Origin: a virus
Direction: 5' to 3' (one strand)
IMG/VR virus record: IMGVR_UViG_3300044515_000006
Coordinates: 1-45,861 of that record
Length of the DNA stretch: 45,861 nucleotides
The notes beneath the pieces are model-generated. The model had not been told where the DNA came from. It saw only the letters and a list, made by a program, of their open reading frames with translations, and ran no database searches. The position numbers and the translations under genes were made by a program. Below are positions 1 to 45,861 of the stretch, one piece after another (the stretch's first letter is position 1; each line of letters begins with the position of its first letter).

Positions 1-19
1 CGGTGGTCGCCGTATCATT
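1..19. other. Illumina adapter remnant (assembly contamination)
   Basis: These 19 bases match, from memory, the terminal part of the reverse complement of the Illumina universal (P5) adapter. They do not match the 19 bases before the second copy of the terminal repeat (45717-45735), although the next 126 bases match exactly. They are best treated as untrimmed adapter and not as phage DNA. Confidence 0.9.
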
Positions 20-145
20 ATCTGTCAAGCGAACACGCTGAACGTTTCAAACCCCCTCAGTCAGTCAGCGACCGCCACATTTTCGGTTTACGATCCGGCT
101 GGAACTTATCGACCGTCAGTCGGGCAAACAGTTCTGATGTATCAC
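20..145. repeat. terminal overlap, left copy
   Basis: This 126-bp stretch is identical to 45736-45861. The coordinate offset is 45,716 and the tail reading frame is continuous across the join. The simplest reading is the k-mer overlap of a circular contig, so the unit genome is about 45,716 bp. It shows circular or circularly permuted DNA, not necessarily a physical terminal repeat. Confidence 0.9.
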
Positions 146-1774
146 GGCACGGTCCTAGTTTTCGGCGGCACGATCGAGGAGTGGACCGAAGCGGCGTATC
201 CAGGGCAAAGCGGCAATTTGATTCTGGTGAAATGCACTGACTTCTCAAACTTGTTGGACCGACATATCATTGGCGAATACTATCCGGCAAACCCATCTGA
301 TCCGGATGCGCCGCGGCTTGGGCTCATGGTCGCTGACATTGCCAACAAGTATTTAGCGACCGATGGAATCCTCTACGACGGTTCAGACGGATCTCCGGGT
401 CTGGTCATGGGTGCTCAATTGTTCGCCTGGCAGACGATCCGCCAAGTCTTCAACACTCTCGCGAATCTGACGGGCTGGGACTTCAGTGTCGATTACAACA
501 AAGTACTGAGATTCTTTCCGCACTTAACCGGCCGCGGAACGGCGCCGTTCAATATCGCAGACGGTGATAAGAATGTTCTCAGTGATGAGGCGTCAGCAAC
601 TTCAGGAAGCACGTCGCTTTCAATTCGAACCTATCGTGGGACGTATCGGAATCGTCAGTACGTGCGGAGTTCAAGCGCTGTTTCTCCGCTGTGGCACGAT
701 ATATTCTCATCGACCAATCAAGGGCCGTATCCGAATTCACCCCAACCGCCAGACGGGACGCGGTTTTTCTTTGTCACGCTTTACGGGATCATCTCGACAC
801 CCACAGTCACAGTGAATGGCGTGACTCAACGTGTAATTTCATTCTTGGATCTCGCTACGACACCATCGGCCAATTGGGATTGGTACTGGATACCTCAGCA
901 GGGCGCGCCGAATCCAGCTCCAGGCGTCGGCCAAAACATGAACAATGCGCGGCTGACCGCTTCGGACACTTTGATCGTGGGCTACCCGACGAACATTCCG
1001 TCGATCTATTCGGTCGATTGCACAGCGCAGATAGTTGATCGAGCGGCCATCGAAGGAAACAGTGGGATCTATGCGGACATTCAGGACGCCGGAAACATCA
1101 CGGACCCTTCCGCGATCGCGCAATACGCGTTAGGGCTCCTGAATCGCTACGGCTGTACAAATGGAATGCCGACACAAGTGCTTTACTCAACGGACTCCGC
1201 GGGCCTGTTCGCCGGGATGCTTCAGACCATCCAACGGAGCAAACCATTGATAGCGTCAGGTGTTTACCAAATCTCGTCCGTGAGTTTCCGGGACATCGAT
1301 GGGAAGTTTCTACGGTATCAAGTGACGGCGGATTCAGGACAGTTTCAGGGTGATTGGACGCAGTTCTTTGGACAGATTCAGACGGCGATTCAACTTCCGC
1401 AGCCGGCGAATCGCATGGTCTATAACTGGCTTCTCGCTCCAAGCTATCCAGGGATTACCAATCCAGGATTAGGAGCGGGCGGGACTCAGCCTCAGTTACA
1501 GGTGATTCAGAATCCATTCGAGAGTTTCCAGTATTTTACTATCGCGTTTCCGACTCCAACCACTGCGGACTTGGATGTAAATATCCTCCAGAACGGAACC
1601 ACGACGGGGTACTACACGGTTCCGGCCGGGACGCAGGGATCAAAAACGTTCTACTATGCCCAGGCGCTTAGTTATCCGGCTGGCACGACGATGCAGGTTT
1701 TCGTAAATACGCATGGGGGAACGATCAAGGATGCGATTGTCACACTGGTGACGAGCGTGGTGGTTTCGGCCTAA
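20..1774 (+). CDS. tail-tip/hub protein, C-terminal part (gene begins at 44554)
   Basis: This is the 3' portion of the gene starting at TTG 44554; across the circular join the product is 978 residues. This part holds the hub-like module. It begins with a beta-rich segment (CQANTLNVSNPLSQSATATF) of the kind that opens many siphophage minor tail proteins, followed by a long region rich in Trp, Tyr and Thr that resembles phage baseplate-hub or receptor-binding proteins. The ATG at 137 is internal and not a real start. It follows the tape measure and three small tail genes, as expected for a distal tail protein. No enzymatic motif is visible. The exact role (hub, tip or receptor binding) is inferred. 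Confidence 0.8.
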   Translation: MCQANTLNVSNPLSQSATATFSVYDPAGTYRPSVGQTVLMYHGTVLVFGGTIEEWTEAAYPGQSGNLILVKCTDFSNLLDRHIIGEYYPANPSDPDAPRLGLMVADIANKYLATDGILYDGSDGSPGLVMGAQLFAWQTIRQVFNTLANLTGWDFSVDYNKVLRFFPHLTGRGTAPFNIADGDKNVLSDEASATSGSTSLSIRTYRGTYRNRQYVRSSSAVSPLWHDIFSSTNQGPYPNSPQPPDGTRFFFVTLYGIISTPTVTVNGVTQRVISFLDLATTPSANWDWYWIPQQGAPNPAPGVGQNMNNARLTASDTLIVGYPTNIPSIYSVDCTAQIVDRAAIEGNSGIYADIQDAGNITDPSAIAQYALGLLNRYGCTNGMPTQVLYSTDSAGLFAGMLQTIQRSKPLIASGVYQISSVSFRDIDGKFLRYQVTADSGQFQGDWTQFFGQIQTAIQLPQPANRMVYNWLLAPSYPGITNPGLGAGGTQPQLQVIQNPFESFQYFTIAFPTPTTADLDVNILQNGTTTGYYTVPAGTQGSKTFYYAQALSYPAGTTMQVFVNTHGGTIKDAIVTLVTSVVVSA

Positions 1775-1776
1775 GG

Positions 1777-1805
1777 TTGCATAATTGCGCAATTACAAGT
1801 AAGCT
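1777..1805 (+). promoter_or_regulatory. promoter with AATTGCGCAATT operator-like palindrome
   Basis: TTGCAT (1777-1782), a 17-bp spacer and TAAGCT (1800-1805) lie 6 nt before the GTG at 1812. The spacer contains the palindrome TAATTGCGCAATTA (1782-1795). The short distance to the start predicts a nearly leaderless mRNA. Confidence 0.55.
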
Positions 1806-1811
1806 TGAGAA

Positions 1812-3206
1812 GTGTCGGCATACGAATCGTTTCTTGAATGCAAAACGCAGCTTGGCGGCTTTTCTGGATTTGACCCGTTGTGGATGCCTTCGGGCCTGTT
1901 CGACTTCCAACAAAATCTAGTTGACTGGGCGCTTCGCAAAGGCAAGGGCGCAATACTGGCAGACTGCGGATTAGGCAAGACCTACATGGAATTGGTCTGG
2001 GCTGAAAACATCCACCGCAAAACGAACAAGCCTGTTCTGATAATCACTCCCTTGGCAGTTGGCGCGCAGACGGTTCGCGAGGGCGATAAGTTTGGAATCG
2101 AATGTAAGCGCGCGGCTGACGGCAAGGTCAGTCCGGGCATCAACATCATCAATTACGAGCGGCTGCATTATTTCGACTCGCGGGATTTCGCGGGTGTTGC
2201 CTTAGATGAGTCCAGCATCTTGAAATCGTTTGACGGAAAGCGAAGGTCTGAAATCACCGAGTTCATGCGAACGCAAGAATACCGATTGCTCTGCACGGCG
2301 ACGGCGGCGCCTAACGATTACATCGAGCTTGGGACATCAGCAGAGGCCTTGGGGGAATTGGGTTATCTGGATATGCTGAATCGGTTCTTTAAGAACGATC
2401 AGAACACCATTCAGCCGATGCGAAAACACATCATCGGCAATAACTTTCGTGATCCAGCTCCGCTCGTTGAGAAATGGAGGTTCAAAGGACACGCAGAGAT
2501 CCCGTTCTGGAAATGGGTGTGCTCGTGGGCTCGTGCAATTCGGAAGCCTTCGGACCTTGGCTTCCCCGATGGTGATTTCATCCTTCCAGAACTGATCGAA
2601 AGACAGCACCTCGTGACGGCTTTGACTTTGGCTCCTGGGATGTTGTTCGCAGTTCCAGCTATCGGATTAAAAGAGCAACGCGAAGAACGCAGACGGACAG
2701 TAACCGAATGCTGCGAAAAAGTTGCTGAACTAGTCGAGGGCCACGATTCGTCACTGATCTGGTGTCACCTGAACGATGAGGGCGACTTACTAGAACGTTT
2801 GATCCCTGGTGCTGTACAAGTTTCCGGCTCAGACTCGGACGAAGCCAAAGAAGAGCGGATGTTAGCTTTCGCGAACGGTCAGATTAAGCGGCTGGTGACG
2901 AAAACAAAGATCGGCGGATTTGGGATGAACTGGCAGCAATGCGCGCACATGACCACATTTCCTTCCCATTCTTTCGAGAGCTACTACCAAGGCGTTCGAA
3001 GGTGCTGGAGATTCGGACAGACGCGGCCGGTTACCGTTGACATCGTGACGACCGAGGGCGAGCAATCAGTACTGGCAAATCAGCAAAGGAAATCCGCGGC
3101 GGCCGACAAGATGTTCACGGCGTTAGTCGCTCAGATGTACGACGCGATGACGATTGAGAGAACCCAAAAATTCAACATAGAGGAGCAAGTCCCGACATGG
3201 CTGTGA
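1812..3206 (+). CDS. SNF2-like superfamily 2 helicase/ATPase
   Basis: The 464-residue protein has the ATPase core of SF2/SNF2 enzymes: Walker A ADCGLGKT (residues 50-57), motif II LDESS (131-135), motif III-like CTATAAPND (161-169), a C-terminal helicase lobe with TKTKIGGFGMNWQQ, and an arginine-containing motif VI (YYQGVRRCWRFGQ, near 385-400). It should translocate on or remodel duplex DNA. Its start is GTG, 6 nt after a -10-like box. It overlaps the downstream DNA methyltransferase by 10 nt, so the two are probably translated together. Such helicase/methylase pairs are seen in other phages and may act in self-protection or DNA processing. No nuclease domain is visible. Confidence 0.85.
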   Translation: MSAYESFLECKTQLGGFSGFDPLWMPSGLFDFQQNLVDWALRKGKGAILADCGLGKTYMELVWAENIHRKTNKPVLIITPLAVGAQTVREGDKFGIECKRAADGKVSPGINIINYERLHYFDSRDFAGVALDESSILKSFDGKRRSEITEFMRTQEYRLLCTATAAPNDYIELGTSAEALGELGYLDMLNRFFKNDQNTIQPMRKHIIGNNFRDPAPLVEKWRFKGHAEIPFWKWVCSWARAIRKPSDLGFPDGDFILPELIERQHLVTALTLAPGMLFAVPAIGLKEQREERRRTVTECCEKVAELVEGHDSSLIWCHLNDEGDLLERLIPGAVQVSGSDSDEAKEERMLAFANGQIKRLVTKTKIGGFGMNWQQCAHMTTFPSHSFESYYQGVRRCWRFGQTRPVTVDIVTTEGEQSVLANQQRKSAAADKMFTALVAQMYDAMTIERTQKFNIEEQVPTWL

Positions 3207-4201
3207 AAGAGCAAGAACTGACCGATACGCACGCGCTGTACCTGGGGGATTGCTGCGAAGTAATGCAAAAGCTTCCGGCTGAGACCATTCACCTGTCGAT
3301 CTATTCCCCTCCGTTTGGAGGGCTGTATCATTACTCCTCTGAAGAGCGCGATCTTTCGAACTGTCTGAACTATGACCAGTTTTTCGCGCACTACGAATTT
3401 GTGGTTAAAGAACTTGCGCGGCTGACACTCTCGGGAAGAATGACGGCGGTTCACTGCATGGATGTTCCATCGGGGAATTGCGGAACCGATCACCTGATAG
3501 ACTTTCCAGGGGATATCATCCGGCTCCATGCAAAGCACGGTTGGAACTACATTGCCCGATATGCGATCTGGAAAGAACCTCTGGCAGTGAGAAATCGGAC
3601 GATGGCTAAGAACCTGGCACATAAAACCATCGTTGAAGATTCGTCACGCTGCAGCGTGGCTTCGGCGGATTACTTGCTGGTGTTCCGGCGAAAGGGCGTC
3701 AATCCAATTCCCATCAAGCATCCAGTCGGGCTATTGTCGTATGCCGGGGAAAGAAAGATGCCGGCTGAATTGCTTCGATACAAGGGATGGAAGGGAAACC
3801 AGATTGAGAATCGATATTCTCATTGGATCTGGCGCCAGTACGCCTCGGCGTTTTGGGACGATATCAGAATCGGTCGAGTATTGCCATTCAAGGCGGCGCG
3901 CGATTCAGATGACGAAAAGCACGTCCATCCCCTGCAGTTGGACGTTATCGAGAGATGTTTACAGCTTTGGAGCAATCCTGGCGAAACGGTTTTTACTCCC
4001 TTCATGGGCGTGGGTTCAGAGGTCTGTGGTGCGCTCGCGAACGGTCGACGGGGTATTGGGATAGAACTGAAGCCCAGCTATTACAGGCAGGCTCTAAAGA
4101 ACGTTAAGGAGGTGCTGAAGTCGGGATGGGGCGAGTCCACAACGGCTAGTTTTCAGTTTGAGGACACGAAGGAATCAGAAGAGGTCGAGGAGCCGGCCTA
4201 A
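3197..4201 (+). CDS. DNA N4/N6 methyltransferase (beta-class order)
   Basis: A 334-residue amino-methyltransferase. The catalytic motif IV SPPF is at residues 37-40, and the SAM-binding motif I (FMGVGSEVCGALANGRRGIG) is near the C terminus (about 275-295). This IV-before-I order is typical of beta-class enzymes. SPPF or SPPY often marks N4-cytosine methylation and D/NPPY marks N6-adenine, so N4-C is the better guess. No specificity subunit or restriction endonuclease lies alongside. With the upstream helicase it could protect phage DNA from host restriction. Confidence 0.88.
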   Translation: MAVKEQELTDTHALYLGDCCEVMQKLPAETIHLSIYSPPFGGLYHYSSEERDLSNCLNYDQFFAHYEFVVKELARLTLSGRMTAVHCMDVPSGNCGTDHLIDFPGDIIRLHAKHGWNYIARYAIWKEPLAVRNRTMAKNLAHKTIVEDSSRCSVASADYLLVFRRKGVNPIPIKHPVGLLSYAGERKMPAELLRYKGWKGNQIENRYSHWIWRQYASAFWDDIRIGRVLPFKAARDSDDEKHVHPLQLDVIERCLQLWSNPGETVFTPFMGVGSEVCGALANGRRGIGIELKPSYYRQALKNVKEVLKSGWGESTTASFQFEDTKESEEVEEPA

Positions 4202-4237
4202 GGCGATTTCTAAGGCGAACTGGTACTAACGCTCTAT

Positions 4238-4267
4238 TTGCGAGAGTACCTTTTAGCCGCATACTCT
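4238..4267 (+). promoter_or_regulatory. promoter for small early genes
   Basis: TTGCGA (4238-4243), an 18-bp spacer and TACTCT (4262-4267) precede the ATG at 4272 by only 4 nt. The arrangement matches the other start-proximal promoters of this genome. Confidence 0.45.
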
Positions 4268-4271
4268 GTTT

Positions 4272-4382
4272 ATGGAATACAACGAAGACGAAGACACACA
4301 GCGACCGACAGCCGAAGAGACACCCAACGCGTACATCAACGAGACGCGCAATATGGACTACGATCCGTACGAGGACGAGTAA
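4272..4382 (+). CDS. small acidic protein
   Basis: A 36-residue ORF made mostly of Glu, Asp, Asn, Thr and Tyr. It starts 4 nt after a -10-like TACTCT and ends 1 nt before the next ATG, so it looks like the first gene of a small operon. Very acidic small phage proteins are often DNA mimics or inhibitors of host enzymes, but nothing in the sequence proves this. The function is unknown. Confidence 0.5.
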   Translation: MEYNEDEDTQRPTAEETPNAYINETRNMDYDPYEDE

Positions 4383-4383
4383 A

Positions 4384-4641
4384 ATGCTTTCCATGGCTGT
4401 AGACATCAACACTCGCCGGGAACTCTCAGAACCGCATCCCAACGAGATTAAGAACCGCCAGATACGGGCCTTCGCGCTCGTGAATATCGTGCGGAGGTTT
4501 CGCGTGTACACTTCGCAGGTGGAACGAATGGACGAGCGGCAATGGAACATGCTCGGGGAAGCGGCTGAAATAAATCTACCGATCAGCCGGGAAACGAAAG
4601 ACCTCACTATCAGTCTGCTAAAGCTTGTGCGCTCAAAGTAG
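4384..4641 (+). CDS. hypothetical protein
   Basis: An 85-residue protein with a mixed charged, helical composition and a basic C terminus (LLKLVRSK). It begins 1 nt after the stop of the small acidic gene, so the two are probably co-transcribed. Met1 or Met4 could be the start. I do not recognise a family. Confidence 0.55.
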   Translation: MLSMAVDINTRRELSEPHPNEIKNRQIRAFALVNIVRRFRVYTSQVERMDERQWNMLGEAAEINLPISRETKDLTISLLKLVRSK

Positions 4642-4646
4642 TGTAC

Positions 4647-4675
4647 TTGCGCAATCATCTCAAAGTTTGTAATAT
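4647..4675 (+). promoter_or_regulatory. promoter, TTGCGC -35 type
   Basis: TTGCGC (4647-4652), a 17-bp spacer and TAATAT (4670-4675) lie 6 nt before the GTG at 4682. It is a textbook-spaced member of the genome-wide family and predicts a leaderless transcript. Confidence 0.6.
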
Positions 4676-4681
4676 AACCGT

Positions 4682-4867
4682 GTGAGCAAACCATCAAAGC
4701 CCGTCAAGATATCCGCATTCGTTTCCCCATCCCATCGCGAAGCTTTGAAGAAGGCATCCAAGGAAACCGGCTCATCCATTGGCGAGATCCTACTGCAAGG
4801 CTCAAAGCTCGCGCTCGAACGTCTCGACAAGCTCAAACTGAAGCCGGATCAAAGACGAAGCGCCTAG
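4682..4867 (+). CDS. ribbon-helix-helix-like small DNA-binding protein
   Basis: A 61-residue protein. A basic strand-like segment (VKISAFVSP) is followed by two predicted helices joined at TGSSIGEI, the pattern of CopG/Arc-type ribbon-helix-helix proteins, and a Lys/Arg-rich tail follows. It has its own promoter and a GTG start, which suits a regulator. It is one of the few candidates for binding the AATTGCGCAATT palindromes, though that link is speculation. It ends in TAG. Confidence 0.6.
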   Translation: MSKPSKPVKISAFVSPSHREALKKASKETGSSIGEILLQGSKLALERLDKLKLKPDQRRSA

Positions 4868-4898
4868 TACCCCCTAGTACATTTCTAAGCCATTTCCC

Positions 4899-4930
4899 TA
4901 ATTGCGCAATTACTCATAAGCCTGTACTAT
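4899..4930 (+). promoter_or_regulatory. promoter with full TAATTGCGCAATTA palindrome
   Basis: The perfect 14-bp palindrome is at 4899-4912. Its TTGCGC (4902-4907) is 17 bp from TACTAT (4925-4930), which is 6 nt before the ATG at 4937. In this copy the palindrome coincides with the -35 element. Confidence 0.65.
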
Positions 4931-4936
4931 TGGTTT

Positions 4937-5155
4937 ATGAACTACCCAGCAGGTTGCACCCAAAACGATGTTGACCGCTCCTCGAATGGCGATGAGCAAA
5001 TCGAAGAGCAGGACGAAGTGATTACGTTAGACTGCGGACACCGCGGCACGCTTCGCGGTTCTGAATCAGTCGGCGGTAAGGACGTGTGCGAGGATTGCTT
5101 CAATGACCGCAAGCTATTCATCGCGTCGATTCTAAACAACGGCTGGGCGCAATGA
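4937..5155 (+). CDS. small zinc-ribbon-like protein
   Basis: A 72-residue protein with an acidic N-terminal half and a possible metal site of Cys, His and a CxxC (LDCGHRGTL and VCEDCF). It is the first gene after a strong start-proximal promoter and overlaps the next gene by ATGA, so translation is coupled through the early operon 4937-10921. The function is unknown; small zinc ribbons are common among phage early genes. Confidence 0.6.
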   Translation: MNYPAGCTQNDVDRSSNGDEQIEEQDEVITLDCGHRGTLRGSESVGGKDVCEDCFNDRKLFIASILNNGWAQ

Positions 5156-5352
5156 AAGCTGAAGACGCGCTATCTACAGTTGAAACGCCGTATGCCGTCA
5201 TCTGTCCGACGCATGGGCAAGTGTTCCTGAATCAAGCTGGATACTTTCGCCAGATGGACTTTCCTGGTGCAAAGTGGATATGTCCGCGATGCGGCGCGGT
5301 GTCCGAGTGGGACGATGACAATTACGAGAAGCACATGGAGGATGACGAGTGA
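5152..5352 (+). CDS. small zinc-ribbon-like protein
   Basis: A 66-residue protein with a likely zinc knuckle made of CPTHG near the N terminus and CPRCG near residue 44, followed by an acidic tail. It is coupled to both neighbours by 4-nt overlaps. It resembles the upstream 4937 product in size and metal-site style but not clearly in sequence. The function is unknown. Confidence 0.6.
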   Translation: MKAEDALSTVETPYAVICPTHGQVFLNQAGYFRQMDFPGAKWICPRCGAVSEWDDDNYEKHMEDDE

Positions 5353-5534
5353 AGCAATCGGCGCTCGGGGCCTGCATTTGCGCTCTCGTCTTTGGCGCAT
5401 CGCTTGGAATGGCGACCGGCTCAGTCTCCTGGGCCATCTGTGGTGCCGTTGGCGTACTGGTTTTCTACGTCATAATCCTGCTGCTTTTGATAGATCCAGA
5501 ATGGAGCGAAGACGATGAAGATTTACGTAGCTAG
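5349..5534 (+). CDS. small two-helix membrane protein
   Basis: A 61-residue protein with a GTG start overlapping the previous stop. Two hydrophobic stretches (about residues 5-27 and 29-48) look like a transmembrane hairpin, followed by an acidic tail (EWSEDDEDLRS). It overlaps the next gene by 20 nt. An early position argues against a holin; superinfection exclusion or membrane tethering is possible but unsupported. Confidence 0.55.
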   Translation: MKQSALGACICALVFGASLGMATGSVSWAICGAVGVLVFYVIILLLLIDPEWSEDDEDLRS

Positions 5535-5934
5535 TTCTTGGCGGAACACATTCCAGCCTGATGTAGTGAAGCTCCTCAGGGCCGAGGGACACGAAGTGTA
5601 CGACTTCAAAAACTCTGAAGGCTTTCATTGGACCGAAGTAGATCCGGACTGGCGACAGTGGCCGGATGACATCCCGCGATACATTCACGGACTAACGCAC
5701 AAATGCGCAGAGCGCGGCTTCAATCGCGACATGAGTGCGTTGAGGGAATGCAACCTCTGCGTCTACGTGATGCCTTGCGGTGTATCCGCGAGCCTTGAGG
5801 CAGGCTGGGCATGCGGGGCCGGGAAGCGCGTCGTGGTCTACGTCCCTGGATTGCGCGAGGCGGACCTGATGGTAAAAATGGCAGATCTGGTAACGGACGA
5901 TTTCGCAAAGGTTCTGGAGTTCGTACGGCGATGA
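5515..5934 (+). CDS. nucleoside 2-deoxyribosyltransferase-like protein
   Basis: A 139-residue alpha/beta protein. IYVASSWRN (3-11), a central RDMSALRECNLCVYVMPCG, and ASLEAGWACGAGK follow the layout of the nucleoside 2-deoxyribosyltransferase/DUF4406 superfamily. Glu95 in the SLEAGWA segment is the likely nucleophile and Asp72 a substrate contact. Known members exchange bases on deoxynucleosides or hydrolyse N-glycosidic bonds. In a phage early operon this could remodel the nucleotide pool, supply a modified base, or degrade a nucleotide signal. The fold is well supported; the substrate is not. Confidence 0.7.
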   Translation: MKIYVASSWRNTFQPDVVKLLRAEGHEVYDFKNSEGFHWTEVDPDWRQWPDDIPRYIHGLTHKCAERGFNRDMSALRECNLCVYVMPCGVSASLEAGWACGAGKRVVVYVPGLREADLMVKMADLVTDDFAKVLEFVRR

Positions 5935-6116
5935 AAAGACCGATGGACTTTAGTACTTCCGAGCTATTGATAATATTGGCATCGGTGGATCATTATCGAG
6001 TGTGCGCGGATGTAGTTCATCCTCAGAAAGACACGCCGATGGATCAGCGTCAAATGGCGTTACGGAACAAAGTTGAGATGGCAATTGAAGAGCGAACAAA
6101 GGAAGGCAGAAAATGA
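5931..6116 (+). CDS. hypothetical small protein
   Basis: A 61-residue helical, charged protein. Both ends overlap neighbours by ATGA (start at 5931, stop at 6116), which fixes the start and argues that it is real. No family is recognised. Confidence 0.55.
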   Translation: MKRPMDFSTSELLIILASVDHYRVCADVVHPQKDTPMDQRQMALRNKVEMAIEERTKEGRK

Positions 6117-7348
6117 GCGACCTGGCAGTAGTTCAACACCGCGGCGACGTGCGCGCGGAAGACTTTCTCCCTGTGCTTTCGGTTCAGCAGGCGGTGGACC
6201 GAAAAGAGCAGATCAACAGATATATCGCCGGCGTGATGAAAGAAGGCGAAGACTACGGCTACATGCCGGGGGACAATCGCAAAGAGAAAAAGCGCGTGCT
6301 GTTGAAACCGGGCGCCGAGAAGCTTTGTAGCATTTTTGGACTCTCGCCGCGGTACGTGGTTGAAACTCAGATCGAGGACTGGACCGGGAAAGACCACGGC
6401 AATGAGCCCCTCTTTTACTACCAGTATCGTTGTCAGCTTTGGCGTGGGGATAAGTTTTTAGGCGAGGGAATCGGTTCTGCGAACTCGTGGGAACAGAAGC
6501 ATCGTTATCGATGGCTGAGGGAAGACCAACTGCCCGGGCCGAAGGAAAACTACGTTGCCAAGGGCGGCATTGCGACGATCAGCGAGCCTAAATTCGCTGT
6601 TACGAAGTCGGACACAACCGGACAATACGCGAAACCGTTAGAGTACTGGGCGCTCTTTCACGATGCGATTGCAGCGGGTACGGCTCGATCGATCAAGAAA
6701 GACAAGAAAGGCGGCGGAACGTACGAAGCGTGGGAGATTGAAGCGGATCGGACCTCGTATCGCGTGCCTAATCCCGACGCCGCGGACCTCGTAAACACTC
6801 TTCAGAAGATGGCGCAGAAGCGCGCGCAGGTAGCAGCCGTACTCGTGGTAACGAACTGCTCAGACGCTTTCACTCAGGACGTCGAGGACACGCCAGAGCA
6901 CGTCACAGAAGGGATCGACACAGGCGGACATGCTCCGAATACGCAGGCGGCCGCCGATCATGTTCGGGATTCAAAACTGAAAGAGGACGCTGAACTCAGT
7001 CAGCTTCCGCCAGAGATCCAACGTATTGTCGCGAAACTAGCGGAACCTGGTTACCTTGTCGACGGGCTGAGGATCATCAAAGATCAGCTTAAGCAGGCGT
7101 TACCGAATGCTGGCAAAGACGAGTATACGCGGATTCTGAAAAAGCACGGCTGGGAGAAGGGGAAGGGAATCAATTTAACCGTGGCGATTGCAAGGTCGGC
7201 GATTCTCGAAATGTATCAGGTAATCAAGTTTGCGAAAGAGCAGGCAGCGCAGACGGTGGACGGTGTATTTCACGCCACTGATGACGATGTACCGCTGTTC
7301 AAGGATGCGCCTGCATTTGATCCCATGTCTAAAGCGGAGGTGAAGTAA
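6113..7348 (+). CDS. probable phage recombination/ssDNA annealing protein
   Basis: A 411-residue protein at the head of a recombination block (Gp157-like, HNH-like, RusA). The conserved-looking N-terminal part (residues 20-130) includes INRYIAGVMKEGEDYGYMPG. A central segment (PNPDAADLVNTLQKMAQKRA, then CSDAFTQDVED) resembles a signature in phage annealing-type or Rad52-like proteins that I recall. The C-terminal part is charged and helical. Position and motif together suggest homologous recombination or ssDNA handling. The precise family (Erf-, Sak- or RecT-like) cannot be settled by eye. Confidence 0.55.
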   Translation: MSDLAVVQHRGDVRAEDFLPVLSVQQAVDRKEQINRYIAGVMKEGEDYGYMPGDNRKEKKRVLLKPGAEKLCSIFGLSPRYVVETQIEDWTGKDHGNEPLFYYQYRCQLWRGDKFLGEGIGSANSWEQKHRYRWLREDQLPGPKENYVAKGGIATISEPKFAVTKSDTTGQYAKPLEYWALFHDAIAAGTARSIKKDKKGGGTYEAWEIEADRTSYRVPNPDAADLVNTLQKMAQKRAQVAAVLVVTNCSDAFTQDVEDTPEHVTEGIDTGGHAPNTQAAADHVRDSKLKEDAELSQLPPEIQRIVAKLAEPGYLVDGLRIIKDQLKQALPNAGKDEYTRILKKHGWEKGKGINLTVAIARSAILEMYQVIKFAKEQAAQTVDGVFHATDDDVPLFKDAPAFDPMSKAEVK

Positions 7349-7965
7349 TGGAATCCCTAACGCTCTACTCAATCGAGATGCAGTTGCTTGAGCTCGTCGC
7401 CTATCGGGAAGACCTGCTATCCGGCGAGTTCGATATGGACGAATCGGAGCGGCGCGAACTCTTGAAAGTCGCTGAGGATCGGATCAAAGAGTACGTCACG
7501 AAGGAGGTCGCGAAGGTCGATGGAATCGCGGCCATGCTGCGAGAGTTTGAGAAACGCGAGGCCATTGAGAAAGAGGAATCGCAGCGAATCGCGGCGCGTG
7601 CGAAACGATGGGCGGAACGGAAAGCAAATCTGGAATCAATGTGCATGTCGATTATGCAGTCGATGGGGAAAGAGAAGCTGGATGGAAAGCATTCCACTTT
7701 GGCGCTGAGGAAATGTCCGCCGAGTGCAGAGATAGTTCAGCCGCACTTGATCCCAAGCGAAAACATGCGCGTGTCAATGACCGTCACGCTCGCAGAATAC
7801 GACGGGATAATCAGCGAACTGCCATCAACCCTAGCAAGCGTGCTCATTAAATCGCGCACCAATCCCGAGCCCATGAAAGAGGCGATAAGGAAGGCGTTGA
7901 AGGCCGGCGAGGGAGTCCCAGGCGCACGGCTTGTAACCGATAAAGTGAGGCTCGAAGTACGTTAA
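7348..7965 (+). CDS. siphovirus Gp157-like protein
   Basis: A 205-residue protein. A long charged coiled-coil half (residues 40-110) is followed by a C-terminal segment with IPSENM and NPEPMKEAIRKALKAGEGVPGARL, matching the Sipho_Gp157 pattern (a conserved K-alkxGexvpGa tail). Members sit beside ssDNA-binding and recombination genes, and some were linked to phage resistance; the biochemical role is unknown. The start overlaps the previous stop as TAATG. Confidence 0.8.
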   Translation: MESLTLYSIEMQLLELVAYREDLLSGEFDMDESERRELLKVAEDRIKEYVTKEVAKVDGIAAMLREFEKREAIEKEESQRIAARAKRWAERKANLESMCMSIMQSMGKEKLDGKHSTLALRKCPPSAEIVQPHLIPSENMRVSMTVTLAEYDGIISELPSTLASVLIKSRTNPEPMKEAIRKALKAGEGVPGARLVTDKVRLEVR

Positions 7966-8012
7966 AACGAACTCCAGTAAAGCGGAAGCGTTCAGGCGTT
8001 CGACGTGGGCCA

Positions 8013-8324
8013 ATGCGGGATCTAAAGTATCGGCGGTGGGTTGCTTATCATTGGTGCTGCATCGACCTTGAGGCTTATGAAAAAGGGACTACTGGCGTCG
8101 GGCCCCACTTTTCGTTTGCGGTTTCGCAGGCGGCACACACCGAAAACAACGGCACGTCGAGCAAAGGTCTGGACTCCTCGTGCGTTCCTCTTTGCGTGAT
8201 GCACCACGCCGAATACGACAAGGGCCGAAAAGCCTTCGAGGCAAGGTACAGCGTGGACCTTTTAGCAATTGCGAAATTGTACTATGCTCGTTATCTGGAA
8301 GAAACACAGAAGTCCAATCCATAG
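8013..8324 (+). CDS. HNH-like/DUF968-type nuclease, start uncertain
   Basis: A 103-residue protein with a treble-clef HNH-like arrangement: a Cys near the N terminus (HWCCID), AAHTENNG in the middle, and VPLCVMHHAEYDKG. This is the DUF968/HNH pattern often found beside RusA. The frame is open upstream to 7944 and encodes a basic segment (LKRTPVKRKRSGVRRGPM) typical of the N terminus of this family, but no ATG, GTG or TTG lies there. The real start may therefore be non-canonical, and 8013 is the first standard one. It probably processes recombination or replication intermediates. Confidence 0.65.
   Translation: MRDLKYRRWVAYHWCCIDLEAYEKGTTGVGPHFSFAVSQAAHTENNGTSSKGLDSSCVPLCVMHHAEYDKGRKAFEARYSVDLLAIAKLYYARYLEETQKSNP
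8268..8288 (+). promoter_or_regulatory. possible internal promoter for 8333
   Basis: AATTGCGAAATT (8268-8279), a one-base variant of the palindrome, is followed 4 nt later by a TATGCT-like box (8283-8288) at the 3' end of the HNH-like gene. The geometry equals that of the sites at 1783 and 31898. The next start (8333) has its own TAGGAG Shine-Dalgarno, so this transcript would be leadered. Confidence 0.35.
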
Positions 8325-8332
8325 GAGACTCC

Positions 8333-8809
8333 ATGTCAGACACGTTAGTATTTTCATCGGCGCGGCTCAGAAGTTTCAGCCGTGACGCAAATTCGGGAAC
8401 GGCGAAGTTCTCAAGCAGCATTTCAGCGGCAGTACAACGGGCCTTGAAATGGGAAGACCTTCCCGAGTGCTACACAGGCGGGAAGCCGGAAGGATCCCTT
8501 CACGCAACTGAAATCGAGATGGCTCCAGACGAAGACGGGCTGAAGCGTCAGAAGTTCAAGCTCGCGACGTCTTCGATCAACAAGTTTGAAATTGTGCGGC
8601 TGGAGCTGGAGGGGAAGAAATCGAAGGGGCATCGGCTGGAACTCCGGTTCGACGTGAATTTCACGGATACGAAGGGCGCGGAGAAGCTGGAGAAGTTCAT
8701 TCTGGTAGCCGGGGATGCGAAAAGCAAACTCACAGTGTCGTACGTGAAGCAAGAGGAACTGAAACTGATTGACGAGCAACAAGCACTCGACACGACGAAG
8801 GCTGATTAA
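8333..8809 (+). CDS. hypothetical DNA-metabolism protein
   Basis: A 158-residue protein starting at ATG 8333 with TAGGAG 6 nt upstream; upstream in-frame ATGs overlap the previous gene and lack this support. The middle (KRQKFKLATSSINKFEIVRLE, then HRLELRFDVNFTDTKG) is beta-rich and highly charged. It sits between the HNH-like gene and RusA, so a role in recombination or replication is likely. It could be a ssDNA-binding accessory, but no OB-fold signature can be claimed by eye. Confidence 0.6.
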   Translation: MSDTLVFSSARLRSFSRDANSGTAKFSSSISAAVQRALKWEDLPECYTGGKPEGSLHATEIEMAPDEDGLKRQKFKLATSSINKFEIVRLELEGKKSKGHRLELRFDVNFTDTKGAEKLEKFILVAGDAKSKLTVSYVKQEELKLIDEQQALDTTKAD

Positions 8810-9243
8810 TGGTGGAAATTCGCGTCTACGGTTCGCCGGCTCCGCAGGGTTCGAAGCGATTCCTGGGGCTGAAAGGCGGCAAGGGAATCATGGTGGAGTC
8901 CTCGAAGGCGGTGAAACCGTGGCGCGAGGCGGTCAAACAAGCTGCTTTAGAGGCCATGCAATCGCGCAGCGGGGCTGTCCAGGGCGCTTTGGTGGTCGAA
9001 ATGGTGTTCACGGTCCTAAAACCCAAGAGCGCGCCTAAGAACCGCCAGACGTGGCCAGACAGGAAACCGGACCTCAGCAAACTAATCCGATCAACTGAAG
9101 ACGCGCTAAGTGATGCTGGCGTATGGGAAGATGACGCCCGAGTGGTCGAATATCGAATGGTCAGTAAGGTTTATCCCAATGAAGGCCCAGGCGCGCTGCA
9201 TATCCCCGGCGCCGTGATTCGCGTGTTTCAGGTGAACGAATGA
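8809..9243 (+). CDS. rusA: RusA-like Holliday junction resolvase
   Basis: A 144-residue protein with the RusA pattern: N-terminal VYGSPAPQGSKRF, and the acidic catalytic cluster in KPDLSKLIRSTEDALSD (Asp88, Asp98) followed by VWEDDARV (Asp108/Asp109). RusA enzymes cut four-way DNA junctions symmetrically as dimers, resolving recombination intermediates or branched DNA before packaging. Length and residue spacing are normal. The start overlaps the previous stop (TAATG), and the end overlaps 9240 by ATGA. Confidence 0.9.
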   Translation: MVEIRVYGSPAPQGSKRFLGLKGGKGIMVESSKAVKPWREAVKQAALEAMQSRSGAVQGALVVEMVFTVLKPKSAPKNRQTWPDRKPDLSKLIRSTEDALSDAGVWEDDARVVEYRMVSKVYPNEGPGALHIPGAVIRVFQVNE

Positions 9244-9461
9244 AAATCACCAATCCTTGGAAATGTGATGGGCCGGGTTGTTCGCAATTGAAGGGAGAGA
9301 CTAACCACTGGCTTTTGGTTTCAGCAAACGATCCACTTTGTTTTATGATTCAGCCTTGGGATGAGCGGCTCGCTGCGATTGAAGGAAATATGCACATATG
9401 TGGCTCGGTATGTGCCGGAAAAACCCTAGAAAAGTGGCTCACTTCTCGGTCATCTCCATGA
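9240..9461 (+). CDS. small zinc-binding protein, C terminus remodelled by HNH insertion
   Basis: A 73-residue protein with a zinc-ribbon-like pattern: WKCDGPGCSQLKGETNHW at the N terminus and CGSVCAGKTLEKW near the end. The downstream HNH gene overlaps its stop by ATGA. Directly after that HNH gene, 10099-10143 encodes a second version of the same ending (CAAKALNKW), suggesting the HNH gene inserted near the 3' end and brought or left a substitute tail. The function is unknown. Confidence 0.65.
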   Translation: MKITNPWKCDGPGCSQLKGETNHWLLVSANDPLCFMIQPWDERLAAIEGNMHICGSVCAGKTLEKWLTSRSSP

Positions 9462-10099
9462 AAATTATAAACCTTGTCAGACAACGTTTCGGGAGACTGC
9501 TTGTGTTATCACGCACTTCCAAAATACCGGGCAAGAAACATTCTCAATGGCTATGTCGTTGCGAGTGCGGGAACTCTTTGACGGTTTCCAGTAACAGGCT
9601 GACCAGGTCCATAACGCGGTCCTGTGGCTGTCTTAGGAGATTGCCTGTAGCTCCACGATTTTGGGCTAAAGTGCAAAAAAGAGGCGTTGATGACTGTTGG
9701 GTGTGGACCGGGAACTTAACAGAGAAGAACGGGTATGGCCGCTTGCGTGTGTCTGGGCAGATGGTTTGTGCGCATCGTGTTTCCTGGGAGCTTCACAATG
9801 GTCTAATTCCAGAAGGTCTGTTAGTCCTCCATAAATGCGACAATCCCCCATGTTGCAACCCAGCGCATTTATTTCTGGGGACGCATAAAGACAACTCAAT
9901 GGACGCAATCGCTAAATCCCGCCACGCACACGGCGAACGGGCCGGAACTGCGGTTTTGACAGCAGACCAAGTTCGTGAGATTAGAACACTATACTCGACC
10001 AAGCAAGCCAACCAACCTGAGTTAGCGGTAATGTTCAATCAGAACACTGGAAATATCTCGCGAATCATCCGTCGCGAAATGTGGGGGAGCGTGGTTTGA
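9458..10099 (+). CDS. HNH homing endonuclease
   Basis: A 213-residue protein. The N-terminal zinc-ribbon module (WLCRCECG, then SCGCL, residues about 27-55) is followed by an HNH_3-type core (CWVWTGN, AHRVSWELHNG, VLHKCDNPPCCNPAHLFLG) and a C-terminal helix-turn-helix-like segment. The start at 9458 is coupled to the previous stop by ATGA. Free-standing phage HNH enzymes of this type nick or cut DNA at a conserved site to spread their own gene. The site here lies in the small zinc protein gene. Confidence 0.9.
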   Translation: MKIINLVRQRFGRLLVLSRTSKIPGKKHSQWLCRCECGNSLTVSSNRLTRSITRSCGCLRRLPVAPRFWAKVQKRGVDDCWVWTGNLTEKNGYGRLRVSGQMVCAHRVSWELHNGLIPEGLLVLHKCDNPPCCNPAHLFLGTHKDNSMDAIAKSRHAHGERAGTAVLTADQVREIRTLYSTKQANQPELAVMFNQNTGNISRIIRREMWGSVV

Positions 10100-10143
10100 T
10101 GTGCGCGGCAAAGGCTCTCAATAAATGGGCAGGCAGTGCCTAA
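10099..10143 (+). pseudogene. orphan 3' end of the interrupted zinc-protein gene
   Basis: Immediately after the HNH stop (TGATG overlap) 14 codons read MCAAKALNKWAGSA. The segment CAAKALNKW matches CAGKTLEKW at the end of the 9240 product in 6 of 9 positions, with many third-base differences. It looks like the original C-terminal end separated from its gene by the HNH insertion. It may also serve only to carry ribosomes to the GTG at 10136. Confidence 0.5.
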
Positions 10144-10921
10144 ACCGTTGGCAATAGACCTCTTCTGCGGTCTTGGCGGATGGGCGGAAGGCTTTCTATC
10201 GGAAGGGTACGACGTGGTGGGGTTCGACACTGAGCGTCACGATTATGGCACTGGCGGTTATCCCGCACAACTCGTTCTTCAGGACGTGTTGACCTTGCAC
10301 GGTTCGCAATTTCGCAATGCTGCGGTGATCGTAGCGAGTCCACCTTGCCAAGCGTACAGCTATCGGGCGATGCCTTGGAAGCGTGCGAAAGCGTTGCCGC
10401 CTCCGAGCAATGAACTATTCGACGCCTGTTTTCGGATTCAGCGGGAAGCCTCGGAAGCTGCGTGGCGGCATATTCCGATGGTGGTTGAGAACGTGAAGGG
10501 CGCTCAACCGTGGGTAGGTAGGGCAGCGTGGCACTACGGGAGTTTCTACCTTTGGGGCGATGTGCCAGCGTTGATGCCAATTACTTTCAATGGCACAAAA
10601 CTACCGGGCAACAATGGGCCGCGGCTGTGGAAAGACCGCGAAGTTCAGTGGTTATGTGACGCGACGAAGAACAACGGCGGCTCGTGGTTCAACCAAGCAC
10701 ACAACACAGAGAGCGGCACAGGGAGGAATCCGGTTAACGGCAGTGATGGCGTTAAGCATGGAGGCGATTGGTTCTCGGGATACGGCGGGGGATTCGGCTG
10801 GGACCACTCGCAAATGAGACAACACTCCTCGAAGTCGCCAGCACGTAAAGCTGCTTCTGCTCAGATAGCGAAAATACCGTTTCCGCTCGCCAGCCACATC
10901 GCCCGAGTTTTCAAACCGTAA
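10136..10921 (+). CDS. cytosine-C5 DNA methyltransferase
   Basis: A 261-residue C5 methylase. Motif I DLFCGLGG (8-15), motif IV SPPCQAYSY with catalytic Cys71, motif VI VVENVKG (Glu118), and a C-terminal motif X-like ASAQIAKIPFPLASHIA are visible. A canonical QRR motif VIII is not obvious and the target-recognition region is short, as in many small phage enzymes. It uses a GTG start. No restriction partner is adjacent, so protection from host restriction or regulation is likely. It is the genome's second DNA methylase. Confidence 0.88.
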   Translation: MPKPLAIDLFCGLGGWAEGFLSEGYDVVGFDTERHDYGTGGYPAQLVLQDVLTLHGSQFRNAAVIVASPPCQAYSYRAMPWKRAKALPPPSNELFDACFRIQREASEAAWRHIPMVVENVKGAQPWVGRAAWHYGSFYLWGDVPALMPITFNGTKLPGNNGPRLWKDREVQWLCDATKNNGGSWFNQAHNTESGTGRNPVNGSDGVKHGGDWFSGYGGGFGWDHSQMRQHSSKSPARKAASAQIAKIPFPLASHIARVFKP

Positions 10922-10958
10922 ATTATGCCGAAACGACAATTAACAGGATTTCCGCAAA

Positions 10959-11170
10959 GTTTTCAACATCACCGACTCAGCAATTTCATCGCGATACACT
11001 CATGTGTGGAAAACTTATCGAATTGCCCTGTGGACATCTGTTGAAATCTTGCATGACGGGCCGAATCTTCAACAGCCGTCAACAAAGCTTGCACAGTTTT
11101 TCAACATGTGAAAATCTCTTCAGTGCCATGAACCACAAACGATATACGGCAGTTTTCCACATTTCCACAG
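10959..11170. other. candidate replication origin with DnaA-box-like sites
   Basis: The 322-bp gap 10922-11243 holds no convincing gene. It contains TGTGGAAAA (11005-11013) and TTTTCCACA (11153-11161), inverted perfect matches to the DnaA-box consensus TTWTNCACA, plus ATTTCCACA (11161-11169). Three TTTCAACA sites (about 10961, 11039 inverted, 11100) are near matches. Clustered DnaA-type boxes in a gene-free gap just after the DNA-metabolism operon suggest an origin. Confidence 0.55.
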
Positions 11171-11243
11171 GACCTACTAATACGATTTACTCTTATAGCC
11201 TAGATTTGAACAGCAGAAACAGTAAGGCGGAAGGGTTCGCAAT

Positions 11244-11501
11244 ATGACACCAGATCAGGAAAGGCACGCCGAGAACATGAGAGAGCGAAACGCGCGAACT
11301 GTTCAGGGCAGGAAAACCACAGCCTATCGATGCGGCTACGATCCCGAGGGCAAGTCTCTTGCGCATACTGCGGCGCATTGGCAGACGTGTTCAGACAAAG
11401 AATGCCGTGCGGCGTGGAATCGTTGGCTTCAGCTTCGCGCAGAACTCGGACGCAAACGCGGCATATTGCGCAATTCAACAGAAGAGACTATGCTAACGTG
11501 A
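11244..11501 (+). CDS. hypothetical protein
   Basis: An 85-residue, strongly basic and charged protein with Cys residues (CGYDP, CSDKEC) spaced as in a possible zinc site and Trp-rich WNRWLQL. A Shine-Dalgarno-like GGAAGGG precedes the ATG. It is the first gene after the candidate origin; DNA binding is plausible but unproven. Confidence 0.5.
   Translation: MTPDQERHAENMRERNARTVQGRKTTAYRCGYDPEGKSLAHTAAHWQTCSDKECRAAWNRWLQLRAELGRKRGILRNSTEETMLT
11466..11494 (+). promoter_or_regulatory. promoter, TTGCGC -35 type
   Basis: TTGCGC (11466-11471), a 17-bp spacer and TATGCT (11489-11494) lie inside the 3' end of the 11244 gene. They drive transcription toward 11614 and a possible 24-residue ORF at 11510-11584. 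Confidence 0.55.
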
Positions 11502-11613
11502 GATGTTGCGATGGCACAGGCGGGCGACAAAGTTCATTTTCACCCAAGTAAAACATCATCGACATCGCTGGTATTGGTATTTTAGATTTTACTTTCACAG
11601 GAGACATCACCAC

Positions 11614-11943
11614 ATGGACACTTTCTCGACTCAAGTCGGCAAATCGGAACGCATCCAAGCAAACCCGGTTGACGATCTACACGTACCGCAACCCATCACC
11701 GGAAACGTTTCGTACACGTCCTCGAATGAAGCTGTAGCGACCGTGACACCGAACGCGGGCGCCGCAGGCCAGATTCAGGTTGACGTCAAAGGCGTGGCGG
11801 CCGGGAGCGCGATTATCACCGCAACAGCGCAAGATGCTGAATCGCCGGCCAAGCAATTTTCTGGAGCATTCACAATCAACGTAACGGCTCCAGCGACACC
11901 GCACGCGAGCACGTTTGACTTCGCGGACATCGGGCCGGTATAG
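11614..11943 (+). CDS. Ig-like (BIG2-type) domain protein
   Basis: A 109-residue protein whose whole length fits a bacterial Ig-like group 2 fold: VSYTSSNEAVATVTPNAG, then VKGVAAGSAIITATAQD and a final beta strand TINVTAP. ATG 11614 is preferred because CAGGAG lies 11 nt upstream; the longer in-frame reading from 11503 is an odd His/Arg/Trp-rich extension. BIG2 domains decorate many phage head and tail proteins and bind surfaces weakly. A virion decoration role is possible, but it lies far from the structural operon. Confidence 0.65.
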   Translation: MDTFSTQVGKSERIQANPVDDLHVPQPITGNVSYTSSNEAVATVTPNAGAAGQIQVDVKGVAAGSAIITATAQDAESPAKQFSGAFTINVTAPATPHASTFDFADIGPV

Positions 11944-12082
11944 ACGAGTTTGCTGGCGTGGCGGGTAATGCCGCACTTTCCTCGCGCGAGAAGGAGAGAC
12001 TGCTACACGCCAGCAATTCAGATTGGCCGTTAACTGGAACGGCACGGCGCCTATCCCGCGGGTAGGCATTTGGGAGGACGGG

Positions 12083-12110
12083 CGGCCCGGTTTCGTGCGT
12101 CTCCGGGCCG
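12083..12110. terminator. GC-rich hairpin, terminator-like
   Basis: CGGCCCGG (12083-12090) pairs perfectly with CCGGGCCG (12103-12110) around a 12-nt loop, between the Ig-like gene and 12132. There is no clear T-run after it, only CTAAATTT. It may be an mRNA-stabilising or attenuating stem instead of a true terminator. The rest of 11944-12131 holds no supported gene. Confidence 0.45.
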
Positions 12111-12131
12111 CTAAATTTCATAGGAGCAATC

Positions 12132-12623
12132 ATGCCGGATTTTGCAAGATACGCCGCGGATAATACCCGCTTCAATTCGACCTTGGCGTAGGCTCACACC
12201 TTCGCGCAAATCGCCTCAATCATCGGGCTCACGAACCCGAGAATATTCGTACAACCGAAACCCGGCACGAATGCGGGAGTGTTCCTGACTCCAGAAAAAG
12301 CCGATCAGAACGACGCGAATCGCTGGCCGGATCGCCGGGACGTGGATACGACCGGGATGGACATGCAGCAATTGGGGCTGACGGATCCCAACGTAAGCTC
12401 GCCAATGAATCTATCTCTGAGCGTGAACGAGTCGGACGATTTCTTCACCATCGGGGAGATTTACGGTCCGCTGGTAGACACCATGCACACTGAGGAGCGG
12501 CAAAACATCCTGAACGCATTCTTGACCGAAGTGGGGCAGGGCGGCAAGAAAGATACGACTGGATTGAAGGCCGACTTGCCGAATAAAATGGGCCAAGTGA
12601 ACGGGCTGCTCGCTCAGAAGTAA
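12132..12623 (+). pseudogene. hypothetical protein ORF interrupted by in-frame amber codon
   Basis: ATG 12132 has a good Shine-Dalgarno (TAGGAG). The frame reads 19 codons, meets TAG at 12189-12191 (codon 20), then stays open for 143 more codons to 12623 with normal composition. Without the amber the product would be 163 residues, helical and charged, of unknown function. A GTG at 12279 could start a shorter 114-residue product but has weak support. TAG is an ordinary stop elsewhere, so this is a nonsense mutation, suppression, or a sequence error (a C-to-T change from CAG is simplest). Confidence 0.6.
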
Positions 12624-12624
12624 A

Positions 12625-12825
12625 ATGCCACAGAATACCCCGACATGCACCTGTAATCAGCGTACGTGTCGGGTGTGTTCGCATCGGCGGCGGAACAAAG
12701 AAAGTGTTGAGCGAAAGCAAGAATACGAACGGAGAAAGCTTGAAGTTTTCAGCAAATCCCCTGAAGAGTTTGCAAGTGAAGTAAGAGAACGATTAGCAAC
12801 TTATCCCCACAGGCAGTTCGTTTAG
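12625..12825 (+). CDS. small basic Cys-rich protein
   Basis: A 66-residue protein. Four Cys in the first 18 residues (TCTCNQRTCRVC) suggest a zinc knuckle, followed by a strongly basic helix (RRRNKESVERKQEYERRK). It starts 1 nt after the previous stop and overlaps the convergent secreted-protein gene by 4 nt. It is probably nucleic-acid binding; the family is unknown. TTATCCCCACA, a DnaA-box-like variant, lies near its 3' end (about 12801). Confidence 0.55.
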   Translation: MPQNTPTCTCNQRTCRVCSHRRRNKESVERKQEYERRKLEVFSKSPEEFASEVRERLATYPHRQFV

Positions 12826-13739
12826 TCCCACGTATCAACTCCAGCAGCGAATCGAAGCCACTTCCAAATCACCCCGGCGTTGTTTGTATCCATTGAGGCC
12901 ACGCAGATTAACAGGTGTCCAGTCGCATCAATCGCGTAGATATTGCCTTCGGTGTTGGCGGCAGAACTGGGACCGCATGGACCGGGGACAGACGGAGCGC
13001 CCACGCGCGATAGGATCGCTGACGGGCCGGCTGAGCCTGAAGGCCAGTCCACAATGAACTGCGAGAAGGTGCGCATCCATCGATACACCGTCAGATTGCC
13101 TAATGAATCGATCTCGTTGGTTCTCATGCAAACGTAAAAGAATCGCTGATCGTCGAAAGTAAAGGTATTCGGTGTGCATAGACCTGGAGAGTTTGGAGTC
13201 TGCACAAACTTGAGCGAGTCGAAATTACTTCCGCCTCCACCACCAGGCGCTCCCGCTGGACCTAGCGGACCTTGATCCCCTTTATCCCCCTTGGCGCCCT
13301 GAATACCCGGTAAACCTTGCGATCCAGGACTTCCCGCGGCTCCAGGAGGGCCTATCGGACCCGGAGGACCTATCGGGCCGGCCGGACACGTCCCACACGT
13401 TCCTACGGGCGGCGTGGGCGGAACGCTGGAAGGCGGCAATAGGTGGATAGTCGCTATCGCAGTGACCGATCCATCCCGCACCTGAACGATTACGGTGTTA
13501 GAAGGCAGCGATCGGGCGGAATCGGGAAGTCCCGCAGACGGAAGAACAGACGGAGCGGTATACAATCCAGTGCTGTCGATAATCCCAAAGCTGTTGATTG
13601 CCCATGTTGGACTTTTGCACGCTGGGCAGGAGAACTGAATCTTCTGACCAGGCCCGGTGATTGTTGCATCACTTGGGACAATCACCAGTTGCGCAAACGT
13701 TGTAAACTGGAACACAATCAAACCAAGTAAGAGTTTCAT
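12822..13739 (-). CDS. secreted collagen-like protein with signal peptide
   Basis: A 305-residue minus-strand protein starting at 13739. Residues 1-17 (MKLLLGLIVFQFTTFAQ) look like a Sec signal peptide. An Ig-like region follows (CPAC, then IIDSTGLYTAPS, about 38-63), then a Pro-rich linker, about 15 Gly-X-Y collagen triplets (121-166), and a C-terminal globular domain with several Cys. An export signal is unusual for a phage structural gene and suggests a moron acting at the host surface. The Ig-like layout recalls acidobacterial secreted proteins. A TATAAT box lies 6 nt before the ATG, so it has its own promoter. A tail-fibre-type adhesin is the alternative. Confidence 0.75.
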   Translation of the reverse strand: MKLLLGLIVFQFTTFAQLVIVPSDATITGPGQKIQFSCPACKSPTWAINSFGIIDSTGLYTAPSVLPSAGLPDSARSLPSNTVIVQVRDGSVTAIATIHLLPPSSVPPTPPVGTCGTCPAGPIGPPGPIGPPGAAGSPGSQGLPGIQGAKGDKGDQGPLGPAGAPGGGGGSNFDSLKFVQTPNSPGLCTPNTFTFDDQRFFYVCMRTNEIDSLGNLTVYRWMRTFSQFIVDWPSGSAGPSAILSRVGAPSVPGPCGPSSAANTEGNIYAIDATGHLLICVASMDTNNAGVIWKWLRFAAGVDTWD

Positions 13740-13745
13740 AAGGGC

Positions 13746-13794
13746 ATTATAAGGCGAAAGCCTGATTGAACGGCCGCAAGTGCGCAATTATACT
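13746..13794. promoter_or_regulatory. divergent promoter pair
   Basis: On the minus strand TATAAT (13746-13751) is 6 nt from the ATG at 13739. On the plus strand TTGAAC (13766-13771), a 17-bp spacer and TATACT (13789-13794) are 6 nt from the ATG at 13801. TGCGCAATTA (13781-13790), a half-palindrome, overlaps the plus -10 element. Both transcripts should be leaderless. Confidence 0.6.
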
Positions 13795-13800
13795 TGAGCC

Positions 13801-14034
13801 ATGGAAAACACCAACAAGCAAATAAGCGCGGCTTTCGCGGTAGTTGCGGCAATGGCTGAAGCGATCCGCGAGCTTGGGACGGTTCCGAGCGGCACGCTGT
13901 ACGCACAGGTGATGGGCAAGCTGGACATTCACCAGTACGAGAGCGTTATCAAGACGCTGGTAAACACTGGACTGGTGGAAGAGACTTCGGCGCACGAACT
14001 GCGATGGATTGGACCGACACTATGCACCAAGTAA
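13801..14034 (+). CDS. winged-helix-like small protein
   Basis: A 77-residue helical protein. GTVPSGTLYAQVMGKLDIHQYESVIKTL followed by GLVEETSAHELRWIGP resembles a small winged helix with a terminal beta wing. It has its own leaderless-type promoter beside the secreted-protein promoter, so a regulatory role is plausible. It overlaps the next ORF by 13 nt. Confidence 0.5.
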   Translation: MENTNKQISAAFAVVAAMAEAIRELGTVPSGTLYAQVMGKLDIHQYESVIKTLVNTGLVEETSAHELRWIGPTLCTK

Positions 14035-14273
14035 GCTTTCAAATCGGAGTAGCGGCGGCACGGCTGAATCTCAGCAACGGTCAATTGTTGGGACTCGCCC
14101 GAGAATGCGCGCAAGATCACGGCATCGTCACGCTGGCAGACTTAACGGAAGGCGAAGCAAAGGAACTGCTCGGTTTCTTGTGGAGTGCAACTGCAGAGGA
14201 AATCACGAATAAGCTAACGAGGAAGCGCGCCGAGGATTGCGTGAATCGCCGGCGCGAATTGATTGGAGCCTAG
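14022..14273 (+). CDS. hypothetical protein
   Basis: An 83-residue helical protein. I chose ATG 14022 over 14004 because it gives a shorter overlap. The sequence has Leu/Ala-rich helices and a basic C terminus (TRKRAEDCVNRRREL). It is convergent with the minus-strand gene ending at 14270. No family is recognised. Confidence 0.5.
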   Translation: MHQVSFQIGVAAARLNLSNGQLLGLARECAQDHGIVTLADLTEGEAKELLGFLWSATAEEITNKLTRKRAEDCVNRRRELIGA

Positions 14274-14473
14274 ACCTTCGGAGCCATCTTAGCTTTCAAC
14301 TCCGCTTCCCACGTCAAACCTTGCTGCAGATCGGCTTTGAACCCAGCATCGTTCTGATCTAAAATCTGAACAACAGAAAGAGTCCCGTCCGGATGCTTGA
14401 TCAGCGTGATGACGCTCTGAATGATCCCAGATCCCAAAAGCGCATTAATTAAAGCGATTGCGCCGGCTCCCAT
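14270..14473 (-). CDS. small hydrophobic-N-terminus protein, lysis region
   Basis: A 67-residue protein. The first 24 residues (starting GAGAIALINALLGSGIIQSVI) are hydrophobic and could insert in a membrane; the rest is soluble and acidic/basic mixed. It begins 1 nt after the stop of the lipoprotein gene, so the two form a minus-strand operon. It may be a lysis accessory or inhibitor; this is inference from neighbours only. Confidence 0.5.
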   Translation of the reverse strand: MGAGAIALINALLGSGIIQSVITLIKHPDGTLSVVQILDQNDAGFKADLQQGLTWEAELKAKMAPKV

Positions 14474-14474
14474 G

Positions 14475-14924
14475 TTAGGCTCCTACCACGGACTGAACCA
14501 CTACAAGTCCGCTCTTGATTGTCTGCAAAATGGTTAAGACCCGCTGCTTTGTGGCTGGGTCTGTAATCGGAACCAGGCCTGTAGCGATCGAGTCATCAAT
14601 GGCGGCGATGATCGGATTGACCAGCGCGGCTATTTTCGGTTTCGTTGTTGGGGGAAGCTGCGTATAGCTTCTGGTGAGCGCGTCGGCCTGAATACCAGCG
14701 GCGTCGATCTTATCGCAAATCTGATAGATTGCCATCGTGTTGTTATCGCTGATAGCCTGGGGCGTCGAGGTGTTGGCGGTGTGAACGAACACGCGCAGAT
14801 CGTGGGCGGAAACCTGAACAACACTAAGGGACTGGGCCACTTTCTGCAATCCATTCGTACAGCCGGCGAGCGCGATGAAAAGCGCAAATACTGCTAGGAA
14901 ACGTGGTTTCGAAACGTGTTGCAT
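14475..14924 (-). CDS. phage-encoded lipoprotein (spanin or moron candidate)
   Basis: A 149-residue protein starting at ATG 14924. A basic N terminus (MQHVSKPR), a hydrophobic stretch and the lipobox LAGC at about residue 21 predict signal peptidase II processing. The mature part is helical and Ala/Thr-rich without further motifs. It lies opposite a holin-like gene, so an outer-membrane spanin subunit is one option and a surface-altering moron another. It is longer than typical o-spanins. The ORF extends upstream to 15017, but those residues would bury the signal peptide. Confidence 0.65.
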   Translation of the reverse strand: MQHVSKPRFLAVFALFIALAGCTNGLQKVAQSLSVVQVSAHDLRVFVHTANTSTPQAISDNNTMAIYQICDKIDAAGIQADALTRSYTQLPPTTKPKIAALVNPIIAAIDDSIATGLVPITDPATKQRVLTILQTIKSGLVVVQSVVGA

Positions 14925-14933
14925 AATGACGCA

Positions 14934-14939
14934 ATCATA
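14934..14939 (-). promoter_or_regulatory. -10 box for lipoprotein operon
   Basis: TATGAT on the minus strand lies 9 nt before the ATG at 14924, with TTGCGTCATT between, a degenerate copy of the palindrome. A divergent TACGCT (plus, about 14991-14996) lies 7 nt before the holin-like ATG at 15004. Confidence 0.45.
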
Positions 14940-15003
14940 GCACCAAAAGGCGAAACTAGTACTTGTTCCAGTGCGGAAGTACAGAAGTGTTACGCTTGGG
15001 CCT

Positions 15004-15456
15004 ATGGATGACATCACCCAGGTCTCACCTGCAGCAAACGTAATCCCTTACATTGTGGCAGCGGTGGCGGTGGTGCTCATCTCCACCATTGCGATCTTTG
15101 GCGTGTTCATCGTGCGGCCGGACAAGGACAACACAGCTTTAATTGCCATCATTTGCGCATCGATCACGCCTACGAGCGCAGCGATTCTGGCATTGATGAA
15201 AGCTCAGGAAACGCACATGGTAGTAAACAGCAGATTCGACAAAGTGGTGGAAGCGGCAAAAGCGGTTGCGCACAAAGAGGGAGTGGCGGATGAAAAGGAC
15301 CGGCAGAACTTGATGCGGGGGATGGTGGAAGCAAATAAAAACCTGGAAGCCTTACGAGATTCTGGAACAATCCCGCCTAGTCCACCTGCGCACGATCCGA
15401 CAATCCCAACAGTACAGGCTCCAGTGAATGTAGTTGCACCACCGAAGAACGGTTAG
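15004..15456 (+). CDS. holin candidate, two transmembrane segments
   Basis: A 150-residue protein. Two hydrophobic segments (about residues 12-37 and 44-66) are followed by a charged helical region and a Pro-rich C terminus. Two N-terminal membrane helices plus a soluble tail next to a lipoprotein gene fit a holin or lysis-membrane protein, but no specific holin family is recognised and the tail is long. ATG 15004 is preferred over an upstream in-frame start because it follows a -10-like box by 7 nt. Confidence 0.5.
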   Translation: MDDITQVSPAANVIPYIVAAVAVVLISTIAIFGVFIVRPDKDNTALIAIICASITPTSAAILALMKAQETHMVVNSRFDKVVEAAKAVAHKEGVADEKDRQNLMRGMVEANKNLEALRDSGTIPPSPPAHDPTIPTVQAPVNVVAPPKNG

Positions 15457-15539
15457 CGGACCATCTTCCAGACGCAGCGGAAGAAGAAGAAGCCAACAGC
15501 CAGAGCAACCAGCGGGTAGAAGGTGTGTACGTATTCCAT
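15453..15539 (-). CDS. tiny membrane protein
   Basis: A 28-residue minus-strand ORF, mostly one transmembrane helix (YPLVALAVGFFFFRCVW). It starts 1 nt after the stop of the 15541-15711 gene and overlaps the holin candidate stop by 4 nt. It could be an antiholin-like or lysis-related peptide. Its tight spacing supports it; nothing else does. Confidence 0.4.
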   Translation of the reverse strand: MEYVHTFYPLVALAVGFFFFRCVWKMVR

Positions 15540-15540
15540 G

Positions 15541-15711
15541 TTAGTTCTCCTCGATCTGGAACGCAGCGACTAGGCAATGGTCGAACATGCGGATGCGTTG
15601 AGAAACGTAACCTGCGTAAAGTTCGATTCCGTCCTCGGTAAGATCCGAGAGCCAGACATCGGCTCTGGCAACGTTGATTCTGTAAGTTTGGAAGTTGAAT
15701 GCGTGTTTCAT
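15541..15711 (-). CDS. hypothetical small protein
   Basis: A 56-residue minus-strand protein of mixed beta/helix composition (NVARADVWLSDLTEDGIELY). TACTAT lies 6 nt before its ATG at 15711, giving it a leaderless-type promoter of its own. GGAGAA near its 3' end could serve as ribosome site for the tiny downstream ORF. No family is recognised. Confidence 0.55.
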   Translation of the reverse strand: MKHAFNFQTYRINVARADVWLSDLTEDGIELYAGYVSQRIRMFDHCLVAAFQIEEN

Positions 15712-15717
15712 GAACTA

Positions 15718-15723
15718 ATAGTA
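15718..15723 (-). promoter_or_regulatory. -10 box, minus strand
   Basis: TACTAT (reverse of 15718-15723) is 6 nt upstream of the start at 15711. The rest of the gap up to 15830 contains TTCGCAATTGCAT (about 15784-15796), a diverged copy of the palindrome that may belong to the terminase promoter. Confidence 0.45.
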
Positions 15724-15830
15724 CGGCTTCCCGAAAACCAATAGAATCACCCAAAAGTACCGATTTCCCGCGCAAACACCCTAGTTCGCAATTGCATGTT
15801 AAACTCCCAAGTGTGTCAAGTGATTGATTT

Positions 15831-16253
15831 ATGGCAGGAATCCGACATTCCCCACGTACGCGCGCAAAGTTGATCGAAGAATTCAAAAGATGCGGCCGGG
15901 TAGACATGGCCTGTGCGTCTGTTGGTGTCGATCGAAGCACGCACTACGCGTGGCTGAAAGACGATTTAGATTACGCCAAAGCTTTCGCAGAGGCCTTGCC
16001 GATTGCGGCGGGATTGCTCGAAGACGAGGCGTTTCGGCGCGCATACCACGGAACGCTGAAGCCAATGAACGTCGGCGGGAAGATCGTCATGGTCACAGAA
16101 TTCAGCGACCGTCTGATGGAAGTGTTGCTGAAGGCTCGCAACCGCGCGGTATTTGGTGACCGTCAAGATCTGCAAATTACAGGGAAAGACGGAAGCCCAT
16201 TAATTCCCTTGGCTGCGTTGGACGCCTTGTTGCATGGCGACGATCCCGACTAG
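15831..16253 (+). CDS. terS: terminase small subunit
   Basis: A 140-residue protein. The N-terminal helix-turn-helix (residues 8-45, RAKLIEEFKRCGRVDMACASVGVDRSTHYAWLK in outline) is the DNA-binding form seen in many small terminases. A helical middle includes DRLMEVLLKARNRAVFGD, a conserved phrase in the family. It overlaps the large subunit by 20 nt, which supports the assignment. It recognises phage DNA to start packaging. Confidence 0.87.
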   Translation: MAGIRHSPRTRAKLIEEFKRCGRVDMACASVGVDRSTHYAWLKDDLDYAKAFAEALPIAAGLLEDEAFRRAYHGTLKPMNVGGKIVMVTEFSDRLMEVLLKARNRAVFGDRQDLQITGKDGSPLIPLAALDALLHGDDPD

Positions 16254-17673
16254 AGAGTCCGTTGCGGCCGGCTACATGGATCCGGCAGGGTTTCAACGCG
16301 GCGCACTCGGACGAAGGCTCTGGAAGTCGCAACGGCGGATCTGCGAAGCTGTAAACAATAAACCCAACATCGCGGTCAAGGGATGCCATGCTAGCGGAAA
16401 AACCTACGTCTCAGCTGGCCTTGTTCCGTGGTGGTTGAGCAAAAACATCACCGGCAAAGTCATCACGATCGCTCCGACGCTTCGCCAGGTGAAGCTGATG
16501 TGGGGCGAAATATCCCTTGCTCTTTCCACTTCCAGAATTGCGTTCCCGGCGCCATCGAGCGTTGGTTTGAAAATCGCTGAAGATCGATATGCGATCGGGA
16601 TCAGCTCGAGCCGCGGAGTCAACATCCAAGGCTTTCACGGTTCTGACATTCTGGTCATTGCCGACGAAGCGCCTGGTATCGAAGCCGATATTTGGGAATC
16701 AGTAGAAGGAATCAGGGCTGGAGGAAAGGTCACAGTTCTCGAGCTCGGCAACCCGACCGTTCCATCTGGGCATTTCTTCGATAACTTCAGACATCCAGAT
16801 TCAGTTGAATGTATTACCATCAGCGCGTTTGACTCTCCGAATTTGGCCGGCGTGACGATCGAGCAGCTTTTGACGATGAGTGAAGCCGAACTCGACTATG
16901 CTCCGTGGCCTTTGCTGACCTCGAGACGCTGGGTCAAAGATCGCTACCTGAGATGGGGCCCGGGTAACCCGCGGTACATTTCCCGCGTTCTTGGTGAATT
17001 CCCGGGCGCATCTGAGTTCTCAGTTTTCAGCCTTCTATGGATTGAGCGCGCGAAACGTGAGCCAACCGAAGCGGAACTAACTCGAGCAGAAGGCTGTCTC
17101 ATGCAGGTAGGGATTGACGTTGCCGGACCTGGTGAAGACGAAACCGCGGCGTGCGCAAGAGTCAACGGGATCATAATCGATCGAGCGCAATGGTCCCATA
17201 CCGACGCGAATCTTCCTGTAGCGAATTGGCTTCACCGGTTAAGACAGACCCAGCCTTACGAGATCGGGCCTGTTGTGGTTGACGTCTTTGGGATCGGCGC
17301 CGACCTCGGGATTTATCTAGCACAGCAAGGCTTTCCGGTTTACGGATTTCAAGGCGGAAAAGAAGCGATGGAGCCCGAACGATTCCTAAATGCCAAATCT
17401 GAATCGTACTGGAGACTGAGGGATATGTACCACGCGAATTACATCAGCCATCTTCCAGCGACGTTAGACGAAGAGACGGAAGCTCAGTTAGCGGGCATTC
17501 AATACAGGGAAGTCGGACGGGGATTGATTCAGATCGAGCCGAAGGATGAAGCGAGAAAGAGGGGAGTGAGTTCGCCGGATCGGGCGGAAGCAGAGATCAT
17601 GGCATTTTGTCGAGTGCAGTTGAGGGAGACGACGGCGACGTTTGTTGACGATGAGATTATCAGTGAGGTTTAG
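16234..17673 (+). CDS. terL: terminase large subunit
   Basis: A 479-residue packaging motor. The ATPase has Walker A GCHASGKT (50-57) and Walker B ILVIADEA with Asp144/Glu145. The RNase H-like nuclease shows the expected acids in QVGIDVAGPGEDE (Asp294/295 region), VVVDVFGIG (Asp350) and SPDRAEAEIMAF near 455. The length is normal. Unusually, the portal gene is 8.3 kb away instead of next to it. Confidence 0.95.
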   Translation: MATIPTRESVAAGYMDPAGFQRGALGRRLWKSQRRICEAVNNKPNIAVKGCHASGKTYVSAGLVPWWLSKNITGKVITIAPTLRQVKLMWGEISLALSTSRIAFPAPSSVGLKIAEDRYAIGISSSRGVNIQGFHGSDILVIADEAPGIEADIWESVEGIRAGGKVTVLELGNPTVPSGHFFDNFRHPDSVECITISAFDSPNLAGVTIEQLLTMSEAELDYAPWPLLTSRRWVKDRYLRWGPGNPRYISRVLGEFPGASEFSVFSLLWIERAKREPTEAELTRAEGCLMQVGIDVAGPGEDETAACARVNGIIIDRAQWSHTDANLPVANWLHRLRQTQPYEIGPVVVDVFGIGADLGIYLAQQGFPVYGFQGGKEAMEPERFLNAKSESYWRLRDMYHANYISHLPATLDEETEAQLAGIQYREVGRGLIQIEPKDEARKRGVSSPDRAEAEIMAFCRVQLRETTATFVDDEIISEV

Positions 17674-17676
17674 CAA

Positions 17677-17705
17677 TTGCGCAAATGCGCGAAGTGTGGC
17701 AAGAT
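17677..17705 (+). promoter_or_regulatory. promoter at left edge of accessory cassette
   Basis: TTGCGC (17677-17682, inside GCAATTGCGCAAAT), a 17-bp spacer and CAAGAT (17700-17705) are 6 nt before ATG 17712. This spacing is the reason to prefer that start over the ATG at 17685. Confidence 0.5.
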
Positions 17706-17711
17706 CTGAGC

Positions 17712-18038
17712 ATGGCGTTAACAGAGCACCGAAAAGAAATCTGTCGTCTTTGGCGCGAGCGCAATCGCCAACGAGCCAACGAGCAGAATCGCGCTTATTA
17801 CGAACGCTATCCTGAGCGACGTCACGAGTCTGCGATGAACTGGCGTAGAGCTAATAAAGAGAAACGTCGTGCGCATCGCATGGTCGAATATGCCTTGGCG
17901 AAGGGGACGTTATCCAAAGGTCCGTGTGAGAATTGCGGAGACCCAAAAGCAGAGGCGCACCATAAGGATTACAGCAAACCGCTAGACGTCAACTGGCTTT
18001 GTCGCAAATGCCACGGAAAGGAACATCGTGCAGCCTAG
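17712..18038 (+). CDS. HNH endonuclease
   Basis: A 108-residue protein. A basic Arg/Glu-rich N-terminal helix leads to a compact HNH site at the C terminus: CENCGDPKAEAHHKDYSKP and WLCRKCHGKEH, with two CxxC zinc ligand pairs and the catalytic HH. It is a stand-alone, probably homing-type nuclease placed directly after terL, a typical target region. Its end overlaps the glycosyltransferase start by 11 nt. Confidence 0.88.
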   Translation: MALTEHRKEICRLWRERNRQRANEQNRAYYERYPERRHESAMNWRRANKEKRRAHRMVEYALAKGTLSKGPCENCGDPKAEAHHKDYSKPLDVNWLCRKCHGKEHRAA

Positions 18039-18786
18039 AGTTACAGCCGTCTGCCTTTATGCGGATCGCCCACAGTTTGCCGATCTGATTCTAAAATCAT
18101 TTCGTTCGCAGACGTACGCCCGCGCGCACTTGTTGATTTACGATAACGGAGAAAATGCGTTCCCCTCATCGGTTCAGAGCAGCGAGGGCATCGTAACCCA
18201 AGCGCGTGGAGGGCGTTCAATTGGGATGCTACGAAACGCTGCCAATGAATTGACGGCTTCAGACATCATCATCCACTTTGATGTAGACGATTGGTCCCAT
18301 CCTAACCGGATAGCGGAGCAAGTCGCCTTACTTCAAGCGAGCGGCGCGGATTGCGTCGGCTATAACGAGATGCTCTTCTGGAAAAACTGGAGGTCTCGGG
18401 TCAAATGCGACTATTACGGAGAGGATGTTGGCCCAAGTACCGTGATAACAGAACACGCCGAAGCATGGCTATTCACTCGTAGGGAATCACACTACGCACT
18501 CGGAACAAGCCTGTGTTATTGGAGAAAGACATGGGAGCAGAAGCCATTCGAAGATATCCCTAAGCCTGGGGATATGGAAGGCGAAGACGGGCGATTCATT
18601 CGTGGGCTCAACGTTCACAGTATTTCTTCGTTAAGTCTCCCTTTCAACATCCCGACTGAGGAACCGCGGATGATCGCAAGGATACACGGAGCCAATTCCA
18701 GCGGGCAGTATCGAGACATCGCGCGCTCGGACAATTGGAAACGAGTTCCAGAGTGGGACGAGCGAGTACGTAGCATCCTTGCATAA
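18028..18786 (+). CDS. family 2-like glycosyltransferase
   Basis: A 252-residue GT-A fold enzyme. An N-terminal VTAVCLYADRPQF strand, LLIYDNGEN, GRSIGMLRNAAN, and the metal/nucleotide-sugar motif HFDVDDWSHPNRI (DVDD, about residue 90) are typical of GT2-type transferases. GYNEMLFW follows. It uses GTG and overlaps the HNH gene. The acceptor is unknown: virion protein or host surface glycan are both possible. Confidence 0.85.
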   Translation: MQPRVTAVCLYADRPQFADLILKSFRSQTYARAHLLIYDNGENAFPSSVQSSEGIVTQARGGRSIGMLRNAANELTASDIIIHFDVDDWSHPNRIAEQVALLQASGADCVGYNEMLFWKNWRSRVKCDYYGEDVGPSTVITEHAEAWLFTRRESHYALGTSLCYWRKTWEQKPFEDIPKPGDMEGEDGRFIRGLNVHSISSLSLPFNIPTEEPRMIARIHGANSSGQYRDIARSDNWKRVPEWDERVRSILA

Positions 18787-18807
18787 TTGCGCAAATACAA
18801 GTATCCT
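18779..18807 (+). promoter_or_regulatory. promoter with palindrome variant in spacer
   Basis: TTGCAT (18779-18784), a 17-bp spacer holding AATTGCGCAAAT, and TATCCT (18802-18807) lie 7 nt before ATG 18815. The structure is the same as the promoter at 1777. Confidence 0.6.
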
Positions 18808-18814
18808 GTAACTC

Positions 18815-19567
18815 ATGAGTGTCTGGTACTGTATTCCTTCAGCTCGTCCGAAAGAAGAAACCGAGCGCATCGTCAAGGCATGGAACGATCAAGGCTACAA
18901 AGTCGCACTGTATCGCGACTTCACCAGTAGCGTCGACGATCAGCCGAAGTGCGACATGCTTTTCATGGGTCATTATCCCGGCTACGCAGTCGCGACGAAT
19001 ACGCTGGCAAAACTAGTCTTCGAACGAGACAAGGATTGCGATTGGATTGTAGCGGGCGGAGATGACATTCTTCCAGATCCAAACCATTCGGCGATCGGTA
19101 TTGCGCGGGAATGCTCGGATCATTTTCGCAATCGGCACATTGAAGCTACGGGCGAAACCTTCAACGTACATCCAACCTTCGGAGTGATGCAACCGACTGG
19201 CGATAAGGACTTCGGTGACGCGCAAGGTCCGTACATTGAGCGCGTGTGCGGAAGCCCTTGGCTGGGCCGCGAGTTTTGTAGGCGGATCAATCAAGGCAAT
19301 GGACCATTTTGGCCTGACTACTTTCACATGGGCTCAGATGAGGAATTACAAGCAGTCGCAACCAAGCTAGGCGTTCTATGGCAGCGTCCTGACCTGAAGC
19401 ATTATCACTCGCATTGGGGACGGCCACGCGAAGGCGAAAAGATGGGTTCGGCTGACAGGATGCCAGACTTTTTGAAGCGCGCCAACAGTCCTGCGGAGTG
19501 GGCAAAGTACAAACGCATTTTCCAAGAACGCCAAGCGGCGGGATTTCCGGGAAGTGAACCGCTATGA
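18815..19567 (+). CDS. glycosyltransferase-like protein
   Basis: A 250-residue protein of likely GT-A fold. It opens with WYCIPSARPKEE, has a mid-region WIVAGGDDILPDPNH in which GGDD takes the place of the DxD sugar-nucleotide motif, and a distal MGSDEE plus His-rich HYHSHWG. It seems related to phage and cyanobacterial glycosyltransferase-like proteins. It has its own leaderless-type promoter and heads the operon 18815-23982. Confidence 0.68.
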   Translation: MSVWYCIPSARPKEETERIVKAWNDQGYKVALYRDFTSSVDDQPKCDMLFMGHYPGYAVATNTLAKLVFERDKDCDWIVAGGDDILPDPNHSAIGIARECSDHFRNRHIEATGETFNVHPTFGVMQPTGDKDFGDAQGPYIERVCGSPWLGREFCRRINQGNGPFWPDYFHMGSDEELQAVATKLGVLWQRPDLKHYHSHWGRPREGEKMGSADRMPDFLKRANSPAEWAKYKRIFQERQAAGFPGSEPL

Positions 19568-20022
19568 CTAAACACGGGATGGCGCATACTCGCACCTGGG
19601 GCGCATGGAAGGACATGAAGGCCCGTTGCCTCAATACTAAACTTCGCAATTACCATCGATACGGTGGTCGCGGCATCACAGTTTGCGAGCGCTGGATGAA
19701 GTTCGAGAACTTCCTTGAAGACATGGGCGTTCGTCCAGACGGCATGACTTTAGAGCGTAAGGATAACGACGGCAATTACGAACCCGGCAATGTGATTTGG
19801 GCTTCACGATTCGCACAAGCACGTAATACTCGACGGAATCGTTATCTCACGATCAACGGAGAAACCCAAACTATCAGTGAGTGGTCGCGCGAGGCCGGTC
19901 AGAACCGCGAAACCATACGGCGCCGATTGTCGGATGGATGGAAGGATATTGATGCCGTCTTCGGCAAAAGCGAACGGGGCGTGCGTGATGAGCGGAGCGG
20001 CAGGTTTCGAAAGCACGCATGA
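19564..20022 (+). CDS. HNH/AP2-type putative homing endonuclease
   Basis: A 152-residue protein. The core (YGGRGITVCERWMKFENFLED, then LERKDNDGNYEPGNVIWAS, AQARNTRRNR) is the signature of phage proteins annotated as AP2/HNH endonucleases. A C-terminal helix-turn-helix (ISEWSREAGQNRETIRRRL) follows. It is coupled to both neighbours by ATGA overlaps. Paralogues occur at 22353 and 24009 in the same cassette. Confidence 0.75.
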   Translation: MTKHGMAHTRTWGAWKDMKARCLNTKLRNYHRYGGRGITVCERWMKFENFLEDMGVRPDGMTLERKDNDGNYEPGNVIWASRFAQARNTRRNRYLTINGETQTISEWSREAGQNRETIRRRLSDGWKDIDAVFGKSERGVRDERSGRFRKHA

Positions 20023-20750
20023 TCTACAAAAGCAATCTCGCGGCGCCTGACCTGTCGAAGTTCTTCCGACATCTCCACATTCGCCCAATGCCGCATTCCT
20101 TCGGACACAGCGTCCCCTCAGACTGGGCAGATAAAGGCGATGATGATCCAGTATTCGGGCTGTACAAAAACTGTGGAATGTGGACGCATGACGAAGCGGC
20201 GATTCTCTACAATTGCGCACTTCAATTCAAGTACGAGGATTGGATCGACATCGGGTGTCACACTGGATGGACCTCGCGATTCATCAACGAAGCGACAGAG
20301 CATCGCGTAGCTTGCTGTGATCCCATGCTGGCAGTTCCCAAGTTTCGTTTTAGGTTTTATGAGAACACCAGTTTCCCGGCTGAGTGGACTTGGCGCGTGA
20401 CGTCGAACGATATGTTTCGAAACGGGCGGCCGAACGCGAAAGCAGCGGGGTACTGCATTGACGGGGATCATGAACCGGGGAAACCGTTAGAGGATGCGAT
20501 GAACGCATTTGCGCATTTGAAAGACAATGGCGTAATCTTGTTGCATGACTTTGTTGGGAAACCAGTACGGGAAGCGGTTCAGTACTTAATGTCTATGGGA
20601 CTCAAGTGCAGAATATTCTATACTCCGCATGGAATCGCTTGTTGCTGGCAGGGGGATTTTGAACCACCGGATCATGTGCCAGACCCAAACGTAAAGGCGC
20701 AATTGCTAGACGGCAGGCTAAACGATTTCGATTTCACGAGGTGCGAATGA
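20019..20750 (+). CDS. class I SAM-dependent methyltransferase
   Basis: A 243-residue protein. Motif I DWIDIGCHTGWTS (about 72-84), CCDPM after the second strand, CIDGDHEPGKPLEDAMNAF and GVILLHDFVGKPVREAV are features of the Methyltransf_24-type family often found with sugar-modifying enzymes. It lies between a glycosyltransferase and a TylF-type methylase, so glycan or small-molecule O-methylation is likely; the substrate is unknown. Confidence 0.75.
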   Translation: MIYKSNLAAPDLSKFFRHLHIRPMPHSFGHSVPSDWADKGDDDPVFGLYKNCGMWTHDEAAILYNCALQFKYEDWIDIGCHTGWTSRFINEATEHRVACCDPMLAVPKFRFRFYENTSFPAEWTWRVTSNDMFRNGRPNAKAAGYCIDGDHEPGKPLEDAMNAFAHLKDNGVILLHDFVGKPVREAVQYLMSMGLKCRIFYTPHGIACCWQGDFEPPDHVPDPNVKAQLLDGRLNDFDFTRCE

Positions 20751-20893
20751 AGTTTTGGATGGTTCTCTCGCTATGGATTTTGTTTATTGGGGTTAACGCG
20801 CTTGGAAGCGACGGGCGTCTTCTCAGGATCGGACGTATAGTAGCGGTGTCTCCGTTATTGTTGGTCGCTGTGAAATGGGCGCTTCCTGAATGA
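20747..20893 (+). CDS. small two-helix membrane protein
   Basis: A 48-residue ORF with two hydrophobic stretches (FWMVLSLWILFIGVNAL and VAVSPLLLVAVKWAL). Both ends overlap neighbouring genes by ATGA, which strongly supports translation. It could place cassette enzymes at the membrane. No family is recognised. Confidence 0.5.
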   Translation: MKFWMVLSLWILFIGVNALGSDGRLLRIGRIVAVSPLLLVAVKWALPE

Positions 20894-21492
20894 ATAGGCT
20901 TGACAACATCGCGCTCGCGGCGCTCTCTTCACGAGAAACGCTTTACGCAACTTACGATATCTGCATGCTCGCACTGAAACGCGACGTCCCCGGCGACTTC
21001 GTAGAGTGCGGCGTATTCGGCGGCGCGCAAGCTGCGGCAATGGCCCTATCGTTACACGGCACGATCGGACCGAGCAGCACGCGGAGGGTTCATCTGTTCG
21101 ATAGTTTCACAGGCATCCCGGAAGGCGGGGAGCACGATACGAACTGGACTCATCCAGCCGGCACGTCAGCATGTTCACTGGAAGGCGTAATGTCCAATAT
21201 GGCGCAATGGGGAATTGACGAGAGTCTTCTTGTTTACCACAAAGCTCTATTCTCTGAAGTGTTGCGCGATTTTCACGCCATGACTGTTTTTGGCGAACGC
21301 AAAATAGCTGTGCTGCGGATCGACTGCGATCTCTACGAAAGCACGAGAGTCTGCATTGAGCAGCTTTATCCGCTGGTTTCTCCGGGCGGCTGGATCATTT
21401 GCGATGACTTCGCATTACCGGGAGCAAGGAAAGCAATTGACGATTATCTAGGGAATGAGTTCCCGCCAATCTATTTCCAGAGGCCACGATGA
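20890..21492 (+). CDS. TylF/MycF-type O-methyltransferase
   Basis: A 200-residue protein with the diagnostic TylF pattern: VPGDFVECGVFGG (motif I), HLFDSFTGIPEGG, VLRIDCDLYESTRVCIEQLY and GGWIICDDFALPGARKAIDDY. The paired Asp residues bind the divalent metal. Characterised relatives methylate hydroxyls of deoxysugars on macrolides. Here it sits between glycosyltransferases and an FkbM methylase, which points to methylated glycans. The protein is slightly short at the C terminus for the family. Confidence 0.88.
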   Translation: MNRLDNIALAALSSRETLYATYDICMLALKRDVPGDFVECGVFGGAQAAAMALSLHGTIGPSSTRRVHLFDSFTGIPEGGEHDTNWTHPAGTSACSLEGVMSNMAQWGIDESLLVYHKALFSEVLRDFHAMTVFGERKIAVLRIDCDLYESTRVCIEQLYPLVSPGGWIICDDFALPGARKAIDDYLGNEFPPIYFQRPR

Positions 21493-21749
21493 AAACGTTT
21501 GACGAAGCGTTTACAGCCTGTTCGCGCGCGACTAAATCCGAGGATGATGCTCGCTCCGCGTCTGACGAGATGATCAACATTCATGAACGTTATGGCGAAT
21601 TCGCCAAACAGGTTTTGGGCAGCGAGCAAGTCAGGCACGCAATGGAAGTGTGGGCAGAGATAGCTTTTGATCACGGCGTCAGCAGCGCAGTCTTCACGGC
21701 GTTCATGAGCGGGCTGATCACTGGGATGGAAATGGAGAAAGCAGAGTGA
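21489..21749 (+). CDS. hypothetical small helical protein
   Basis: An 86-residue, mainly helical, acidic protein (HERYGEFAKQVLGSEQVRHAMEVW, then a Gly/Met-rich end). It is coupled to both methyltransferase neighbours by 4-nt overlaps. It may be an accessory subunit. No family is recognised. Confidence 0.5.
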   Translation: MKTFDEAFTACSRATKSEDDARSASDEMINIHERYGEFAKQVLGSEQVRHAMEVWAEIAFDHGVSSAVFTAFMSGLITGMEMEKAE

Positions 21750-22351
21750 CCAGCTATAGTCAGTACTCCGAAGACGTGATCTTTGTTCCGCTTCTCGAGA
21801 AATGTCAGACGAAGAGATTGCTCGACATCGGCGCCTGGGACGCGAAGACGTTTTCGAACTCACGCGCGTTAATCGAGATGGGCTGGAGCGCGGTTTTATT
21901 CGAGCCATCACCGGGGCCGCTGCGGAATCTAGCGCGCGAATACGACGGCATCGGCCGGGTGCGTATTGTGGGCGCCGCAGTGACGGTGCATGGCGGCTTG
22001 GTTGACCTCAAGGTGACAGATGATGCTGTGAGCCAGCCTGATAACTCAGTAAAACAAGAGTGGTTAGAAACGGGCGGATTCTACGGCGTCGTCACAATGC
22101 CATCGCTGGCGGTAGCGGATCTCTTCGCGCAGTTCGGAGGCGACTTCGAATTTTGCTCGTTTGATTCCGAGGGGACTAGCTGTGATCTGTTCTTTGAAAT
22201 GCTTCGCGTCGGGCCACGCCCAAGATGCGTAATCGTTGAGCACGATAATCGCATCGTTGAACTGAATCAGTACGCGGAGGCGGCGCACTACCGTCAAGTC
22301 CATATCAATGGCACCAATTGGGTAGGTATTTGGTCAGGCAAGAGGGAATAG
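21746..22351 (+). CDS. FkbM-family methyltransferase
   Basis: A 201-residue protein matching FkbM: YSQYSEDVIF at the N terminus, LLDIGAWDAKTFSNSRALIE (motif I), VLFEPSPGPLRNL, a DAVS segment, and FEFCSFDSEGTSCDLFFEML. FkbM enzymes methylate oxygens, often on sugars or polyketides. It uses a GTG start overlapping the previous stop. It ends in TAG just before the AP2/HNH gene at 22353. Confidence 0.87.
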   Translation: MTSYSQYSEDVIFVPLLEKCQTKRLLDIGAWDAKTFSNSRALIEMGWSAVLFEPSPGPLRNLAREYDGIGRVRIVGAAVTVHGGLVDLKVTDDAVSQPDNSVKQEWLETGGFYGVVTMPSLAVADLFAQFGGDFEFCSFDSEGTSCDLFFEMLRVGPRPRCVIVEHDNRIVELNQYAEAAHYRQVHINGTNWVGIWSGKRE

Positions 22352-22352
22352 G

Positions 22353-22994
22353 ATGGCGGATTTAACAGGGCAAACTTTTGGGCTGTTGACTGTGGTCGCT
22401 CGCGTTGATGGCAAATACTACTCCTGCATTTGCGAATGCGGCCAAGTCCTGAAGGTTCGATCTGATGCAATTCAACGCAATATTTTAGGATGCGGAAAAT
22501 GCAAGCCACGAAAAGACCTAGCTGGGTTGAGATTCGGAAGGCTCTTCGTGATCGGGTTGGCGATCATGGGTGCCCGTGGTTCTATTTGGGAATGTCAGTG
22601 TGACTGCGGGCTGCTAGTGCAAAAGTCGGTGTCGGTTCTGCTCGGAGGCGTAGCGAAAAGTTGTGGATGTCTGAGACGCGACTACACGCGGTCGCGTTCG
22701 CTGACTCACGGGCAAAGCGAAACTAAACTTTACTCAATCTATCTGAACATGAAGAACCGCTGTTACAACCAAAATGTTCCAGCGTACAAAGACTATGGCG
22801 GTCGAGGGATCTCGGTTTGCCAACGGTGGCTCGAGTCCTTTCAGAATTTCGCAGACGATGTGGGGCAACCGCCTCCCGGCTTGACGCTAGATCGTTACCC
22901 GAATAACGATGGCAACTACGAACCCGGAAACGTGCGCTGGGCCACACGTAGTCAACAAGCGTTTAATCGTAGAGCAAAAAGGAAAGCGGCATGA
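22353..22994 (+). CDS. HNH/AP2-type putative homing endonuclease with duplicated zinc ribbon
   Basis: A 213-residue protein. Two tandem zinc-ribbon modules (YSCICECG then GCGKC, about residues 23-50; WECQCDCG then SCGCL, about 79-107) precede the same core as 19564 (YGGRGISVCQRWLESFQNF, then LDRYPNNDGNYEPGNVRWA). The C-terminal helix-turn-helix seen in its paralogues is missing; the protein stops in a basic tail (RRAKRKAA). It starts 1 nt after the FkbM stop and overlaps the next gene by ATGA. Confidence 0.78.
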   Translation: MADLTGQTFGLLTVVARVDGKYYSCICECGQVLKVRSDAIQRNILGCGKCKPRKDLAGLRFGRLFVIGLAIMGARGSIWECQCDCGLLVQKSVSVLLGGVAKSCGCLRRDYTRSRSLTHGQSETKLYSIYLNMKNRCYNQNVPAYKDYGGRGISVCQRWLESFQNFADDVGQPPPGLTLDRYPNNDGNYEPGNVRWATRSQQAFNRRAKRKAA

Positions 22995-23764
22995 CGCGCG
23001 CAATCGTGAATGTGGCAACCGGGCCGTACGTGAAAGGGCAAGAGAGGCTGAAGCTTGCAATTGCGGAAATGACACAAGTAAGAGACAAGGCGGATCTAGT
23101 TCAATGCCATACGTGGCAAACGATCCCGAGTGATTGGCCCACTCACCAACAGAAGCCCTACGCATTCAAGGCATACGCGTTGCACGAATCAGAACGATAC
23201 GCTGATCTGCTTCTATGGTGCGATGCCTGCATCCTTCCAGTGAAATCGCTTGAACCACTGTGGGAGCGAATTGAGCGCGATGGATACTGGATGAGTCGAA
23301 ACGGTTGGACGAATTACGAGTGGACGGCTGACAGTGCGTACCGTGATCTATTCAGTTCTGAAATTCTAGCCGATTACAAAACGTCGCGTGTTCAACTGGA
23401 AGAGTTAAATAAAACGATCCCGCACGTAGTAGCGACGGCATTCGGGATCAACGTAAAGCATCCCAAAGGCGCCGCGTTCCTCAAAGAATACTATCGACTG
23501 GCAAGCGAAACAAATGCCTTCTGTGGACCGTGGAAAAATGCTGATCATGCGGACACGCAAGAACTGGATCGCGTGTACAATGCGCGCGTGGCTCCATGTG
23601 GGCCTCCAGACGTGCGAGGTCACAGGCACGATCAGACGGCCGCTTCGGTAATCGCATGGCGGCTCGGCTTCGAACTGACGAATCCGCCAGAAATCTTTAG
23701 TTATGGGAAAGCAGGCGACGTGCTGGACGAGCGGACGATACTTTTGGCTGACGGCTCATATTGA
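22991..23764 (+). CDS. glycosyltransferase-like protein
   Basis: A 257-residue protein with the layout of phage glycosyltransferase-like proteins: N-terminal IVNVATGPYVKGQERLK, then KPYAFKAYALHES, and LLLWCDACILPVKSLEPLW, where WCDAC holds the acidic sugar-nucleotide contact. The remainder has several His/Asp pairs (HADTQELDRV, RGHRHDQTAAS). It is the last large enzyme of the 18815 operon. Confidence 0.68.
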   Translation: MTRAIVNVATGPYVKGQERLKLAIAEMTQVRDKADLVQCHTWQTIPSDWPTHQQKPYAFKAYALHESERYADLLLWCDACILPVKSLEPLWERIERDGYWMSRNGWTNYEWTADSAYRDLFSSEILADYKTSRVQLEELNKTIPHVVATAFGINVKHPKGAAFLKEYYRLASETNAFCGPWKNADHADTQELDRVYNARVAPCGPPDVRGHRHDQTAASVIAWRLGFELTNPPEIFSYGKAGDVLDERTILLADGSY

Positions 23765-23982
23765 TGACGCTCAACGAACTCTATCGACCTGGGACGAAGT
23801 TGAAAGACGTTCCATACGATTTTGAAGGGATGCCAGTGAAGCAATGGCTGAGGCTTCAGATGGATCAGGACTTCGCAAGTCCCAAGGGCAAGATACCGGA
23901 CGGCGCGCCGGGTACGCAATGGCGCAAGAAGGCAATTGCGACATCGCGCGATAATTACGGAATGAAAGGGCCTAGGGTATAA
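23764..23982 (+). CDS. hypothetical small protein
   Basis: A 72-residue protein. ATG 23764 overlaps the previous stop (TGATG); an in-frame TTG one codon earlier is less likely. It is Pro/Gly/Lys-rich with GAPGTQWRKKA near the C terminus. No family is recognised. The palindrome-bearing promoter of the next gene starts at its stop codon. Confidence 0.5.
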   Translation: MTLNELYRPGTKLKDVPYDFEGMPVKQWLRLQMDQDFASPKGKIPDGAPGTQWRKKAIATSRDNYGMKGPRV

Positions 23983-24003
23983 TTGCGCAAATCGCGTTAT
24001 AAT
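23977..24003 (+). promoter_or_regulatory. promoter for HNH gene 24009, two TATAAT boxes
   Basis: GTATAATTGCGCAAAT (about 23977-23992) combines a TATAAT with the palindrome variant. A second TATAAT (23998-24003) lies 5 nt before ATG 24009. The same TATAATTGCGCA fusion precedes the minus-strand HNH at 36462. Confidence 0.6.
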
Positions 24004-24008
24004 AGCGC

Positions 24009-24626
24009 ATGGCTCATCTGGAAGGCATACAGCCGGGGGATCAGTTCGGGGAGTTGGCAGTAATCGAATTTGCAGGTAGAAACCAAAACTCTCAGACACT
24101 CTGGGAGGTTCGCTGCACTTGCGGTTCAATATCTACTGTGTTGGGAACCAATCTCAAGCGCGGCAACACGACACAGTGTAATAGCGGACTGCATCGGGCG
24201 TTTCATGGTGGCGTAGGCACGCCTGAGTACAACGCCTGGAGGTCAATGAGGTGGCGCTGCAACCCACGAAACAAGCGTTGTTATCCACTTCATATACAAG
24301 TCTGTCCAGAGTGGCTGAGATCGTTTGATGCGTTTCTCGCCCATATTGGACCAATGCCCACGCCGGGGCTTGAGGTTGATCGCAAGAACAATAATGCGGG
24401 TTATGAGCCCGGAAACGTTCGGTGGGCCACACGCAGCCAACAGATGCGCAATACAAGCCTCACCCGGCTACTCACAATCAATGGCATCACAAAGCCAGAG
24501 GTTGAATGGGCCGAAACCTCTGGTATTTCTGTGGCAACTTTGCGGTACAGGGTCAACAGAAAATGGCCAGAGGGAGAATTACTTTCAGCGGATAAGTGGA
24601 AACATAGGAGAGGTCGATGCGCCTAA
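24009..24626 (+). CDS. HNH/AP2-type putative homing endonuclease
   Basis: A 205-residue protein. A single N-terminal zinc-ribbon-like module (WEVRCTCG, then a degenerate CNSG), the core (LHIQVCPEWLRSFDAFLAHIG, then LEVDRKNNNAGYEPGNVRWATRSQQMRN) and a C-terminal helix-turn-helix (VEWAETSGISVATLRYRV) are seen. It carries its own leaderless-type promoter and overlaps the next glycosyltransferase by 10 nt. It is a clear paralogue of 19564 and 22353. Confidence 0.76.
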   Translation: MAHLEGIQPGDQFGELAVIEFAGRNQNSQTLWEVRCTCGSISTVLGTNLKRGNTTQCNSGLHRAFHGGVGTPEYNAWRSMRWRCNPRNKRCYPLHIQVCPEWLRSFDAFLAHIGPMPTPGLEVDRKNNNAGYEPGNVRWATRSQQMRNTSLTRLLTINGITKPEVEWAETSGISVATLRYRVNRKWPEGELLSADKWKHRRGRCA

Positions 24627-25519
24627 TTGGCATGTTAGCAGTCAGAAACGAAGGCTGGTGTCTTGGATTGAGTGCGCGCGTGGCTCTCATGTGGTGCGAT
24701 GACCTTGTAATTTTATTACACGAGTGCTCCGATCAGTCTCCAGAGATCGCGTACGCATTGGCGGACGAATACCAAGGGCGTGTTGTAATCTCGCACATGA
24801 CCGGCGAGTGGGCAGAAATGCAACATCGGCAATGGATGTTGGAATTGGCTCGGAAAGTAGGCGCAACCCATGTAGCGATCACCGACGCGGACGAAATCAT
24901 CAGCGGCAACATTCTGCCGGACGTATCAGGACCAGACGTTGAGTTTTCTCCGCGATGGTATGCAGGCCAAATGCCGCAAGGCTCAATCCTTCAACTACCC
25001 GGCTACAACTTGCGTGGCTCGCTGAATCGTTATCACAATAACGGTATTTGGGGAAACAGATGGTTCTCTCTCGCCTTCAAAGACGATCCAAACTTGTCAT
25101 GGAGTGGCGATAAATTCCATAGTCGCGAACCGCACGGCGCGCCATTGAAAGCGTATCGCCCAATCTCTCAAGGGCAAGGCGGCATTCTTCACCTATGGGG
25201 TGCAAGTGAACGTAGGCTGAGAGCGAAGAGCGCACTGTACAAGATCACCGAACGGCTGAGATGGCCAAGCAAGCCGATAGCCGACATCGAGCTGATGTAT
25301 AGCTGGGCCGTCCATGGGCAGGCTGGGCATCCTTCGTTTGGAACGCCTGAGACTTGGACCTACGCTGACGTTCCAGCTTCGTGGTGGGCTCCGTATTCGC
25401 ATCTGGTGAAGTATCTGGACGTGGAAGCTGAACCGTGGCAAGAAGCAGAGTGTCAGCGATTGGTAGCGGAACACGGCCGCGAGAAGTTCAAAGGCTTAGA
25501 TCTATTTGGAGTCGCATGA
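24617..25519 (+). CDS. glycosyltransferase, GT2/GT92-like
   Basis: A 300-residue protein. MLAVRNEGWCLG (the NE turn common in GT2-like enzymes), CDDLVILLHECSD, a Gln/His segment (EMQHRQWMLELARKVGA), and VAITDADEII (DAD motif, about residue 92) mark a GT-A nucleotide-sugar transferase. Further HLWGASERRLRAK and a Trp-rich C-terminal part resemble phage glycosyltransferases of the same group. It is the last enzyme before the structural operon resumes. Confidence 0.82.
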   Translation: MRLIGMLAVRNEGWCLGLSARVALMWCDDLVILLHECSDQSPEIAYALADEYQGRVVISHMTGEWAEMQHRQWMLELARKVGATHVAITDADEIISGNILPDVSGPDVEFSPRWYAGQMPQGSILQLPGYNLRGSLNRYHNNGIWGNRWFSLAFKDDPNLSWSGDKFHSREPHGAPLKAYRPISQGQGGILHLWGASERRLRAKSALYKITERLRWPSKPIADIELMYSWAVHGQAGHPSFGTPETWTYADVPASWWAPYSHLVKYLDVEAEPWQEAECQRLVAEHGREKFKGLDLFGVA

Positions 25520-25860
25520 AATCACCCATGCAGCCATCTCTTTTCGGTGGGGATGACGCGATTGCATTTCCTGACCGTCAACCGCTTGCGGCAACTGCCG
25601 ATCCAGTTACGTCCTTCATCGCCGCGGCCGACCTAACAAATAGCGGTCGACGTCGTCAGCAAAAACTAGACGTGTTGAAATTTCTGCGAGTTCAAACCGA
25701 ACCATTAACTTCGGCTGAAATAGCGGCAAAGTCGGGATTGGACCGGCATCTATGCGCCCGCCGACTACCTGACCTAGAAGCCGACAAGATGGTAAAACGC
25801 TGCGCTATACGGGAATGCAGCCGCACCGGGCGACCGTGTGTAACATGGGCCTGCGTGTGA
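25516..25860 (+). CDS. winged-helix DNA-binding protein
   Basis: A 114-residue protein starting at ATG 25516 (ATGA overlap with the glycosyltransferase). The linker (QPSLFGGDDAIAF, then ADPVTSFIAAADL) precedes a winged helix: QQKLDVLKFLRVQTEPLTSAEIAAKSGLDRHLCARRLPDLEADKMVKRC and a wing (RTGRPCVTW), given here in outline. This type recurs in phages beside replication or regulatory genes. It may regulate the cassette or bind the palindromes; that is inference. Confidence 0.65.
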   Translation: MKSPMQPSLFGGDDAIAFPDRQPLAATADPVTSFIAAADLTNSGRRRQQKLDVLKFLRVQTEPLTSAEIAAKSGLDRHLCARRLPDLEADKMVKRCAIRECSRTGRPCVTWACV

Positions 25861-25878
25861 ACGTGTTAAAGTTGCGCC

Positions 25879-25950
25879 ATGCAACGCATTCGCGTCTTCT
25901 GGCTCTTCGCGGCGATCTACGCTTACTTCTGTAGGGACGGCGCGCGATGA
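25879..25950 (+). CDS. tiny hydrophobic peptide
   Basis: A 23-residue ORF (hydrophobic centre VFWLFAAIYAYF) that overlaps the portal start by ATGA. It may be only a leader that couples portal translation. Confidence 0.35.
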   Translation: MQRIRVFWLFAAIYAYFCRDGAR

Positions 25951-27851
25951 GAAAACGCCTTCAACTTCTCTTAGCCAAAGCCTTTCGATTCCTTCAACAG
26001 AAACCCGATCAATCCGCCACAATCCGAGAGCTTCACGCCGAATTAACGCAAGCCCGTGAGCGTGAAGACTCGTTCCGTGCCGACTACATCGAACGCTCAA
26101 CCGAACTGATTGAAGCACGCCAGATGGCCGGATCAGGACCGTGGTTAGTTGCCGAATCTCGGGAGCAAATCAACAAACCAGGGAAATTGAGAGAGACGAA
26201 CGCACTCACCAGTACAGGAGCCTTTGGGGATGTCGCGTTGGCTCTTGAGAACCTGGAATGGCGCCGCGAAGTCAATCTTTCATGGCTGGAGTTCTCGAGG
26301 TGGGGCATTCAGCAAATCATGCTGGTGTCTCGTCTCTACTACATCAAGAATCCAATCATCCGCAGATTAATTGACGTGGCAGCTTACTACGTTTTCGGTC
26401 GAGGCGTTGAAGTCAGCTCGCCGGATGACGGGGCGAATCAAGTACTGAAGGATTTCTTCGAGCGCAACAAATCGACGCTCGGCCAAATCGCGATGGTGGA
26501 ACTTGAAAAGCGCAAATACTACGATGGCAATCTGTTCTTTGTCTTCTTCGCTGACAAGATCAGCGGAGGAAACGTAAACGTTCGAACGATTGACGCAACG
26601 GAGATTCAGGACATCATCACAGACCCGGATGATAGCGATACGCCTTGGTTTTATCGCCGCGGCTGGCGACAGCGTTCATTTGACGTGCAAACAGGAGCGT
26701 CGGACAGCAAGGATGTGGAAGCGTGGTATCCAGCGATCGGGTATGAACCTGAAACGATGCCGACGCAGATAAACGGATTGCCTGTGATGAAAGACAATCC
26801 CATCTTGCATCGAAAGGCCGGGGGAGTATCGAAGTGGAATTTTGGATGCCCGATCATTTACCCGGCGCTGACCTGGGCGAAGGCTTCAGTCAAGTATCTG
26901 GAATCGTGCGCGACTGTTAAGAAAGCTCTGGCGTCAATCGCCATGACCCTTACGACGAAGGGCGGACAGCAGGCGATCGCGGGCGCAAAGAACCAACTGG
27001 GAACGAGTGTCGGACCGCCCACGCAATCTTGGGACACAACACCCCCTCCGATTGATGGGAGCATTTTCGCATCGGGGCCGGGAACGACACTGAAGGCATT
27101 TCATACTGGCGGGGCCGGCGGAAATCCTGAAGACGTCAGACGATTTACGTTGATGGCTTGCATGGTTGTGGGAGTTCCTGAAACGTTTCTTGCCGACGTT
27201 TCTACGGGGAACTTGGCAACTGCTACAACGTTGGATCGGCCGACAGAACTAGGGTTTCTTGAAAAGCAAGAGGCCTGGAGAGAAGATTTAATCACCATCT
27301 CCAAGTACGTTTTGAAGGTCAGCAACGGAGCTCCCAAAGGGATCCTCCGGGCGTCGATGGACAAGAAGAAAATAGGCGCCGGCGAAGTGCTCATCAGGGA
27401 AGCGAAACTGAAACGTTCTCGAGATGGCCGTAGGCTCGTTCCTGTGAAAGAAGCGGCGCAAACTGGGGAAGTGATCGTAACGGTGAATTTCCCGGCGATA
27501 CTGGAAGGCGACGTTCCGGCGATGGTCACAGCAATCGTCCATGCGATGACGCTCGAAAACAAGGGCGGGCAAGTCGTAGGGATTGACGAGAAGGTCGGCA
27601 ACCGAGCGCTATATGACACGCTCGGAATTGAAAACGGTGACGAGATTATTGAAGAGCAATTTCCAGATGGCGAATACGATCCTGACCGGACCAAGGAACC
27701 TTTGCCCGCTCCGATCATGAAGGCATTGCCTGACCCTGGCGGCGCACCACAACTACCTGGCGGGGAAGATCCACCTCCACCAAAGCAGAAAGAATCGCGA
27801 TTAGACCGAGCGGCGCGGCTTGTTGAAAAAGCACTGGCGGCGGTGGAATGA
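25947..27851 (+). CDS. portal protein
   Basis: A 634-residue protein. A charged N-terminal coil is followed by the portal core: YYIKNPIIRRLIDVAAYYVFGRG, KRKYYDGNLFFVFF, IDATEIQDIITDPDD, a middle with VGVPETFLADVSTGNLATATTLDRPTELGF (in outline), and a Pro-rich acidic C terminus. These features are typical of siphophage portals that form the dodecameric DNA gateway at the capsid vertex. It overlaps the minor head gene by ATGA. Confidence 0.88.
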   Translation: MRKRLQLLLAKAFRFLQQKPDQSATIRELHAELTQAREREDSFRADYIERSTELIEARQMAGSGPWLVAESREQINKPGKLRETNALTSTGAFGDVALALENLEWRREVNLSWLEFSRWGIQQIMLVSRLYYIKNPIIRRLIDVAAYYVFGRGVEVSSPDDGANQVLKDFFERNKSTLGQIAMVELEKRKYYDGNLFFVFFADKISGGNVNVRTIDATEIQDIITDPDDSDTPWFYRRGWRQRSFDVQTGASDSKDVEAWYPAIGYEPETMPTQINGLPVMKDNPILHRKAGGVSKWNFGCPIIYPALTWAKASVKYLESCATVKKALASIAMTLTTKGGQQAIAGAKNQLGTSVGPPTQSWDTTPPPIDGSIFASGPGTTLKAFHTGGAGGNPEDVRRFTLMACMVVGVPETFLADVSTGNLATATTLDRPTELGFLEKQEAWREDLITISKYVLKVSNGAPKGILRASMDKKKIGAGEVLIREAKLKRSRDGRRLVPVKEAAQTGEVIVTVNFPAILEGDVPAMVTAIVHAMTLENKGGQVVGIDEKVGNRALYDTLGIENGDEIIEEQFPDGEYDPDRTKEPLPAPIMKALPDPGGAPQLPGGEDPPPPKQKESRLDRAARLVEKALAAVE

Positions 27852-28129
27852 ACCCGCTGAAGGTTCTACTGTTGGCGCTTGCCGCGGGAGCGCTGGCAGA
27901 AGCAGCCGGCGAGTACACCTACGACACGGTATCGGTGAAACGTTGGATCCTCGGCGGCGGCGGGAAATCGGGAAACTGTGAAATCTGCGATGGGAATGCT
28001 GAGATGGGATGGATTGACATGGACGCAGTTTTCGATGGCGTCAGCGGGGATGTAGACGAACCTCCAGCGCATCCGCATTGTGAATGCGAAGTTGAGCACA
28101 AAGAGAAACGAGTGAGAGTTTACGCGTAA
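27848..28129 (+). CDS. mini minor-head protein (C-terminal Cys/His motif)
   Basis: A 93-residue protein. The N-terminal 20 residues are hydrophobic or helical. The rest ends in CEICDGNAEMGWIDMD and PPAHPHCECEV, the CxxC...HPxCxC pattern that closes the Mu gpF/SPP1 gp7-like minor head proteins. Those proteins are usually over 250 residues, so this one keeps only the tail motif. It follows the portal, exactly where a minor head gene is expected. Confidence 0.65.
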   Translation: MNPLKVLLLALAAGALAEAAGEYTYDTVSVKRWILGGGGKSGNCEICDGNAEMGWIDMDAVFDGVSGDVDEPPAHPHCECEVEHKEKRVRVYA

Positions 28130-28134
28130 TGTGG

Positions 28135-28140
28135 TATAGT
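28135..28140 (+). promoter_or_regulatory. -10 box for 28148
   Basis: TATAGT lies 7 nt before ATG 28148. No good -35 element and no palindrome are seen nearby. Confidence 0.45.
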
Positions 28141-28147
28141 TCCGCAC

Positions 28148-28378
28148 ATGGCGACATTCCCTCATGCGCACGCTACCGTCACGATTGATGGCGTTAAAGT
28201 AATCGTACCCACTGGACTCATTGGATTTCAGCAATTAGTTCAGATGGCTGGGCTGAACAAGAAAACTGCTAAACTGACCGTCGTTACCCCGGCACCAGTT
28301 CAACCGACCACGATCAATGCCAACGATTCGTATGTCATCGTAGGCGGCGAAGTAATGACTTCAACGAAAGGTGCATAA
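28148..28378 (+). CDS. hypothetical virion-region protein
   Basis: A 76-residue beta-rich protein (VTIDGVKVIVPTGLIGFQQLVQMAG, then TINANDSYVIVGGEVMTSTKG). It has a leaderless-type promoter and directly precedes 28379 with no gap. The short fold could be a ubiquitin-like or small beta protein. A structural role is inferred from position. Confidence 0.55.
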   Translation: MATFPHAHATVTIDGVKVIVPTGLIGFQQLVQMAGLNKKTAKLTVVTPAPVQPTTINANDSYVIVGGEVMTSTKGA

Positions 28379-28828
28379 ATGGCTGCTGCTGGACCGTGGG
28401 TAATCTACAACGACTTCAAAGCGAACGCCTTCAAAAAGTTGATGGACTTAACGGCCGATTCGTTCAAGGTCGCTCTTGTTTTGAGCACGTCGAACGCAAT
28501 GAACGCCGCGTTGGTGAGTGCGAACTATGCGACCATCACCAACGAACTCACGACAGCGAACGGATATACGGCAGGCGGCGCCGCGGCCGCGTCTCCTACT
28601 CTCACAGGCGGCGGGGCGGTTGCCACGGTGACTTTCGATACCGCCGATGTCAGTTGGACGGCTTCGGGAGCGGGATTCACCGCGAGGGCTGCAGTTCTGT
28701 ACGATGACACCTCCACGAATAAAAATCTGATCGCCTATTGCCTCCTCGACTCGGCGCCAGCGGACGTCACGGTCGCGGCCGGAAACACGCTTACGCTGCA
28801 AATCACCAACGTCTTCACGGATGCCTAA
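28379..28828 (+). CDS. virion structural protein, paralogue of 43654
   Basis: A 149-residue, Ala/Thr-rich beta protein. FKVALVLSTSN, FTARAAVLYDDTSTNKNLIAYCLLDSA and a final VTVAAGNTLTLQI correspond in order to IKVALVKIGGG, AGALVIYDDTGVAGTSRLIAYID and the C-terminal strands of the 43654 product. The family recurs in tailed phages as a structural or tail protein. A head-fibre or tail-surface role is likely. Confidence 0.7.
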   Translation: MAAAGPWVIYNDFKANAFKKLMDLTADSFKVALVLSTSNAMNAALVSANYATITNELTTANGYTAGGAAAASPTLTGGGAVATVTFDTADVSWTASGAGFTARAAVLYDDTSTNKNLIAYCLLDSAPADVTVAAGNTLTLQITNVFTDA

Positions 28829-29103
28829 TGGCTGAAAACGTACCGATTGTCGATCAGGCGGGCGCAACGCAGCAAATCGCTACCGACTTGGTGGTAGATT
28901 CGGCGCTCGGAACGGCACAAGTTCAATTCACGAAGTTGATGGATGGCACAATCGGCGGAACGTCCAAAGCCGTCGTGGGATCAGGCGGGCAATTGCAGAC
29001 CTCAGACGTTGATGCGAGACGATTGAGCGAGTCGACATTTTTACAGAATTACGCAGCGGCCATGACGTTATTGGACCCGCTCAGAGGTTTTGAAATTCGA
29101 TAG
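28828..29103 (+). CDS. hypothetical virion protein
   Basis: A 91-residue protein. The start ATG 28828 overlaps the previous stop (TAATG). The sequence IVDQAGATQQIATDLVVDSALGTAQVQF (outline), GGTSKAVVGSGGQLQTSDVD resembles short linkers seen in phage structural operons. It probably contributes to the virion with its neighbours. Confidence 0.6.
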   Translation: MAENVPIVDQAGATQQIATDLVVDSALGTAQVQFTKLMDGTIGGTSKAVVGSGGQLQTSDVDARRLSESTFLQNYAAAMTLLDPLRGFEIR

Positions 29104-29112
29104 GAGTTTCCC

Positions 29113-29730
29113 ATGATTGCTGAAATCAGAGTAGGTCCGGCGATATTGAGCGACGGAGTAATCCGCGAGGGGCGCGCTGAAAAAACCGGGGCGATTGTCA
29201 CCGCAGACGCGCATGGACGCTATCAGGAAGCTGCGATCCGTGGGCAACTATTCAGCGCATCGAACGTGGCGGCACAGGCGCTCTCAGTGGCTCTGGCCAC
29301 GACGTATACGGGACTCTGCATTTCAAATCCTCTCGGCAATACCAAGAATCTCGTAATGCTCGGGTGTGGGTTCGCGATCACTGCGGCCTCGGCTGGCATT
29401 GCTTCGCTGCATCTCATCGCTGGCTACTCGGCTGTGGCCAACGTCACACATACGACTCCCTTAGCGGCACCTGGGATTCAAAACAACTTGATCGGAACCG
29501 GGCCGGCAAGTAGCGCGAAGGCTGATTCCGCGGCGACCATCCTGAATCCTGGTTACTTAATTCCGCTGATAAACGGCAATACGTCGGCGGCGCTTCCTAC
29601 TAGCAGCGCCGTGAACTGGCTGGAACTGGCCGGGATGTTTGTACTGCCCCCTGGTTCATGGATGGCTATCGGCGCCTTAGTCGCAATTACTGGTTTCGGC
29701 GGATTCGTGTGGGAAGAAGTAGCGATCTAA
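29113..29730 (+). CDS. virion structural protein
   Basis: A 205-residue Ala/Gly/Ser-rich beta protein with a Shine-Dalgarno (AGGAG) before its ATG. Segments such as TYTGLCISNPLGNTKNLVMLGCGF and WLELAGMFVLPPGSWMAIGALV are reminiscent of common structural proteins in metagenomic siphophages. No enzyme motif is present. A surface role is likely. Confidence 0.62.
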   Translation: MIAEIRVGPAILSDGVIREGRAEKTGAIVTADAHGRYQEAAIRGQLFSASNVAAQALSVALATTYTGLCISNPLGNTKNLVMLGCGFAITAASAGIASLHLIAGYSAVANVTHTTPLAAPGIQNNLIGTGPASSAKADSAATILNPGYLIPLINGNTSAALPTSSAVNWLELAGMFVLPPGSWMAIGALVAITGFGGFVWEEVAI

Positions 29731-29734
29731 CCAT

Positions 29735-31012
29735 GTGCTTCTTCTCCTCCTAAAATCGAAATTATGGAAACGCTCAGCCGTCGCAGCACTCGCGTTAACC
29801 GCGGCTCAACCAACCGTAAAATTAAGCGTTCCGCCCCGCCCCGCACAAGCAAACTTAACTTTCGCCACTAGTTCAGTCAGCCTCAAATCGACCGTACCTG
29901 TTTCAAAAGCCACGCTGACATTCTCAGCGGGTACACCGGCTTTAAAGCTCACCGTTAAACCATCGACAGCAAGTCTCGTTTTCACCGGGCTGTCGCCTGG
30001 ATTGAAAACCACCGTCAAGCCTTCAACGGCCAGTCTCGCGTTTGGATCATCGACTCCCGCGCTGAAACTGACGTTGAAACCGTCAACCGCGACGATTGTA
30101 TTTGCGGCTCAGAACACCGCACTGAAGCTCACGCTCAAGCCGGCTACTCAGGCCTTGGTATTCACAGGCCAGACACCAGTTCGATTGATTGCGTTGCGTC
30201 TCTCGCCAACTGCGGCGTCTCTGGCGTTCTCGGCATTATCGCCAGCGCTGAAGTTGACCGTTAAGCCTTCCGCGCAGGCGCTCGTATTCAATGCGCAGAC
30301 GGTTGCGCTGAAAAGCATTCGGCCAGTCGGGACCGCGGCGTTAGTGTTCACCGCAGCGACTCCGAAACTCGGACGAATCGCGAAACCTGCGAGTCAGCCG
30401 CTTTCTTTCACTGCGGGGAGTCCGGCGTTAAAAGTAACTGTCAAGCCCACGGCGCAGTCGTTGACGTTCTCGAGCTCCACGCCAGTCGTAAGCATCGCGT
30501 TGAAGTTGAATCCGGCAGCTCAGGCGCTCTCGTTCACGGCTCAGTCGGTGAGGGTCAAAGTAACCACCAAGCCGACACCGCAAGCGTTAAGGTTTTCCGC
30601 GGGTACGCCGATTCTGACCAATGGCAACGCCAAGAGGCCGGCGGCAGCAACGCTTCTGTTTTCGGCTGGCACGCCGACGCTAAAAGTATCCGCGGCGATT
30701 CAATCGCGCTCCTTACACTTCACTGGCGGTTCGGTGACGTTCAGTGTAGTATCGCGGCCGGCCGCGGCTTTGCTGTCGTTCTCTAATTCGACGGTGGCAA
30801 TCTCGATTGTCAATCTGCCTGTCATTGCCAAAGTAGTTGAGGTGGATCTGCACGGATCGGCAGCGAACAATGGGAATACAGGAACGCTTCAGCAACCATC
30901 ACAGAGAGGGAATGGCGCAAATTCAGGTAACAACGGGACTACGAAAGACGCAAAGCAGACTGGATCAGTGGTAAGTTCTAGCGCTACCGGAACACTGGTT
31001 AAGGTAGACTGA
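29735..31012 (+). CDS. repetitive beta-strand virion or surface protein
   Basis: A 425-residue protein using GTG 29735. After a short Leu/Lys N terminus it consists of about 16 consecutive repeats of 20-22 residues with the pattern alkltvKPstasLvFtagtP (about residues 30-375). A C-terminal segment rich in Asn, Gly and Thr (NNGNTGTLQQPSQRG) follows. Each repeat predicts two short strands, so the whole should form an elongated beta solenoid or fibre. No sequence family is recognised. It lies in the virion gene block and may be a head or tail fibre. Confidence 0.65.
   Translation: MLLLLLKSKLWKRSAVAALALTAAQPTVKLSVPPRPAQANLTFATSSVSLKSTVPVSKATLTFSAGTPALKLTVKPSTASLVFTGLSPGLKTTVKPSTASLAFGSSTPALKLTLKPSTATIVFAAQNTALKLTLKPATQALVFTGQTPVRLIALRLSPTAASLAFSALSPALKLTVKPSAQALVFNAQTVALKSIRPVGTAALVFTAATPKLGRIAKPASQPLSFTAGSPALKVTVKPTAQSLTFSSSTPVVSIALKLNPAAQALSFTAQSVRVKVTTKPTPQALRFSAGTPILTNGNAKRPAAATLLFSAGTPTLKVSAAIQSRSLHFTGGSVTFSVVSRPAAALLSFSNSTVAISIVNLPVIAKVVEVDLHGSAANNGNTGTLQQPSQRGNGANSGNNGTTKDAKQTGSVVSSSATGTLVKVD
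29808..30850 (+). repeat. degenerate 60-66 bp tandem coding repeat
   Basis: About 16 in-frame units of 60-66 bp encode the KP...F...P repeats of the 29735 gene. Units are diverged at DNA level (not perfect copies) but keep period and reading frame. They are coding, so they are not a CRISPR array. Confidence 0.7.
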
Positions 31013-31015
31013 GCC

Positions 31016-31369
31016 ATGCTTGCATTGACCATGACGCAAAATAAATCAGGCGTGTTCACGCTTTCGGCGTATCAGTCAGACGGCGCGACACCTCAATCTC
31101 TTGTGAACATGGTGCTGTGGTTTCATGCGGCGTTTGGAACTTTCGCGATTGATAAACACTCGCCGTCTTCTGGCATCTCAATTTCAAATACCGCAGGCGG
31201 ATTGAATTGCGCAAGTCTTCAAATAGACCCGACCGATACCGCGGCGCTCAAGTTGGGACCGAATAGCGTTGTTCAAATGCACTGCGAACTGAGCCTACAA
31301 AACGGCGCGCAGAGCTATCAACTGGATCAGGGGACGCTCACAGTAACAGGCAATGTAGGGGCTCCGTAA
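31016..31369 (+). CDS. hypothetical virion protein, BppU-like
   Basis: A 117-residue beta-rich protein (LTMTQNKSGVFTLSAYQSDG, then SGISISNTAGGLNCASLQIDP and a final CELSLQNG...TLTVTG). The layout of short strands and a DPTDTAAL turn resembles small upper-baseplate or fibre-associated modules, but no residue is diagnostic. It follows the repeat protein by 3 nt. Confidence 0.5.
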   Translation: MLALTMTQNKSGVFTLSAYQSDGATPQSLVNMVLWFHAAFGTFAIDKHSPSSGISISNTAGGLNCASLQIDPTDTAALKLGPNSVVQMHCELSLQNGAQSYQLDQGTLTVTGNVGAP

Positions 31370-31560
31370 TGCTGAACGCTCACGAGCCTGACGAGTTTTG
31401 TTGCGGACCTCGGATCAGTCGAGCGTTGTTTGAAGGAGATGGACTGCTAAATGTGGACGTTTGGGAATGTCCTGAATGTGGCGAAGTGTGGAAGGCTGAA
31501 GAATCAGGCGGAATCAGATTTTGGCGGCCGTATCCCGTGATTGCGATTTTTGCTGTATAG
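31369..31560 (+). CDS. small zinc-ribbon protein
   Basis: A 63-residue protein coupled to the upstream stop (TAATG). Cys pairs CCGP and CPECG plus Trp-rich VWKAEESGGIRFWRP form a probable zinc ribbon. The function is unknown. Confidence 0.55.
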   Translation: MLNAHEPDEFCCGPRISRALFEGDGLLNVDVWECPECGEVWKAEESGGIRFWRPYPVIAIFAV

Positions 31561-31561
31561 T
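31556..31561 (+). promoter_or_regulatory. -10 box for 31568
   Basis: TATAGT is 6 nt before ATG 31568, with TTGCGA 9 nt upstream of it. This matches the sub-group in which the TTGCG element sits close to the -10 box. Confidence 0.45.
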
Positions 31562-31567
31562 ACACGC

Positions 31568-31738
31568 ATGACACTCTCTGTCTGGTACTGGTTGTTTTTC
31601 GTCCTGTACGTGATATTTGGCAGTTGGTGGTATTACGACTCGGCGCGTCCGTTTTATCGCAATTACGGCGGGCATGTTTTCTTTATCGTGCTGCTGTTCA
31701 TCATTGGTTTGAAAATATTTGGCTCCCCGGTGAAATGA
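31568..31738 (+). CDS. small membrane protein
   Basis: A 56-residue protein with two transmembrane helices (VWYWLFFVLYVIFGSWW and VFFIVLLFIIGLKIF) joined by a basic loop. ATG 31568 is chosen because of the -10 box 6 nt before it. A position within the late region makes a holin or other lysis role possible. Confidence 0.55.
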   Translation: MTLSVWYWLFFVLYVIFGSWWYYDSARPFYRNYGGHVFFIVLLFIIGLKIFGSPVK

Positions 31739-31899
31739 TGAGCGACGAACAAGAAATACTGAGCGACGATGAACCACCGCAAGACGATCTGACCGATGCG
31801 GAAAGATCAGTCGGGCTCGCTATGGAAAAGAAACGTGATCCGTTTGGCCTGAAGCATCCGCCGAAGCCGACAAGCAACGCGGAAGACCAGAAGCGCTAA
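31735..31899 (+). CDS. small acidic protein
   Basis: A 54-residue protein, acidic in its first half (MMSDEQEILSDDEPPQDDLT) and basic at the end. The start overlaps the previous stop (ATGATGA). No family is recognised. Confidence 0.5.
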   Translation: MMSDEQEILSDDEPPQDDLTDAERSVGLAMEKKRDPFGLKHPPKPTSNAEDQKR

Positions 31900-31919
31900 T
31901 TGCGCAATTATGCTATGCT
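31897..31919 (+). promoter_or_regulatory. promoter with full TAATTGCGCAATTA palindrome
   Basis: The perfect 14-bp palindrome (31897-31910) is followed after 3 nt by TATGCT (31914-31919), 6 nt before ATG 31926. No convincing -35 hexamer lies 17 bp upstream, so the palindrome is the main conserved element. Confidence 0.6.
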
Positions 31920-31925
31920 GAATAC

Positions 31926-32177
31926 ATGGCACAAGGCGATACTCCCAAGTTTGAATTTGCGCAACCTTCCCAAGTTTCTGAAGAAGAAGTTCTGAAGTAC
32001 TTCGAAGATGCCGACGTGGAAGATGCAATCCTGACGTTGTACACAGCACAAGGGATTATGCGAATGCGCGAAAAAGGCGGACGGAAACGTCGCAAGGATG
32101 CAGACAAGCCACGAATCAGAAACGCTGACGAGAAAATCCGTCCATCGCTGGCTATGGAAGATCCAGCTTCCTCATAA
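31926..32177 (+). CDS. hypothetical protein
   Basis: An 83-residue protein with an acidic first half (SEEEVLKYFEDADVEDAILTLY) and a basic second half (REKGGRKRRKDADKPRIRN). It has a palindrome-bearing leaderless-type promoter. Charge separation suggests a DNA- or RNA-binding partner protein. It is convergent with, and overlaps by 26 nt, the zinc-finger gene at 32152. Confidence 0.5.
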   Translation: MAQGDTPKFEFAQPSQVSEEEVLKYFEDADVEDAILTLYTAQGIMRMREKGGRKRRKDADKPRIRNADEKIRPSLAMEDPASS

Positions 32178-32397
32178 CATCCATCGCACCGTAACCCGTC
32201 AACTGTTCACCCGCGGCCGCTCTGAAAACATCCATTGCCAATTGCCTCATCGCTTCGGCGCCTCTCTTAAAAACCCGATCATGCTCAACAGACCTGTTCT
32301 CTCGTTGGTGTAAAGCTTTACAGTTTTTGCACCAGCGATGACCAGGCGCGGCGGGATTATCCCCACAGCGCGAACAGGTCTTCAGAGTGTCGGTCAA
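32152..32397 (-). CDS. zinc-finger protein, minus strand
   Basis: An 81-residue minus-strand protein with a clear four-Cys site (TCSRCGDNPAAPGHRWCKNC) at its N terminus followed by basic helices. The start is TTG (32395-32397); no ATG or GTG is available before an in-frame stop, so the start is uncertain. It interrupts the plus-strand late operon, like the minus-strand HNH genes, and may be a remnant of a mobile nuclease. Confidence 0.5.
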   Translation of the reverse strand: MTDTLKTCSRCGDNPAAPGHRWCKNCKALHQRENRSVEHDRVFKRGAEAMRQLAMDVFRAAAGEQLTGYGAMDVMRKLDLP

Positions 32398-32440
32398 ACA
32401 CGAATTCTACTAGAACGGTCTATGCTAGGGCAAACCCTCT

Positions 32441-33988
32441 GTGTTTTCATTGGGCATTGCCATGACATTGAGGGCGGGGTTTTTAGCACTCGCGCATAAA
32501 CTTCAGGAAGCAGTCACGCTGATGTCTCAGAAGGACGTTTCAGCGCGGCTTTCAGACGCTCTCAGCGATCAATTCCGCGGCACTGGAACATGGGCTTATC
32601 TGGTCGATGTATTCGGAGACGATAAAGCCGGCGAGTGCGTTTATTCATCGGGCGGCGATCTTCTGAAGGCGCCGTACACCTGTTCTGAGACTGGTGCAAA
32701 GATCGATACGACCAAAGCCGTCGAGGTCTTACCGTTAACAACCTACGCTCTGCAATCCGAAGTAGGGGAAGTCTCTGAAGCCGGCGCGCGGCATTCCAAA
32801 CGCGACATGACGCAACTCCAAACGATTCACGATCACGCAGTTAGCCTTGGGGCGGATTGCGGGATGAAAGAATCGCAGCGGAACGCTTCTCAATCAACCT
32901 CTGGTAAGCCAAACGGCAATGAGGGCAATCACTTGCAAAATGTTTCACGGAAACATGGCAACCCTCAAGTGGACCAAGCTTTATCGGCTTCAGTACTTTC
33001 TTCCGAGGGCGATCGACGGGAAACATCCTTAGATTCTATCAACTTAGTGGAATCGGCGGTCAGTCTGGACGAAATCCATCTTCAGGAAGCGCGCGCAGAC
33101 TACGAAATCAAGCTCATCGCACCTGGCAAGGGTTCGAGCGCCTTCTACCCGGCTGAAGTTCTGAAACGCGACGGGCCCAAGGTTTTCACTCCAGGAACTC
33201 ACGTCTACATCAACCATCCGACCTTGGCAGAGGAAGCCCAGCGGCCGGAAGGCGACGTCAAGAACCTCGCCGGCGTGCTGACCACGGCAGCGGTTTATCA
33301 CGATAACCACGCGAAAGGCCCAGGCCTTTACGGACGAATGAAGGTTTTCGCGGATCACGGCGCGATGGTCGAAGAAAAAGCTGCTCATGTCGGCATGTCC
33401 ATTCGGGCATCGGGGAATCGCGAAGCCGGCAAGACGCGAGAAGGTTTACCAATTTTGAAGGAACTGACCAGCGCTGAATCTGTGGATGTAGTTACCCGGG
33501 CGGGCGCTGGGGGAATGATCTTAACCGAGTCGGCAATATCTCACGAGGAGGCGGGTATGACCCTGCAGGAAGCTCAGAAGTTAATCGCAGACGGCATCAA
33601 GGAAGCAACGGCACCTTTGATGGCTCGTGCGTTGAAGGGCGATGCTCGCGAAGAGGCAACCAAATGCCTCGAAGCTGTGACGTTGCCGGAAAAAGCCAAG
33701 CAACGCATTATCGAGCGCGCGATCGAAGGGACGATCCCGGAGAAAGACGGCGTGCTGGACAAAGAGAAACTGCGGGAAACCGTAGTTGCTCTTGCCAAGT
33801 CAGAGGGCGAGTACCTGGCTTCGGTAGTCGAATCCGGCAAGGTCAAGGGGATGGGCAACGGATCCACCGAAACGTTGACTGAAACCCGCAAGCCGGAAGA
33901 AATCAAACTTCACGCGCTGAAGGTCTTTGAACGTCTCGGACATTCAAAAGAAGCGGCAGAGCGCGCGGTGAAAGGAATGGTGGCCTAA
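32441..33988 (+). CDS. capsid maturation protease fused to scaffold-like regions
   Basis: A 515-residue protein from GTG 32441; ATG 32462 or 32522 are alternatives. An N-terminal module (residues 28-110) and a low-complexity linker with HDHAVSLGADCG precede the protease core: IKLIAPGKGSSAFYPAEVLKRDG, YINHPTLAEEAQRPEGDVKNLAG, GPGLYGRMKVF, HVGMSIRASGNR and ELTSAESVDVVTRAGAGG (outline). These match the capsid-maturation protease of many siphophages. The C-terminal 140 residues are charged and helical and could act as scaffold. It lies upstream of the decoration and major capsid genes, as expected. Confidence 0.8.
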   Translation: MFSLGIAMTLRAGFLALAHKLQEAVTLMSQKDVSARLSDALSDQFRGTGTWAYLVDVFGDDKAGECVYSSGGDLLKAPYTCSETGAKIDTTKAVEVLPLTTYALQSEVGEVSEAGARHSKRDMTQLQTIHDHAVSLGADCGMKESQRNASQSTSGKPNGNEGNHLQNVSRKHGNPQVDQALSASVLSSEGDRRETSLDSINLVESAVSLDEIHLQEARADYEIKLIAPGKGSSAFYPAEVLKRDGPKVFTPGTHVYINHPTLAEEAQRPEGDVKNLAGVLTTAAVYHDNHAKGPGLYGRMKVFADHGAMVEEKAAHVGMSIRASGNREAGKTREGLPILKELTSAESVDVVTRAGAGGMILTESAISHEEAGMTLQEAQKLIADGIKEATAPLMARALKGDAREEATKCLEAVTLPEKAKQRIIERAIEGTIPEKDGVLDKEKLRETVVALAKSEGEYLASVVESGKVKGMGNGSTETLTETRKPEEIKLHALKVFERLGHSKEAAERAVKGMVA

Positions 33989-33989
33989 G

Positions 33990-34292
33990 ATGCCTCACGA
34001 TTCTAAGGGACGCGAACTTAAAATTGGCGATCGGGTTATTTTGGCAGGCAAGATAACCGGCATTTCCCCGAGCGAAGGTTTCTGCAATTGCACGGTGGAA
34101 CTGGATCATGTGATGCCACCGGAGAGCACGAAGACCACGCTTTCGGCCATCAACACTCGCCAGTTGGAACGCGCGGAAAAAGCGGATCGGGAACAAAACG
34201 CGCTTGACGCTGACAAGGCGGAAAAAGAAGACAAGGAACGAGCGGAGCGAACCGCCAAGGACGCTAAGGGCGATCCGGGGAAGGTAAAGTAA
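33990..34292 (+). CDS. small KOW-like/coiled-coil protein
   Basis: A 100-residue protein. The first half (LKIGDRVILAGKITGISPSEG) resembles a small beta-barrel with a KOW-like turn; the second half is a Lys/Glu/Ala coiled coil (residues 60-95). It is 1 nt after the protease gene. It may be a scaffold or head-assembly accessory. No family is certain. Confidence 0.55.
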   Translation: MPHDSKGRELKIGDRVILAGKITGISPSEGFCNCTVELDHVMPPESTKTTLSAINTRQLERAEKADREQNALDADKAEKEDKERAERTAKDAKGDPGKVK

Positions 34293-34293
34293 C

Positions 34294-34719
34294 ATGGCAA
34301 CCAACCAGGCAATTGACGGCCGCAATCACATTAACATTCCCGTTCCGTCTGCGGTGACGGTGGGAATGCCGATCTTAATCGGGCAGCTTTCTGGTGTGGT
34401 CTTGGCCTTACAGCCACTTCCCACACCGACTTCCCCGACTACCGCAACTGTGGATCTTGGCGAAGACTGCTATTTTCTTTCAGTCATCGGCCAATCAACA
34501 CAGTCTCCGAATTCAGTTCAGGCGATCGGCGTAGGTGATGAGATTTTCGCCTCGGGAACACTCGACGCGGCGACGAACGTCACTTACAACCTGACGCTCG
34601 ACAAGACCCGCGGGAATACGCCATTCGGCAATGTGCTGGATGCAATCGCGGCCGGCGTGACGAACGCGTTAACCCGCGTGAGACTCAAGGGCGGCGGCTC
34701 AGGACCGTACGGAGCATAG
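34294..34719 (+). CDS. DUF2190-like capsid decoration protein
   Basis: A 141-residue beta protein: INIPVPSAVTVGMPILIGQLSGVVLA (outline), AIGVGDEIFASGTLDAATN, and C-terminal NVLDAIAAGVTNALTRVRLKGG. The pattern of an early GVVLA strand, a central VGDEIFAS turn and an ending RVRLKG matches DUF2190-type head proteins. It lies directly before the major capsid gene. Confidence 0.72.
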   Translation: MATNQAIDGRNHINIPVPSAVTVGMPILIGQLSGVVLALQPLPTPTSPTTATVDLGEDCYFLSVIGQSTQSPNSVQAIGVGDEIFASGTLDAATNVTYNLTLDKTRGNTPFGNVLDAIAAGVTNALTRVRLKGGGSGPYGA

Positions 34720-34721
34720 CA

Positions 34722-36014
34722 ATGGAAAACTTAACGACCGAACTCTATCAAGCGTCTCCGATCACTGGAGGGCGCATCGAAGTTCCTGGATTCTCGCTGG
34801 TGACTCGCGAAGCCAATGCGCGTCACCAAGTGCGGATCCTTGGCGCCGCGGAAGTCTGGGCCGATTTCGTGGAAGGCCAGTTGAAGCCGTTCTACATGAA
34901 CGAAGCCTTCAACCCGACCGACTCAGGGGCGTGGGATTATCTCTGCCGGCGTTATCCGATGGTGTTCAAAGAAACCATGACCACTTCGGACTTCAACGCG
35001 CTGACAGTTGACGTTCTCAACCGGGAACTGCTTGGCGATTATACCGAGCGGCCGATCCCGAATGCGGGATTGACCAAGCGCGCCACGCTGAACGATTTCC
35101 GCAACAAGAAAGTGTTCATCTTCGACGGACTCGAAACTCCGTTTACGTCCGTTGCTGAAGAGCAAGATCTTCCGTTGGGCGATATCTCCCAGCGAACCGC
35201 AATCACCTACGCGCCACTGAAGTACGAAAAGGGCGCCAAGGTATCGTGGGAAGCGACCATCAATGACGATCTCGGGATATTCCGGGACTTGTCGAATCGA
35301 TTGGCCCGCGGAGCTCGTCGGACGATTAGCAAATTCATCACGACGCTTTACGCTTCGTCCACCGGGCCGAACGCCACGCTGTTCAACACCGCCAACTTCG
35401 CGAACATCATCAACATCGCGAATGGCGCATCAAAAAACAATCCAGCACTCGACATCAACGGGCTGAACGATGCGATGACGGTGATGATGAAGCAAGTCGA
35501 TACAGGTGGCGATCCGATTGAGATCCCAGGGCAAATGTTCCTGGTAGTAGGGCCTTCGTTGTTCGTGACTGCTCAGAATCTTTTGAAGCAGCTCGCAGTT
35601 TTCGCCAACGTGAACGGTGGAACAACTCAGACGTCTGGATCGGGCGCAACACAGACGCTCTACAACGCTCAAATGGTTCAGGTAAGCAACTGGATCGTCC
35701 AGAACCTCACATTGGTTATGGATCCGTACTTGCCGATCGTCGTAACGGCGGCCGGCACAAAAGCAACCCAATGGTACATTTTCGCTGACCCGGCATCCCA
35801 GGGCCGACCGGCTCTCGAGCTTGGGTTCCTGCGCGGATTCGATACCCCGCAGCTTTACCAGAAAATGCCGAACACGATGCGCGTCGGCGGCGGGCTCGAG
35901 CCTTTGCTCGGAGATTTCCGCACGATGACCACGGAGTACAAAGTTCTGATGGCATTCGGCGGCGTTCAGTTGGATGGGCGTTCGGCGGTAGCAAGTACCG
36001 GCCAAGGGGTCTAG
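34722..36014 (+). CDS. major capsid protein
   Basis: A 430-residue HK97/Mu gpT-like capsid protein. ALNDFRNKK-type segment (TLNDFRNKKVFIFDGL), EKGAKVSWEATINDDLGIFRDLSNRLARGARRTI (outline), and a long central domain with MFLVVGPSLFVTAQNLLK, WYIFADPASQGRPALELGFLRGF are characteristic. It is the longest product of the head block after the portal and protease. It ends in TAG 2 nt before a convergent HNH gene. Confidence 0.9.
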   Translation: MENLTTELYQASPITGGRIEVPGFSLVTREANARHQVRILGAAEVWADFVEGQLKPFYMNEAFNPTDSGAWDYLCRRYPMVFKETMTTSDFNALTVDVLNRELLGDYTERPIPNAGLTKRATLNDFRNKKVFIFDGLETPFTSVAEEQDLPLGDISQRTAITYAPLKYEKGAKVSWEATINDDLGIFRDLSNRLARGARRTISKFITTLYASSTGPNATLFNTANFANIINIANGASKNNPALDINGLNDAMTVMMKQVDTGGDPIEIPGQMFLVVGPSLFVTAQNLLKQLAVFANVNGGTTQTSGSGATQTLYNAQMVQVSNWIVQNLTLVMDPYLPIVVTAAGTKATQWYIFADPASQGRPALELGFLRGFDTPQLYQKMPNTMRVGGGLEPLLGDFRTMTTEYKVLMAFGGVQLDGRSAVASTGQGV

Positions 36015-36015
36015 C

Positions 36016-36462
36016 TCAATGATGCGCAGCGCGGCACGTCTTACAGTTGCGCTTGCCGCGCCACATATACACGTTTGCCTCTGTGTATTCGTGTCCGTTC
36101 TTGCAATGGGTGCGAGATTTCCTGAGAGCGGCGGAGGCTTCCTGTCCGCGTTTGGAGCCATGTCCGCGCCGCGTGTTCACTTGAGTGCTGACGGCTTCCA
36201 GATGGTCAGGATTGACACATCTACGATGAAGGCACTTACTTCCGCCATCACACTTGGCGGGATTGTGGCAAGTGTGGTCAATGGTCATGCCTTCCGGGAT
36301 CGGTCCAATGAAAAGTTCATAGGCGACGCGATGCGCGCGCCTTTTATCGAACGCAGCATATCCGCTTTCCCATATCGCTCCAGTCCACAGCCAGCATCCG
36401 TTTTCGTCAATAATCAAGTGCCGCAAAAACCGTTCCATCAGAGTACCGCGCTGGCCTGGCAT
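36016..36462 (-). CDS. HNH homing endonuclease, minus strand
   Basis: A 148-residue minus-strand protein. GCWLWTGAIWESGYAAFDKRRAHRVAYELFIGPIPEGMTIDHTC (outline), CLHRRCVNPDHLEAVSTQVNTRRG is the HNH_3 core, and a C-terminal CKNGHEYTEANVY...CKTCRAAH adds a zinc site. TATAAT lies 7 nt before its ATG. It is placed exactly between the major capsid and connector genes, against their direction, which is typical of a mobile free-standing homing gene. Confidence 0.9.
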   Translation of the reverse strand: MPGQRGTLMERFLRHLIIDENGCWLWTGAIWESGYAAFDKRRAHRVAYELFIGPIPEGMTIDHTCHNPAKCDGGSKCLHRRCVNPDHLEAVSTQVNTRRGHGSKRGQEASAALRKSRTHCKNGHEYTEANVYMWRGKRNCKTCRAAHH

Positions 36463-36469
36463 ATGCGCA

Positions 36470-36475
36470 ATTATA
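36470..36475 (-). promoter_or_regulatory. -10 box of the minus-strand HNH gene
   Basis: TATAAT on the minus strand is followed by TGCGCAT and the ATG at 36462. The TATAATTGCGCA fusion is the same as that upstream of the HNH gene at 24009. Confidence 0.55.
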
Positions 36476-36495
36476 CCGCTGAACTGGAGGCTACT

Positions 36496-36945
36496 GTGTC
36501 ATTCTCTTATAATTCGTGCGACGGAACGCAAGACACAATCGATTTTGTTCGATTGCTTGTCTCTGACACCGTTGCAGTCAATCACATTTTCGAAGACTCC
36601 GAAATCACCGGGGCCTATCGAATTCAAGCGGCACAGTTTCAGAGCGGTCAGGGTTACAGCCAACTACAAGGCGCAAACCTTCCGAGTTCTCCGGTTTCGT
36701 ATCTTCGCGTGGCGGCGCTCTTGCTGGATGCGGTTGCTTCGAACAAAGCTCGGCTCAGTTCTGTTATCGGACTCCTGGACGTGAAGTTGAACCCGGCACT
36801 GGCACAGAAGGCGCTGAGGGATCAGGCGGCCGCTTATCGGGCAACGGACGATGATGCTGGAGCATTCGCGATTATCGAGCAAGTTCGAAACTCGTTCACA
36901 TTGCAAGATCGGTTCTTCTCGCAAGTGCAAAGGCAGTCTGTATGA
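36496..36945 (+). CDS. head-tail connector (adaptor) protein
   Basis: A 149-residue helical protein from GTG 36496, preceded by GGAGG at ideal spacing; the longer in-frame reading upstream is antisense to the HNH gene and rejected. IDFVRLLVSDTVAVNHIFEDSEIT, then AALLLDAVASNKARLSSVIGLLDVKLNPALAQKALRDQA (outline) have the head-completion/adaptor look. Position between capsid and neck genes supports it. Confidence 0.7.
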   Translation: MSFSYNSCDGTQDTIDFVRLLVSDTVAVNHIFEDSEITGAYRIQAAQFQSGQGYSQLQGANLPSSPVSYLRVAALLLDAVASNKARLSSVIGLLDVKLNPALAQKALRDQAAAYRATDDDAGAFAIIEQVRNSFTLQDRFFSQVQRQSV

Positions 36946-37346
36946 ACCAAGACTTAGCCTACGAATTTAGCGCGGTGATGCCCGCGGCGATTGCTACCGG
37001 AGCATTCGTTTCGCTTTGCACGATTCAGGCTCCAGATGGAACCATCGGGCCTTCAGGACAGCCAAGTGGCAATTTTACAAACACTGCGGGGCTTGTAAAC
37101 ATCCCCTGCATGGATGCGCCAGTTTCGGAAAACCGGATTCAGGCAACCGAAACCAGGTCGTTTGCGGAAATCATGAGCAAGGGTTACCGTCATGTGCTTT
37201 TGAACGGCTACTATCCCACGATTGATTTCGGGCAACGAACCGGAGCGCGGGCGGTAGTCGATGGAGTGAACTACACGATTTTAGGTGTTGAATCTGATTC
37301 TCAAAATCAGATGACGCGGCTTCATTTGGAGCTGTCTACCGTATGA
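36942..37346 (+). CDS. head-tail joining (stopper-like) protein
   Basis: A 134-residue beta protein (GYRHVLLNGYYPTIDFGQRTG, then VDGVNYTILGVESDSQNQMTRLHLEL). Beta-rich small proteins between the connector and the gp10-like gene are typically head-tail joining or stopper proteins. It overlaps both neighbours by ATGA. Confidence 0.68.
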   Translation: MNQDLAYEFSAVMPAAIATGAFVSLCTIQAPDGTIGPSGQPSGNFTNTAGLVNIPCMDAPVSENRIQATETRSFAEIMSKGYRHVLLNGYYPTIDFGQRTGARAVVDGVNYTILGVESDSQNQMTRLHLELSTV

Positions 37347-37705
37347 ACATAAGCGCAACATCGACGTTCACCCCAGGCAATCTGAACGATTTCATGTTTG
37401 GTTCAAATGGATTTTACGGCAAGGTTCTCAAGTCAGTTACGGAGTCTGGAGACCTCGTGGCGGCGAAAGCGAAAGACCTTGTAGCAGTGGATACCGGAGC
37501 CACGCGCGATTCAATCGATAGTGTTGCGATTCAGTCTGAAACCAAGATCGAAGCCATTGTTGCTCCGCACACTTCTTACTCTGGTTTTTTGGAATTCGGC
37601 ACACGAAAGATGGCGGCTCAACCTTTCCTGCGGCCAGCCGCGGATTCTTCACATGACGAAGTGATGAGCATTTTTGAAGCGAACGGAGTAGGGCGTGCTG
37701 CATAA
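37343..37705 (+). CDS. HK97 gp10-like neck protein
   Basis: A 120-residue protein. DLVAVDTGATRDSI, HTSYSGFLEFGTRKMAAQPFLRPAAD is the diagnostic signature of the HK97 gp10-like family (DTG...YxxxxEFGTxxxxaxPFlrPA). Members sit at the head-tail interface. Overlap with the tail terminator gene is TAATG-like at 37705. Confidence 0.88.
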   Translation: MNISATSTFTPGNLNDFMFGSNGFYGKVLKSVTESGDLVAAKAKDLVAVDTGATRDSIDSVAIQSETKIEAIVAPHTSYSGFLEFGTRKMAAQPFLRPAADSSHDEVMSIFEANGVGRAA

Positions 37706-38121
37706 TGGCGACTTCGCTGGAAACCAAACTTCGAACCCAGGCATCGGCTTACGCGCCTTTAACAGCGCTATTGGGCAATCCGTTCCGTTGGTACGACAGT
37801 CAATTATTGCAAGGCTCCCTGTACCCGGCGATCGTAGTAATGCAAGTCAGTGGAAGCCCGACGTACGTACAGACCGGCAGACTGCCAACCGGATTTACTC
37901 GAATTCAGTTCACGATCTGGGACACGGATTCAGAAAGAGCACGGCGAGTGGAAGCGGCGCTCGAAAGCTTTCTCGACCAATTCAATGCAATCGGGATACC
38001 GGGACTCGTTCAGTATCCGAACGAAATCGTACTTCAGCGAGCGGGGTATTTCGCGGAACCGGCGCCGGCTTTATTCCAGCGCATCAACGACGCGATGATT
38101 TTCAGCAACTCGAATTTGTAA
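37705..38121 (+). CDS. tail terminator/tail completion protein
   Basis: A 138-residue protein (AYAPLTALLGNPFRWYDSQLLQG, YPAIVVMQVSG, TRIQFTIWDTDSERARRVEAALESFLDQF in outline) matching the DUF3168/tail terminator layout: alpha/beta with a central ...IQFTIW strand. It follows gp10-like and precedes the tail tube gene in canonical siphophage order. Confidence 0.78.
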   Translation: MATSLETKLRTQASAYAPLTALLGNPFRWYDSQLLQGSLYPAIVVMQVSGSPTYVQTGRLPTGFTRIQFTIWDTDSERARRVEAALESFLDQFNAIGIPGLVQYPNEIVLQRAGYFAEPAPALFQRINDAMIFSNSNL

Positions 38122-38135
38122 AGGGGAAATAGAAA

Positions 38136-38597
38136 ATGCCTATCACTTCAGCAATTGGGGCGGCGACACCAGTAAAAGGGTTACTTCTGCAAGTCGGCAA
38201 CGCGGGCTCGCCTGAGACGATGAACACCATCGCCAATGCTACTGATGTAGTGGTGCCCGTCACTGCTACAACGGTCGAGGTCACCAACGTGGGCGACTCG
38301 TGGCGCCGGCGCATTCCGACGCTGTACGACATGGGCAAGATCGCGTTCAAAATCTTCTGGATGATGGAAGAGCCGACGCATCGAAACTCCCTCGGCGGTG
38401 GAGTCGTAGGGGCGGGCTTGCGGTATTTGCTCGTTAACGGGCTCTTGCGTGATTATCAACTGGTCTACAGCGATGGCAATTTATCAACTGACGCGTTCCC
38501 TGCGTATGTGACTGGCTTCTCGATTACGGGGAAGACGGGCGGCGTATGGGAAGCGAGTATCGAATTGAGCAACTCAGGTGCTCCGAGCTTGGTATAA
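38136..38597 (+). CDS. major tail (tube) protein
   Basis: A 153-residue beta protein beginning MPITSAIGAATPVKG, with VEVTNVGDSWRRRIPTLYDMGK in the middle and FSITGKTGGVWEASIELSNSGAPSLV at the end (outline). The Nterm-strand, loop and final G-x-VWEASIE strand suit a siphophage tail tube protein. AGGGGAAAT provides a ribosome site. A strong hairpin follows. Confidence 0.82.
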   Translation: MPITSAIGAATPVKGLLLQVGNAGSPETMNTIANATDVVVPVTATTVEVTNVGDSWRRRIPTLYDMGKIAFKIFWMMEEPTHRNSLGGGVVGAGLRYLLVNGLLRDYQLVYSDGNLSTDAFPAYVTGFSITGKTGGVWEASIELSNSGAPSLV

Positions 38598-38624
38598 GCT
38601 GACGTTCACCCCATGACGTTAGCA

Positions 38625-38656
38625 GCCGTGCGCGATACTCCGAAGTCGCGCACGGC
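38625..38656. terminator. strong terminator hairpin after tail tube gene
   Basis: GCCGTGCGCGA (38625-38635) pairs perfectly with TCGCGCACGGC (38646-38656) around a 10-nt loop, followed by TTATCTATTT. It can end the very highly expressed tube transcript and, from the other side, the minus-strand ORF ending at 38661. Confidence 0.75.
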
Positions 38657-38660
38657 TTAT

Positions 38661-38888
38661 CTATTTGCGCATGTTATGCCGACGCTGTCTCTCTTTAAGC
38701 CTATGACACTCCCGACATTGTCTGTTAGTGCTGGAGCGAGACTTGGCGATGTGCGTGTTGGTTGCATCGTAGGGATGTCCATGCGGGCAGTGCGTCTTGC
38801 TAGCCCAAACTTTTCCTGCTTCTCCGCGCTGTACCTTTTGCGCAAACGTGCTATATTCCGTGGTGATGACACCCAATGGTGCGGACAC
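38661..38888 (-). pseudogene. probable HNH/zinc-finger remnant, minus strand
   Basis: A 75-codon minus-strand ORF. Its second half ([15 protein letters not shown], then [16 protein letters not shown]) is the C-terminal zinc module of phage HNH proteins, comparable to CKNGHEYTEANVY...CKTCRAAH of the HNH gene at 36016. The HNH core itself is absent, and the first part is antisense to the promoter and start of the chaperone gene. It is best read as a degraded homing gene, although a small functional zinc protein cannot be excluded. Confidence 0.55.
38837..38857 (+). promoter_or_regulatory. promoter for tail chaperone operon
   Basis: TTTGCGCAAA (38837-38846), a palindrome related to the family motif, is followed by TATATT (38852-38857), 8 nt before ATG 38866. 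It restarts transcription after the hairpin at 38625. Confidence 0.5.
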
Positions 38889-39288
38889 CCCGCTCAGCGT
38901 GATCGACTACCCGACTCTCGATATCCCAGGGCACGGAACGGTAACCGTCAAGTTCGATCTGGTAGCGCAATACTTTCTCGACAAAAACCTGAAAATGACG
39001 GCCGCGGAGTTTGGGGCGAAACTTCAGGAGTTTCTGCCAACCAAGGACGCCAGTGGCGAAGTAGTTCCGGGTATTGTTCATCCGGCTTTTGTTTTCGATG
39101 TTCTCTCCGCATGCTTGTGGACGCAGTTAAAGCTCAAGCCCGAAGAACTCGCGGCATGCTTTCCGAACTGGGACGCGCTTACCGACATCGTACGAGCGAT
39201 CGGAACAGCCTTTGTAAAAACGCCGTGGTCGGTGAAAGTGAAGCTCCAGGAACCGGCCACGGAAGCACCGGAGCAGAAGCCGAATTAG
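38866..39288 (+). CDS. tail assembly chaperone, upstream (G-like) product
   Basis: A 140-residue protein starting ATG 38866. [31 protein letters not shown] and a helical middle resemble G-type tail chaperones that coat the tape measure during assembly. It lies between tube and tape measure genes. The next frame (-1) stays open across the stop to the tape measure, the hallmark of G/GT programmed frameshifting. Confidence 0.8.
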
Positions 39289-39665
39289 ATCTTGAGGAAC
39301 GATGGTTAAGGCTGTGGGCCTTCTCGACATCTCTTGACGGCTTGGCTATTCCCGAAGACAAATTTTGGCATCTGTCACCGCGGGAGTGGATGGCGCTCAA
39401 AGACGTCTTTGATAGAAAACTTAAACTGTGGGCGATTGAGCGTGCCGATTACCGCAACGTCAATTTCCTGGAACACAACGAACGCGGCGAAGTCACTGGA
39501 GAGCCTTGGATACCGGAAGACTTTCTCGGAACCGGAAACCGCGTTGCACGATCAATCGAAAATGCGCAATCAAAAATAGAAGTGATCCAGGCGAATACTT
39601 ACCTGAATAAGATTACGCGGGACGCGCCTGCACCAGACGAACTCCCATCGTGGGCCCGAGGGTAA
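39219..39665 (+). CDS. tail assembly chaperone, T extension via -1 frameshift
   Basis: This -1 frame is open past the 39288 stop and ends 1 nt before the tape measure ATG. Downstream of 39285 it encodes [37 protein letters not shown] and a helical C terminus of T-domain type; it has no start codon of its own in a sensible place. Candidate slip sites are GTAAAAACG (39214-39222, Lys tRNA slipping on five A) and GGTGAAAG (39231-39238); neither is a canonical heptamer. The start coordinate is approximate. Confidence 0.72.
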   Translation, partial: NAVVGESEAPGTGHGSTGAEAELDLEERWLRLWAFSTSLDGLAIPEDKFWHLSPREWMALKDVFDRKLKLWAIERADYRNVNFLEHNERGEVTGEPWIPEDFLGTGNRVARSIENAQSKIEVIQANTYLNKITRDAPAPDELPSWARG

Positions 39666-42600
39666 ATGGCAGATAACTCAATCGCGGGCATCAGCATTCG
39701 GATCACTGGCGACTTCGGAGATTTGTTAGCAAAGATCAAAGAAGCTACAGCGGCGGCTGAAGCTGGCGGGAAGCAAATCGCAGAAGCGTTCAACGCTGGC
39801 ACTGGCGGGTTGGAAGCCTTGGCCGCGGCCGCCGACAAGGCAACACCCGCACTAACCAGCACAGCGGGCGCGCTTGCTGAAGTAGCGGGCGGGGCGGGGC
39901 AAGCTGGCATCGGTTTTAAAGACATCATCGGCGCCGCAGTCGGATTTGTCGGCGTGGAGATGAGCATCAAGGCCATCACCAGTGCGATGAGGGATCTTGC
40001 GGAAGCGGCTATAGGCACGTTTGCGCAAATTGAACGGTCTACAATCGCGTTAACGGCGCTCTCTGGAAATGCTCAGCACGCTAGCGAAACAATCGCGTTA
40101 CTCAAAACGCAGGCGATGGATCAAGCGTTATCTTTTCCAGCATTGCTCGAAGCGAATCAACGCGTTTTAGCTTTGGGATTCTCGAGCACTCAGGCTGCGC
40201 AATCTCTTCGGGCGGCGGCGGATGCGGCGGCGGCAACGGGTTTACAGTTCTCGCAAATCTCCCCGGCAATGGATCGCATCGCTCAATCAGGCGCATTAGT
40301 TGGGCGGCAACTCGCAACGATTGGGCTAACGCTTCAGGACGTCGCGAAAGCAGCCGGCACAACTACCGATGCAATTCGCGAGACGTTCAAAAACATGGAC
40401 CCAGGCGACCGTCTGGATCTCTTAATCAAGTCGCTTCAGAAGTTTCAGGGAACGGCGGAAGCTGTTAGTAAGTCTCTCTCTGGACAATTTCAGAATCTCC
40501 AAACTGAAATGACGTTGGCGTTTTCGGGTATTGGCGAAGCTCTGGCGCCGTTGTTGAAGCAGTTGATGAGCTTGGGACAAGAAAACGTTGTTCCTGCAAT
40601 CGAAGCGCTTGTGGCGGCGTTTAAGGATTTGGCAAGTGCCGTAGGTCCGTTGGTGGGCGGTGTTCTCTCTGAGGTGGTAACCGGGCTGTCTGATATGGCA
40701 ACAGTTGCCGCGGCGAGCGTATCTGGACTTGTGGCGATCGGTAAGGCGGCGGCCGGAATCGTAACAGATGTAACTAATGTGGATCTGACCTGGCATGGGC
40801 TGCTAGAAACGCTCAACACGGTCAATCCGTTTCATATCGCGGCTACCGAAATTCAGTTGATGCGCGGGCAGATTGATTTCTGGAATCAGTCGGCGTTGCT
40901 GATGAAACAACGTTTCGCTGAAGTCACGGATGGGTTAAAGAAGTTCATCGACACCACGACAAGCAATAGCGGGATGCTTGGATTGCGGAATGAGTGGGAC
41001 GCGCAGACGAAAGCAATCGCAGATGCGCGCGCACAAGTGGACCTTGCAACCCAGGCCTATGCTAAACATCTGATCGGAGTGGGGGAGCTTCACCAGAAAC
41101 AGGAAGCGTTAAATCAGGCGATTCTCGCATCAGACCCAGCACTGAGAACGGCGGCGGCTGCTGCGAAGTCGGCGGCGGCGTTTAATGAGCAATTCGCGCT
41201 GTCTCTACAAAAGGCTGTTGACGCTTCAAAAAACTACGAAGCCGGCACAGCCACGCTTTCGTCTACGCAAAGCGCGCTCAACGCGATCATGGAGCAGGCT
41301 TCTTTGAAGTGGGACAAACTGAGCGAAACCTCGAAGGGGCTTGTTCAATCACTCATCCCTCTCACCAACCAACTGAATGAGCTAGGCAAAGAGGCGGGTA
41401 TCCAAAAGTTGACGGATGATATTACGAAGCTCGGACTGGAATATCCCAAGCAGTTTGCGGAAATGGATTCCGCCACGCTCGATCTAATCAACTCGATCCG
41501 CACGATGGATGGGACGCTCGCGAATCTTGAGGGCATGAAAGCCTTTCTCGCCAGCGTCAAAGAGTGGCTTGCATCAGAGAAGCAATTGGAAGATTCACAG
41601 AAACAGTTAACGACCACGATGGAAGGCGGAGAAAAGTCTGTTAAAGCATTTGGCAGTACGTTCTTATTGACCTTCGGCCAAGCGGAAAGCGCAACGGCTA
41701 ATCTTGCAGCACATATCAAAGATATGTTGCGCGATCAGCACAACGCGGGAATGCAATTTGTGGACGACATCGCCAAGATAAATAGCGGCGGTCTTCTGAC
41801 GGTCCAGCAGATGCAAAACCAGTTAGATGAGTGGAACAAAATCGTAGCGGCGGCCGAACGTCTGCATGTTCCGATGTCCGAACAGTTGACGGCGATTCAC
41901 AATCAACTAACTGCGACATTGGCCTATAACGAAGCTGTAGGAGCTTCGAGTGCGGAGAATCTGAAACTAGCGCAGGCGATAACGCAAGTCTCGCTTGCTC
42001 AATTCGCTTTGCATCAGCAGACCATGGGCGACGCGATCTTGTGGAACACTGTAACGACCGACATGGTTAAGGCGTTCGATACCCTCGGACAGACAATGGC
42101 GACAGCGTGGATGAATGGCGACCTTGGCGCAAAAGCGTTAATGGACACCATGAAAAAACTCGCCACGCAAATACTCGGGGACTTGGTGCAGGGTGCCTTG
42201 AAAGACCTCGCGGCTTCGCTGATTCAAAACAGCGGACTCATGCAAACGCTCGGAGCCACGGCAGTTTCAACCGTGAAGACTTCAACAGATGCAATCACGA
42301 GTGCAACGAGCGCGGCAAGTCATTCAATTACGCAGATAGCGTCGGCAGCGGTATCGAGCATCAGTTCACTCGTTGGGATGGTAACGGGCATCATCTCAGC
42401 GATCACTGGGATTATCGGCAACATCGAAATGGCGCATATGGAAAAGACGCTGGGCCAGATCGAAACGAACACAAGGCAAGCTTTCAATGCACTGGGAGCG
42501 GGAAGTCAGTCCATCGCGGGCACATCGCTATTGAGTTCTCAAAAGCTCACAGACATTCTCCAGAACATCCAAGGTCCGGTGATCTCGCTGCTGGTTTCCA

Positions 42601-43481
42601 TCTCTGGAAACCTGGACGATATCAATTCCAAGATGGGAACAATGGTCATGGGCTCAGGTGGCGATTCGTCGGGGCTTCTGCAAACGATCAGCGATCTAAA
42701 AGGCCAACTACAAGTATTGAACGAGCAATTCAACCAAGCGCACCTGGCGAGTCTATCGGCTCCCGCTTCTACGACCGTCACCAACTCGGCTCCATCTCCC
42801 ACTGGCAGCGCAGCGGTGGACTACAGCGGGCTTGCGGCGAGCGGGACACCCCAAAGTACCCCGGCGTACGTTCCGACCGTCATGGAGGCTCTGTTAGCGA
42901 ATATTGACAGCAACACAGCCGATATCCTCGAAGCGTTAGCCGATGAGTTCAAAACCACAACCCAGATGATCCACGCTAGGGCGGTAGCGGACGCCATGAG
43001 CGGGTTTTTGAGCACGCCGCTGGATTTACTCGCCAAGGTAGCGAACGGCTTCCCTGATCTTATGGCAACGTTAAACGGGACAGCTACAAGCTTGGGCGGG
43101 GCTGCGGGAACACTGGCTACGGCTGCGAGCAATGCCGCGGTAGCTTCTCAGACCTTGGCAACGGCTTCAAGCGGCGTGGCTCTCGTTTTGGGATCGGCGT
43201 CGACCCAAATAGCGACCGTGGCGGAAATTCTGGCGATCAAATCGAACACCGGGCCGGTGCTCGGATCTCAATTGCTCGCTTCGCAGCTTCCAACCGGAAG
43301 TGCAGACGTTCCGGGGTTCAAGACTCAGGGCGGATCGGCTCTGGGAAGTCAGATTAACGTGACGGTGAACGTTCCAGGGACGCTCGTAGGATCTGGCGGT
43401 ATGCAACAATTGTCCGACACCGTTGCGAACACTATGATCTCGACTCTTTCAGCGAAAGGTATCCGGCTCACCAGGGGGTAG
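39666..43481 (+). CDS. tail tape measure protein
   Basis: A 1271-residue protein, the longest gene. The N terminus has NSIAGISIRITGDFGDLLAKIKEA, followed by long Ala/Leu/Gln helices, several hydrophobic stretches (around residues 100-120, 355-400, 905-940) that fit membrane-insertion segments, and Ser/Gly-rich C-terminal repeats. At about 0.15 nm per residue, it predicts a tail near 190 nm. No muralytic motif (SLT or peptidase) is obvious. It ends in TAG. Confidence 0.93.
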   Translation: MADNSIAGISIRITGDFGDLLAKIKEATAAAEAGGKQIAEAFNAGTGGLEALAAAADKATPALTSTAGALAEVAGGAGQAGIGFKDIIGAAVGFVGVEMSIKAITSAMRDLAEAAIGTFAQIERSTIALTALSGNAQHASETIALLKTQAMDQALSFPALLEANQRVLALGFSSTQAAQSLRAAADAAAATGLQFSQISPAMDRIAQSGALVGRQLATIGLTLQDVAKAAGTTTDAIRETFKNMDPGDRLDLLIKSLQKFQGTAEAVSKSLSGQFQNLQTEMTLAFSGIGEALAPLLKQLMSLGQENVVPAIEALVAAFKDLASAVGPLVGGVLSEVVTGLSDMATVAAASVSGLVAIGKAAAGIVTDVTNVDLTWHGLLETLNTVNPFHIAATEIQLMRGQIDFWNQSALLMKQRFAEVTDGLKKFIDTTTSNSGMLGLRNEWDAQTKAIADARAQVDLATQAYAKHLIGVGELHQKQEALNQAILASDPALRTAAAAAKSAAAFNEQFALSLQKAVDASKNYEAGTATLSSTQSALNAIMEQASLKWDKLSETSKGLVQSLIPLTNQLNELGKEAGIQKLTDDITKLGLEYPKQFAEMDSATLDLINSIRTMDGTLANLEGMKAFLASVKEWLASEKQLEDSQKQLTTTMEGGEKSVKAFGSTFLLTFGQAESATANLAAHIKDMLRDQHNAGMQFVDDIAKINSGGLLTVQQMQNQLDEWNKIVAAAERLHVPMSEQLTAIHNQLTATLAYNEAVGASSAENLKLAQAITQVSLAQFALHQQTMGDAILWNTVTTDMVKAFDTLGQTMATAWMNGDLGAKALMDTMKKLATQILGDLVQGALKDLAASLIQNSGLMQTLGATAVSTVKTSTDAITSATSAASHSITQIASAAVSSISSLVGMVTGIISAITGIIGNIEMAHMEKTLGQIETNTRQAFNALGAGSQSIAGTSLLSSQKLTDILQNIQGPVISLLVSISGNLDDINSKMGTMVMGSGGDSSGLLQTISDLKGQLQVLNEQFNQAHLASLSAPASTTVTNSAPSPTGSAAVDYSGLAASGTPQSTPAYVPTVMEALLANIDSNTADILEALADEFKTTTQMIHARAVADAMSGFLSTPLDLLAKVANGFPDLMATLNGTATSLGGAAGTLATAASNAAVASQTLATASSGVALVLGSASTQIATVAEILAIKSNTGPVLGSQLLASQLPTGSADVPGFKTQGGSALGSQINVTVNVPGTLVGSGGMQQLSDTVANTMISTLSAKGIRLTRG

Positions 43482-43484
43482 AAC

Positions 43485-43652
43485 ATGACATCAGAACAAA
43501 AGCAAGTGCTGTTATCGTTGCTTCGCCTCGCATGCGCTGAGGAAGACGCCGAACTGGATGAAGGACCGTTAGCGACAGTGGAAATCCCGACGAATGGCGG
43601 CGGCGTGCTGAATTTGCCGGTAGTTCTATTGGAGAGCACAGAGGAGCAATAA
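43485..43652 (+). CDS. small acidic tail-region protein
   Basis: A 55-residue protein (first half helical and acidic, CAEEDAELDEGPL; second half strand-rich, ATVEIPTNGGGVLNLPVVLLE). It begins 3 nt after the tape measure stop and ends 1 nt before 43654, with GAGGAG serving the next gene. The function is unknown; an assembly accessory is likely. Confidence 0.6.
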   Translation: MTSEQKQVLLSLLRLACAEEDAELDEGPLATVEIPTNGGGVLNLPVVLLESTEEQ

Positions 43653-43653
43653 G

Positions 43654-44070
43654 ATGGCGAACTCACTTTACTCAAAGGGACGTGAAAGTTTTCTCCTGGG
43701 ACAGATCCTATGGGGAAGCGACAATATAAAAGTCGCACTGGTGAAGATCGGCGGTGGTCACTACGTCGTTAACCTGGCAACCGATCAATTCTTGAGCATA
43801 ATCGCTGGTGGCGACATCATCGCGACCACTGCGAACCTCGGCACGAAAACGAGTGCTTTAGGAGTGGCGGGCGCGGCGAATACAGTCTTCACGGCTGTAG
43901 GAGCAGGCGCCGCGGCGGGCGCATTGGTGATTTATGACGATACCGGAGTGGCTGGAACCTCGAGATTGATCGCCTACATTGATACCGCTGCGGGCCTGCC
44001 TGTGACTCCAAACGGGTCAGACATAAACGTAGCTTGGGCCGTGGACGCGAACTTGATTTTTAAGCTGTAA
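43654..44070 (+). CDS. tail structural protein, paralogue of 28379
   Basis: A 138-residue protein. IKVALVKIGGGHYVVNLATDQFLSII (outline), AAGALVIYDDTGVAGTSRLIAYID and PNGSDINVAWAVD correspond in order to segments of the 28379 product. This family occurs in the structural operons of many siphophages, sometimes as a fibre-associated protein. Confidence 0.72.
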   Translation: MANSLYSKGRESFLLGQILWGSDNIKVALVKIGGGHYVVNLATDQFLSIIAGGDIIATTANLGTKTSALGVAGAANTVFTAVGAGAAAGALVIYDDTGVAGTSRLIAYIDTAAGLPVTPNGSDINVAWAVDANLIFKL

Positions 44071-44073
44071 TCT

Positions 44074-44553
44074 ATGGCGACAACAATCGAAGCAAAATAC
44101 GGGACTAGTAATCAGGCGATCACTTGCACTATTACTTCGCTTGCGAACAACGGCCAGCGGGCGTCCACTGCTGTCGATAACACTTCGAATCTGTTCTTGG
44201 ATGCGCTCATATTCGTGAAGGTGAAGTCAAACGCTTCAGGCACAACCGCAACGGGTGTGGTTAACGTATACGCCTACGGCACAGCGGACGGCGGCACGAC
44301 GTATTCGGACGGGGCTACGGGGACCGATGCAGGAATCACATTAACCAGTCCGCCCAATGTGCGGCTCATCGGAACCATCAACGTCGTAGCGAATGCGACT
44401 ACTTACAACGGCGGCCCCTTCTCTGTAGCCAACGCATTCGGCGGCCAACTTCCGGACCACTGGGGAATCGTAATCGAGAACAAGACTGGCGCAGCTTTAG
44501 ACGCTTCCATCGGAAGCTCGTGGTATCAGGGCATTCAAAATCAGGCGGTTTAA
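44074..44553 (+). CDS. tail structural protein
   Basis: A 159-residue beta protein (TCTITSLANNGQRASTAVDNTSNLFLDALIFVKV in outline, FSVANAFGGQLPDHWGIVIENKTGAALDAS). The DHWGIVIENKTG segment recurs in phage tail proteins that I recall. Its stop is directly followed by the TTG start of the tail-tip gene. Confidence 0.65.
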   Translation: MATTIEAKYGTSNQAITCTITSLANNGQRASTAVDNTSNLFLDALIFVKVKSNASGTTATGVVNVYAYGTADGGTTYSDGATGTDAGITLTSPPNVRLIGTINVVANATTYNGGPFSVANAFGGQLPDHWGIVIENKTGAALDASIGSSWYQGIQNQAV

Positions 44554-45861
44554 TTGCCGAAACAGTTCAGCCGAAAACCTCCGTTCGGCACCGGGCCTAA
44601 TCTTTCTCATCCGCGCGCTCAAGGTCTCATCGGCGCGTGGGAGCTGAATGAAGGCGGCGGACTTAAAGCCTACGATTCTACCGGGCGCTACGGCGCGGGC
44701 GATCTCACCAACGGGCCAACCTGGGAACGCAACGCCCAGGGAGTCGGCCTCAGCCTCGCGGCGGCGTCCAGCAATTTCGTAAACATTCCGCACAACCCCA
44801 CTCTGTCTCTAACCACCGGCGGATTCACCAGCTTCACCTTTGAGGTAATGTTCCGGCTCAACAGCCTGCGGAACTACAACGGGCTGATTACCAAGCAGAT
44901 CGGCAACGGAACGAACCCGCTCGATGTATATGTCGATGCCAGTGGGAATCTGAACATCGGCGTGGGGACCGCATTCATAACTAATTCGGCGGTGATGGCT
45001 GCTAACGTCTGGTACGTGCTGTCCATCGTATTTCAGGACGGTACGCCGGGCACCTCTTCGCCGGTCGCGACCGCTTACCTCAACGGCGTCAAAATTGGCA
45101 GCAACACGTACGGCGTAGATCATGCCGCTCCGGACTCCACGAACTCGATCAAGATCGGTGGGCGCGCGGATGGCGCTACGTACGGTGATGAACGGATCGC
45201 TTTCGCGCGGCTCTGGAATCGCGCCATCTCAGCGGCGGAAGCGCAGGATGGCTATGTCAATCCCTGGGGCATGTATGCGGTCAGAAAAATCCGACCACTA
45301 ACCACCGTAAGCATTCCCGCCCAAAACGTCACCATAGCAGCGGGCATCGTTTCTGCTGAGGCTTTCGGATCTACCGGGCTATCGGTTCAAAACACTCTCG
45401 ATATCGCAATTAGCGCAGGCATCCCATCGGCAGAGGCGTTTGGTGCCGGACTCACCGTTAACCTCGGAGCCAACCAAGGAATCACCATCGCTAGCGGTAT
45501 CCCGTCTGCTGAGGTCTTTGGCGTCTCCCCAGCCGTGGGAATCTCAGGAAGCATTGTAATCGCTACGGGCATCCCCTCTGCGGAAGCCTTCGGGGTCAGT
45601 CCTACAGTCACGCCTAATCTTGGAATCGTTATCCCCTATGGCATTCCGAGCGCAGAAGCGTTCGGGCCCACTGCCGTTTTACTCACAACAGTCCGAAGCT
45701 TCACGCTCTTTATCGCTGGGGTAGATAAGACGCTCATCTGTCAAGCGAACACGCTGAACGTTTCAAACCCCCTCAGTCAGTCAGCGACCGCCACATTTTC
45801 GGTTTACGATCCGGCTGGAACTTATCGACCGTCAGTCGGGCAAACAGTTCTGATGTATCAC
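44554..45861 (+). CDS. LamG-repeat-hub tail-tip protein, N-terminal part (continues at 20-1774)
   Basis: The N-terminal 436 codons of the 978-residue tail-tip protein. TTG 44554 directly follows the stop TAA; no ATG is suitable. Residues about 22-235 form a LamG/concanavalin A-like jellyroll (QGLIGAWELNEGGGLKAYDS, FTFEVMFRL, YLNGVKIGS, IAFARLWNRAISAAEAQ). Five GIxSAEAFG repeats follow (about 255-385), then the hub module beginning CQANTLNV. LamG domains often bind carbohydrate, so receptor contact is plausible. Confidence 0.82.
   Translation, partial: MPKQFSRKPPFGTGPNLSHPRAQGLIGAWELNEGGGLKAYDSTGRYGAGDLTNGPTWERNAQGVGLSLAAASSNFVNIPHNPTLSLTTGGFTSFTFEVMFRLNSLRNYNGLITKQIGNGTNPLDVYVDASGNLNIGVGTAFITNSAVMAANVWYVLSIVFQDGTPGTSSPVATAYLNGVKIGSNTYGVDHAAPDSTNSIKIGGRADGATYGDERIAFARLWNRAISAAEAQDGYVNPWGMYAVRKIRPLTTVSIPAQNVTIAAGIVSAEAFGSTGLSVQNTLDIAISAGIPSAEAFGAGLTVNLGANQGITIASGIPSAEVFGVSPAVGISGSIVIATGIPSAEAFGVSPTVTPNLGIVIPYGIPSAEAFGPTAVLLTTVRSFTLFIAGVDKTLICQANTLNVSNPLSQSATATFSVYDPAGTYRPSVGQTVLMYH
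45342..45663 (+). repeat. five GIPSAEAFG protein repeats
   Basis: Five in-frame copies of a GI(V/P)SAE(A/V)FG motif occur at intervals of about 23-27 residues, separated by hydrophobic strand-forming segments. They form a linker or beta-rod between the LamG domain and the hub. Confidence 0.75.
45736..45861. repeat. terminal overlap, right copy
   Basis: These 126 bases are identical to 20-145. Joining the two closes the genome at about 45,716 bp and restores one open reading frame across the junction. Confidence 0.9.

Follow-up and report, generated by a model that had tools for sequence, protein, structure and literature searches.

The genes at positions 17685-25860 of an uncultured soil-type phage, between those for the terminase large subunit (terL) and the portal protein, probably form a module that glycosylates virion proteins and O-methylates the attached sugars. 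The window, the whole stretch of DNA analysed here, has 45,861 nucleotides, and the module within it comprises genes for seven enzymes, of which B, C, K and N are GT-A-type glycosyltransferases and E, G and I methyltransferases, together with four HNH genes and another four for small proteins (Table 1). The initial annotation had described such a set at this place, with four glycosyltransferase-like enzymes, a Methyltransf_24-type, a TylF-type and an FkbM enzyme and four HNH/AP2 genes, and the profiles and AlphaFold folds confirm it, the FkbM assignment with a match below cut-off.

Table 1. Features of the module and its two borders in the window.
Feature	Position	Strand	Evidence or remark
Terminase large subunit (terL), left border	16234..17673	+	phrog_2 7e-21; about 52% identity to TerL of relative L003
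Palindrome AATTGCGCAAAT, directly 3' of terL; genome-wide regulatory element	17675..17686	.	no clear -10 at the 17675 copy
A, HNH endonuclease	17685..18038; start probably 17712	+	phrog_2340 1.2e-20; present in few relatives
B, GT-A glycosyltransferase (GT2 type), the module's first enzyme in nearly all relatives	18028..18786	+	Pfam GT2 5e-6
Palindrome within promoter-like sequence 5' of C (TTGCGC, 9 nt, TATCCT)	18785..18796	.	
C, GT-A-fold glycosyltransferase-like, without database family	18815..19567	+	AF2 model and Foldseek
D, HNH endonuclease	19564..20022	+	phrog_3377 4e-49
E, Methyltransf_24-type methyltransferase	20019..20750	+	Pfam 1.8e-7; family alignment
F, 50-aa single-span membrane protein candidate	20741..20893	+	hydropathy; seen in the window only
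G, TylF-type sugar O-methyltransferase-like	20890..21492	+	TylF 4.8e-29; NovP, MycF, CalS11 in PDB
H, 86-aa protein without family	21489..21749	+	seen in the window only
I, FkbM-like methyltransferase	21746..22351	+	TIGR01444 1.7e-5, below cut-off; conserved family
J, HNH endonuclease	22353..22994	+	phrog_374 5e-72
K, GT-A-fold glycosyltransferase-like, without database family	22991..23764	+	AF2 model and Foldseek
L, 73-aa protein	23761..23982	+	homologues in two relatives
Palindrome within promoter-like sequence 5' of M (TTGCGC, 9 nt, TATAAT)	23981..23992	.	
M, HNH endonuclease	24009..24626	+	phrog_374 2e-43
N, GT-A glycosyltransferase, last enzyme 5' of portal, the module's most widely kept	24617..25519	+	Glyco_tranf_2_4 1.4e-5, slightly under the curated cut-off
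O, small winged-helix protein	25516..25860	+	MarR_2 1e-3 and phrog_1123 2.8e-11, both on the longer frame 25435-25860
Portal protein, right border	25947..27851	+	phrog_10963 7.5e-58

Enzymes of the module

All open reading frames are verified at the coordinates in Table 1. Inside runs of genes, neighbours are coupled by overlaps of 4-14 bases. A genome-wide promoter-like palindrome lies at or beside three of the four gaps in the module, so that the module is probably read as several transcription units, and the TTGCGCAA sites may drive three such units. Scans for consensus sigma-70 promoters and terminators remain below chance. The HNH genes A, D, J and M all match PHROG endonuclease families.

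Among the glycosyltransferases, B has D85, D87 and D88 invariant in its family alignment, and a search with its profile reaches heparosan synthase B (5.7e-12) as well as SpsA. In N, D90 and D92 are invariant in 28 sequences, and the profile matches GmaR (1.5e-4), a flagellin glycosyltransferase of Listeria. C and K have no useful score against Pfam, PHROG or NCBIfam families, and their AlphaFold models (pLDDT 91.6 and 93.7) fall among GT-A glycosyltransferases. Against solved GT-A enzymes, both models have a Foldseek probability of 1.00 with a moderate TM of about 0.4-0.55, the latter being a point that we count against a role on the virion. The best match for the C model is B4GALT7 (1e-5), with RmlT at 1.7e-5, and D83 and D84 are invariant in 25 sequences. 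For the K model, the best match is BoGT6a (1.2e-6), and a PBCV-1 capsid glycosyltransferase (2p72) is also matched (8e-5). K has a single invariant acidic residue, D78, and BoGT6a, the structure that it matches best, is metal-independent; several relatives carry two K paralogues. By tblastn against 50,697 phage records, B, C, E, I and K have no match, and the hits of N are confined to records of cyanophage type plus a single marine virus.

Methyltransferase G scores 101.8 bits against the TylF family, for a cut-off of 23, and shares the D-D-LYEST and DD(F/Y) motifs with NovP/MycF. I reaches 25.3 bits against fkbM_fam (NCBIfam TIGR01444), under the cut-off of 37.7; this match together with a conserved family leads us to call it FkbM-like only, and a PDB search with its profile gave no match. 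Some relatives add sugar-nucleotide genes to the module, in one case a GDP-mannose 4,6-dehydratase (TIGR01472, above cut-off; relative L012) and in another a GDP-fucose-synthase-like enzyme (below cut-off; L042). The GT-A enzymes, the similarity of G to TylF/NovP/MycF/CalS11-type sugar O-methyltransferases and the GDP-fucose pathway enzymes of the relatives make the synthesis of methylated glycans well supported.

The module across relatives

Scans of viral contigs with the portal and with K gave matches, and the single-protein scan with TerL gave none. Among the 62 portal relatives, nearly all loci long enough to read contain the same module in largely the same order. Counted gene by gene over 46 loci, the glycosyltransferases are present in 44/46 (N), 37/46 (B), 32/46 (K) and 28/46 (C), and the methyltransferases in 25/46 (I), 12/46 (E) and 11/46 (G). 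Since tens of independent contigs have a homologous module at this position, and residues of catalytic type are conserved in it, the module is more than a chance collection of genes. What we observe, then, are enzyme families and folds, their synteny, the swapping of alleles and the relatives' sugar-nucleotide genes. The swapping is seen in phages with portals 98-99% identical, where some module enzymes are only 61-82% identical, which indicates that genes are exchanged in place. HNH genes come and go among relatives, and the enzyme content also varies.

Two relatives depart from the common arrangement. In L067, terL adjoins the portal gene, and the whole module is retained directly upstream of the terminase genes. 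A recent insertion is rejected, since the base composition of the module is that of the structural genes, the module is family-wide, and it has been relocated as a set in L067; the initial wording of an inserted cassette that is the genome's largest accessory system does not suit genes that are near-universal in the portal family. The other relative, L032 (G030), has no module. It provides the cassette-free comparison that had been proposed, and it implies that the module, near-universal otherwise, is not strictly essential. That L032 retains its head genes is also a point against the virion as target.

Precedents in other viruses

The closest precedent is the gene set of the cluster O (Corndog-type) mycobacteriophages. 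In YungJamal, the gene order is terL, HNH, portal, O-methyltransferase, a hypothetical gene, two annotated glycosyltransferases, protease and capsid. As in our phage, a TylF-related O-methyltransferase and glycosyltransferases (in tandem in cluster O) are in the head block, and an HNH gene lies between terL and portal. The profile of G matches the YungJamal O-methyltransferase gp36 at 6e-19, and tblastn also matches cluster O phages. The cluster O genes follow the portal gene and number about four, whereas here seven enzymes precede it; relatives here, unlike cluster O, also carry genes for making GDP-sugars, and the module exchanges its genes. Profiles of the module glycosyltransferases have no match to YungJamal gp37-gp39, so that the parallel consists in the gene content, the position and a single methyltransferase. 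Passages of PMC11600133, citing Freeman et al. 2023, describe the Corndog-type enzymes as modifying capsid and tail tube.

Phage-encoded glycosyltransferases are shared with the F1 mycobacteriophages Che8 and Rita, which are described as carrying glycans on the major capsid protein (passages of PMC11256854). In the F1 phage Maravista, the glycosyltransferases are near the genome end, and the passages describe no methyltransferase set. Chlorovirus PBCV-1 likewise encodes a glycosyltransferase for capsid glycosylation whose structure K resembles, but PBCV-1 is a eukaryotic algal virus, and the likeness is at the fold level only and weaker than that to BoGT6a. GmaR, matched by the profile of N, is a soluble protein-modifying glycosyltransferase, but it is bacterial with flagellin as acceptor, and the similarity is remote, over about 110 residues. 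We regard the module as a larger, conserved and mosaic version of the virion-glycosylation gene sets already known.

Competing explanations

Methylated glycans could also be destined for the host surface, with the enzymes altering host polysaccharide or LPS in infection or lysogeny, for instance as a superinfection block. In O-antigen or capsule synthesis, the cytoplasmic steps can also employ soluble glycosyltransferases and methyltransferases, surface glycans commonly have GDP-fucose as a donor, and B has a profile similar to heparosan synthase and SpsA. We nevertheless consider host remodelling unlikely. By hydropathy, which is low in the module families, we saw no flippase, polymerase, GtrA/GtrB-like or multi-span membrane protein in the window's module, and it is located in the head gene block. 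The host search finds portal relatives in only 1/299 genomes of the sampled class, which gives no support to a role in lysogenic conversion; this single Acidobacteriia MAG contig (3.9 kb, possibly co-binned phage) gives a hint of a possible host. The enzymes look soluble, with F as the sole likely membrane protein by hydropathy, and together with the head-block location and the Corndog-type precedent this makes virion proteins the better target. Of the earlier proposal of methylated glycans for virion or host surface, the synthesis thus stands and the virion is favoured, and there is no positive evidence for host remodelling.

The four interleaved HNH genes and the differences in enzyme content between relatives could also describe a cargo island, in which homing genes gathered unrelated enzymes with no joint function. 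This is very improbable, as the set, order and position of the enzymes recur in relatives and shift jointly in L067 while the HNH genes fluctuate. Least credible is that the glycosyltransferases decorate modified bases of the phage DNA: the phage does have a C5 cytosine methyltransferase (10136-10921) and an N6/N4 DNA methylase, but the thymidylate-synthase/hydroxymethylase family is absent from 30 family records (controls positive), a TET/JBP search had no match with its control silent too, the substrates of TylF- and FkbM-type enzymes are sugars and small molecules, and no connection between GDP-fucose genes and DNA bases is known.

A proposed model for virion glycosylation

For glycosylation of the virion, the scheme below is our inference, as regards the acceptor and the donor sugars as well as the order in which they are added, the timing and the benefit. 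During late gene expression, cytoplasmic GT-A enzymes would assemble a short glycan on at least one protein of the particle, with N or B perhaps starting the chain and C and K extending it, and the TylF-, Methyltransf_24- and FkbM-type enzymes would O-methylate its sugars. The acceptor would most plausibly be a family-wide virion protein, with the MCP (34722), the small protein encoded before it (34294), the portal and the tail-tube-like protein (38136) as candidates. Across the 28 loci examined, homologues recur for the MCP and the 34294 product and, at a lower frequency, for the 38136 product. Of the targets suggested initially, the capsid is retained, as the MCP is shared, and the 29735 product is rejected, with no homologues in the 28 loci compared; the 43654 and 44074 products, next to 44554, are discarded on the same grounds. 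The fixed place and the exchanged enzymes suggest that glycan structure may be under diversifying selection, one example of a benefit being variation in the particle features to which the host or other factors respond.

Only a few phage systems with demonstrated virion glycosylation are known. The presence of a conserved mosaic module in tens of soil-type contigs suggests that such glycosylation is nearly a core trait throughout a phage family, and the mosaicism suggests that glycan structure differs between otherwise near-identical phages. The module offers new glycosyltransferase families, and the module-free L032 and the relocated L067 are natural relatives for comparison. More tentatively, and with the odds somewhat against it, this uncultured family may have a serotype-like system, with a fixed slot of the head block where single glycosyl-, methyl- and sugar-nucleotide genes would be exchanged, so that near-identical phages would have chemically different glycan coats, built partly by the GT-A families B, C and K that have no match in reference phages.

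Gene content and layout of the module

The 45,861 bases of the window make up a single IMG/VR virus record. ORF calls place fifteen plus-strand ORFs (A-O) in the 8.3 kb between the terL stop (17673) and the portal start (25947). The initial annotation had described an enzyme cassette at this position, and glycosyltransferases (GTs), methyltransferases and four HNH genes are indeed found there (see table). In family profile searches, the GT-like C and K match no family, and the methyltransferase-like I matches FkbM below cut-off only. Family alignments show invariant acidic residues in B (D85, D87, D88), C (D83, D84) and N (D90, D92), and the K family keeps D78 and the H211/Q215 region. Both C and K have confident AlphaFold models, and the best Foldseek matches have moderate TM-scores: C resembles B4GALT7 and RmlT, while K resembles BoGT6a, COLGALT1 and the PBCV-1 capsid GT. 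The N profile retrieves GmaR. G matches NovP, MycF and CalS11, which we take, by name or general knowledge, to be sugar O-methyltransferases.

Features of the module and of the rest of the window
Feature	Position	Strand	Description
B	18028	+	GT2-related
N	24617	+	GT2-related
E		+	Methyltransf_24
G		+	TylF
A, D, J, M		+	HNH endonucleases
F		+	one-span membrane protein candidate
H, L, O		+	small proteins
TTGCGCAA	starts 1785, 4902, 11466, 17677, 18787, 23983, 31900		at gene junctions
TTGCGCAA element	1777-1801, 18779-18803		25-base copies, 96% identical, before two unrelated genes
ORF	5515-5934		weakly nucleoside 2-deoxyribosyltransferase-like
ORF	12822-13787	-	collagen-like GPPGPIG repeats
ORF	29735-31012		425-aa protein built from numerous short repeats (about 24 residues); no homologue in the loci compared
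HNH gene	36016-36462	-	antisense to the start of the next ORF
ORF	36019-36945	+	conserved, virion block; true start probably further downstream

Promoter-like signals

Through most of the module, each stop overlaps the next start by 4-14 bases. Four gaps interrupt this pattern, one following TerL and the others preceding C, M and portal. Three of these gaps have the palindrome AATTGCGCAAAT in or next to them (17675, 18785 and 23981), the last two copies overlapping the stop codons of the preceding genes. The 8-mer TTGCGCAA has 13 copies in the window (0.7 expected from shuffles); it also recurs at gene junctions of several relatives. Across loci, a -10-like TAnnnT box 17-18 or 8-9 bases after TTGCGCAA is far commoner than after control palindromes, and promoter-like sites number 44 versus 5 in shuffles. 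From sequence, the element is probably a phage promoter or operator. Because of the palindromes at gaps, the box spacing and this excess, the module is probably transcribed from promoters of its own, which share their type with those elsewhere in the genome. These results bear only in part on a split of the enzymes among unrelated transcripts, which would have counted against the initial annotation: there are probably several units, with a signal in common.

Conservation and mosaicism

A portal scan gives 12 relatives and a profile scan 62, with portal identity mostly 45-60%. We counted 46 loci including the window, each reaching about 5 kb or more beyond portal on its upstream side; two of them (L004 and L029) are one contig. 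N is labelled in 43, B in 37, K in 32, C in 28, I in 25, E in 12 and G in 11, several misses being truncated contigs; N reaches 44/46 if L060, where its match overlaps the portal ORF, is added. B usually comes first after terL and N last before portal. The upstream terminases fall into several groups (u0, u9, window TerL); terL is therefore swapped between loci in which module and portal remain linked. A sigma-70-like factor (regions 2 and 4) is found inside the module at L034:5297-5920, with homologues in L006, L021, L024, L050 and L053, in most of these just before N.

Close relatives differ within the module. L049 and L061 have portals 98.8% and TerLs 97% identical, but B is only 68% and N 81%; L061 and L063 have portals 96% identical and B 61%. 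For L009 and L013 (portals 98.5%), C is 81%, E and K 82%, I 98% and N 97%, and in windowed DNA identity within their module 92-99% blocks alternate with 65-82% blocks. We read this pattern as gene-by-gene replacement. Other enzymes come and go between related loci as well: additional GTs of the GT2 and TOD1 types, different methyltransferases, a Gfo/Idh oxidoreductase, a GDP-mannose 4,6-dehydratase (TIGR01472, above cut-off) and a GDP-fucose-synthase-like protein.

The cassette had been described as inserted. Its position between terL and portal holds, but we reject a lone insertion, given the GC of the enzymes (0.530 versus 0.543 in structural genes), the relatives, and L067, where 17 bases separate TerL from portal and C, E, G, I, K, N and B are grouped just upstream of the terminase genes. 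Judged from L032 (record G030), which keeps portal, protease and MCP with a TerL from another family and has no module enzyme found anywhere in the record, the module is dispensable, not strictly essential.

Possible host and proposed function

A portal of 64% identity occurs on one contig of an Acidobacteriia MAG, a hint of an Acidobacteriia host; no other carrier is found among 299 genomes sampled from that MAG's class. Together with general knowledge, this contig suggests soil-type samples. An ORF in the Acidobacteriia contig, L017 (1633-2157), is similar to the collagen-like ORF of the window.

The nearest precedent is the Corndog-type YungJamal, with the order terL, HNH, portal, O-methyltransferase, hypothetical protein, two annotated GTs, protease, capsid. 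G is homologous to the YungJamal O-methyltransferase (6e-19), but no homology is detectable between the GTs of this phage and those of the window. In cluster O, according to PMC11600133, the O-methyltransferase has three GTs in tandem on its downstream side, and these enzymes are stated to modify capsid and tail tube. The window GTs look soluble and are located in the head block, where they would most simply modify cytoplasmic virion proteins; likely acceptors are virion proteins common to the family, namely MCP, the small pre-MCP protein at 34294 and the tail-tube-like protein at 38136. Modification of the host surface by these enzymes, the other target initially proposed for methylated glycans, is less likely, as is DNA hypermodification. 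What stands is a real, conserved and mosaic glycan module, whose function is most likely virion glycosylation.
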